Source: Clostridiaceae bacterium
GTDB lineage: Bacteria; Bacillota; Clostridia; Lachnospirales; Lachnospiraceae
Direction of reading: 5' to 3'
Assembly: GCA_021200535.1 (NCBI GenBank)
Contig: JAJQGL010000007.1
Span: forward strand, 1-40,590
Length of the DNA: 40,590 nt
Below the pieces are notes generated by a model. That model was given only the letters and a program-made list of their open reading frames with translations. It was not told the DNA's origin and did not search any database. Of the stretch, positions 1 to 40,590 are shown one piece after another (positions within the stretch are counted from its first letter, which is position 1; every line of letters begins with the position of its first letter). The position numbers and the translations under genes are program-made.

Positions 1-100
1 TATAAATACTGGGGTTATAGCCGTTTTATCTTTTTCGAAGTGTCAAACTTGGGATAATACTACAATTTCCATTTTTGTTCAACCATTTGATTTTTATTTT

Positions 101-799
<699 letters not shown>

Positions 800-898
800 T
801 CATTTTAGCACGCGTCTTTCTGCTTCCTGATGTTTGTGAAAGGCCTGGTTTATTGCCCTTCCGTCACTCTTCTGTTATCTTCTGTTCCTGAAATGAAG

Positions 899-937
899 GA
901 AAAAAGGCAACAGATAAAAATCTGCTGCCTTTTTTGT
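899..937 (-). terminator. Rho-independent terminator of efp
   Basis: A near-perfect hairpin with arms GGCAACAGAT and ATCTGCTGCC and a short A-rich loop. It is flanked by an A-run on one side and a T-run on the other, so it could act in both directions. It lies about 35 bases past the efp stop codon. On the minus strand it reads stem, loop, stem, then TTTTTTCC. Confidence 0.85.
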
Positions 938-968
938 TTTTATTTTATTATTTTCAAATATGCCGTAT

Positions 969-1523
969 TTATACCCTCTTCAAATATTCGCCGGTACGCG
1001 TATCAATGCTAATGACATCACCCTGCTCCACAAAGAGCGGAACCGCTACCTGCGCTCCGGTTTCTACAATCGCCGGCTTGTTTGCGCCCTGCGCAGTATC
1101 TCCTTTAAAGCCCGGTTCTGTTTCTGTAATCTCAAGCTCTACAAATAACGGCGGTTCAATCGCAAACACCTCGCCATTGTGGGAAAGCATCTTTACCATT
1201 TCATTTTCTTTGACAAATTTCAAAGAATCACCAACCTGATCTGCTGTCATATCAACTTGATCGTATGTTTCTGTGTTCATAAAATGATACATATCGTCAC
1301 TATATAAATACTGCATTTCCTGACGTTCAATATGTGCCTGCGGACATTTTTCTGTCGGGCGGAATGTTTTTTCAACAACACCGCCACTCTTAATGTTCTT
1401 TAGCTTTGTGCGCACAAAAGCTGCACCTTTACCTGGTTTAACATGCTGAAACTCAATTACCTGATAAATATTTCCCTCAACCTCAATCGTCAAACCATTT
1501 CTAAAATCTCCTGCTGAAACCAT
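969..1523 (-). CDS. efp: Translation elongation factor P
   Basis: EF-P binds the ribosome between the P and E sites and relieves stalling on polyproline stretches. The protein is 184 residues, the usual length, with an N-terminal KOW-like domain followed by two OB-fold domains. The tip of domain I reads VKPGKGAAF, placing lysine at position 32. This is the residue modified in many bacteria, and the tip is of the Lys type rather than the Arg type. The reading frame extends to 1565, but the start at 1523 is chosen because AAGGAGGA lies 7 bases before the ATG ([10 protein letters not shown], the family's typical beginning). It has its own promoter at 1579-1607 and a strong terminator at 899-937, so it is probably monocistronic, although aroK lies just upstream on the same strand. 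No separate modification enzyme for Lys32 is seen nearby. Confidence 0.97.
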
Positions 1524-1578
1524 GATTCTATCCTCCTTAATGTAGTTGCAGTTTTTATAAACCACAAAACTCGAATAT

Positions 1579-1607
1579 AGTTTACCTCATTTTAATTCTG
1601 TTGTAAA
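1579..1607 (-). promoter_or_regulatory. Sigma-A promoter of efp
   Basis: On the minus strand TTTACA (1602-1607) and TAAACT (1579-1584) are separated by exactly 17 bases. The predicted transcript start is about 50 bases before the efp ATG. It lies between the aroK stop and efp. Motif match only. Confidence 0.6.
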
Positions 1608-1647
1608 GCGCAAACTTGGAAGTATTCACCAGTCCTTACACTTCCCT

Positions 1648-2181
1648 TCAGCCCTCACACTCCTGTACTTTGCTGATTTCCCGTATGATTATATCTGCAA
1701 CCTGCTCTGGATTCAGACCGTCCGTTGCAACACTTATATCAGCCGCCGCCTGATATTTCGGCGTCCGAGCACCCATCAGCTCTCCGATATACGCCACATT
1801 CATGTTTCCATTGAGAAGCGGGCGCTCCCGGCTGTCCTTTACATGGGAATAAATCGTTTCCGGCTCTGCCGTAAGAAAAATCACCGTACCGCATGCCTTC
1901 ATTTTCTCCACATTTGTCTGACGCATTGCCATGCCGCCGCCGCAGGAGACGATACACGGTTTCCTGTCTGCAATCTGATCAAGAAGCTTTGTTTCCAAAT
2001 CCCGAAAACAGGCTTCTCCGGAATCTTCAAAAATAGCAGAAATGCTCTTTCCTTCCTGCTGTACAATCATTGCATCGGTATCGATTTCTTCGGTCTTAAG
2101 CTTTTTGCTAAGCTGTCTGGAGGTACTGGTCTTTCCCACCCCCATAAATCCAATCAAAAAAATATGCCTCTGTAATTGCAT
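1648..2181 (-). CDS. aroK: Shikimate kinase
   Basis: Phosphorylates shikimate at the 3-hydroxyl with ATP, the fifth step of the chorismate pathway. The 177-residue protein is a standard small NMP-kinase fold: Walker A GFMGVGKT at residues ~11-18, the shikimate-binding DTDA motif (EIDTDAMI, ~33-40), FRDLE with the substrate-binding arginine, the Walker-B-like VSCGGGMA, and a lid segment SRERPLL containing the conserved arginines. It lies 115 bp downstream of aroD on the same strand, with the 16-bp inverted repeat 2215-2230 between them. A second shikimate gene neighbour and aroA 8 kb away suggest a loosely clustered aromatic pathway. An AAAGGAG sequence some 15 bases upstream and AGGA close to the ATG could both serve as ribosome site, so initiation may be modest. 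Confidence 0.96.
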   Translation of the reverse strand: MQLQRHIFLIGFMGVGKTSTSRQLSKKLKTEEIDTDAMIVQQEGKSISAIFEDSGEACFRDLETKLLDQIADRKPCIVSCGGGMAMRQTNVEKMKACGTVIFLTAEPETIYSHVKDSRERPLLNGNMNVAYIGELMGARTPKYQAAADISVATDGLNPEQVADIIIREISKVQECEG

Positions 2182-2214
2182 GTTCCTATAAATCTCCTTT
2201 GTTTCCGTTTTACA

Positions 2215-2230
2215 CTGTACTTGTGTACAG
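2215..2230. repeat. 16-bp inverted repeat between aroD and aroK
   Basis: CTGTAC and GTACAG arms around TTGT form a perfect 6+4+6 dyad in the aroD-aroK intergenic space. It has the size of a small dimeric operator, but no T-run follows, so it is not a terminator. Function not shown. Confidence 0.4.
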
Positions 2231-2296
2231 CGTTCAAAAATTAACTGGCGCAGTTTGACCTGCTTACCGCCTATAGAGGTGGGAGCCGCCTCTCAT

Positions 2297-3103
2297 CTAA
2301 TATAACAATTCCATCATTTGCTTTACTTTGCAAGCCTCCATCTGTCCCGGCGCACTGGCTGTCCCAACGCATCCAAAGGTGACCGCAGAACCAAAATTCC
2401 TTCCTGCCACCCGCGTCACTGCTCCCAGCGCCCCCATAGACATGGCAATCAACGGCCTGTCCGTAATCTCCCTGTCTGCCTGCAGCGTCGCATCCATCAG
2501 CCGCAAAACATCCTCCCTGGAATGCGGCATGACCGCGAGCTTTGGTATGGAAACCCCTGCCGCCGCCATAAGCTGCAGCCTCCCAATCATTTCTTCCGCA
2601 GACGGTGTCTTTTGGAAATCATGGTACGACCCAATTACCCCGGCATGCTCTCCTAACGTCCTAATCACTTCTTCCATTGGCAGCCTTTGTTTCCCGGAAA
2701 TAATCTCCTGAAAAAAAGCAGAATTCATCTGATTCCGGCATCCGCGAAACACCTCTGCATCAATCAGGTCAGCAAATCCTGTCTCTGCAACAAACTGCAA
2801 AAGTGATGCATATTCCTTTTCCTGAATCTCCTTTTCGCCTCCCTCTTCTGCCGTGCGAAAAGTAAATAAAAGCGGTTTCTCTCCCAAAACATCCCGCAAA
2901 AGTCCGATTGTCTGCTCTAATTCCCTGTTGGAAAACACTCCGTCAAAATAATCCGCCCGCCATTCTACCAGGTCAGCCACATCTTCCGGGACCGCCCTCG
3001 CTGCATCCAATACCGCATCCTGCGTTTTTCCGACAATCGGTACACAAATTTTCGTTCTGCCGTCACCAATCTTAAGGTTTCTTACTATAACTGTCTTGTC
3101 CAT
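2297..3103 (-). CDS. aroD: Type I 3-dehydroquinate dehydratase
   Basis: Catalyses the syn-elimination of water from 3-dehydroquinate to 3-dehydroshikimate through a Schiff base, step three of the chorismate pathway. The 268-residue TIM barrel shows the expected residues: DLVEWRADYF with the substrate-binding Glu and Arg, GSYHDFQKTP with the catalytic His, IPKLAVMP with the Schiff-base Lys, and the closing strand SMGALGAVTRVAG. Length and order match the class I family, not the small type II enzymes (AroQ). Its ribosome site (GAGGAAAA) lies inside the last codons of a tiny upstream gene (3106-3240), whose stop is only 2 bp away, so the two are probably co-translated. The ilvC terminator at 3266-3293 separates this unit from ilvNC. 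Confidence 0.96.
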   Translation of the reverse strand: MDKTVIVRNLKIGDGRTKICVPIVGKTQDAVLDAARAVPEDVADLVEWRADYFDGVFSNRELEQTIGLLRDVLGEKPLLFTFRTAEEGGEKEIQEKEYASLLQFVAETGFADLIDAEVFRGCRNQMNSAFFQEIISGKQRLPMEEVIRTLGEHAGVIGSYHDFQKTPSAEEMIGRLQLMAAAGVSIPKLAVMPHSREDVLRLMDATLQADREITDRPLIAMSMGALGAVTRVAGRNFGSAVTFGCVGTASAPGQMEACKVKQMMELLY

Positions 3104-3105
3104 AT

Positions 3106-3240
3106 CTATTCATTTTCCTCAGAGGGATCCTTAACGGAATTTTTCGCCGCCGCTACAATCGCAGTCGTTGCCGCCACAACAACAACAGCTGCTATCAGCA
3201 CAACCCCAATCACACCTGCTATTAATGGTAATATTGACAT
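3106..3240 (-). CDS. Predicted 44-residue single-pass membrane peptide
   Basis: An unannotated-size reading frame of 44 codons opening MSILPLIAGVIGVV, followed by a continuous hydrophobic stretch of Val, Ile and Ala to about residue 32. It ends with a charged tail, AAKNSVKDPSEENE. The composition is that of a single transmembrane helix with a soluble, acidic C-terminus. A CGGGAGG ribosome site lies about 6 bases before the ATG. The stop codon is 2 bp from the aroD start, and the tail codons contain the aroD ribosome site, so the peptide is positioned for translational coupling. It lies just downstream of the ilvC terminator. I do not recognise a family. It may be a real small membrane protein or mainly a translated leader for aroD. 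Confidence 0.6.
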   Translation of the reverse strand: MSILPLIAGVIGVVLIAAVVVVAATTAIVAAAKNSVKDPSEENE

Positions 3241-3265
3241 ATTTCTACCTCCCGTTTCATTTTAT

Positions 3266-3293
3266 GAAAAAGGGCAAACTCTGTCGTTTGCCC
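3266..3293 (-). terminator. Terminator after ilvC
   Basis: On the minus strand GGGCAAAC and GTTTGCCC form a perfect 8-bp stem with a 6-base loop, followed by TTTTTC. Two more small dyads (around 3299-3316 and 3332-3356) lie between it and the ilvC stop. It ends the ilvN-ilvC transcript before the small membrane peptide and aroD. Confidence 0.8.
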
Positions 3294-3364
3294 ATAGATG
3301 CCATCCCCTGCCGATGGCTATGCAGTAACCTGTAGATCTGCCGATCATCCGGCAATCTGTTTTA

Positions 3365-4420
<1,056 letters not shown>

Positions 4421-4447
4421 TTATTGGTTAATTGAATAAGCAATATG

Positions 4448-4954
4448 CTAATCCAACTCATCAAACATATCCTCCGCCCCACGGCTGAGGCCGGTAACGC
4501 CTGTGCGAACCATTTCCTTGATCTCATAGCCGTTTAAAAGCTTAATAAAGGCATTCAGTTTATTCTGATTGCCGGTCAGCTCAATCATCATGGTATCGAC
4601 ACCGACATCTACAATCTTCGCGCGAAAAATATCCGCAATCGCTACGACGGCCGGACGTTCCTTTGGCGCTGCTGACACCGTAACCAGAATCAGCTCCCGG
4701 CATACCCTGCGCCCGTGCTTAAGCATTTTGACCTGCCGCACATCCTCCAGCTTCGCCACCTGTTTTTCAATCTGCTCCAGCACCTGTTCATCCCCATGCA
4801 CGGCTACTGTCATACGGGAAAATGCCGGATTTTCCGTTTTCCCGACTGTCAGGCTGTCAATGCTGTAGCCTCTGCGGCTGAACAATCCGGAAATTCTACT
4901 CAAAGCACCTGATGTATTATCCACCAGAATTGATAAAATACGTTCTTCTTCCAT
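4448..4954 (-). CDS. ilvN: Acetolactate synthase regulatory (small) subunit
   Basis: Regulatory subunit that activates the catalytic IlvB subunit and gives valine feedback inhibition. The N-terminal ACT domain begins ILSILVDNTSGALSRISGLFSRRGYSI, shared by this family, and the C-terminal ACT-like half follows (REL.LVTV, then AKIVDVGVDTMMIELTG). Length of ~168 residues is normal. A GTG two codons earlier (4960) is in frame, but GAGG lies 5 bases before the ATG at 4954, which I prefer. First gene of the ilvN-ilvC pair and driven by a consensus promoter at 5030-5058. The partner ilvB is absent here, so the complex must be assembled from a distant locus. Confidence 0.96.
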   Translation of the reverse strand: MEEERILSILVDNTSGALSRISGLFSRRGYSIDSLTVGKTENPAFSRMTVAVHGDEQVLEQIEKQVAKLEDVRQVKMLKHGRRVCRELILVTVSAAPKERPAVVAIADIFRAKIVDVGVDTMMIELTGNQNKLNAFIKLLNGYEIKEMVRTGVTGLSRGAEDMFDELD

Positions 4955-5029
4955 ATGCACCTCACCCTCGCCAAAACCGCGAGTTTTTCATCAATATTCC
5001 CAATTATATATGTATTTACACCAGATTTT

Positions 5030-5058
5030 ATTGTAACAACATGCTGTTCGTTTGTCAA
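5030..5058 (-). promoter_or_regulatory. Sigma-A promoter of ilvN-ilvC
   Basis: On the minus strand TTGACA (5053-5058), a 17-base spacer, and TACAAT (5030-5035). The transcript would start about 70 bases before ilvN. The leader shows no T-box, terminator hairpin or branched-chain-rich leader peptide. Confidence 0.78.
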
Positions 5059-5069
5059 GAAACGCAGGA

Positions 5070-5098
5070 TTGACACGCATAATATTCGGTGTTATCAT
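5070..5098 (+). promoter_or_regulatory. Sigma-A promoter of the DegV-family gene
   Basis: TTGACA (5070-5075), a 17-base spacer, and TATCAT (5093-5098). Its -35 box lies only 11 bp from the -35 box of the divergent ilvN promoter, so polymerases may compete or share an operator. Confidence 0.75.
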
Positions 5099-5205
5099 AC
5101 ATAGTATTGAAAACTACTTTTTTTTGCTATCAAAACTGCCTGTCATTTGCAGGCTTCCAAAAACAGGAAAGAGGCAGCGTGAAACGCTCCGGAATGGAGG
5201 TTTAT

Positions 5206-6042
5206 ATGTCATATCGAATTCTTTGCGACAGCTGTACGGATTTTACAGAAGAGATGGAACAGGATCCTCATTTTATCAGGATTCCTTTAATTCTCCATAT
5301 CGGAGATTATGATATTACGGATGACGAGACTTTTGATCAGCAGGATTTTTTAAAACGGACAGCCGCATATCCTGACTGCCCGAAGTCTTCCTGTCCCAGC
5401 CCGGAAAAATATATGCAATACTTTGACCAGGCGGACGATATTTATATCGTTACACTTTCCTCACATCTGAGCGGCTCTTTCAACAGCGCCGAGCTGGCTG
5501 TAAAGATGTATCTTGAGGAGCATGGCACCAAAAATCTGCATGTCTTTGATTCAAAATCGGCCTCTGCCGGACAGAGCCTGATTGCCCTGGAAATCAAAAA
5601 GCGCGCTGACAGCGGCATGGATTTTTTACAAATTGTGTCGGAAACAGAGAACTTTTTAAATACTATGGGAACAAAATTTGTATTGGAAACCTTAGACATT
5701 CTTCAAAAAAACGGACGGCTTTCCAATCTGACCGCCACCCTTGTCAACATTTTAAATCTGAAGCTGGTGATGACTTCGAACGGCAATGGCCAGATTGAAA
5801 AATGCGGTCAGGGACGCGGCATGAAAAAAGCAATCCTTAAGCTTGCCGACGCTGTTGCCGCCGACGCTGTCTCCCCAGCGGAAAGAACACTTTTTATTTC
5901 ACACTGCAACAATCCGGAGCGCGCATTGGAAGTAAAAGAAGCGGTACTTGCCAAAACGGCTTTTAAAAATGTAGTCATTGCGGCAACCGGCGGCATCAGC
6001 TCCCTTTATGCGGCAGACGGCGGCATCGTGGTATGCTACTGA
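5206..6042 (+). CDS. DegV-family fatty-acid-binding protein
   Basis: Member of the DegV family, two-domain proteins that bind a long-chain fatty acid. In Gram-positives, paralogues (FakB) present fatty acids to the FakA kinase. Visible family features are the N-terminal strand RILCDSCTDFTEEM, the serine-rich ligand loop TLSSHLSGSFNSAELA (the usual S-x-L-S-G-T/S-x-x-S-A pattern), FVLETLDILQKNGRLS, and the C-terminal ATGGISSLYAADGGI. The 278-residue length is typical. The frame continues upstream to 5089, but TGGAGG lies 5 bases before the ATG at 5206 and no ribosome site precedes the earlier ATG. It has its own promoter at 5070-5098 and a ~100-base leader. Its stop is 7 bp from that of the convergent transglutaminase-like gene. 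Which fatty acid or partner it uses cannot be told from sequence. Confidence 0.93.
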   Translation: MSYRILCDSCTDFTEEMEQDPHFIRIPLILHIGDYDITDDETFDQQDFLKRTAAYPDCPKSSCPSPEKYMQYFDQADDIYIVTLSSHLSGSFNSAELAVKMYLEEHGTKNLHVFDSKSASAGQSLIALEIKKRADSGMDFLQIVSETENFLNTMGTKFVLETLDILQKNGRLSNLTATLVNILNLKLVMTSNGNGQIEKCGQGRGMKKAILKLADAVAADAVSPAERTLFISHCNNPERALEVKEAVLAKTAFKNVVIAATGGISSLYAADGGIVVCY

Positions 6043-6049
6043 TATCCCA

Positions 6050-7225
6050 TCAGATTTTTTTCTTCACAGTATATAGCTGACCCTGTTTATAATAACGGAA
6101 AAACAGCTTTGTTTTGCTGCATTTGAGCTGACAAAGATAACAGCCGGATGGCGCAGTATATTTTTTACTGACCTTTTTGGTTGAAAGATTGATCTGGTAA
6201 ATCGATTGACCCGAAATAAAAAAATACCGGTTATTCGAATATCTGACCAGGCAGTCCGCTCCCATTGCTTTTATCCTGGCTGCTTTTTTGGCAATTCCTG
6301 TCCGGGAGTAAATACCAGAAGAAGTGCCATACACAAAGCTGCCGGACTGATACCAAAACGCAGTTTCTACACCGCGCCAGAACGCACTGTCATAGGACCG
6401 GTCTGTTGCCTTTGAAGCAGAAAAACCATAATGTCCCTGTTTTTTGACAGCTGCATTGCTCAGCAGAAAATTCTTGTGCAGTACAATACCAAACTGATCT
6501 TTTTGGTTCGCGGCATTTAAGGAATCATCCCATGTCACATCGACATGATACCAGTTCGAATGAATCTGCACCAGATTCCACATGTGCGACATTTTATCTG
6601 ATTCTACACATTTCGCGCGAATCCCCGCCTGCTCCAGCAAAAACAGATACGCGACAGAATATCCCTGGCAGTTTGCCTTATGCTGCAGCAGCGCGCCCAC
6701 CTCTGACAGCCGGTCTACCGCCTTGCTGTTGTCTGAATAAGAAACCTTCCGTACCAGATAATCATGTAACAGCAGCGCTTTCTCGATATCTGTCATATCA
6801 TCCGTAATCGTTTCGGCCGCTTTCTTTGCCGCCGCATTCAGCCTCTTTCTGACAGAGGCGATTTTTTTCTTATTCACCGCTTTACCTGATTTGTATTTTG
6901 ATGCATAGGAGAGATGAATTTTTACAACCTGCTGCGTTTCCGCAATGATTTCTTTGGAAAAAGTCCGCCCATTGTAAAAAATGCCCGGCGTCTCATTGAA
7001 AACCTGCGCCATGGCAGACGCAATTTTTTTGCTGCCTGCTGTCGTGTTGTAAACTTTATATTCTGTTACATCGACAGTCGTTTTGCCATCCTCATATGCC
7101 TCGATAACCGCCTGTTTCACACCGGCATAATCAGCAGCCGCCGCTCTCGTCCCGGAGAACAGCGGCAGCAAAAATAGCACGAGAAAAAATATCCTGTATC
7201 CCATCTGTTTTTTTCCTTCTGCCAC
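6050..7225 (-). CDS. Secreted transglutaminase-like protein
   Basis: Exported protein with a papain-like transglutaminase core. A signal peptide is clear (YRIFFLVLFLLPLFSG, then Ala-rich TRAAAADYA). The core has the triad Cys186 in KANCQGYS, His214 in SHMWNLV and Asp229 in YHVDVTWDD, numbered from the GTG start. The last ~130 residues look like short beta-strand repeats (FWYQSGSFVYGTSSGIYS, YFFISGQSIYQINLS), possibly a small propeller-like or cell-surface binding part. The family includes peptidases and cross-linkers, so the reaction is not fixed by sequence. Two starts are possible: GTG at 7225 with GGGAAGGA about 10 bases upstream, or ATG at 7204 with AAGGA about 9 bases upstream. The signal peptide is intact in both. 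It lies 20-40 bp behind the DUF815 ATPase gene. Confidence 0.87.
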   Translation of the reverse strand: MAEGKKQMGYRIFFLVLFLLPLFSGTRAAAADYAGVKQAVIEAYEDGKTTVDVTEYKVYNTTAGSKKIASAMAQVFNETPGIFYNGRTFSKEIIAETQQVVKIHLSYASKYKSGKAVNKKKIASVRKRLNAAAKKAAETITDDMTDIEKALLLHDYLVRKVSYSDNSKAVDRLSEVGALLQHKANCQGYSVAYLFLLEQAGIRAKCVESDKMSHMWNLVQIHSNWYHVDVTWDDSLNAANQKDQFGIVLHKNFLLSNAAVKKQGHYGFSASKATDRSYDSAFWRGVETAFWYQSGSFVYGTSSGIYSRTGIAKKAARIKAMGADCLVRYSNNRYFFISGQSIYQINLSTKKVSKKYTAPSGCYLCQLKCSKTKLFFRYYKQGQLYTVKKKI

Positions 7226-7245
7226 CGTGCATCCATCCTTCCCTT

Positions 7246-8556
7246 TTATTCGTTTATGGCAGTACCTGCCAGATAATTAATAAACTGCTGCGCTGTGCGG
7301 CCGGAAATACCGCCATGACTCAGCTCCCATTTATTGGCTTCTGCGATCAGCTCTTCATCCGTCAGGGTAATTTCAGGATATTTTTTTGCTAATGTTGTGA
7401 CAATACGGAAAAATTCTTTTTGATTTGGGCGGTAAAAGCCGATCGTTACGCCAAAACGCGCCACTAAAGACAGCTTTTCCTGCATTGTGTCCGAACGGTG
7501 CAGCTCATCCTGAGACATGTCAGACCGGTCGCTCCATGTCTCACGAATCAGATGCCGGCGATTTGATGTTGCATAGATCAGAACATTTTCCGGTTTCGTT
7601 TCCAAACCGCCCTCAATCACTGCCTTTAGATATTTGTATTCAATCTCAAACTCTTCAAATGACAAATCATCCATATAAATCACAAATCGGTAATTGCGGT
7701 TTTTAATCTCTGAAATAACCTTTGACAAATCTTTAAATTCATGTTTATAAACCTCAATCATACGAAGCCCGCGGCTATAATACTGATTCAGAATCGCTTT
7801 AATACTGGTAGATTTTCCCGTTCCGGCATCGCCAAACAAAAGAACATTATTTGCCTTTCTGCCCTCAACAAAAGCCTCTGTATTTTCAATCAGCTTCTGC
7901 TTCTGGGCATCATATCCAACCAGGTCATCTAACGTCATATCCCCCGTTGCCGTGATCGGGCTTAAAATACCAAACTGCTCCTTGTGTGAAATACGAAAAG
8001 CCTTATTTAAGCCAAATTTTCCAACGCCATACGTCTTATAAAAATCCGTCATAATACGGTACATCTCATCCTCATCTGCCGCATTTTCAATCTGCCGGCT
8101 CAGCATCTGCACCTTTTCACTGACGCTTTTGTTAAAAATCTGCTCACTCTTTACCACTGCATTATAATGCGTCACCACATCAAAACAGTTAATGTCCAGC
8201 TCTTTTTCCAGTGTTGTAAAATCATAACAAAACAGCTTTTGGAATATAGCAAAATCTGCTTTGGCAAATTCATTGACTGTCCCCTCGTTTGCCCCCACCT
8301 TTTCTGATACCAGTGTGAACGGATTTTCATTCATCGCAAGAAGAAAAGCAAGATAATTGTGCCACAGATTTTTGTCAAATCCGTAGCGGGTCGATAGCTC
8401 CAGCAGACGGTGAATCTCTGCGTAAATCTCTGTGATCAGGTCCTCCCTGACAAAATTTCCGGACGCAAACCGCTGACAGATATCTGCCAGCCGGTAAAGA
8501 ATACTGTCCTCTCCAAATTTTCGGTAAATGACCAGCTTTGATGTGAAACGATACAT
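7246..8556 (-). CDS. DUF815-family AAA+ ATPase
   Basis: Cytoplasmic P-loop ATPase of the DUF815 group. The C-terminal half carries the whole ATPase core: [21 protein letters not shown] (family hallmark preceding the P-loop), Walker [13 protein letters not shown] at ~244-255, Walker [13 protein letters not shown], sensor-1 [13 protein letters not shown], and an arginine-rich segment [20 protein letters not shown]. The ~220-residue N-terminal region is helical and less conserved. The role of the family is not established. Start chosen at 8556 (MYRFTSKL), with AAGGAG 7-8 bases upstream; an earlier in-frame ATG at 8580 lacks a good site. 436 residues. It sits between argS and the secreted transglutaminase gene on one strand, probably one transcription unit, without functional explanation. 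Confidence 0.9.
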
Positions 8557-8622
8557 CTCTCTCTCCTTTCTTACCTGCAAAGCTTACCCGCGAACCCTGC
8601 CGTGCAGTCTGCCTGTCCCAGC

Positions 8623-10389
8623 CTACATTTTTTCAGGCGCTTCCAGGCCCAGCAGCCCAATACCTGTTTCCAGCACACTGCCAACCAGACGGCTCAGGCA
8701 GATATAGGATTTCCGAACCGATTCCTCCGGATTCGTCACAATTTTGTTCTCGTGGTAAAATTTATTAAACGCATCTGACAGCTCATATACAAATTGGCAG
8801 ATCTTGTGCGGCGCCTGCTCCGCAAATGCTGTTTCTACCGTCTCCGCCCATCTGGAGAGCGCAAGCATCACATCCGTCTGCGTCTTATTTGCTTCCGGCT
8901 GAATCCGGGCATCCGGCTCCACCTCAATTCCCAGCTGCGCAACTTTATTCATCAGCGACTTAATACGAACGATCGTATATAAAATATATGGTCCTGTATT
9001 CCCCTCAAACGAAGTAAATCTCTCCACATCGAAAATATAATCCTTTGATGCCTGATTACTCAGATCACCATATTTGATTGCTGCCAGACCGATCTTTTCT
9101 GCGGCTTTTTTTCTCTCTGTTTCCTCCATTTCCCGATCCGCCATCTTTTCTTCCACCTGGCTGACCACATCCTGCAAAAGTGTTTCCAGTCGAAGCACTC
9201 CGCCATCACGGGTTTTAAAAGGCTTCCCATCCTTTCCATTCATTGTGCCAAAGCCGACAAAAACAAGCTCGACATCTTCACCAATGATTTTTGTTTTTTT
9301 CGCACAGCGGAATACCTGCTCAAAATACAGGGACTGACGCTTGTCTACCACATAGATAATCTTTTGCGGATCAAATAATTTCCGCCGCTCGACAATGGTC
9401 GCCAGATCGGTTGTATTATACAGGGTTGCCCCATTTGATTTTAAGATCATACAAGGAGGAATTTCTTTCGTATCCGTCTCCTCTTTCACATCTACCACAA
9501 GCGCGCCATCATCAATATGTGCGTAGCCTCCGTCTTTCATTGCCTGAACCATATCCGGGATATATGGCTGTGCATCCGATTCCTTTTTCCACAGATCAAA
9601 GGAAACATTTAGCTTACCGTAAATAACTGCCAAATCTGCCACAGAAACGTCCAGAATATGCTTCCAGAGGGCCAGATAACCTTTTCTGCCTGCCTGCAGC
9701 TGTGCCGTTGCCTCCTGCGCCTTTGCCCTGTACGCTTCATCCTCTTTGGAACGCCCGCTCGCATACGGATAAATTTCCTCCAGGTCAGACATGGTAAACG
9801 GCGGTTCTGACGGATATTCTCCCTGATAATCTTCATCAAAATAGACAAGCTCCGGCTGCCTGTCTGCCAGTTCTGTAATGATCAGTCCAATCTGCAGCCC
9901 CCAATCTCCCAGATGAGCGTCACCTATTACATGGTAACCAAGATATCTCGCCGTCCGTTTAATGCTCTCACCGATAATTGCTGAGCGAAGATGCCCGACA
10001 TGAAGCGGTTTCGCCACATTCGCACCGCCAAAATCTATGACAATCGTATCTTCCTTTTCCGCCTTTGCGCAGCCATACAATTCATCTGCCGCCATCTGGT
10101 TGATATACCCTGCCAGAAACGCATCGCTTAGAATCAGATTGATAAAACCGGGATTCTGTGCTGTCACTTCGGCAAAGCATTCACTTTGCCCCAAAAAGCC
10201 GGTAACCTCCTGCGCTATCTGGATTGGCGCCCGGTGATATTCCTTGGCCGCAGCAAGCGCACCGTTGCACTGATACTGGCACAAATCCGGCCGGTTCGAA
10301 ATCGTAACCTTTGCATAATCCGGAGAATACCCCGCACGTTCAAATGCTCCTTTTAACTCATCCTGCAATATTTCAATAATTTTTTTCAT
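8623..10389 (-). CDS. argS: Arginyl-tRNA synthetase
   Basis: Class I aminoacyl-tRNA synthetase charging tRNA-Arg. At 588 residues it has the N-terminal Add1 domain (residues ~1-100), the catalytic HIGH motif as HVGHLRS in GGANVAKPLHVGHLRS (~127-133), and the insertion CP domain. The region corresponding to KMSK reads GKPFKTRDGGVLRL, the usual non-canonical form in bacterial ArgRS. The anticodon-binding domain of helices ends QFVYELSDAFNKFYHENKIV, a hallmark of the family. Starts MKKIIEILQDELKGAF with a GGAAGGAAA ribosome site. No T-box is visible upstream; the 60 bp between aroA and argS has no terminator, so it may be co-transcribed with aroA and the DUF815 gene. Confidence 0.98.
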   Translation of the reverse strand: MKKIIEILQDELKGAFERAGYSPDYAKVTISNRPDLCQYQCNGALAAAKEYHRAPIQIAQEVTGFLGQSECFAEVTAQNPGFINLILSDAFLAGYINQMAADELYGCAKAEKEDTIVIDFGGANVAKPLHVGHLRSAIIGESIKRTARYLGYHVIGDAHLGDWGLQIGLIITELADRQPELVYFDEDYQGEYPSEPPFTMSDLEEIYPYASGRSKEDEAYRAKAQEATAQLQAGRKGYLALWKHILDVSVADLAVIYGKLNVSFDLWKKESDAQPYIPDMVQAMKDGGYAHIDDGALVVDVKEETDTKEIPPCMILKSNGATLYNTTDLATIVERRKLFDPQKIIYVVDKRQSLYFEQVFRCAKKTKIIGEDVELVFVGFGTMNGKDGKPFKTRDGGVLRLETLLQDVVSQVEEKMADREMEETERKKAAEKIGLAAIKYGDLSNQASKDYIFDVERFTSFEGNTGPYILYTIVRIKSLMNKVAQLGIEVEPDARIQPEANKTQTDVMLALSRWAETVETAFAEQAPHKICQFVYELSDAFNKFYHENKIVTNPEESVRKSYICLSRLVGSVLETGIGLLGLEAPEKM

Positions 10390-10449
10390 TCTGTCCGTTT
10401 CCTTCCTATCATGTCTAATGCCAAGCCCGGAATATTTTTCCAGACTTTT

Positions 10450-11769
10450 TCAATCTGCTTTCTGCGCTGTGCAAATCTGATCCAGAACAGAAAAATAGTC
10501 TGGAAAAGTTTTCCGGCAGCAGTCCGGATCCGCAATCACAATTCCTTCTGTCCGCAAACCGGTTACTGCAAATGACATGGCTACCCGGTGATCGTTGTAA
10601 GTCATAATCTCTGCCCCATGGAGTTTTCCCGGATAAATCACAATGCCCTGTTCCATCTCTTCACAGCGGATTCCCATTCTTGCCAGCTCTCTTGCCATGA
10701 CCGCAATCCGATCCGACTCCTGTCCGCGGATATGCCCAATCCCTTCCATCCGAACCACGCCATCCGCATACGGTGCGATCGCTGCCATAGTCAGCGCCTG
10801 GTCTGAAAAATCGCTAAACGAAGCGGTAATTCCTTTCAGTTCACCGTGCGCCGGTCCGGTCACAACCAGCTGCTCCCCTGTCAGTCCCTGCACGGATTCC
10901 CATTCTGCCGCACAGCCCATCTGCTGCAGCACATTTACAAAACGCATATCCCCCTGCAAAGAATCACGCCTTACATGGGGAACCAGCGCACTCCCGCCTG
11001 TCACAGCCGCCATTGCATAAAAATAACAGGCGGCAGACACATCCGGTTCTATCCGGTAGGACTGTGCCTGATAGACAAATCCCGTTACCCGGTAACAATC
11101 CCGATTGATTTTTTGTACGCCGGGATGCCCAAACTGCCGCATCATCTGCTCTGTCATGGCAACATAAGACCGCGCATTCCGTTTTCCCGTCAGGGTTATC
11201 GTAAGTTCCTTCCAGCAAAGGGGTGCTGTCATCAAAAGCGCGCTTAAAAACTGGCTGCTCCGGTCAATATTCACAGAAACTGCCGCTTTTTCCCCCGCTC
11301 CTATCCCCTGAATCACCATCGGAAAATGATACGGCTCCTGTTCATAAGCAATCTTTGCGCCCAACTGCTCAAGCGCCTCTAACAGCTCCCGCATCGGTCT
11401 TTTTTTCATCTGCGCCGACGAATCAAGGCGGTATTTCCCATCACTCATCGCAAGAAAAGCGGTCAGAAATCTTGCCGCCGTGCCTGCACTTCCCACATAT
11501 ACCTCCGCTTCGTTCCGCGGAATCCTTCCGCTTTCCCCTGTTATGCGGACACGCTTTTTTTCTCTGTCAATCCGAACCGTAAAGCCCAAATCCTGCAATG
11601 CTTTTAAGAAACAATCAGAATCATCGCTAAAAAGCACACCGTCCAGCTCCGATTCCCCTCTTCCCATTGCCGCCATCAGAAGTGCCCGGTTGGTGATACT
11701 CTTTGAACCGGGCACTTCCTGCCGAATCTGTAATGGCTGCTTTACTGTTTTAACCAAATATCGCTCCAT
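10450..11769 (-). CDS. aroA: 3-phosphoshikimate 1-carboxyvinyltransferase (EPSP synthase)
   Basis: Condenses shikimate-3-phosphate with phosphoenolpyruvate to EPSP, step six of the chorismate pathway. The 439-residue two-domain protein shows GSKSITNRALLMAA (substrate-binding Lys, Ser and Arg, ~21-34), the phosphoenolpyruvate loop VGSAGTAARFLTAFLA, KKRPMRELLEALEQLG, the hinge and shikimate site SSQFLSALLM, and the catalytic FSDFSDQALTMAAIAP and YNDHRVAMSFAVTGL with GQESDRI. The loop around the active-site glycine reads GSAGTAARF, unlike the GNAGTAMRPL of class I enterobacterial enzymes, so it belongs to the more divergent class. GAGG lies 7 bases before the ATG. Upstream is the GGDEF-like gene, whose alternative-frame tail would stop only 9 bp before this start, hinting at past translational coupling. 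Confidence 0.97.
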   Translation of the reverse strand: MERYLVKTVKQPLQIRQEVPGSKSITNRALLMAAMGRGESELDGVLFSDDSDCFLKALQDLGFTVRIDREKKRVRITGESGRIPRNEAEVYVGSAGTAARFLTAFLAMSDGKYRLDSSAQMKKRPMRELLEALEQLGAKIAYEQEPYHFPMVIQGIGAGEKAAVSVNIDRSSQFLSALLMTAPLCWKELTITLTGKRNARSYVAMTEQMMRQFGHPGVQKINRDCYRVTGFVYQAQSYRIEPDVSAACYFYAMAAVTGGSALVPHVRRDSLQGDMRFVNVLQQMGCAAEWESVQGLTGEQLVVTGPAHGELKGITASFSDFSDQALTMAAIAPYADGVVRMEGIGHIRGQESDRIAVMARELARMGIRCEEMEQGIVIYPGKLHGAEIMTYNDHRVAMSFAVTGLRTEGIVIADPDCCRKTFPDYFSVLDQICTAQKAD

Positions 11770-11790
11770 CCCGAATCCTCATTTCCTGTT

Positions 11791-11865
11791 TTGACTATCA
11801 GCGCCCTGACTGCCACTGTACTGACCGGCAGTGTATTGATTTTCAGCGCCCTGACCAGAACTTTA
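11791..11865 (-). repeat. Five degenerate 15-bp tandem repeats at the GGDEF gene end
   Basis: Five consecutive 15-mers of the form YTGAYNNNCAGYGYM on the plus strand start at 11791, 11806, 11821, 11836 and 11851. The outer pair share 13 identical bases (TCAGCGCCCTGAC, 11798-11810 and 11843-11855). The 15-bp period is five codons. On the minus strand one frame is open across all of them and encodes Gln-ended pentapeptides such as GAENQ, YTAGQ, YSGSQ and GADSQ. The annotated GGDEF-protein frame instead stops inside the repeats at 11843. Confidence 0.75.
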
Positions 11866-12337
11866 CAGAGCCTTTTCCATGCCGTTTAACCTCATCCATT
11901 GCTTCACTCGCCGCGTAATAGATTGTATCAAAATCTCTTCCCATGTCACTGGTCACCGCAACTCCGATACTTGCCGTAACAACAAGCGAGCTGTTCCCAT
12001 CCGAAATTGTTTTTTCCAGCGTAGTGCAAAGCTCATGCAGACGGATATCAAAATTGGTGCCCTGTTTGATATTTTTTGCAAAAATCACAAAACGCCCGCC
12101 CTGAATCCGGCTGATAATATCCTCCTCATGAAAAAACTCCCGCAGTGTGTTCGCTGTCTCCTGCAGAATTTCATCTCCCTTTTCCATTCCAAACATCTTA
12201 TTAACCTGATTGAGCCCGTCGATATCCAGTACAATCGCTGCTCCTTCTTTGCTCTCCCCGGCAAGATACTCCCTGATTTGTGTCATACAGCTGTCCTTAT
12301 CCAATAAGCCAGTCAGGCGGTCTTTCTTATCTCTCAT
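11843..12337 (-). CDS. Stand-alone GGDEF-fold protein with degenerate signature
   Basis: A diguanylate-cyclase-type fold with no sensor domain: DRLTGLLDKDSC, the first metal aspartate in IVLDIDGLNQVNKMFG (~36-50), GDEILQETANTL, and C-terminal VTASIGVAVTSD and AMDEVKRHGKG. The signature loop is not GGDEF but QGGRF (residues 79-83, in RIQGGRFVIF), so both acidic signature residues are gone. c-di-GMP synthesis is therefore unlikely; binding or a regulatory role is possible. Start with GAGGTG 4 bases before the ATG. The reading frame stops at 11843 inside a 15-bp tandem repeat. Removing one A from the AAA of GTAAAG (about 11864-11869) would extend it by a 27-residue Gln-rich repeat tail ending 9 bp before aroA, so a recent frameshift (or sequence error) is likely. 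A weak promoter candidate lies at 12488-12516. Confidence 0.82.
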   Translation of the reverse strand: MRDKKDRLTGLLDKDSCMTQIREYLAGESKEGAAIVLDIDGLNQVNKMFGMEKGDEILQETANTLREFFHEEDIISRIQGGRFVIFAKNIKQGTNFDIRLHELCTTLEKTISDGNSSLVVTASIGVAVTSDMGRDFDTIYYAASEAMDEVKRHGKGSVKFWSGR

Positions 12338-12350
12338 ATTTCACCTCATG

Positions 12351-12420
12351 TCGCGCCCGCAGGAAGCGGCTAATGTTAAATCGAATAAATTCGATTGACG
12401 CTGGCGGAGCCTGCGACGCC
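12351..12420. repeat. Imperfect ~70-bp palindromic element
   Basis: The core AATCGAAT-AA-ATTCGATT (12379-12396) is a perfect 8+2+8 dyad. The outer arms CGCCCGCAGG (about 12354-12363) and CCTGCGACGCC (about 12410-12420) also pair, with partly complementary GC-rich sequence between. The whole resembles a dispersed extragenic palindromic repeat. It would lie in the 5' leader of the GGDEF-like gene. Whether copies occur elsewhere in the genome cannot be seen here. Confidence 0.55.
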
Positions 12421-12487
12421 AACTCGTAGTTTTAGTACATCGAAAAACAGGGCAAATTATCCAAAACTGAATTTTCACTGTACTAAC

Positions 12488-12516
12488 ATATAAAAACACT
12501 AACCATTAGTATACAA
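12488..12516 (-). promoter_or_regulatory. Candidate promoter of the GGDEF-like gene
   Basis: Minus strand TTGTAT (12511-12516), 17-base spacer, TTATAT (12488-12493). It would give a leader of roughly 140 bases that contains the palindromic element. Motif match only. Confidence 0.35.
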
Positions 12517-12718
12517 GACTTTTTTCTAAAATTCAATGTTTTCCAGCTGCCCTTTCCTTCTCTCTTTCCTTCTTCTTTTTCTCTTTTTATTTTGCATATG
12601 TCAGACAGGGAAGCGGCTCCTGCTGAAAAACTGTCTGCAACTTTCCCGGCGCTGTGACATATACTTTTTTAAAAGCAAAGCAGCGGTATTGTATCCGGCC
12701 GCTTATTTGGAGGACTTT

Positions 12719-13468
12719 ATGAGAACAAGAAGAGGTATTGACGTATCGAAATGGCAGGGACGCATCCACTGGCGCCGCCTGCAAAGAGAAAAAATCCAGT
12801 TTGCAATGATTCGGATTGGATTTGGGAGCAGCGACGGAGAATGTACCAGAGATTCGTATTTTCGGCAGAATATGGATCACGCACTGGAAGCAGAAATTGA
12901 TGCCGGTGTTTATTTTTATACCAATGCACGCACAGAAAGCAGTGCCAGACGGGAAGCTGACTGGGTTATTCGGGAGCTGCGTCCCTACTACGGAAAGCTC
13001 TCTTATCCGGTTGCTCTCGACATTGAAGATTCCTCCCTCGAATCCCTGAGCAGAGAGGAAAACACAAACAATGTACGCACATTCTGTCAGGCTATACGAG
13101 AGGCGGGTTATTATCCGATGTACTACACATATCTTTCTTTTTTGGAAAACTTTCTCCGATATGACAGGCTGGGCGAATACGATCTGTGGCTCGCAGCGTA
13201 CACCTCCGAAGCGCCGCACCAATATCGCTATGATATGTGGCAGTACAGCGACAGAGGGCGCCTGGACGGGATTCACGGTTATACAGACCTTGATCACAGC
13301 TTCCGCAATTACCCGGCCATTATCCGGCAGAGCCGGGACAATGAACCTGTCTTAGCAGCAGGAATGGAAGAAATCACTGCACATCCTGTCAATGGCGCAA
13401 ATCATAGTCATCCAGAAAATGATGCTTTATCCCATCCTGCTTATAGGCAATCACCGTACTTAAATTAA
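12719..13468 (+). CDS. GH25 muramidase (Cellosyl/LytC-type lysozyme)
   Basis: Glycoside hydrolase family 25 cleaves the MurNAc-GlcNAc bond of peptidoglycan. The 249-residue protein is essentially one TIM-barrel: RGIDVSKWQGRIHW at ~5-18 with the first catalytic-site aspartate, FAMIRIGFG, GVYFYTNA, the acidic pair in PVALDIEDSS (the D-x-E element), YPMYYTYLSFLE, DLWLAAYTSE and the closing MWQYSDRGRLDGIHGYTDLD. Start chosen at 12719, where GGAGG lies 5 bases upstream. It gives no signal peptide, as in phage-type muramidases. The open frame reaches 12536 and would add a hydrophobic N-terminus, but without a ribosome site. The last ~50 residues lie past the fold, and the final 80 bp overlap the convergent TtcA-type gene, so the tail is probably a late extension. 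Confidence 0.88.
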   Translation: MRTRRGIDVSKWQGRIHWRRLQREKIQFAMIRIGFGSSDGECTRDSYFRQNMDHALEAEIDAGVYFYTNARTESSARREADWVIRELRPYYGKLSYPVALDIEDSSLESLSREENTNNVRTFCQAIREAGYYPMYYTYLSFLENFLRYDRLGEYDLWLAAYTSEAPHQYRYDMWQYSDRGRLDGIHGYTDLDHSFRNYPAIIRQSRDNEPVLAAGMEEITAHPVNGANHSHPENDALSHPAYRQSPYLN

Positions 13469-14231
13469 CGTTTTCCACACTTTTAAATATGTTGCCCTCC
13501 ACCGACGGATTGATTTTTTTCATTTGCCGGATCAGCTCCTTTACCTCCTGTCTTTTTGATGTATTCTGTTCATCATTGCAGGATGCACTGTTTTCCGTAA
13601 ACCGGCATGCGCACTGTATGAAAGCAAGCTTATTGTAATCCCTCCACGCCAGGATACTCTCTTCCCGAATCAGATACATCGGGCGGATCAGCTCCATTCC
13701 TGCAAAATTTGTACTGTGCAGCTTCGGCATCATTGTCTGTATCTGCGCGCCATAAAGCATCCCCATCAAAATAGTTTCGATGACATCATCATAGTGATGC
13801 CCCAGGGCAATTTTGTTGCAGCCCATCTCCTGCGCCTTGCTGTAGAGATACCCCCGGCGCATTCTGGCGCACAGATAACAGGGTGATTTTTCCACATGGT
13901 AAACGGATTCAAAAATATCTGTTTCAAATACTGTAATCGGTATGCACAGCCGCTCCGCATTTTTCCGTATCATTTCCAGATGTTCCCTGCTATATCCCGG
14001 ATTCATAACAAGATATACGGTTTCAAATGGAACTTTATGATATTTCTGTAATTCCTGAAACAGTTTTGCCATCAGCATGGAATCCTTCCCGCCGGAAATG
14101 CAAACTGCAATCTTATCACCCTCTTTTACAAGCTCATACCGTTTCACTGCTTTCGTAAATCTGGACCATATTTCCTTTCTGAATTTTTTCTTTATGCTCT
14201 GCTCCACATCAAAACAAAATGATTGCTCCAT
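13389..14231 (-). CDS. TtcA-family PP-loop ATPase (tRNA thiolation type)
   Basis: ATP-pyrophosphatase of the TtcA/TtuA group, which activates a tRNA base with AMP and inserts sulfur. Visible elements are the PP-loop AVCISGGKDSMLMAKL (~43-58), VYLVMNPGYS, the cysteine pair SPCYLCARMRRGYLYSKA, the nucleotide-site GHHYDDVIETILMGMLYG, MMPKLHSTNF and LIRPMYLIREESI, and a further cysteine pair in IQCACRF that could complete Fe-S cluster ligation. These match TtcA-type enzymes, though the tRNA position (C32 or another) is not certain in Clostridia. The start at 14231 (MEQSFCFD) has AAAGGA just upstream; an earlier in-frame ATG at 14276 would overlap the upstream HtrA-like gene. The 3' end overlaps the convergent muramidase gene by 80 bp. 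It lies 31 bp behind the HtrA-like gene and is likely in the same operon. Confidence 0.88.
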   Translation of the reverse strand: MEQSFCFDVEQSIKKKFRKEIWSRFTKAVKRYELVKEGDKIAVCISGGKDSMLMAKLFQELQKYHKVPFETVYLVMNPGYSREHLEMIRKNAERLCIPITVFETDIFESVYHVEKSPCYLCARMRRGYLYSKAQEMGCNKIALGHHYDDVIETILMGMLYGAQIQTMMPKLHSTNFAGMELIRPMYLIREESILAWRDYNKLAFIQCACRFTENSASCNDEQNTSKRQEVKELIRQMKKINPSVEGNIFKSVENVNLSTVIAYKQDGIKHHFLDDYDLRH

Positions 14232-14262
14232 TGTCCTTTCCTTCCTCTGTGTCATGTCTTTT

Positions 14263-15570
14263 CTATCCAAGCACAATGCTTAATTCCTTTTTTACCAGCT
14301 TTTTCCCCGACTTCCGGTAAACGGTATATGCAATGATATCGTCCGTCTTGTGCCGGAGCAGAATCTGATAAACATCCGCCATTCCCGTCACTGTTTCTCC
14401 GTCCATTTCCGTAATCACATCTGCCACCCGCATTCCGCTTTCATATGCCGGCGCGCTGGAGTAAACCTCTGTCACATACGCCCCCTGCTTCAAACCGTGC
14501 GCTGATGCTGCTGTTTCGCTGATGGTCCGGCCGGTAAATCCCATATAAGGCATCTCTTCCTTTTGCTGTAAAATTTCCATAATGCCGGAAATATTATCAA
14601 TATCAATAAAAGACAATGCGGTTGTGCCTGCCGTTTGTTCAAATCCCTGCGCAATCACTCCGACAACCTTTCCGTCTGTATCCAGCACTACACCGCTGTT
14701 GCAGTCAGAATACGACATACTGGTACTGTACAGATTCAATTCTCCATCCGTAATGGAGGCGCGCAGGTCGTCGTTGGTGACCTGTCCTGTCATAACAGAA
14801 TACATGACACCATTCGGACATCCAATCGCCACCACGCTGCTTCCATTGACCAGCGAAGAGGAACTGCCAAACACGGCAATCTTCATTCCAGAAAGAACCT
14901 CTTTGTCAATTTTTGATTTCCTGATTCGGATTACTGCAATATTTACCCTGGCATCAACGCCCAAAATCTCACCAGTAACCTTGATGTCCTCTGATACCAG
15001 CACCTCAACCTCTGACTGATCTTCCGTGACATCACTTGTCGTCATAATATCAAAATAACGGTCTGATTCCGCAAAAAGAATCCCTGCCGCACTGCCAGTC
15101 TCTGTACTGTCATCCTCCGAAAACCACTTGCTGTCCTCAACTCCCTGAACCTGTACAACGCATCCCTGCTGCCCGGTTCCAACTGCGGCCAGCCGCTCAC
15201 TCAAATCATTCCATCCCTCTACAGACATTTTCTTTTTGACCGACTTTCCGTCCGCTCCGCCAGACGGCAGAGGAGATGATGGAGGTTCCTCGTCTGCACG
15301 GTACGTCTCCTGTTTCTTCTCTTCCTGCTCTTTGTCATCTGCATATTTTTGCATAGCCAGTATAATGCTTCCCGCGACTACACCAAAAAAACACGCCGAA
15401 AGAAAAATCAGACCGGCCTTTTTTAAAACAGCTGCCAGATTTTTCTTTTTCTGCGGCTGCACCTGCTCCTTCATAAACTGATACCGCTCATCCCGGTGTG
15501 CATCTTTTTTTTCGTTCTGTTTTTTGCGTTGTATCATCTCTGTAATCCCCCGCTTCCGACCGTGGTTCAT
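14263..15570 (-). CDS. Membrane-anchored HtrA/DegP-like protein, probable pseudoprotease
   Basis: Architecture of a Gram-positive HtrA: a basic cytoplasmic segment of ~50 residues, one transmembrane helix (~52-73, AGLIFLSACFFGVVAGSIILA), an acidic linker, a chymotrypsin-fold domain (~130-335) and a PDZ domain (~345-432, YMGFTG ... GAYVTEVYSSAPAYESGMRVADVITEMDG). The catalytic triad is broken. The strand normally TNNHV reads TTSDV, so His becomes Asp180. The usual TDLAV reads VNIAV, so Asp becomes Asn210. Only the nucleophile remains, Ser292, and its GNSGGPL loop has become CNSGVVL. The fold is still well conserved (VAIGCPNGVMYSVMTGQV, LDTDGKVVGVIAQG), so this is most likely a folded non-catalytic protein that binds peptides or lipid II-side partners through PDZ. 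Ribosome site AAAGGA lies 8 bases before the ATG. It heads the minus-strand pair with the TtcA-type gene. Confidence 0.88.
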   Translation of the reverse strand: MNHGRKRGITEMIQRKKQNEKKDAHRDERYQFMKEQVQPQKKKNLAAVLKKAGLIFLSACFFGVVAGSIILAMQKYADDKEQEEKKQETYRADEEPPSSPLPSGGADGKSVKKKMSVEGWNDLSERLAAVGTGQQGCVVQVQGVEDSKWFSEDDSTETGSAAGILFAESDRYFDIMTTSDVTEDQSEVEVLVSEDIKVTGEILGVDARVNIAVIRIRKSKIDKEVLSGMKIAVFGSSSSLVNGSSVVAIGCPNGVMYSVMTGQVTNDDLRASITDGELNLYSTSMSYSDCNSGVVLDTDGKVVGVIAQGFEQTAGTTALSFIDIDNISGIMEILQQKEEMPYMGFTGRTISETAASAHGLKQGAYVTEVYSSAPAYESGMRVADVITEMDGETVTGMADVYQILLRHKTDDIIAYTVYRKSGKKLVKKELSIVLG

Positions 15571-15729
15571 TACGCTCTTCCTTTATACACCAAACAAATT
15601 ATCCTGCGTGAATATGGCAAAATTGAAATATCCATTTATTATTGTAGCACAAAGATATGAATATACTATGAATATTTACACGGTATTATATGTACTGGCC
15701 TGATATGCAATAGACCGCCGGAAAATAAT

Positions 15730-15758
15730 TTGTATCCTGCAAAAAAGTAGTGTATGAT
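15730..15758 (+). promoter_or_regulatory. Candidate sigma-A promoter of mutS2
   Basis: TTGTAT (15730-15735), 17-base spacer, TATGAT (15753-15758), giving a leader of about 75 bases before mutS2. It lies in the 269-bp divergent gap with the HtrA-like gene, for which no convincing minus-strand promoter was found. Confidence 0.5.
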
Positions 15759-15839
15759 AATATTGTGAAAAAATCGCATAAAATAATAAATAAAAAAAAG
15801 AGGCATGCGCAGAGAATGTGCGCAGAAATGAGGAATTCT

Positions 15840-18221
15840 ATGAACCAAAAGGTACTCCATACACTTGAATATGATAAAATCATACTGCTTCTGGAGCAGC
15901 ACGCCGGCTCCAGTCTCGGCAAAAAATATTGCAGGGAGCTTCTGCCTGACACAGATCCGGAACGCATTGCCCAAAACCAGCGGGAGACTTCCGATGCCCT
16001 GACTCACCTTCTGACACAGGGCAGTATATCCTTTCAGCGCGTTGCTGATGTGCGGGAAAGCCTCAAAAGGCTGGAAATCGGGGCAATTCTTTCCTCTTCC
16101 GAATTGCTTGCAGTCTCAAATCTTCTCGGAACAGCCGGAAGCGTTAAAGCATATTTCCGAAAAAGCCTGAATGAACAGGATGAAACCGGAGATTCCTTAA
16201 ATGAATATTATCAGCTAATTGAACCGCTGTCCCCGCTAATGAATGAGATTCGCCGTTGTATTCTGGCGGAAGATGAATTTGCAGATGACGCCAGCCCCGG
16301 CCTCGCCAAAATCAGGCAAAGCCTGAAAAGAACCAATGACCGTATCCATGAACAGATGGGAAGTATCTTATCCGGCTCAAACCGCAATATGCTTCAGGAC
16401 AATATCATCACAATGCGAAATGGCAGGTATTGTCTCCCTGTCAAAGCGGAATACCGCTCCGCTTTTCACGGCATGCTTCACGATCAGTCCGCAACCGGGT
16501 CAACTCTTTTTATCGAACCGGCATCTGTAGTTAAACTAAACAACGAAATTCGCGAACTGGAGCTAAAGGAGCAGGAAGAAATCGAAAGAATTCTGGCAAA
16601 GCTGAGCAGCCAGACCGGAGAACAGGCATTTCTGATTGAACAGAATTTTAATATATTATCCCGCCTTGACTTTATCTTTGCCAAAGCATCCTTATCCCGT
16701 GAGCAGAAAGCAACGGCGCCTGCTTTTCCAAAGGACGGCTTCATTCAGATCAAAAAAGGCCGTCATCCGCTGATTCCGGCAGAAAAAGCAGTGCCGATTG
16801 ATATTCATCTGGGGAAGGAATTTTCACTGCTTGTTGTCACCGGGCCAAACACAGGCGGAAAAACGGTTTCATTAAAAACCGTAGGGCTGTTTACGCTAAT
16901 GGGACAGGCCGGGCTTCACATTCCCGCTTTTGACGGATCTTCCCTGCGTATCTTTGATGAGGTATATGCCGATATCGGCGATGAGCAGAGCATTGAACAA
17001 AGTCTGAGCACCTTTTCTTCTCACATGCTCAATACGGTATCCATTTTAGAAAAGGCAGATGAAAACAGCCTTGTTCTCTTTGATGAGCTTGGTGCAGGAA
17101 CCGACCCAGTTGAGGGGGCAGCTCTCGCCACCTCCATTTTATCGAATCTGCATCAGCGGGGCACAACTGTAATGGCGACGACACATTATAGTGAATTAAA
17201 GCTTTACGCATTACAAACGCCAGGCGTAGAAAATGCCTGCTGCGAATTTGACGTAACGACACTGCGCCCGACTTACCGGCTTCTGATCGGCGTGCCCGGC
17301 AAAAGCAATGCCTTTGCCATCTCCAAAAAACTGGGGCTGTCTGAGGACATTATATCGGATGCGTCCATGCGCATCACCTCTGACGCACAGGCATTTGAGG
17401 ATGTAATAAACGATCTTGAAAACACGCGCGTCAAACTGGAGCAGGAACATGCTGCAGTTTCACAGGGCCGGAAAGAAATAGCCGAATTAAAAAAACAGCT
17501 GCGGGAAAAAACAGAGAAATTAGACAATTCCCGCGAAAAAATCCTTGCCGGCGCCAACGCAGAAGCAAGCCGCATTCTCTCAGAGGCAAAAGAATATGCA
17601 GATGAAACCATCCGCAAATACACAAAATGGGCAAAAAGCGATACGCATATCCGCGAGATGGAGGCAGAACGCACAAAACTGCGGGAAGAAATCAACCGTA
17701 AGGATAACAGCCAGAAACAGAACGTACCGAAACGGGCCGCCAAAAAGCTGCAGGCAAAGGATCTGTTTATCGGCGCTGACGTCCGCGTTCTTTCCCTCAA
17801 TTCCGTGGGAACGGTCAGCACGCTGCCGAATGAAAAAGGCGAACTTTTCATTCAGGCAGGGCTTCTTCGAACAAAAGTGACGCTGCAGGACATCGAGCTG
17901 ATCAAACAACCAAAGCCGAAGGAAGAAAACCGCAAAAAATCAGGCAGCGGACAAATACGAATGAACAAAGCAGCTACCATTCACCAGGAGATCAATCTGA
18001 TTGGCATGACCGTAGACGAAGCCATGCCTGTGCTTGGAAAATATCTTGATGACGCCTATCTCTCCCGCCTGTCGCAGGTGACTGTGATACACGGCAGAGG
18101 AACCGGTGCTTTGCGCGGAGCGGTACACAATCATCTAAAGCGGACCAAATATGTCAAATCGTTCCGCCTTGGTGAATTCGGAGAAGGCGATATGGGCGTT
18201 ACTATTGTAAATTTTAAATAG
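15840..18221 (+). CDS. mutS2: MutS2: MutS-family ATPase with Smr endonuclease domain
   Basis: MutS2 acts against homeologous recombination and, in some Firmicutes, rescues collided ribosomes, rather than in classical mismatch repair. The 793-residue protein lacks the MutS mismatch-recognition N-terminus and has the family layout: core/clamp helices (1-300, with NGRYCLPVKAEYRSAFHGMLHDQS), Walker A VTGPNTGGKT at ~332-341, the signature and Walker B SLSTFSSHMLNT and SLVLFDELGAGTDP, ATTHYSELK, a long charged coiled coil (~510-640), a KOW-like beta segment (~640-690), and the C-terminal Smr domain with the LIGMTVDEAM and VIHGRGTGALRGAV motifs. Start at 15840 with GAGGA 5-6 bases upstream; the frame reaches 15750 but the extra 30 residues are not family-like. 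A stop-codon-proximal hairpin (18218-18234) precedes the response regulator. Confidence 0.97.
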   Translation: MNQKVLHTLEYDKIILLLEQHAGSSLGKKYCRELLPDTDPERIAQNQRETSDALTHLLTQGSISFQRVADVRESLKRLEIGAILSSSELLAVSNLLGTAGSVKAYFRKSLNEQDETGDSLNEYYQLIEPLSPLMNEIRRCILAEDEFADDASPGLAKIRQSLKRTNDRIHEQMGSILSGSNRNMLQDNIITMRNGRYCLPVKAEYRSAFHGMLHDQSATGSTLFIEPASVVKLNNEIRELELKEQEEIERILAKLSSQTGEQAFLIEQNFNILSRLDFIFAKASLSREQKATAPAFPKDGFIQIKKGRHPLIPAEKAVPIDIHLGKEFSLLVVTGPNTGGKTVSLKTVGLFTLMGQAGLHIPAFDGSSLRIFDEVYADIGDEQSIEQSLSTFSSHMLNTVSILEKADENSLVLFDELGAGTDPVEGAALATSILSNLHQRGTTVMATTHYSELKLYALQTPGVENACCEFDVTTLRPTYRLLIGVPGKSNAFAISKKLGLSEDIISDASMRITSDAQAFEDVINDLENTRVKLEQEHAAVSQGRKEIAELKKQLREKTEKLDNSREKILAGANAEASRILSEAKEYADETIRKYTKWAKSDTHIREMEAERTKLREEINRKDNSQKQNVPKRAAKKLQAKDLFIGADVRVLSLNSVGTVSTLPNEKGELFIQAGLLRTKVTLQDIELIKQPKPKEENRKKSGSGQIRMNKAATIHQEINLIGMTVDEAMPVLGKYLDDAYLSRLSQVTVIHGRGTGALRGAVHNHLKRTKYVKSFRLGEFGEGDMGVTIVNFK

Positions 18222-18234
18222 CGGCTGCCGCTAT
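18218..18234 (+). other. Hairpin overlapping the mutS2 stop codon
   Basis: ATAGCGG-CTG-CCGCTAT is a perfect 7-bp stem with a 3-base loop that includes the mutS2 stop. No T-run follows, so it is not a standard terminator. It could slow polymerase or protect the mutS2 3' end, leaving the two-component genes partly co-transcribed. Confidence 0.5.
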
Positions 18235-18255
18235 TCAGAAAAATGGAGGCAAACC

Positions 18256-18972
18256 ATGGCAACAAAACAAAAAATACTGATTGTTGATGACGACGAAAAC
18301 ATTGCAGAATTGATCAGCCTGTATCTGGTAAAGGAATGCTTTGATACCAATATCGTACACGACGGCAGCACTGCGCTGGAAATACTTCCTGTGTACCAGC
18401 CTGACCTGATGCTTTTGGATATTATGCTGCCCGGCACAGATGGCTATGAGGTATTACGCGAAGTCCGTAAAAAATCAAATCTGCCGATCATTATGCTCTC
18501 TGCCAAGGGAGAGGTTTTTGACAAAGTCCTCGGTCTGGAGCTTGGCGCCGATGACTATATCATCAAACCATTTGATTCAAAGGAAATGGTAGCGAGGGTA
18601 AAAGCAGTCCTGCGGCGTTTTCACGATGCTCCTGCAGTTGACCCGGATACAGAAGACAATCAAAAAGAAAAAGTTACCCTTCCCGACCTGATTATTAATC
18701 TAACCGATTATTCTGTACATTACCAGGGAAAGATTGTAGAAATGCCCCCAAAAGAGCTTGAACTGCTGTATTTTCTGGCCTCCCATCCCAATCAGGTGTT
18801 TACCAGGGAACAGCTGTTAGATCACATATGGAGTTACGATTACCTCGGAGATACCCGTACGATCGATGTACATATTAAACGGCTCCGGGAAAAATTCCCG
18901 CCTCATGAGGCATGGAATATTGGCACGGTTTGGGGCATAGGCTACAAGTTTGAATACCACAGGGAGCGTTGA
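18256..18972 (+). CDS. OmpR/PhoB-family response regulator
   Basis: Two-component transcription regulator of 238 residues. The receiver domain (1-~122) has the acidic pair in ILIVDDDENIAEL, the phosphoacceptor aspartate in PDLMLLDIMLPGTDG (Asp ~55), IMLSAKG, and the conserved lysine in DYIIKPFDSKEM. The C-terminal winged-helix domain (~135-235) has MPPKELELLYFLASHPNQVFTREQLLDHIWSY and TRTIDVHIKRLREKF, ending GYKFE, typical of OmpR-type DNA-binding domains. AATGGAGG lies 7-8 bases before the ATG. The stop is 5 bp before the ATG of the kinase gene, so the pair is co-transcribed and translationally linked. The regulated genes are unknown; nothing specific is nearby. Confidence 0.95.
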   Translation: MATKQKILIVDDDENIAELISLYLVKECFDTNIVHDGSTALEILPVYQPDLMLLDIMLPGTDGYEVLREVRKKSNLPIIMLSAKGEVFDKVLGLELGADDYIIKPFDSKEMVARVKAVLRRFHDAPAVDPDTEDNQKEKVTLPDLIINLTDYSVHYQGKIVEMPPKELELLYFLASHPNQVFTREQLLDHIWSYDYLGDTRTIDVHIKRLREKFPPHEAWNIGTVWGIGYKFEYHRER

Positions 18973-18977
18973 AACCA

Positions 18978-20384
18978 ATGAAATTATCCATAAAACAAAA
19001 ATTTTTTGCTGTTTATATTCTGTTACTGCTTTTTTGCTTTCTGATCTTAAATTCCTATGGGCAAAATGCCGTTTACCGGCAGCTTGCCGCAAAAGAAGAG
19101 ACAAAGCTCTATGAGGAAGCGGCCCTAATTGTGAAAGATTATGTTCCAAACATGAATCAGATCAGTGAAAACCGCTCTTCCCTGCAAAAATATCTTTCCT
19201 CTCTGGAAAACCTGACGGATATGAGAATCTGGCTTGTCGATTCCTCCGGTGAAATATTGCTTGACTCCAGTCAGGATTCTTCGTGCCAGGGAGAAAATAT
19301 CAACCAGTATGACGATACGTTCCTGTCCAATCAATCCGCAAGCGGCGATACCCTAAAGGAGCTTCTCAAAGAAAATATGATATCTGTCATCTATCCTGTC
19401 GCAGATAGTCTGGATACCAGCGGTTATATTGTATTGATGTCACCGGAAACCATACTGCGCCAGGAATCCTTTCAGTATATTGAATCCCTGCTGGTCTGTT
19501 TTTCGATTCTTTTTGCCGCAGGATCCCTGCTCTTTCTGTATCTGTTTCGTCAAACAGCACATCCTGTCAAAGCGATTACCAAAACCACAATGCAATATGC
19601 AGACGGACATTTTGAAGTCCCAATGCCGAAAAACTCAACAACGGAATTTGCAGAGCTTGCCACAGCAATCCAGTATTTGGCGGAACGCATGAATGGGCTT
19701 AACCAGTACCAAAAAAACTTTATCGCCAATGTTTCGCATGATTTCCGCTCCCCGCTGACTTCGATCAAAGGGTATGCCCAGGCGCTTGCCGATGGCACCA
19801 TTCCATATGAAATGCAAAAAAAATATCTGGATATTATTATATTTGAAACCGAGCGGCTGACAAAGCTGACCAGCAGTCTGCTCACCCTGAATCAGATGGA
19901 ACAGAACGGCATGGTATTAGAACGCGCACCATTTGACATTAATGCCGCAATCCGCAGCACTGCCGCTGCTTTCGAACAGATCTGCAGCAAGAAAAAGATT
20001 TCCCTGGAGCTTACGTTCAGCCGACCGGCTCTTTTGGTGGACGGTGACGTCAGCAAAATCCAGCAGGTCCTTCAAAACCTTTTGGATAATGCCGTTAAAT
20101 TCAGTCCAAATGACTCTGTAATTGAAATTCAGGTAACCGAACAGGCAAAGAAGGTTTTTATCGCAGTCAGGGATCACGGAATCGGTATTCCAAAAGATAG
20201 TATCCAGAAAATCTGGACCCGTTTCTATAAAACAGATATTTCCCGCGGGAAAGACAAAACAGGCACCGGCCTTGGATTGTCCATCACACGGGAAATTATC
20301 TCAGCGCACGGAGAAAATATTAATGTAATCAGCACCGAAGGAGTCGGAACTGAATTTATTTTTTGCCTTCCAATAGCAGATTAA
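18978..20384 (+). CDS. Membrane sensor histidine kinase
   Basis: Partner kinase of the response regulator at 18256. It has two transmembrane helices (residues ~7-25, FFAVYILLLLFCFLILNSYG, and ~168-192, LLVCFSILFAAGSLLFLYLF) bracketing a ~140-residue extracytoplasmic sensor. A HAMP domain follows (HPVKAITKTTMQYADGHFE), then HisKA with the phosphorylated histidine in NVSHDFRSPLTSIKGYAQAL, and the ATPase boxes N (QNLLDNAVKFSP), G1 (DHGIGIP) and G2 (GTGLGLSITREI). The length of 468 residues is normal. A TTG three codons earlier is in frame and overlaps the regulator stop; I prefer the ATG at 18978, served by AGGGAG. The ligand cannot be told from the sensor region. The 3' end overlaps that of convergent pfkA by 4 bp. 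Confidence 0.94.
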   Translation: MKLSIKQKFFAVYILLLLFCFLILNSYGQNAVYRQLAAKEETKLYEEAALIVKDYVPNMNQISENRSSLQKYLSSLENLTDMRIWLVDSSGEILLDSSQDSSCQGENINQYDDTFLSNQSASGDTLKELLKENMISVIYPVADSLDTSGYIVLMSPETILRQESFQYIESLLVCFSILFAAGSLLFLYLFRQTAHPVKAITKTTMQYADGHFEVPMPKNSTTEFAELATAIQYLAERMNGLNQYQKNFIANVSHDFRSPLTSIKGYAQALADGTIPYEMQKKYLDIIIFETERLTKLTSSLLTLNQMEQNGMVLERAPFDINAAIRSTAAAFEQICSKKKISLELTFSRPALLVDGDVSKIQQVLQNLLDNAVKFSPNDSVIEIQVTEQAKKVFIAVRDHGIGIPKDSIQKIWTRFYKTDISRGKDKTGTGLGLSITREIISAHGENINVISTEGVGTEFIFCLPIAD

Positions 20385-21376
20385 ACTTTTTTATATTCTG
20401 ATCTTGTCCCCAGAATATTCGCCACCTTATACTCGTAGTCATCTATGCCCTTCTGCATCTCAAATGCCTCTTTGATATCGACATCATAGACACTTCCGTC
20501 CTTATAGCCAACCAGACGGTTCTTCTTGCCCTGATCAATAATATCAACTGCATAAGAACCCATCACAGAAGCATATACACGGTCTCTCGCCGTCGGGCTT
20601 CCGCCGCGCTGCAGATGTCCGAGAATCGTTGCCCTCGTCTCAATACCAGTCGCTTCCTCAATGCGTTTTGCAAGCGAATGGGAATGACCGATGCCCTCTG
20701 CATTGACAATCACCTGGTGGGTCATGCCGGATTCCCGGTTTTTCTTAATCACTTCAATCAACTGTTCATAATCATTGTTAAATTTTTCCGGCAGAAGAAT
20801 GCCCTCTGCACCGTTTGCAATGCCGCACCAAAGTGCAATATATCCTGCAGAGCGCCCCATAACCTCTACAACACTGCACCGTTCATGAGAATTTGATGTC
20901 TCACGGAGACGGTCAATCGCTTCCATTGCCGTGTTGACTGCCGTGTCAAAACCAATCGTATACTCTGTATACGCAATATCCAGATCAATCGTGCCTGGAA
21001 TACCAATGACATTGACACCGTACTTGGATAGATCTCTTGCTCCCTTAAAGGAACCATCTCCGCCAATTACAACCAATGTGTCAATACCAAATTCCCTGCA
21101 AATTTCCGCAGCCTTCTGCTTACCCTCTTCCTTTCCAAATTCTGCGCTTCGCGCCGTAAATAAAAAGGTACCTCCATGCTGCAGCTTTTCCGATACATCA
21201 TGAAATGTCAGCAGTTCCATTTCCTTGTTCAGAATACCATTGTATCCCCTTCTTACCCCAAAAACCTCATATCCCTTTGCAATTCCGGTACGAACAACAG
21301 CACGGACAGCAGCATTCATGCCAGGAGCATCTCCGCCACTTGTCAATACTGCAATCTTCCCTTTACACTCTATCAT
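20381..21376 (-). CDS. pfkA: ATP-dependent 6-phosphofructokinase
   Basis: Commits fructose-6-phosphate to glycolysis using ATP. The 331-residue protein has IAVLTSGGDAPGMNAAVRAVVR (nucleotide-binding start, ~8-29) and VIGGDGSFKGARDL, where the glycine after GGD marks the ATP- rather than pyrophosphate-dependent type. The substrate site is VMGRSAGYIALWCG, followed by LGHLQRGGSPTARDR. The catalytic motif reads PGTIDLD instead of the common PGTIDND: the base aspartate is kept but the next residue is Leu. AGAGG-type site TGGAGG lies 7 bases before the ATG. It has a candidate promoter at 21449-21477, and no convincing terminator separates it from thrS upstream. It is convergent with and overlaps the histidine kinase gene by 4 bp. 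Confidence 0.97.
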   Translation of the reverse strand: MIECKGKIAVLTSGGDAPGMNAAVRAVVRTGIAKGYEVFGVRRGYNGILNKEMELLTFHDVSEKLQHGGTFLFTARSAEFGKEEGKQKAAEICREFGIDTLVVIGGDGSFKGARDLSKYGVNVIGIPGTIDLDIAYTEYTIGFDTAVNTAMEAIDRLRETSNSHERCSVVEVMGRSAGYIALWCGIANGAEGILLPEKFNNDYEQLIEVIKKNRESGMTHQVIVNAEGIGHSHSLAKRIEEATGIETRATILGHLQRGGSPTARDRVYASVMGSYAVDIIDQGKKNRLVGYKDGSVYDVDIKEAFEMQKGIDDYEYKVANILGTRSEYKKV

Positions 21377-21448
21377 AGTAAACCTCCATTTCTATTGTAC
21401 GGCTGAAATTTATTCTGCTATGCGCTTTCCGCTGTAGTCAACGTTCTT

Positions 21449-21477
21449 ATTTTAGTATTTCTCAAGGCTTTTTTCAA
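21449..21477 (-). promoter_or_regulatory. Candidate sigma-A promoter of pfkA
   Basis: On the minus strand TTGAAA (21472-21477), 17-base spacer, TAAAAT (21449-21454), within the 127-bp gap between thrS and pfkA. It gives a ~65-base leader. Confidence 0.55.
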
Positions 21478-21503
21478 TAGCTTTTTCTACATTTGCTATT
21501 ATT

Positions 21504-23480
21504 TTACTTCTTTTTTGTGCCTTCCTGTTCCTCAACCTCAACCGGACGGATACGCTTCGTGCGGATTTCCTCACAGATCTCGTTGATAAAAACAGAAAGC
21601 TCTTTCTGTCCTTCATCCCCCGCAAAACGGCTGCGGACAGATACCACGCCTTCTTCCTCTTCCTTTGCTCCTACTACCAGCATATATGGAAGCTTGTCAA
21701 GACGCGCCTCTCTAATTTTATATCCAATCTTTTCAGAACGGTTATCCATTGTCGCATCAATGCCGTTCTTCTTTAATTCTGCCAGCACCTTTTCTCCATA
21801 GGCTGCATATTTCTCTGAAATTGGCAGGATGCGGACCTGCTCCGGACAGAGCCAGGTTGGAAATTTACCGGCATATTTTTCAATCAGCCATGCAAGCGTG
21901 CGCTCATAACATCCCATTGACGTTCTGTGGATGATATACGGACGCTTTTTGTCACCATTCTGATCAATGTAATACATATCAAACTGTTCTGCCAGCAGCG
22001 CATCCCACTGAATGGTAATCATGGTATCTTCCTTGCCGTAGACGTTCTTCGTATTAATGTCTATTTTCGGTCCATAGAAAGCCGCTTCTCCAGTATCCTC
22101 AACATATGGAATTTTCAACTCGTTCATAATATCGCGCATATGCTGCTGGGTTTCTTCCCACACTTCCGGCTCGCCGATATACTTTTCCCGGTTCTCGGGA
22201 TCCCATTTTGACAAATGGTAGGTTACATCTTCCTCTACACCCAGTGTTTTCAGACAATGCTGTGCCAGGGCAATGCAGTTTTTAAACTCTTCTACCATCT
22301 GATCCGGCCTTACTATCAAATGTCCTTCCGAAATAGTAAACTGACGCACGCGTGTCAGACCATGCATTTCGCCGGAATCCTCGTTTCGAAACAGCGTAGA
22401 GGTCTCTCCATAACGCAATGGCAAATCTCTGTAGGAATGCTGCGCTGCCTTGTAAACATAATACTGAAACGGGCATGTCATCGGACGGAGCGCAAATACT
22501 TCTTTATCCTTTTTCTCATCCCCCAGCACAAACATCCCATCCGTATAATGATCCCAATGGCCGGAGATTTTATACAAATCCGATTTTGCCATTAACGGGG
22601 TTTTTGTGCGGACATATCCCCACTCATTATCCTCCAAATCTTCAATCCAGCGCTGCATTTTCTGGATCATTTTTGCTCCCTTTGGCATCAAAAGCGGCAA
22701 GCCCTGGCCAATGACATCTACCGTCGTAAAGAGCTCCATCTCACGTCCGAGCTTATTGTGATCCCGTTTTTTAATTTCCTCCAGATAGGCAAGATATTCT
22801 TCCAGATCTGCTTTTTTGTTAAATGCTGTTCCATAAATACGAGTCAGCATCTTGTTGTGCTCGTCGCCTCTCCAGTACGCCCCGGAAGATGAGGTCAGTT
22901 TAAACGCTTTCACCTGTTTCGTTGACATCAGGTGCGGCCCGGCGCAAAATTCAATGAAATCTCCCTGCTGATAAAAACTTAACGTCTCATCTTCAGAATG
23001 CTCCTGAATCATCTCAACCTTATACGGCTCGCCGCGTTCTGTCATCAGCTTTACTGCCTCTTCCTTCGTCAATGTGAAGCGCTCCAGGGTATCTCCTTTT
23101 TTTATGATCTTTTTCATCTCTGCTTCAATCTGATCCAGCGCTTCTCTGTCGAGACTTGGCATATCAAAGTCATAATAATATCCATTGTCAATCGCAGGCC
23201 CTATGGTCAGTTTTGCCTCCGGATAAAGATTTTTAACTGCCTGCGCAAGCACATGCGCACAGGTATGGCGATACGCTTTCTTTCCCGCATCGGAATCAAA
23301 TGTTAATATATTTAACTGACAGTCCCTGTCAACCACAGTGCGCAGGTCAGCAACCTCCCCATCGATTTCTGCCACACAGGCAGCTCTGGCAAGCCCCTCA
23401 CTGATATCCTTTGCGATCTCAATCGCAGACATTGGCTGAGCATATTCCTTACTCGAACCATCTTTCAATGTAATTTTCAT
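21504..23480 (-). CDS. thrS: Threonyl-tRNA synthetase
   Basis: Class II synthetase charging tRNA-Thr. It has an N-terminal TGS domain (MKITLKDGSSKEYAQPMSAIEIA), then the editing domain with HTCAHVLAQAVK and the metal-type motif (residues ~70-220). The catalytic core follows: PLRYGETSTLFRNEDSGEMHGLTRVRQFTISEGH (motif 2), zinc ligands Cys in RPMTCPFQYYVYK and His residues downstream, and motif 3 PYIIHRTSMGCYERTLAWLIEKYAG. The C-terminal anticodon-binding domain includes LCPEQVRILPIS, and a charged EQEGTKKK tail ends the protein. The start at 23480 is chosen because GGAGG lies 5 bases upstream; an ATG four codons earlier has that GGAGG inside it. At 658 residues it is slightly longer than usual owing to the tail. 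It is controlled by the T-box leader at 23515-23764. Confidence 0.98.
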   Translation of the reverse strand: MKITLKDGSSKEYAQPMSAIEIAKDISEGLARAACVAEIDGEVADLRTVVDRDCQLNILTFDSDAGKKAYRHTCAHVLAQAVKNLYPEAKLTIGPAIDNGYYYDFDMPSLDREALDQIEAEMKKIIKKGDTLERFTLTKEEAVKLMTERGEPYKVEMIQEHSEDETLSFYQQGDFIEFCAGPHLMSTKQVKAFKLTSSSGAYWRGDEHNKMLTRIYGTAFNKKADLEEYLAYLEEIKKRDHNKLGREMELFTTVDVIGQGLPLLMPKGAKMIQKMQRWIEDLEDNEWGYVRTKTPLMAKSDLYKISGHWDHYTDGMFVLGDEKKDKEVFALRPMTCPFQYYVYKAAQHSYRDLPLRYGETSTLFRNEDSGEMHGLTRVRQFTISEGHLIVRPDQMVEEFKNCIALAQHCLKTLGVEEDVTYHLSKWDPENREKYIGEPEVWEETQQHMRDIMNELKIPYVEDTGEAAFYGPKIDINTKNVYGKEDTMITIQWDALLAEQFDMYYIDQNGDKKRPYIIHRTSMGCYERTLAWLIEKYAGKFPTWLCPEQVRILPISEKYAAYGEKVLAELKKNGIDATMDNRSEKIGYKIREARLDKLPYMLVVGAKEEEEGVVSVRSRFAGDEGQKELSVFINEICEEIRTKRIRPVEVEEQEGTKKK

Positions 23481-23514
23481 ATTTTCCTCCATTCTTTTCT
23501 TGTTTCATTACGAC

Positions 23515-23550
23515 AAAAAAGTCCCTTCCGGTATCATTACCAGAAGGGAC
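23515..23550 (-). terminator. T-box-controlled intrinsic terminator
   Basis: On the minus strand a 13-bp stem, GTCCCTTCTGGTA with TACCGGAAGGGAC and a 4-base loop, followed by six Ts (23515-23520). It forms when tRNA-Thr is charged and stops transcription before thrS. Confidence 0.93.
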
Positions 23551-23764
23551 GAAATAATATTCGCGGTTCCACCCTTATTCAGCAAAGCATCTGCCCTGCT
23601 GCAGCTTAGAATATGACGGTAACGGCGTCTGCCGGGCTGGATTGGAGCCACTCCGAGGTAGTTTTCCACTATTCTGTGATAAGATGTTCCAGCATGTTTC
23701 CGTTTCCGAAAACCCATCTCTCTCTGTCATCACGCAAATAATGTACTCGTCTCATCAACGTATT
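23515..23764 (-). ncRNA. T-box riboswitch leader of thrS
   Basis: The ~250-base leader senses uncharged tRNA-Thr. On the minus strand, Stem I opens near GATGAGACGAGTA and continues with AGAGAGA and GCTGGAACAT. The specifier region GGAAAACTACCTCGG contains overlapping ACT and ACC, both threonine codons; if CTCG pairs with CGAG, ACT followed by A fits the usual layout. The hallmark T-box GGGTGGAACCGC (23563-23574) contains UGGA, which pairs with a tRNA ending UCCA and so fits a U discriminator base. The terminator 23515-23550 competes with the antiterminator. This is classic transcription attenuation of a synthetase gene. Confidence 0.95.
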
Positions 23765-23770
23765 GAAATT

Positions 23771-23799
23771 ATCTTAGTACAATCCTGTTTTTTTGTCAA
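23771..23799 (-). promoter_or_regulatory. Sigma-A promoter of the thrS T-box transcript
   Basis: Minus strand TTGACA (23794-23799), 17-base spacer, TAAGAT (23771-23776), immediately before the start of Stem I. Confidence 0.8.
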
Positions 23800-23833
23800 G
23801 CAGCTCTCCGCCCGCCATGCATACGCTGCTTTT

Positions 23834-24703
23834 TTAATTAAAGCCGGTTACTACTACCTGTATATCCCTGTTAAGGCTATTTAATGCCGTGTTATTCGTC
23901 AAATCCAATGTGTCAATCAAATTGTCTGCACAGGACAGCTCAATCAATTTGACATTCTGGCTGACATCAATCGCTGTCAGGCTGTTGCTGTCGCATTCCA
24001 GATAAAGCAGTTCCGGAAGATCTTCAAAGGTCATCTTTCCTGATAAACCGGCTTCATTCCAATACAGGCCGATCAATCTGCCGCTGCTTGTATCCCATTT
24101 ATAATATCTTCCATCATCAAAATCATCACTCAGCACAGCCCCAAGCTTTCTCTGTGCTTTGATCAGTGCTGTCAGGGCAGTCTGGTCAGAGGAATTTTTC
24201 TCAACAGCCTGATTGGTTTCTGTCGTTTCCTTCTGCTCGTCGGTCATATCTGACGTATCTGTCTCTGTATTCGAGCTATCCTCTGAAGAAGAATCCGAAG
24301 ATGTGCTGTCCGGACTTTCTGTTGCCTTTGAAGAAGAATTTGACGTGGAGGCCGCCTTTTTCACGGTCACGGTGCAGGTATATTTTTTCTTGCCCACAAC
24401 TGCTTTTACTTTTGCTGTCCCGGCCTTTTTTCCTACAATTTTTACGCTCGTTTTCTTTTTACTTTTCAGCGTAATGTATTTCTTGCCGGAAACAATCTTC
24501 CAGGAAGCTTTCTTTTTATTGTTTTTCAATTTCAGTGTTGCTGTTTTTCCTACCTCGACGGTAAGCTTCTTCGTACTTAAATTAACCTTTGCCTCTGCAA
24601 CCTTCTGTGTTGCCGGCTCCACTCCCAGTACAATGGCAAGAACAACTGCCAGCACAACACAAACCGCTGCAGCGCCTATACAAATATACTTTTTATTTTT
24701 CAT
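23834..24703 (-). CDS. Exported Lys-rich Ig-like/LRR protein
   Basis: Probable surface protein of 289 residues. An N-terminal transmembrane or signal-anchor helix (~7-28, CIGAAAVCVVLAVVLAIVLG) is followed by a Big2-like bacterial Ig domain (~38-115) that is extremely rich in lysine and of the type KLTVEVGKTATLKL ... SVKIVGKKAGTAKVKA. A Ser/Thr/Asp-rich linker (~117-175) follows, and then a leucine-rich segment (~208-280, LIGLYWNEAGL, LLYLECDSNSLTAIDVSQN, LIELSCADNLIDTLDLTNN). Such modules occur on Clostridia cell-surface and adhesion proteins; no catalytic motif is seen. The chosen start at 24703 has GAGG 6 bases upstream, and the open frame continues to 24808 through a tandem repeat. No LPXTG motif, so it may be held by its helix. 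It lies just downstream of the chemoreceptor gene, separated by the repeats at 24723-24815. Confidence 0.8.
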   Translation of the reverse strand: MKNKKYICIGAAAVCVVLAVVLAIVLGVEPATQKVAEAKVNLSTKKLTVEVGKTATLKLKNNKKKASWKIVSGKKYITLKSKKKTSVKIVGKKAGTAKVKAVVGKKKYTCTVTVKKAASTSNSSSKATESPDSTSSDSSSEDSSNTETDTSDMTDEQKETTETNQAVEKNSSDQTALTALIKAQRKLGAVLSDDFDDGRYYKWDTSSGRLIGLYWNEAGLSGKMTFEDLPELLYLECDSNSLTAIDVSQNVKLIELSCADNLIDTLDLTNNTALNSLNRDIQVVVTGFN

Positions 24704-24722
24704 ATTCGACCTCATTCCTACA

Positions 24723-24815
24723 GGCTTTGCTCCACATATATATGTCTTGTTTGCTCTTTGTTTGCTCCAAACAGGTATGCCTTTTTTGCTTCTGTTTGCT
24801 CCAAACAAATATGCC
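24723..24815 (-). repeat. Three tandem 34-35 bp repeats upstream of the surface-protein gene
   Basis: TTTGCTCCA recurs at 24726, 24761 and 24795. The two right-hand copies are nearly identical over 23 bp, TGTTTGCTCCAAACAnnTATGCC (24759-24781 and 24793-24815), and each has the dyad TGTTTG-CTC-CAAACA. The left copy (24723-24746) is diverged. A partial TGTTTGCTC also occurs near 24748. The period is not a multiple of three, so it is unlikely to be coding. It could be an array of operators or a minisatellite. Confidence 0.7.
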
Positions 24816-24872
24816 TAGTCCGCTTCCTTATCCCCTCATAAATACGGATTGTGTTCCCATCGCCTGTCAATT

Positions 24873-26618
24873 CTAATACTTTACTGCATTCTGCTCCAGC
24901 ATTTCCGGTTCGGAATATGTCAGCGAATGGGACGGCATGCTTCCGACCACGTCTTTCAGCTGGAACTTTGCCAGCTCCTGATTGAGCCCTCTCGCCTGTC
25001 CGGACAGCTCTTCACTTGCTGACGCGCACTGTTCACTGGTTGCAGAATTTGTCTGAACTACCTGTGAAACCTGCATCAATGCCTGATCAATCTGCGCCGT
25101 AGCGGATGCCTGATCATTGGATGCCTTTGCAATATTTTCACTTAATCCAGTAATTTCCTCTATCATCTCGGAAATTACCCTAAGCGCCTCCGCCGTATCT
25201 TTTGCAAGCTCTCCGCCCCGTTTTACCTTATGGATGGAATCTTCAATCATCTCAGCGGTCTGGCTGGATGCTTCTGCAGACCGGCCGGCAAGATTACGTA
25301 CTTCCTCCGCAACTACTGCAAATCCTTTTCCCTGTTCTCCGGCACGCGCTGCTTCCACCGTTGCATTTAATGCCAGAATATTTGTATTGAATGCAATATC
25401 GTCGATTACTTTAATAATCTTCTGGATATTTTCGGATGCCTCATTGATCTCGTTCATTGCAGCAACCATTTCTTTCATGCGGTCATTGCCCGCCGTCACA
25501 TCATCCTTCGCCTGTAATATAATACGGTTTACCTCGTCTGCATTGGTTGCATTCGTTTTTGTCTTTCCGGCGATATCAGAAATAGATGCGGCAATCTGCT
25601 GTATGGCGCTGGCCTGCTGTGTAGACCCCTGTGCAAGCGTCTGGCTTGCCGCCGCAATCTGGCTGGAGCCCATGCTGATCTGGCTTGTCGCATTCCGAAT
25701 GTTTCCAAAAACTGTATTATTGTCCTGAATCAGCTTAACCAGAGCATTTCCAACCTCATCATCCTCTGAATGGGCGGCAATTTCAGCACACAGATTCTTT
25801 TGTGAAATCTGTTCAATAACACTTGCCTGGTTTTTCAGGTTTTCTACCATAATCCGGAAATTCTCTGTCAGCTCTTCTATCTCACGAACCATACTCTTTT
25901 CCGGCAAATCGACATGAATCGACCCCAGGGCAACATTTTGGGCAGCATCCGCCAGCTTTTTAACAGGCTTCTGCAGATGCTTTATAAGATAGGCTATCCC
26001 TGACGCCATCAAAAACAAAGCGATCAGGAATGCAATTCCTATTGTAAAATTCCCGCTTTTTACGGTATTGACAAAGGTTGCCTGCTCGTCCTGTGCACTT
26101 GTATTTAACAGATCATTTAATTCTGTAATGGATGCAGCTGCGGAATTGGCTGAATCCACACCGTTGTTCAGCAGGTGCTCCCTCGCCTCTTCAAGCTTTC
26201 CTTCATTGAGATAGGCAACACAGGTATCGACATCACTGATATACGAATCCACATAGCCTCTCGCTTCTTCGAGAAGCTCCAGGGCTTCTTCCTCCTCTAA
26301 ATTTCCTGCAGCATCATCGAACTCATTATACATATTGTCCTCTGAAGTCTGCAGCGCCTCCAGATATTCTGACTGCTTCTGCTCGTCATCGCTAAACAGA
26401 TACAATACATTCCGCAGATTGCATTTGACCTCCTGCAGATAAGCAAGCGCCATGTTTACCTCACCCTGTGTCTGACCATACTCTGTATACAGCGTATTCC
26501 CAACGTCCTTTGCCTTCTCCGTTGTGTTATATGCCACAATCGCTATTGCTAAAATCAAAACAAGCATCAAGCCCAGCATCAAAGTGATTAATGTTCCAAT
26601 TGACATTCTTTTTTTCAA
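24873..26618 (-). CDS. Methyl-accepting chemotaxis protein
   Basis: Transmembrane chemoreceptor that controls CheA kinase activity. It has two membrane helices (~10-28 and ~195-217), enclosing a ~165-residue, all-helical sensor with many charged residues (four-helix-bundle type). A HAMP domain follows ([23 protein letters not shown]), and then a long signalling hairpin with the tip [30 protein letters not shown]. There is no obvious C-terminal CheR tether. Two starts are possible. ATG at 26624 is only 1 base from GGAGG, while TTG at 26618 is 7 bases from it; I prefer TTG, giving [15 protein letters not shown]. Ligand unknown. It neighbours malQ and the flagellin cluster, consistent with a motile organism. 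An extended -10 promoter may lie at 26660-26668. Confidence 0.94.
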
Positions 26619-26659
26619 GACCATTCCTCCTCATTGGATTAATTTCGTTTCTTACAGCT

Positions 26660-26668
26660 ATCATACCA
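26660..26668 (-). promoter_or_regulatory. Candidate extended -10 promoter of the chemoreceptor gene
   Basis: The minus strand reads TGGTATGAT, a TGn-type extended -10, about 40 bases before the gene. No good -35 box and no sigma-28 motif is seen upstream. Confidence 0.35.
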
Positions 26669-26728
26669 CATTTGTCCAAAAAAGGATAGGATTTCTCTGC
26701 AAAGTATATTTTTAAACTGTATTTTTTA

Positions 26729-28210
26729 TTATCTCCGGTACAGCGTGCAATATTTTTTCAGCCGCTTCCGGTGCTCTGGCGCAAATTGTCCCGGCAGCAT
26801 CCGCCATCGCCAGTTTGTACCCACCGTAGACGGAAGGTTCATCCTTGCGGTGTTGTCCAGCTCCAATATATCCTGCATCTGAAAAATCGCCGTATCAGCA
26901 ATGCTCGCATAACCGGCTCGAAGAATTGCCCCCGGCAGCTCCTGATTCTTCTTCACATTTAAATACTGTCTTGCAAACTTCGTCTGCTTTTGCGTTCTGC
27001 TGCAAAAATACCCGGCAAGCGTCTCATTGTCATGTGTTCCTCCATAGATAATGCAATTCCTGGATGAAAGATTGTGCGGCAGATATTCGTTGCCGCTTCC
27101 GCTGTCAAATGCGAATTGCAGAATCTTCATGCCCGGCCAGCCGGTTTTTTTGATCAGCCTGCGCACATTTTTACCAACAACCCCCAGATCCTCGGCAATA
27201 ATATCAGAACCCTTTGTTGCTTTCCGGATTACTTTTGTAAGCTTTTCTCCAGGTCCTTTCCGCCATGTTCCGTCAACCGCCGTTTTGCTGTCCGCCGGAA
27301 CAGACCAGTAATTTACAATGCCAATAAAATGGTCAATCCGAATCACATCATATAAATCGGCATTTGACGCCATTCGCTTCGCCCACCAGGAAAAATTTTT
27401 CTTTTCCATCTTTTTCCAATCGTAAAGCGGATTGCCCCAGAGCTGTCCATCCTCACTAAAGCAATCCGGCGGCACTCCTGCAACATGGATTGGCTTTTTG
27501 CGCTCATCCAGCTCAAACAAATCACCGTATCTCCAGACATCCGCGCTGTCGAGAGCCACATAAAGAGGAATATCACCAATGATTTTTATCCCTCGTTTAT
27601 TCGCGTATTTTTTCAAGTGATGCCACTGTGAAAAAAACTGGAACTGACAAAAGCTCCAGAACTGCACCTCATCTGCCAAAAGCGTTTTGTAATGTGCGAC
27701 TGCTTCTTTACGGCACATACGGATGCTTTCCTCCCACGCAAGCCACTCTTTTCCTCCAAAATACCCCTTTAACGCCATGTACAGACTATAATCCTCCAGC
27801 CAGAATGCGTTTTTCTTTACAAAGCTCTGATATTTCTTCTCCTTACTGATCTTTGACGCATGGTACGCTTTATGCAAAATCATGAAACGGCCTTTATAAA
27901 GCTTTGCGTAATCCACATCCGCGGGATTATCTCCCCAGTCACAGGACATCACGTCCTCTTTTGTAATCCATCCCTTCTGAATCAGAAAATCAAGATCAAT
28001 AAAATAGGGATTGCCCGCAAATGCAGAAAAAGACTGATAAGGGCTGTCTCCAAAGCTTGTCGGTCCCACTGGAAGAACCTGCCAGTATTTCTGGCCTGCC
28101 TCCGCCAGCTGATCAACAAAGCGATACGCCTCTTTTCCTAATGTTCCAATGCCATATGGGGATGGCAAACTGCTGATTGGCAGTAAAATCCCCGCTGCCC
28201 TTCCCTTCAC
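26729..28210 (-). CDS. malQ: 4-alpha-glucanotransferase (amylomaltase)
   Basis: GH77 disproportionating enzyme that transfers maltosyl and longer glucan segments during starch, maltodextrin or glycogen use. At 493 residues it is the compact form without an N-terminal carbohydrate-binding module. The family's start RAAGILLPISSLPSPYGIGTLG is followed by YWQVLPVGPTSFGDSPYQSFSAFAGNP, the nucleophile aspartate in VIRIDHFIGI, the acid/base glutamate in IIAEDLGVV, and the stabilising aspartate in YGGTHDNETLAGYF, so the full set of catalytic residues is present. Starts with GTG, with AGGAGG 7 bases upstream. It lies 34 bp behind the FliS-like gene, hence may be co-transcribed with flagellin, an odd pairing. 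No maltose transporter or regulator is visible. Confidence 0.97.
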   Translation of the reverse strand: MKGRAAGILLPISSLPSPYGIGTLGKEAYRFVDQLAEAGQKYWQVLPVGPTSFGDSPYQSFSAFAGNPYFIDLDFLIQKGWITKEDVMSCDWGDNPADVDYAKLYKGRFMILHKAYHASKISKEKKYQSFVKKNAFWLEDYSLYMALKGYFGGKEWLAWEESIRMCRKEAVAHYKTLLADEVQFWSFCQFQFFSQWHHLKKYANKRGIKIIGDIPLYVALDSADVWRYGDLFELDERKKPIHVAGVPPDCFSEDGQLWGNPLYDWKKMEKKNFSWWAKRMASNADLYDVIRIDHFIGIVNYWSVPADSKTAVDGTWRKGPGEKLTKVIRKATKGSDIIAEDLGVVGKNVRRLIKKTGWPGMKILQFAFDSGSGNEYLPHNLSSRNCIIYGGTHDNETLAGYFCSRTQKQTKFARQYLNVKKNQELPGAILRAGYASIADTAIFQMQDILELDNTARMNLPSTVGTNWRWRMLPGQFAPEHRKRLKKYCTLYRR

Positions 28211-28244
28211 AAAATCACCTCCTGTATTCTATTGAAAACACTTT

Positions 28245-28724
28245 TTACACCTTAAAACCCCGGTTAAGCTCATTCTCTGAAAATAATACCTCATTTAATG
28301 AACTTTTTCCATATGTTAATCCTGCATAAATCTGCTGCGTATTTTCCATCAACGGCTCAGAATGATCCTTTTTGGCAACTTCCTCAAAAGCCTCTTTTAG
28401 TTTTCCCATCACTTCACAGATTGTTTCTTCATTGACGATTTTCCGGCGCAATGCAGAAAAAATCAGCTGCTCATAAACATAGCGATACAGGCGCATCAAT
28501 TCTTCTGCAATTTCATAGCGTTTATCCAGACTTCCCATCAGCTCCTGCAAAAATCCCTGCGCCCGCCGGACGCATTTGACGCCTTCCTCAGAATCCCCAT
28601 GCTTAAAAGCTTTTTTTGCCTCGTCGATTGCCAGCAAAAAAAGCTCATATATAATCACAACCAGCTCACTGCGGTTTGCCTGTGCCACTCTTGCCGTGTA
28701 CTCCTGCTTCTGCTTCTGGTCCAC
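28245..28724 (-). CDS. fliS: FliS-like flagellin export chaperone
   Basis: A 159-residue all-helical protein with the FliS pattern: N-terminal segment, then ANRSELVVIIYELFLLAIDEAKKAFKHGD, CVRRAQGFLQELMGSLDKRYEIAEELMRLYRYVYEQLIFSALRRK, and a C-terminal helix with VMGKLKEAFEEVAKK. FliS wraps the C-terminus of unexported flagellin, preventing premature polymerisation, and passes it to the export gate. It is directly downstream of flagellin, which supports the call. The frame reaches a GTG at 28769, but AAAGGAGG lies 8 bases before the GTG at 28724, giving a start VDQKQKQEY (fMet) like other FliS proteins. It is ~25 residues longer than usual, with a tail TYGKSSLNEVLFSENEL of unknown use. Divergent enough that annotation may read hypothetical. 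Confidence 0.75.
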   Translation of the reverse strand: MDQKQKQEYTARVAQANRSELVVIIYELFLLAIDEAKKAFKHGDSEEGVKCVRRAQGFLQELMGSLDKRYEIAEELMRLYRYVYEQLIFSALRRKIVNEETICEVMGKLKEAFEEVAKKDHSEPLMENTQQIYAGLTYGKSSLNEVLFSENELNRGFKV

Positions 28725-28925
28725 TCGTCCCGCCTCCTTTTTATAGCATGCCTCCGTCGTATTTTCCACCGTTCCTGATTGGGAAAGGCGAAAGCTGCCT
28801 TACCGCATTACAAAAAACTATTTTCTGATAACAAAAGGAGTACACCGCCCAAAAGTCAGATTATGCCTGCCTTCTCTGGCGATGTACTATGTATCAGAAG
28901 AATACCTGATTTCCTGATTTCATTT

Positions 28926-30278
28926 TTAGCTCTGAATCAGAGTCATAATTTGCTGCGGTCTGTTGTTTGCCTGTGCCAGCATAGCAGTTGTCGCCTCAGA
29001 CAACACGCTTAACTGCGTATAATTTGTCATGGCCGATGCCATATCCGTATCCATAATCCGCGACATTGAATCCGTCAGGTTCTCATTGCTGATATCCAGA
29101 CTTGAAATAACGCTGTCCAGACGATTTTCATAAGCGCCAAACTGGGAACGCATGGTAGATATCCTGCTGAGGGCAGCGTCTACAACATCAATGGCATAGG
29201 TTCCGCTTGTTCCAGAGCCCAAATTGATAATGTCATCTCCGTCTGCCTCCCGAAGTCCCAGCGTTTCACAGGTGACTTTATGAAAATTAATGGCAATATT
29301 CTGGTTTTCATTGGCGCCGATCTGGATTACCATGGCTCCCGCATCATATATCACCTCATTTACAGTCGTTCCGACCGCAACATCCTCATCTACGTGAATT
29401 TCCATCTCAAAACCGGAATTATCGGTAAAGGTCAGATATTCTCCATTGCCCCGAACCACAACGCTGTCAGAAAAACCGGATACCGCCTCTGCCTCGGCAT
29501 CTACGCCATATACAGTAGTCGACTCTGTGTCATTTGGCCCTCTATAAGTAATATACTGTCCGGAGCCTTTTGCACAGGTTTCCAGCTCAATGCTCTGGGA
29601 TGTTGTCGATGCTGATGCGTTAATTCCCAGAATGGAACAGGTTTCAATAACCTTTTCCAGAACAGTTTCATCTGTATCCGAGCCGCTAATTGATATCGTC
29701 TGCCCATTAATGGAAATCTCCGACGGAATCTCATATTCAAGGGATGCTTTTGCAGCTTCCGCCTGTTTTGTCAGTGTAATCTGATATTCGCCGGAATCAA
29801 CACTTTCATTGACATACACACTGTCAAAACCGTTTTTGTTAAAAGTAACTGCGCGTTCACAGCTCCCGTCTAAAAGTCCTTTGCCATTGTATTCTGCTGT
29901 TTCCGCAATGCGGTCAACTTCATCCAAAAGACTGTCAACCTCTGCTTCAATCGCTGTACGGTCATCTGCTGTATAGGTATCATTTCCTGCCTCCACACTA
30001 AGCTCCCGAATGCGCAGCAGAATGGATTCAATCTCAGAAAGGGAACCCTCGGCCGTCTGAATGATCGACACACCGTCATCCGCATTCTGTGATGCACGGT
30101 CCAGCGCACGAATCTGTGTCCGCATTTTGTTCGATATCGCAAGCCCGACGGAATCGTCTGACGCCTTGTTGATTTTGTAACCGGAGCTTAAGCTCTCTAA
30201 AACAGAAGAAAGCTTGCTGTCTGTTTTTTTCAGGTTTACATTTGCTAACTGTGCTGAAATATTATGATTAATCCGCAT
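28926..30278 (-). CDS. hag: Flagellin
   Basis: Filament subunit of 450 residues. The conserved N-terminal D0/D1 region is MRINHNISAQLANVNLKKTDSKLSSVLESLSSGYKINKASDDSVGLAISNKMRTQIRAL, with NADDGVSIIQTAEGSL and LLRIRELSVEAGN, the segment that forms the TLR5-binding face in other flagellins. Residues ~165-350 form a variable surface region rich in Ser, Thr, Asp and Glu. The C-terminal D1/D0 helices run from DVVDAALSRISTMRSQFGAYENRLDSVISSL to LAQANNRPQQIMTLIQS. Ribosome site AAGGAGG lies 7-8 bases before the ATG. The start is 24 bp after the DUF6240-type gene, and no convincing sigma-28 promoter is seen right upstream, so it may share the transcript starting near 33526. A FliS-like chaperone follows it. 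Among its neighbours there is no FliD or FlaG. Confidence 0.97.
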   Translation of the reverse strand: MRINHNISAQLANVNLKKTDSKLSSVLESLSSGYKINKASDDSVGLAISNKMRTQIRALDRASQNADDGVSIIQTAEGSLSEIESILLRIRELSVEAGNDTYTADDRTAIEAEVDSLLDEVDRIAETAEYNGKGLLDGSCERAVTFNKNGFDSVYVNESVDSGEYQITLTKQAEAAKASLEYEIPSEISINGQTISISGSDTDETVLEKVIETCSILGINASASTTSQSIELETCAKGSGQYITYRGPNDTESTTVYGVDAEAEAVSGFSDSVVVRGNGEYLTFTDNSGFEMEIHVDEDVAVGTTVNEVIYDAGAMVIQIGANENQNIAINFHKVTCETLGLREADGDDIINLGSGTSGTYAIDVVDAALSRISTMRSQFGAYENRLDSVISSLDISNENLTDSMSRIMDTDMASAMTNYTQLSVLSEATTAMLAQANNRPQQIMTLIQS

Positions 30279-30302
30279 GAATTTCTCCTCCTTGCCGTCT
30301 GT

Positions 30303-33300
30303 TTACTGTGCTTCCCTGATAACATCTGCTGCCCATCTGACCGCAATCTTGGCAAACCGATACAATGTATCCGTTCCGCTTTCTCCCTGCGATGCTTCTT
30401 TGTTCAGCATATCATTTCTCGATTTGAAATCCATTCCATAAGAAATGTTTTTGACTTGATATCCGGCATTTTCCAAATTTGTCTTGAAACGCTCCGCCTG
30501 TTCCTGCAGCGCTTCAAAGCCATATCTCTGATCACACAGCACCAACCCCTTAACCGAGCTGTCCGCCACTTTAAAGTCCATCGATATTCTGCCGCATTTC
30601 CCGTCATCCATGGAAATCTGAACCTTCCCTGTCTCTTCTTCTCCATGGATCAATGTCAGATTTAATGAGGTGATGCTGTCCCCTGTCCGGATCGGAATCT
30701 CGTAGCTTCTGGACTGCCGCAGCAGTCCCTGCAGGCGGAATCCCTGTCCCAGCATCTGCATCGCCTTCAAATCTTCAAAATTAATATCGGCTGTTTCCTG
30801 TGATTTCGTAAGAACATCCGAAATAAATTTTTCTGCCCTTTCACATCTGCTGTTTAACGCATCTTCCGTTTCTATATCCCCATCAAAAGAATCTACAAGC
30901 TCTTCAAGCTCTTCGCTCTGCTTTTTTGCAAATTCCTTTTTCCTGTCGAAAAAGTCCCTGTACGGTACGGAACCGCCCTGCAGAAGTGCTTTGGCCGTAA
31001 TGACATTTTCTACCGTATCCTCAATCTGGAGCTGCTTTAAATATTCCTGTATATCCTCCGAATCTGCAAGGCCTTCCCGAAGCTCCTGTGCCTGTATTTC
31101 AAAATATTCTTTTGTCAGCTCCGGATTGCCGGATGCCTCTTTTAACTTTTCTTCAAATTGTTCCAAAGAGCAATTCAGCAAACCTGACAGTTCCCCATCC
31201 GAAATTTCCCGAATCTTTGACGGCGTCATTTCGTCCAGTGCCCTGGACGCCACGCTTCGGTAAAACTGTGTTTCGGCAAACCCTTTTTCAATCTGGTCTG
31301 TAATGGAATTGCCTGCCCTGCTCCCCTCGCCAAAGCCTGTTTTCTCATCGATACGGGCATCAATTCCCTGCCCTTTCCGGATACGCGCCTGTGTCAAAAG
31401 ATTCCCAAGCGTCAGCTCCTGATTTGCCTCCAGCGCTGCACCAATCACTGCGCCGTCTGTTTTTTCAATCTGATTTAACAGCCGGTAAATCCCGATATAG
31501 CCAGAACGCTCATCCTCTGTAATCAATCCGTCCCTTTCCATCTGCCACAGGAACCGGCTGTATTTTTCTGTTCCGGAAACATCTGTTTCACTGCTGATCT
31601 GGTCAAGCTGCTCCTGCAGCTCATCCAGGGATATATTTAACGGATTTACTCCTCTGCGGATCAACTCCAGCACAGCAGCCGGTTTCATGCTGTCTATGAC
31701 CTGATTCACCTTTGCGTCAAAATATTTGACCTGTGTAATATTTTCTTCGGTAATCTCCATGCTGTTGTAGCCTAAAATCCGAACCGCCCTCTCATTCGCC
31801 TGTGTGTCCTCCATGCCAAGATCACCCAAAAGCCCCGAAATGCCGGAAAATGCCTTTTGGATTGAATCTCCAAGATCACTTCTGACCTGTGTGCTGACTG
31901 TCTCATAGGTTTCATTCCAGACTGTTTTACTCAATGTCTCGCTGCCCACTGCCGCATGCAGCTCATTCATAGTAAGCATTTGCTGCTGCCTGATGCTTCC
32001 AGCACCGAGAATGGCAGCTGGCGCCTTTGCTATGTCTGCCGCCTTTTCCATCGTCTCCTGCAGCAGATCCATCTGGCCTGCCTCTGGCACAGTTCCATCC
32101 TGTACCGCCTGTGCAGTATAATATGTATTTTCAATCTGGCGAAGCTGGCGGATAATATTTTCCAAAGCCTCCGTCTCAACATGAATCCCTTTCTGCTCCA
32201 TCGCCACGGCAGACTGCAGCGTCATTTTCTGACGAATTTCCTCCAGCTGGCGCTTTAATGTAACAGCCTGTATTTCCTGTTCTGTCATATCCCCGGCATA
32301 TACCGGCGGGATAATTTCCATTTCCTCCTGACCGGATGCATCCGCCAGATCCTGTGTTTCCTGTAAAAGCTCCAGCGTAACCTCCCGGCCTTCCTCCAAA
32401 GGAAGCTGCTGCGCCACTTCCAGAACCGTTTGATCTGTTATAGACGAAAAGCCTGCTACCGCTTCTTTTGCAGACACAAAGGCACTGCTGTCCAAAAGCA
32501 CCGCCTTTGGCGGCTCCCCTGATGACACAGCAAATAAAATCTGTTCCAGAAGCTGATCCTTGGTAGTGTTCTCCTGAATATCCTGCAAAACTGCCAGCTG
32601 CCCTAATGTACTTTCATTGATCGGGAGTTCCTGGTCAAAAAGCCATCTGGCAGCCTCCATATGCTCTTCATCCAGCTGACCGCAATCTGCAAGAATTTCC
32701 TCAATCTGCTGCTGATATGCTTCAAATTCCTGCCCTGCCTCCGCGTTCTGCGACAGCAGAACATTCTGAGTGCGAAACTTCCCCTGATATAAATTTTCAA
32801 TCGTCGGCGGCAGATCCTGACCAATCACATACGCCTTTGATTCGTCTGTCATCTCAAGTGCAGCCGTACCCATTCCTAATGCGCCAAGCAGCTCTGCAAC
32901 ATTTTCCTGATTGACAAAAATACCTTCCTCCTGCAAAAGTTCCTGCAGCTGTGAAAGGCTTTTCTGCTCCAAAAAGCCGCTTTGCTGCAGTTTTTCCATC
33001 CCTTCGTCCAACATTTCGCGAAATTCACTGTTCTTCAACAGCACATTTGCCTTCCACTCTTTACTTTCTTTGATCCGCTCTGCTGCCCGCTCAACCGCGT
33101 CCTGATTGCTCTTCGAAAAAGAGCCTTCCTTTTCTTCAATGCTGCGGTAATCTTCACCATTTAAAATCGCAAGGCTTTCTTTTGCCTGCGCCTGTGATTC
33201 CGCCACCTGCTGCATATCCTGCCGGTCTGCATCCCTGTCCGAATAAATATCATTCCTGACAGAGCGGTCTGTCCCGTTTATGTCCACAAAAAAACTGTTT

Positions 33301-33431
33301 GAAATACTGCCGGCGCTTTCACTTCCGGCAATCTGCCCGTTTTTTTCATTTCCGCTCACCGAAGCGCCGGAAAATACACCCTTATTTTCATTGTCCGTTT
33401 TTCCATATACAGAAAGCTCTCTTATATCCAT
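30303..33431 (-). CDS. DUF6240-type protein with FliK-like C-terminus
   Basis: Very long (1042 residues), acidic, Gln/Glu-rich, predicted helical protein with no membrane helix or signal peptide. The body is made of repeats of short helices of the form NITQVKYFDAKVNQVIDSMKP, typical of the DUF6240 family as I remember it. The C-terminal ~130 residues resemble the FliK hook-length-control domain (Flg_hook): LNLTLIHGEEETGKVQISMD (residues ~924-943), then a strand and helix GLVLCDQRYGFEALQEQAERFKTNLENAGYQV, the pattern in which strands are followed by a helix and a short final strand. FliK measures the hook and switches export specificity; this protein might do so, or be a related export-secreted protein. 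Its 3' end is 24 bp before flagellin and it has a candidate sigma-28 promoter, which both place it in the late flagellar class. Ribosome site CGGAGA precedes the ATG. Confidence 0.75.
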   Translation of the reverse strand: MDIRELSVYGKTDNENKGVFSGASVSGNEKNGQIAGSESAGSISNSFFVDINGTDRSVRNDIYSDRDADRQDMQQVAESQAQAKESLAILNGEDYRSIEEKEGSFSKSNQDAVERAAERIKESKEWKANVLLKNSEFREMLDEGMEKLQQSGFLEQKSLSQLQELLQEEGIFVNQENVAELLGALGMGTAALEMTDESKAYVIGQDLPPTIENLYQGKFRTQNVLLSQNAEAGQEFEAYQQQIEEILADCGQLDEEHMEAARWLFDQELPINESTLGQLAVLQDIQENTTKDQLLEQILFAVSSGEPPKAVLLDSSAFVSAKEAVAGFSSITDQTVLEVAQQLPLEEGREVTLELLQETQDLADASGQEEMEIIPPVYAGDMTEQEIQAVTLKRQLEEIRQKMTLQSAVAMEQKGIHVETEALENIIRQLRQIENTYYTAQAVQDGTVPEAGQMDLLQETMEKAADIAKAPAAILGAGSIRQQQMLTMNELHAAVGSETLSKTVWNETYETVSTQVRSDLGDSIQKAFSGISGLLGDLGMEDTQANERAVRILGYNSMEITEENITQVKYFDAKVNQVIDSMKPAAVLELIRRGVNPLNISLDELQEQLDQISSETDVSGTEKYSRFLWQMERDGLITEDERSGYIGIYRLLNQIEKTDGAVIGAALEANQELTLGNLLTQARIRKGQGIDARIDEKTGFGEGSRAGNSITDQIEKGFAETQFYRSVASRALDEMTPSKIREISDGELSGLLNCSLEQFEEKLKEASGNPELTKEYFEIQAQELREGLADSEDIQEYLKQLQIEDTVENVITAKALLQGGSVPYRDFFDRKKEFAKKQSEELEELVDSFDGDIETEDALNSRCERAEKFISDVLTKSQETADINFEDLKAMQMLGQGFRLQGLLRQSRSYEIPIRTGDSITSLNLTLIHGEEETGKVQISMDDGKCGRISMDFKVADSSVKGLVLCDQRYGFEALQEQAERFKTNLENAGYQVKNISYGMDFKSRNDMLNKEASQGESGTDTLYRFAKIAVRWAADVIREAQ

Positions 33432-33488
33432 AAATTCTCCGTTCCTTTTCTCATATAACGTTCTATTGACGTGATTACTATGCCGCTC

Positions 33489-33510
33489 ACTTAATATTCA
33501 CTTAATATTC
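33489..33510. repeat. Two 11-bp direct repeats in the DUF6240-type leader
   Basis: ACTTAATATTC occurs twice in tandem (33489-33499 and 33500-33510). It lies just downstream of the candidate sigma-28 promoter, where a repressor or RNA-binding protein could act. Confidence 0.55.
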
Positions 33511-33525
33511 ACTGTACTATTTATT

Positions 33526-33553
33526 ACTTCGACACAAACATCCCCAGACTTTA
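33526..33553 (-). promoter_or_regulatory. Candidate sigma-28 (FliA/SigD) promoter
   Basis: On the minus strand TAAA (33550-33553), 16 bases, then GTCGAAGT (33526-33533), resembling TAAA-N15-GCCGATAA of flagellar late genes (mismatches at positions 2, 6-8 of the -10 box). It lies ~90 bases before the DUF6240-type gene and could drive the flagellin unit. Motif match only. Confidence 0.4.
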
Positions 33554-33636
33554 GCACAGCCGCACAGGATGCAATGTACTGATACAACACCGGAAAACGG
33601 GGAAAAACACCACAGGATTTTTTGGAGACGAGGTAC

Positions 33637-33665
33637 TAGTCACATTCCGCCGCTTATGATACAAT
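33637..33665 (+). promoter_or_regulatory. Candidate sigma-A promoter of the GrpE-like/Hsp70-like pair
   Basis: TAGTCA (33637-33642), 17-base spacer, TACAAT (33660-33665), about 50 bases before the GrpE-like start. It is divergent from the flagellar-class promoter. No CIRCE-type inverted repeat is seen. Confidence 0.45.
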
Positions 33666-33718
33666 AATAAATAAGAAGACCGAGCATGCTTACATGTATA
33701 AAAATTATGGGGGTATCT

Positions 33719-34414
33719 ATGACAAACCAGACTTATGATGAACAGGAGCTGCAGCGTTCCCTGCAGCAGTCCGTCCAAAAGCTCAGACAGGAAGAAAAGA
33801 ATGCTTCCCTTTTTCAAGAATACGGAGCGGATAACAAAACGGCAGACTCCGAACCAGAAAACAAGATAGAACAACTCGAAACACAGCTCGAAAGCACCAA
33901 AAAGGAACTTCTTGCAGTAAAACAGAGGCTGCAGGCTTTAGAGAGCAACCGCGACGAATACAAAAACAAATATTTTCAATTTAAGGGTATTTTTCAACGG
34001 CAGACACATACTTTTTATTTGTACCAAAGCCTTTCCACACAAAGCAGGAATGCCCTCCACGGCGTATTCAAGGGAAATTCCTTTGAATCCTTTCTGGCCT
34101 GCGGCGTCCAGCCGGACAATATAGACACTGTCTGGGAATTCTCCCGCAGCCTTGCGCTGGAAGGAAATCTCGAAGATCTGGAAATCCTGCAGACAATTAT
34201 TGTCTATTTTGTCAAAATGTACAATAAAACACACGATTCACCAGTCCTTGCCTTTCAGGAAACTGCCCCGGGAGACCGCTTTGATGTTGACCTGCACATC
34301 CGCACGCAGGACAGTAAGGCTGCCGGAATCATTACAAAAGTATTGCTTACCGGCCTGACCAACGCATTTTCAGGCGACATAATCAAAAAATCTGTCGTCG
34401 AGATTAAATCATGA
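33719..34414 (+). CDS. GrpE-like nucleotide exchange factor (divergent)
   Basis: A 231-residue soluble protein. Residues ~45-95 form a clear coiled coil (EQLETQLESTKKELLAVKQRLQALESNRDEY), followed by an unrecognised helical region (~95-180). The last 47 residues match the GrpE head: PGDRFDVDLHIRTQD, AAGIITKVLLTGLTNAFSGDIIKKSVVEI. This reproduces FD-x3-H ... G-x-(I/V)-x2-V-(L/M)-x2-G ... G-x2-I-(K/R)-x3-V-x-(V/I) of GrpE, including the glycine spacings. GrpE proteins use a coiled coil plus beta-head to release ADP from Hsp70. An Hsp70-like gene follows 112 bp downstream on the same strand, which supports the reading. No DnaJ or HrcA is present. The start at 33719 has GGGGG 6 bases upstream; the frame reaches 33686. 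The overlap with the real GrpE family is at motif level only and awaits profile search. Confidence 0.68.
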   Translation: MTNQTYDEQELQRSLQQSVQKLRQEEKNASLFQEYGADNKTADSEPENKIEQLETQLESTKKELLAVKQRLQALESNRDEYKNKYFQFKGIFQRQTHTFYLYQSLSTQSRNALHGVFKGNSFESFLACGVQPDNIDTVWEFSRSLALEGNLEDLEILQTIIVYFVKMYNKTHDSPVLAFQETAPGDRFDVDLHIRTQDSKAAGIITKVLLTGLTNAFSGDIIKKSVVEIKS

Positions 34415-34431
34415 ATCTAACGATTCATGAT
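34408..34431 (+). repeat. Perfect inverted repeat at the GrpE-like stop codon
   Basis: ATCATGAAT - CTAACG - ATTCATGAT forms a 9-bp stem with a 6-base loop and encloses the TGA stop of the GrpE-like gene. No T-run follows. It could limit read-through into the Hsp70-like gene or act as an operator. Confidence 0.6.
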
Positions 34432-34526
34432 CTTGCTGCACCCTCACATTATTATATCTTGAATGGATCGAACTATTACAACATATATCATTTATCATTT
34501 TTGTATGATTTGAGAAGGAGGAATTT

Positions 34527-37500
34527 ATGAACATTTCAACAAAACAGGTCAATAAAATTGCCATTGGGGAAGAGCTTTTTCATGAAGTTGTCGATGAACA
34601 CATCCCTGTTTTAATCAAAAAACAAACGGCCGTTCTGAATGATTTTTTCCATCAGATGAACCAATATATCACAAAGCACACGGAAACCTCTGACTGGTTT
34701 TATATCAGCAACCAAAACATTCTTTACAACAATGCAATCGTAGCACTGTTCCCAAACCTCAATGACTTTGAGCTGGGACACTGCCCGCTGAACCGCTCCT
34801 ACGATCCGGTTACCTTTCACAATGATTTTTCGGACTACAGCGGTACGCTGATGACTCCAAATGAATTTAAACGCGCATTTGCCGGAAAATTTGACAGCCT
34901 TTATGAATTTTGTCCGGAATATCTGTTTGACGGCTATTTTACAGTAATGGATTTTCACAGGGCGCTTCATGCAGACGGAATCCGCTCAAAACGCTGGAAC
35001 GGTTTTTCCAGGCAGGAGGCATATCATATTCCGCTGTACCGCTTAAACGGTATGGACAGTGAAACCATTCCGCCTGCCAAAACACTGCATTTCTGGCTTG
35101 ACCACAATCTGATACCGGATGATCTTCCGTCCGAGTATATTGCCACATATGAACACACACTTTCTCTGTATCAGGCAAGCAAAGAAAGCTTTGAATGGAA
35201 CGGAGATATCATTAAAATCCGCGAGGATGTCATCTTAGAGAACATTATGAGCGGAAAAGCAAACTTTTTTTCCGAGGATTCGTACCGTTCCTCTTTCCTG
35301 TATAATGCCAGAGAAAAAAGCATCTCTCTGGATAACCTGTCAGAATCTGCCCTGCAGATTGTAAAGGAACATCTTTTGTGCTGCGACCAGATCCGCGCTG
35401 ATTTTGACCGCTACGACGAAAACATTCTGATTGACCCCAACCGCGGCCACTGGGGGCTTTGGCAGGATCAAAATTCCACCTGCAAATATACTGCAAAGCT
35501 AAACACCCCGCTGATTGCACGCAATCCGGCAGCTGACATTAACACGGACGGCATTATCGGTATTGACTTCGGCACAAAAAGCACCGTTGTGGCATATCAG
35601 GACAACACAGAACGCATTACCCCTATGCGAATCGGCACCAGCCATTACTCCAAAAAGGCTGACTTAAAACAATACGAAAACCCTACTGTGATGGAACTGA
35701 TCAACCTGAAACGCTTCCTGGAACTGTACAACCAAAAAGAGGGGCGCCCGGATACGATGTGGGAAGACCTGACCATCTCACACACTGCCGGAAGCAGCAT
35801 GATGAACAGCACCAGCAATGACTATTACACCTATTTTAATGAGCTCAAGCAATGGGCCGGCAGCCAGAAAAAACAGATCCGCTTAAAAGATAAGGCTGGC
35901 AATGACATCTCATTACCTCCTTTCTCTGAAATTAAAGAAGGCGACTTCAATCCAATCGAAATTTATGCATATTACATTGGTCTTGCAATCAATAACATGA
36001 ATAACGGCATTTTCTTAAATTATCTGTTATCGTTTCCGGTTACATTTGAACATGCTACCTGCGATAAAATTGTAGACAGCTTTTACCGCGGCATACGCAA
36101 ATCGCTTCCAGACACGATTCTCCGGGACGAGCAGATCATGAAAAACTTCCGTGTAATCAAAGGTACCTCAGAGCCTGCCGCATATGCTATCTGTGCCCTG
36201 GAATCCTACGGATTTGACCTGGAAAACGGCGAATCCGAGGTTTATTATGGTATCTTTGATTTTGGCGGCGGCACAACAGATTTTGACTTTGGCCACTGGC
36301 ACACGCCAAATGAAGCGGACAGCCGCCGGTACGATTATGTTCTGGAATGTTACGGAAGCGGCGGCGACCAGTACCTGGGCGGCGAAAATCTCCTGCAGCT
36401 CATGTCATATGAGGTTTTCCGCGCCAATCAGGATAAGCTCCGCGACGACAATATTACCTTTTCTCTTCCGCCGGAATGCCAGCCATTCCCGGGCAGCGAA
36501 TCGCTGATCAGTGATTCGCAGGAAGCAAAGCTAAACACCAGGCAGCTGATGGAAAAGCTGCGCCCATTCTGGGAGCGCCCGGCAAATTACTCCGCACAGT
36601 ACCAGACTGGGAAAATCAAACTCTCCCTGTTTACAAAAACCGGTGAACAAAAACTCAATTATGAGCTGAATGCAAACATGACCCTGCTTGACCGCCTTCT
36701 CCATAAGCGCATTGAGCTTGGTATCGCCAATTTTTTTGAGTGCTTAAAGGCAACATTCAAAGAAAAGCTGGGGACTGACATTCACAAAATCCATATTTTC
36801 CTCGCAGGTAACGGAAGCCGTTCCCAGATATTGACAGAGCTTTTTGAAACATATATGGTAACCTATGCAACCGATTTGCGCTATCATCTGAACACAAGCA
36901 TCGACAATGATTTCTTTGAGTTGCATCCGGCGCTTGGCATGGATGATACCGCACCGGAAAAACCGGCAGCTGCGCAAATTCCATCTGCTATTGATTCCCT
37001 CAGGCAGACCTCCGAAATCGGCGATCTGGCGCAGAACATCTTTTCTTCTGCCAGCCAGCAGGATGAGATCCTGTCTATTACAAAACCAAACGGAAAAACC
37101 GGAGTGGCATTTGGCCTTCTGGAGGGACGCCCTGGCGGACGCATTAAGGTTATAATGCCAAAAAGCCAGGATGTTGCAAAAACGGTTTCCGATATTCGTT
37201 TCCGCTTTTACATTGGATATAAAAAGAAAAACCGTTTTCAGATGATCTCTGATCCGACGCTGCCTTATCACAAATGGACCTATCTGTGCGACGCGTCATC
37301 AGAAGATTTTGCAATTTATTATACACCGCGCTCTGAGGCAGCAGGCGGCAATATGGATATCTTTAATGCCTACAAGAAAAACTGCAGGCTGACAAAGACA
37401 TATCCGGACGCTGCCATTTATTATCGCGCAACAGCGCCGGATACAATCGAATATACGGTCTTTGGAAATGACGACAAAAAAGCGGAAAAAGCTTTGGAAC

Positions 37501-37529
37501 CGCTTACCCGTGTAGAACTGGTATATTAA
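34527..37529 (+). CDS. Hsp70/actin-fold ATPase with unrecognised flanking domains
   Basis: A 1000-residue protein whose middle is a full Hsp70/actin-type nucleotide-binding domain. It has phosphate-1 GIIGIDFGTKSTVVAYQD (~342-358), connect-1-like LLSFPVTFEHATCDKIVDSFYRGI (~499), the SEPAAYAIC element (~548), phosphate-2 YGIFDFGGGTTDFDF (~574-588), the adenosine motif IHIFLAGNGSRSQ (~755-767), and GVAFGLLEG (~859). The glycine-rich loops and catalytic-type acidic residues are intact, so ATP binding and hydrolysis are expected. Unlike DnaK, the domain is preceded by ~340 residues with no recognised motif (includes DPNRGHWGLWQ) and lacks the usual beta-sandwich substrate domain and helical lid. 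The C-terminal ~140 residues (KKKNRFQMISDPTLPYHKWTYL ...) form a different, beta-rich-looking domain. No membrane segment. Ribosome site AAGGAGG lies 7 bases before the ATG. Partner of the GrpE-like protein upstream; the substrate is unknown. It ends at the bidirectional terminator. Confidence 0.85.
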   Translation: MNISTKQVNKIAIGEELFHEVVDEHIPVLIKKQTAVLNDFFHQMNQYITKHTETSDWFYISNQNILYNNAIVALFPNLNDFELGHCPLNRSYDPVTFHNDFSDYSGTLMTPNEFKRAFAGKFDSLYEFCPEYLFDGYFTVMDFHRALHADGIRSKRWNGFSRQEAYHIPLYRLNGMDSETIPPAKTLHFWLDHNLIPDDLPSEYIATYEHTLSLYQASKESFEWNGDIIKIREDVILENIMSGKANFFSEDSYRSSFLYNAREKSISLDNLSESALQIVKEHLLCCDQIRADFDRYDENILIDPNRGHWGLWQDQNSTCKYTAKLNTPLIARNPAADINTDGIIGIDFGTKSTVVAYQDNTERITPMRIGTSHYSKKADLKQYENPTVMELINLKRFLELYNQKEGRPDTMWEDLTISHTAGSSMMNSTSNDYYTYFNELKQWAGSQKKQIRLKDKAGNDISLPPFSEIKEGDFNPIEIYAYYIGLAINNMNNGIFLNYLLSFPVTFEHATCDKIVDSFYRGIRKSLPDTILRDEQIMKNFRVIKGTSEPAAYAICALESYGFDLENGESEVYYGIFDFGGGTTDFDFGHWHTPNEADSRRYDYVLECYGSGGDQYLGGENLLQLMSYEVFRANQDKLRDDNITFSLPPECQPFPGSESLISDSQEAKLNTRQLMEKLRPFWERPANYSAQYQTGKIKLSLFTKTGEQKLNYELNANMTLLDRLLHKRIELGIANFFECLKATFKEKLGTDIHKIHIFLAGNGSRSQILTELFETYMVTYATDLRYHLNTSIDNDFFELHPALGMDDTAPEKPAAAQIPSAIDSLRQTSEIGDLAQNIFSSASQQDEILSITKPNGKTGVAFGLLEGRPGGRIKVIMPKSQDVAKTVSDIRFRFYIGYKKKNRFQMISDPTLPYHKWTYLCDASSEDFAIYYTPRSEAAGGNMDIFNAYKKNCRLTKTYPDAAIYYRATAPDTIEYTVFGNDDKKAEKALEPLTRVELVY

Positions 37530-37534
37530 GGTCG

Positions 37535-37580
37535 AAAAAAGGGGCTGCCGCACCAAATAAATAGTGCGCAGCCCTTTTTT
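37535..37580. terminator. Bidirectional terminator between the Hsp70-like gene and trmL
   Basis: A GC-rich stem GGGGCTGCCGCAC with GTGCGCAGCCC and a ~10-base AT loop. It is flanked by an A-run (37535-37540) and a T-run (37575-37580), so it can terminate in both directions. It shares bases with the trmL stop codon. Confidence 0.88.
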
Positions 37581-38082
37581 ATCTGCTCCAATGCAAACGG
37601 TGCAAATCACCTTCTGTCTGCATGGAAAAAAATCGGTTCTGCCGGAGCGCCTCATAGAGGACGACTGCCACCGAATTAGACAGATTCAGCGACCGGATAT
37701 TCGGATTCATTGGAATCCGGATTGCCGTATCTTCATATTGGACTAAAAGCTCTTCCGGTATCCCGGCGCTTTCCTTTCCAAACATGATATAGGCATCCTG
37801 CGGATAAGACACATCACAATAATTTCTCTTTGCTTTGGTGGTCGCCATATACATTTTTCCCTCTGCATCGGGGTTTTGTTCCCAAAAATCATCAAGGCAG
37901 TCATAGATTGCCACATCCAGCTGGTCCCAATAATCCAGCCCCGCACGCTTCAGAGTTTTATCGTTGATCCGGAACCCCATTGGTTCAATCAGATGCAGCC
38001 TTGTCCCCGTCGCACAGCAGGTTCTTCCGATATTTCCCGTATTTGCCGGCATCTCCGGCTCCAATAATACTATATTTAACAT
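37579..38082 (-). CDS. trmL: tRNA (cytidine/uridine-34) 2'-O-methyltransferase
   Basis: SPOUT-class enzyme that methylates the ribose of the wobble base in some tRNA-Leu species. The 167-residue protein contains the family's ordered motifs: MPANTGNIGRTC (~10-21), LIEPMGFRI, MFGKESAGIPEELL and, in the C-terminal trefoil knot, RIPMNPNIRSLNLSNSVAVVLYEALRQ, which binds S-adenosylmethionine. The start at 38082 (MLNIVLLEPEM) matches the family; a TTG four codons earlier is in frame. A ribosome site is not obvious for either. It is oriented against the Hsp70-like gene, ending in the shared terminator, and follows the aminotransferase gene by 59 bp. Confidence 0.93.
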   Translation of the reverse strand: MLNIVLLEPEMPANTGNIGRTCCATGTRLHLIEPMGFRINDKTLKRAGLDYWDQLDVAIYDCLDDFWEQNPDAEGKMYMATTKAKRNYCDVSYPQDAYIMFGKESAGIPEELLVQYEDTAIRIPMNPNIRSLNLSNSVAVVLYEALRQNRFFSMQTEGDLHRLHWSR

Positions 38083-38141
38083 ATTTTTATACAACTGCAG
38101 GATTGTCTGCTGTATGAACCGGACAATTCATGCTGCGCAGC

Positions 38142-39305
38142 TTACTCTGCGCGCAGACGGCCAATAAATGCCTGCAGCCTTCCCAGCGCCTCCTTCAAAT
38201 CTTCGATAGAATATGCATAGGAAATGCGCAGAAAGCCCTCGCCACTGCTGCCAAACGCAGTTCCCGGCACAACGGCAACCTTTTCTTCCTCCAGAAAACG
38301 CGTTGCAAACTCATCCGATGTCATGCCAAATTCTTTTATGCACGGAAAAATATAAAACGCTCCATATGGTTCAAAGCATTGAAGCCCCATATCACGAAAC
38401 ATGCGCAGCACAAAGTTTCTTCTCTGGTCATATGACAAGCGCATCTTCTGTACCGCCTCATCGCCGCGGCGCAGCGCTTCCACTGCAGCATACTGGCTTG
38501 TAGTCGGCGCACACATAATCGCAAACTGATGAATTTTAAGCATCTGATCCAGAATCACCTTCGGCCCGCATGCATATCCGAGACGCCATCCGGTCATCGC
38601 ATACGCTTTTGAAAAGCCATTAATAACAATCGTCCTCTCCCGCATTCCCGGAAAAGAAGCAATGGAAACATGATCCCCTCCATAGGTCAGCTCTGCATAA
38701 ATTTCATCTGACAATACATACAGGTCATGTTCAATAATTACATCAACAATCTCCTGTAAATCCTCCCGCGTCATTACCGCTCCCGTTGGATTGTTTGGAA
38801 ACGGCAGCACCAAAATCTTTGTCCTGTCAGTAATCGCATCCAAAATCTGCTGTTTTTTTAGTTTAAATTCATTTTCTTCCTTTAGCTCAATAATAACCGG
38901 AACGCCATCTGCCAGCACAACGCATGGCTCATAGGAAACATAGCATGGCTGCGGGATAAGCACCTCATCTCCAGGGTCAAGCATGGCGCGGAACGCTGCA
39001 TCGATCGCTTCACTGCCTCCAACCGTTACCATAACCTCTTCCGCATGATAGCTTAAATCAAAACGGCGCTTTAAATAATATGTAATTTCCTCTTTTAACT
39101 CTTTTAATCCGGCATTGGACGTATAGAAAGTCCTTCCACGTTCCAGCGAATAAATCCCCTCTTCCCGGATAAACCACGGCGTATCAAAATCGGGTTCACC
39201 CACGCCGAGGGAAATGGCATCCTTCATCTCACTGACAATGTCAAAAAATTTCCGGATACCGGAAGGTTCTATTGTCTTTACTTTCTTAGATAACGGATCT
39301 CTCAT
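38142..39305 (-). CDS. Class I/II PLP-dependent aminotransferase
   Basis: Fold-type I aminotransferase of 387 residues. It opens DPLSKKVKTIEPSGIRKFFDIVSEMKDAISLGVGEPDFDTP. The cofactor residues are in TVGGSEAIDAA, LPFPNNPTGAVM and LSDEIYAELTYGGD. The Schiff-base lysine is in NGFSKAYAMTGWRLGY (~Lys231). The substrate arginine is in GFLRISYAYS. This resembles the aspartate/alanine-type (AspC/PatA-like) subgroup; the amino-acid pair used cannot be set from sequence. It overlaps the Lrp/AsnC gene by 4 bp (ATGA), so the two are translationally coupled. The neighbouring Lrp-type regulator may sense the amino acid this enzyme makes or uses. Confidence 0.94.
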   Translation of the reverse strand: MRDPLSKKVKTIEPSGIRKFFDIVSEMKDAISLGVGEPDFDTPWFIREEGIYSLERGRTFYTSNAGLKELKEEITYYLKRRFDLSYHAEEVMVTVGGSEAIDAAFRAMLDPGDEVLIPQPCYVSYEPCVVLADGVPVIIELKEENEFKLKKQQILDAITDRTKILVLPFPNNPTGAVMTREDLQEIVDVIIEHDLYVLSDEIYAELTYGGDHVSIASFPGMRERTIVINGFSKAYAMTGWRLGYACGPKVILDQMLKIHQFAIMCAPTTSQYAAVEALRRGDEAVQKMRLSYDQRRNFVLRMFRDMGLQCFEPYGAFYIFPCIKEFGMTSDEFATRFLEEEKVAVVPGTAFGSSGEGFLRISYAYSIEDLKEALGRLQAFIGRLRAE

Positions 39306-39787
39306 GGTGTAATCAACATCCTTTCTGATTCATTCTGCTCATCTGTCATGACCAGACCATGCTCCTTATATTTCTTTAAAACGAAATAGGTCGCAGTGCT
39401 CGTTACATACTCCAGGGTAGACAATTTTTCCGATACAAAATGCGCCACCTCATGCATACTCTTTCCCTGAATCAGCACAGTCAGGTCAAAACCGCCCGAC
39501 ATCAGATAAAGGCTCTCTACCTCTTCAAAGCGGTAGATCCGCTCCGCAACCTTGTTAAAACCCATATCACGCTGCGGTGTCACCTTTACCTCAATCAAAG
39601 CCGTCACCTTTTCACAGTCTGTCTGATCCCAGTTGATCAGTGTAGGATAGCCGCAGATCACGTTGGCATCTTCCATCTCCTGAATTTCATCCCTGACTGC
39701 CGCTTCGTCTACCGCCAGCATGGCTGCCATATCCTCCGTAGAAATGCGGCTGTTTTTGCTAAGCATGTCTAAAATCTGTTTTTTCAT
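39302..39787 (-). CDS. Lrp/AsnC-family transcriptional regulator
   Basis: A 161-residue regulator. The N-terminal HTH covers ISTEDMAAMLAVDEAAVRDEIQEMEDANVICGY (~14-47), followed by the RAM ligand-binding domain with TALIEVKVTPQRDMGFNKVAERIYRFEEVESLYLMSGGFDLTVLIQGKSMHEVAHFV, containing the G-x-x-D loop that binds amino acids in this family. AGGAGG precedes the ATG by 8 bases, and the ATG overlaps the preceding gene's stop (ATGA). Its own stop overlaps the aminotransferase start, so the three genes form a tight operon. It is likely to act on amino-acid metabolism, possibly on this operon itself. Confidence 0.95.
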   Translation of the reverse strand: MKKQILDMLSKNSRISTEDMAAMLAVDEAAVRDEIQEMEDANVICGYPTLINWDQTDCEKVTALIEVKVTPQRDMGFNKVAERIYRFEEVESLYLMSGGFDLTVLIQGKSMHEVAHFVSEKLSTLEYVTSTATYFVLKKYKEHGLVMTDEQNESERMLITP

Positions 39788-40590
39788 TGCACGGACCTCC
39801 TGATTTTTATTTTATATAGTTCATCACTTCCCGCAGGCTCCAGAAAACGGGTTTCTTCTCCACGGACAACCACCCTGTCATTTGTTTCCGTCGCGCGTCC
39901 AATCACCGCTGCCGGAATCCCTGCTTTTGCTAACGCCTGCACCAGCAAATTTCCATCCGAACATCCTATTAACATAGAACCGCTTGACATCATCTGATAT
40001 GGATTAATACCAAATGGCTCACATACTTCTATGGTTTCCTGACGTATTGGAATTTTCATAAGATCTGCTGTAATGCCTACACCGGAGGCAGCGCCCATTT
40101 CCCACAATGCTCCAAAAATTCCGCCCTCTGTCACATCATGCATGGCGCTGACGCCGGTGCTCATGGCGACTGCAGCCTCCGGCACAACCGAAATATACTG
40201 AATAAGGGCTGCAGCCGTATCCAGCAGCTCTGAAGGAAGCACTGCTTCCAGCTCTGCTCTCTTTTCCTGCGCAATAATCGCCGTTCCCTCCAAACCGGCC
40301 CATTTTGTCATGACCAGCTCGTCTCCCGGCTTTAATCCCGCAGTCGATACGAGTGCACCCCTTTTAACTTTTCCAATTCCAGTCACTGTAATCACAGGTT
40401 TGGCAACAGCATCCGTCACCTCTGTATGTCCGCCTATAATTTCAATCTCCAGTTCACGGCAGACCTGTTCTATTTCCCCCATCAGCTCCCGCAGAAATTT
40501 TTCTCTCTTTTTCGGCGGCAATAAAATGCTTAACAGGATTCCAACCGGCTCTGCGCCGGAAGATGCAATATCATTCGCAGTAATATGCAC
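39784..40590 (-). CDS. HypE/AIR-synthase-like protein (5' end cut by window)
   Basis: The C-terminal ~268 residues of a member of the AIR synthase (PurM) superfamily, most like the HypE-type subgroup: HITANDIASSGAEPVGILLSILLP, EIEIIGGHTEVTDAVAKPVITVTGIGK, DELVMTKWAGLEGTAIIA, SAMHDVTEGGIFGALWEMGAASGVGI, and the ATP-site-like NPYQMMSSGSMLIG. HypE dehydrates a thiocarboxamide during NiFe-hydrogenase maturation, but the cysteine-tailed C-terminus of true HypE is absent (it ends KIKIRRSVQ). No other hyp genes are visible, so a general AIR-synthase-related ATPase is the safer call. It runs off the right edge, so the start and N-terminus are unseen. It overlaps the Lrp/AsnC gene by 4 bp. Confidence 0.86.
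   Translation of the reverse strand: MHITANDIASSGAEPVGILLSILLPPKKREKFLRELMGEIEQVCRELEIEIIGGHTEVTDAVAKPVITVTGIGKVKRGALVSTAGLKPGDELVMTKWAGLEGTAIIAQEKRAELEAVLPSELLDTAAALIQYISVVPEAAVAMSTGVSAMHDVTEGGIFGALWEMGAASGVGITADLMKIPIRQETIEVCEPFGINPYQMMSSGSMLIGCSDGNLLVQALAKAGIPAAVIGRATETNDRVVVRGEETRFLEPAGSDELYKIKIRRSVQ

What the first reader, a model, noticed from the sequence alone, without database searches (positions are those of the whole stretch)
33637..37529. Private Hsp70-like/GrpE-like pair outside the dnaK locus
Two adjacent plus-strand genes encode a coiled-coil protein with the GrpE head signature at its C-terminus (last 47 residues) and a 1000-residue protein with an intact Hsp70/actin ATPase core. 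In E. coli and B. subtilis, GrpE is the exchange factor of DnaK; a second, divergent pair as a separate two-gene unit suggests a dedicated ATP-driven machine with its own client. No dnaJ, hrcA or CIRCE element is seen. The role (chaperoning an envelope or flagellar client, or a conflict/defence function) is inference. The pair lies next to, and divergent from, the flagellar unit.
Basis: partly seen in the sequence, partly recalled or inferred. Interest (0 to 1): 0.85.

Follow-up and report, generated by a model that had tools for sequence, protein, structure and literature searches.

The report
Private Hsp70/GrpE-like chaperone pair
Two neighbouring genes of a gut bacterium encode a very divergent relative of the chaperone Hsp70 and its private GrpE-type helper; kin of the pair elsewhere often sit among bacterial toxin-delivery and defence genes, which suggests an interchangeable ATP-driven core for microbial conflict that this lineage keeps on its own.

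The parts
33637..33665 (+). promoter-like site upstream of the pair (TAGTCA-17-TACAAT with an extended -10); the TATGnTAnAnT block is kept in 5 of 5 clade members
   Evidence: such consensus matches in the region are about as frequent as in shuffles (10 against 6.8 +- 2.9), so the conservation is the argument
33719..34414 (+). gene for the GrpE-like protein ('c1', 231 aa)
33851..34027 (+). long helix of c1 (residues 45-103), the stalk-like part
   Evidence: AF2 model, pLDDT mostly over 90 there
34037..34228 (+). short helices of c1 (residues 107-170); holds the clade motif ACGVQPxNIDxxWEF
34271..34411 (+). GrpE-type beta head of c1 (residues 185-231)
34527..37529 (+). gene for the Hsp70-like ATPase ('c0', 1000 aa)
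34527..35543 (+). N-terminal extension of c0 (residues 1-339), no family found; near its end the family signature RADFxxYDxxILIDPNRGHWxLW (residues about 287-311, 35385-35459)
   Evidence: much shorter in the lone relatives of one family
35544..37166 (+). Hsp70-type nucleotide-binding domain of c0 (residues 340-880 of the model)
35550..35600 (+). phosphate-1 motif GIIGIDFGTKSTVVAYQ (342-358)
36243..36299 (+). phosphate-2 motif YYGIFDFGGGTTDFDFGHW (573-591)
36789..36833 (+). adenosine motif IHIFLAGNGSRSQIL (755-769)
37209..37526 (+). C-terminal beta-rich part of c0 (residues 895-1000), at the place of an Hsp70 substrate-binding domain; identity not established
   Evidence: AF2 strands; low-confidence extension of the HMM alignment

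Best explanation
The pair is a private, highly diverged Hsp70-type ATPase (c0) with its own GrpE-type nucleotide-exchange factor (c1). Inferred cycle: c0 binds ATP and a client through its non-canonical extensions and hydrolyses ATP; the beta head of c1 docks on the nucleotide-binding domain and frees ADP, so that c0 lets go and resets. In other genomes the same core is joined to swappable conflict cassettes (HerA-like ATPase with c10; VgrG/Hcp/PAAR-toxin with immunity protein; WXG100/FtsK/nuclease with immunity protein; dynamin-like GTPase). I infer that there it prepares, holds or gates effector proteins, or senses attack. In the window's lineage it stands without a cassette and is kept under strong purifying selection, probably as a domesticated chaperone or sensor. 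Shown: homology of both proteins, intact ATP-site motifs, linkage, distribution, neighbourhoods. Inferred: ATP hydrolysis, exchange, physical contact, client, and the conflict role.
Against: Neither protein meets PF01025 or PF00012; NCBIfam gives c0 only weak HscA/DnaK hits (0.004 at best) and for c1 a GrpE model only at E 6.6 over the coiled coil; hmmsearch of c1 against the PDB finds no GrpE at E up to 1. Fold Z for c1 is only 5.7-6.5, a level that the tool says unrelated folds can reach. In one family c1 occurs without c0 and c0 without c1, some beside chemoreceptor genes instead of conflict genes; G723 has an intact c0 and no c1. The six degenerate lone c0 are one clade, so they are one event. 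The window has no cassette, and its genome (91% complete) has no match to the HerA-like protein. High constraint and fixed synteny fit a housekeeping role as well. No contact, ATPase or exchange data.
Confidence: 0.62

Rival explanations
1. The pair is a specialised housekeeping chaperone with a fixed cellular client in this clade, most simply a motility or chemotaxis protein; conflict neighbourhoods elsewhere reflect recruitment of the same chaperone.
For: Same place in 5 of 5 clade members, beside flagellin/FliS/DUF6240 genes as far as the contigs reach. In another family chemoreceptor (MCP) genes flank lone c0 genes (L054, L060), a CheV-like gene and MCP genes precede the G327 pair (L049), and two MCP genes precede an orphan c1 (L151). 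Conservation like that of the neighbouring aminotransferase; no HerA-like match in the genome. A same-genus genome without the pair also lacks the flagellar genes at this place.
Against: MCP genes are many in such genomes (recalled, not counted) and their chance rate as neighbours was not measured; in the other pair loci I recognised no motility genes next to the pair, though not every neighbour was searched; promoter of sigma-A type; the DUF6240 neighbour evolves much faster (48-52% identity).
Confidence: 0.3
2. The pair is an anti-phage or anti-element sensor: c0 holds an effector inactive and lets go when phage proteins load the chaperone, with c1 setting the threshold.
For: WYL regulator, HEPN and dynamin-like genes and an integrase at the Acinetobacter locus; HerA/c10 cassette shared with a DUF2357/AAA (CoCoNuT-like) plasmid locus; thresholding chaperones are proposed for conflict systems, some with HSP70 and GrpE (PMC7159879, passages).
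Against: No PADLOC match for c0, and for c1 only coiled-coil matches at E 0.0015 or worse; the window pair has no effector gene recognised beside it and evolves slowly.
Confidence: 0.25
3. c1 is not a nucleotide-exchange factor: it is a coiled-coil adaptor that kept a GrpE-like head for another purpose.
For: Orphan c1 copies in genomes or places without c0; low sequence similarity to GrpE; very variable coiled coil.
Against: The head is the part matched to GrpE; tight linkage to c0 in the phylum sample; intact c0 ATP sites in the loci that hold a c1.
Confidence: 0.15

Closest known systems
DnaK-GrpE (canonical Hsp70 and its exchange factor)
   Same: fold of the nucleotide-binding domain and its motifs; GrpE-type beta head after a long helix; adjacent genes
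   Different: no Pfam match for either; c0 is 1000 aa with about 340 extra N-terminal residues and no recognised linker, substrate-binding domain or lid; no dnaJ, hrcA or CIRCE seen beside it; accessory distribution
GTPase-centred conflict systems with HSP70 and GrpE (eLife 2020, PMC7159879; passages read)
   Same: HSP70 plus GrpE as an accessory gene set, in Firmicutes too; inferred thresholding role
   Different: those sets lie with TRAFAC GTPases and DnaJ/FNIII proteins; this genome holds what looks like one, with Pfam-detectable Hsp70s, at C41 (L160), separate from the window's pair
Type III-A CoCoNuT operons and their extension cassettes (eLife 2024, PMC11090510; passages and section 10 read)
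   Same: an Hsp70-like protein in a conflict operon; cassettes that answer the same three descriptions (WXG100/FtsK/nuclease; CDC48-like AAA; HerA-type ATPase with a small helical protein) appear beside c0/c1 or its distant kin
   Different: no McrB/McrC core recognised beside c0/c1 in the loci seen; GrpE is not named in the main text (0 occurrences); their Hsp70-like proteins are described as having degenerate ATP-site motifs, paired c0 has intact ones
Type VI/contractile and Type VII toxin-delivery operons
   Same: VgrG-, Hcp- and PAAR-like or WXG100/FtsK proteins with nuclease toxin and immunity protein beside three relatives
   Different: no such part was recognised beside the pair in the window; an Hsp70/GrpE chaperone for such effectors was not found in the searches named in Tried and rejected

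Membership tests
GrpE (PF01025) | profile match above the curated cut-off | tested here: not met
   only the canonical grpE rings in the own genome; no GrpE family for c1 in Pfam at E up to 10
GrpE (PF01025) | C-terminal beta head homologous to GrpE | tested here: met
GrpE (PF01025) | long N-terminal helix and helical bundle before the head | tested here: met
   helices 45-103 and 107-170 precede the strands; whole-length overlay on 3a6m_A is poor (141 aligned, 14.6 A), so the arrangement differs
GrpE (PF01025) | dimer that binds Hsp70 and speeds ADP release | not testable with these tools
   needs protein
Hsp70 | Hsp70-type nucleotide-binding domain with phosphate-1, phosphate-2 and adenosine motifs | tested here: met
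Hsp70 | PF00012 match over cut-off | tested here: not met
   no Pfam family at E up to 10; a distant relative (L058) scores 14.4 bits against a cut-off of 20.6
Hsp70 | interdomain linker, beta substrate-binding domain and helical lid | tested here: inconclusive
   C-terminal beta part modelled but aligned to DnaK only at low confidence; not folded or searched alone
GTPase-centred HSP70/GrpE conflict systems | TRAFAC GTPase gene(s) in the locus | tested here: inconclusive
   none recognised by eye among the ORFs around the pair; not every neighbour was searched. One relative (L057) has a dynamin-like GTPase next to the pair
CoCoNuT (Type IV restriction) | McrB-like GTPase and DUF2357 protein | tested here: inconclusive
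   none recognised beside the pair; a DUF2357 protein is annotated only at the Photobacterium locus, where neither c0 nor c1 profile finds a partner in the six proteins tested
Known anti-phage system (PADLOC) | match of c0 or c1 to a defence model | tested here: not met
   c0: 0 families at E up to 10; c1: only coiled-coil matches at E 0.0015 or worse; two relatives of c0: 0 families at E up to 0.01

The most novel reading that the evidence does not exclude
c0/c1 is a previously undescribed, portable Hsp70/GrpE core that drives or gates interchangeable toxin-secretion and defence cassettes across bacterial phyla, much as the McrBC core does in CoCoNuTs. When the ATP site dies, the exchange factor is lost; some lineages, including the window's, have domesticated the core as a stand-alone chaperone or sensor.
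Probability: 0.36. Interest if true: 0.85.

Novelty: new variant of a known kind. Interest (0 to 1): 0.6.

Why it matters
Hsp70 chaperones are among the best-known ATPases, yet this branch meets neither standard Pfam family and comes with its own cryptic exchange factor. If it is a shared core of toxin-delivery and defence operons, it links three kinds of conflict machinery (VgrG/PAAR, WXG100/FtsK and HerA cassettes) through one chaperone cycle. It would also give a small two-protein system for asking how an Hsp70 works without a canonical substrate-binding domain.

Tried and rejected
Flagellar or chemotaxis role: not rejected. I first meant to write that no relative outside the clade is near motility genes.

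Phage origin: 0 of 50,697 phage records; 49 pattern hits but no confirmed relative in viral contigs. Plasmids: 2 of 72,556.

Own-genome cassette: no HerA-like match. The tool warns that an empty answer alone shows little, and the genome is 91% complete; VgrG, WXG100 or toxin genes were not sought in it.

GrpE by plain HMMER: no GrpE in the PDB at E up to 1. Foldseek 'pdb' search of c1 was never accepted; only the VIA second look was obtained. The ends of c0 were not folded or searched alone, so their folds are untested.

c0 as CnuD: the c0 profile finds nothing in six proteins of the Photobacterium CoCoNuT-like locus, but that locus may lack CnuD, so this is inconclusive. G456 (L058/L059) has a distant c0, but its coiled-coil neighbour does not match the c1 head (E 0.62); I left it out of the pair counts.

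Counts. Weak c0 hits were treated as ordinary Hsp70s: 14 of 28 genomes (E 1e-4 to 1e-3) and G070. Weak c1 hits treated as chance: G203 (coiled coil only) and G250 (stops inside); these two were nevertheless counted against co-occurrence. In one search at most two candidates per genome were scored, so c0 may be undercounted. Matches below Pfam's curated cut-off that I still use as labels: Hcp-like (E 0.0024), AHH (1.5e-4, just under) and Phage_GPD, WXG100 (4.8e-5). The first GrpE comparison used some wrong-strand frames and was replaced.

Literature. The listings of searches showed no description of this pair. Two papers were read in part (PMC7159879 passages; PMC11090510 passages and section 10); the rest were seen as search listings only. 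The library holds no preprints and lacks most subscription journals.
Full report
Observation. Two plus-strand genes encode c1 (33719-34414, 231 aa) and c0 (34527-37529, 1000 aa). The canonical dnaK and grpE lie on another contig (C20), and a tandem pair of Pfam-detectable Hsp70 genes lies on C41. Pfam gives nothing for c0 at E up to 10 and for c1 no GrpE, only coiled-coil-type hits.

Linkage. Among 398 genomes of the phylum c0 is in 6 (window's genome included) and c1 in 5 of those 6 and in none of the other 392 (Fisher p 7e-11, or 5e-9 without the window's genome). Among 250 genomes of the family three have both; one more has a weak c0 hit and one a weak c1 hit. In another family (24 genomes) linkage fails: c0 in 7, c1 in 6 (one weak), both in 3 (p 0.31). 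Pairwise distances of c0 and c1 correlate (r 0.94 with all 18, 0.73 in 13 and 0.77 in 10 after thinning); shared ancestry explains part of this.

A natural experiment. Phosphate-2 GGGT is intact in 24 of 24 readable c0 copies from loci with a c1 (21, one of them with its c1 on another contig; three read). Of seven lone copies six have lost it (GAYT, GATT or GAGN), four of them with Asp-to-Asn in phosphate-1 too; the seventh, G723, is intact. The six form one clade, so this is one event, in line with c1 being needed only by a cycling ATPase.

Neighbourhoods. Outside the window's clade (and setting the distant G456 aside) 15 pair loci were read. Eight have a HerA-like ATPase plus the c10 protein (G240, G341, G356, G385, G504, G576, G818, Acinetobacter plasmid); G504 is split over two contigs, so its unity is inferred. 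G770 has a DUF4280 PAAR-like/AHH nuclease protein, an Imm11 immunity protein, a weakly Hcp-like and a VgrG-like protein, and G902 has homologues of these and a further Hsp70 gene. A Helicobacter plasmid has a WXG100-like protein, a WHH nuclease, a SUKH immunity protein and an FtsK/SpoIIIE ATPase. G413 has a dynamin-like GTPase. In three (G173, G327, G367) I recognised no cassette. WYL regulators stand upstream at the Acinetobacter locus and in G770. A tyrosine integrase follows the Acinetobacter locus; serine recombinases lie near the G173 and G413 loci. The HerA/c10 cassette also occurs beside annotated DUF2357 and AAA genes on a Photobacterium plasmid, where no c0 or c1 was found in six proteins tested. 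It answers the description of the 'EccE3-HerA plus small helical protein' extension of CoCoNuT III-A, one of three cassette types in that paper; proteins like those of the other two types appear beside c0/c1 (Helicobacter) and at the distant G456 locus. That these are the same cassettes is my inference from descriptions.

A second kind of neighbour. In the family where linkage fails, five of the six degenerate lone c0 genes stand next to an AsnC/aminotransferase gene pair (L053-L056, L060). Chemoreceptor genes flank L054 and L060 (and a near-identical one L055) and lie about 3 kb away in L056. The G327 pair (L049) follows a CheV-like gene and chemoreceptor genes, and one orphan c1 (L151) follows two chemoreceptor genes. 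Other orphan c1 genes (L148, L149, L150, L152) show no such neighbour that I recognised. The window's pair itself adjoins a DUF6240, flagellin and FliS unit, with a chemoreceptor gene 7 kb off. Chance rates were not measured.

The window's lineage. Four relatives keep the pair at the same place. c0 is 76-88% identical while synonymous sites are near saturation (pS 0.74-0.79; dN/dS 0.02 in the one c0 comparison where it can be computed), like the neighbouring aminotransferase; c1 is 61-68% identical, with a variable coiled coil and conserved middle and head. A same-genus genome lacks c0 and c1; there TrmL-aminotransferase-AsnC follow other genes and the flagellar segment is absent from the place. 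The window's genome has no HerA-like match. The pair thus looks like a vertically kept stand-alone unit with its own promoter, not a recent mobile insertion.

Mechanism. Shown: homology, intact site motifs, linkage, neighbourhoods. Inferred from DnaK-GrpE knowledge: c0 cycles ATP and c1 releases ADP. Inferred from neighbourhoods: the clients elsewhere are effectors or translocase parts of conflict systems. The client in this genome is unknown; my first guess is a domesticated holding or sensing role, and a motility or chemotaxis client is the main rival.

Novelty. Hsp70 with GrpE in conflict loci is known, and Hsp70-like proteins in CoCoNuTs too. A Pfam-invisible Hsp70/GrpE pair that recurs with VgrG/PAAR, WXG100/FtsK and HerA cassettes did not appear in the named searches. 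I rate it a new variant of a known kind.

Noticed in passing
L160 (own genome contig C41, 4000-20000), locus 3941-14707: Two Pfam-detectable Hsp70 genes (552 and 741 aa), a coiled-coil protein, a long protein with a J-domain-like start and Zn-ribbon GTPase-like proteins: looks like the GTPase/HSP70/GrpE/DnaJ conflict system of eLife 2020. Labels other than Hsp70 are by eye.
   Followed up: partly
L155 (NZ_CP076735.1, Photobacterium damselae plasmid): HerA-like ATPase and c10 homologue beside annotated AAA and DUF2357 genes and a csm6 ring nuclease, without a c0/c1 match in six proteins tested: CoCoNuT-like locus with the same cassette.
   Followed up: partly
No sheath gene was recognised in the stretch read.
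   Followed up: partly
L049, L054, L055, L056, L060, L151: Chemoreceptor (MCP) genes and in L049 a CheV-like gene close to c0 or c1 relatives of one family; whether this exceeds chance is open (L055 by similarity to L054 only).
   Followed up: partly
L058/L059 (G456, both ends of contig C1): Distant c0 with a radical-SAM activase-like protein, a tandem AAA (CDC48-like) ATPase and coiled coils. The matching inverted copy at the other contig end may be an assembly artefact.
   Followed up: partly
L148, L149 (G405, G286): Orphan c1 genes in genomes where no c0 was found; in L148 a TerD protein and two like it lie about 9 kb away.
   Followed up: partly
L047 17296-18024, L048 9459-10217, L101 19113-19655: LRAT-domain genes near three pair loci (L048 by similarity to L047).
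   Followed up: no
L010 694-1294: Apparent tandem repeats of about 63 bases between the DUF6240 gene and c1 in one close relative, seen only in the ORF translations.
   Followed up: no
window 1-40590: No Rfam family reaches its gathering score.
   Followed up: yes
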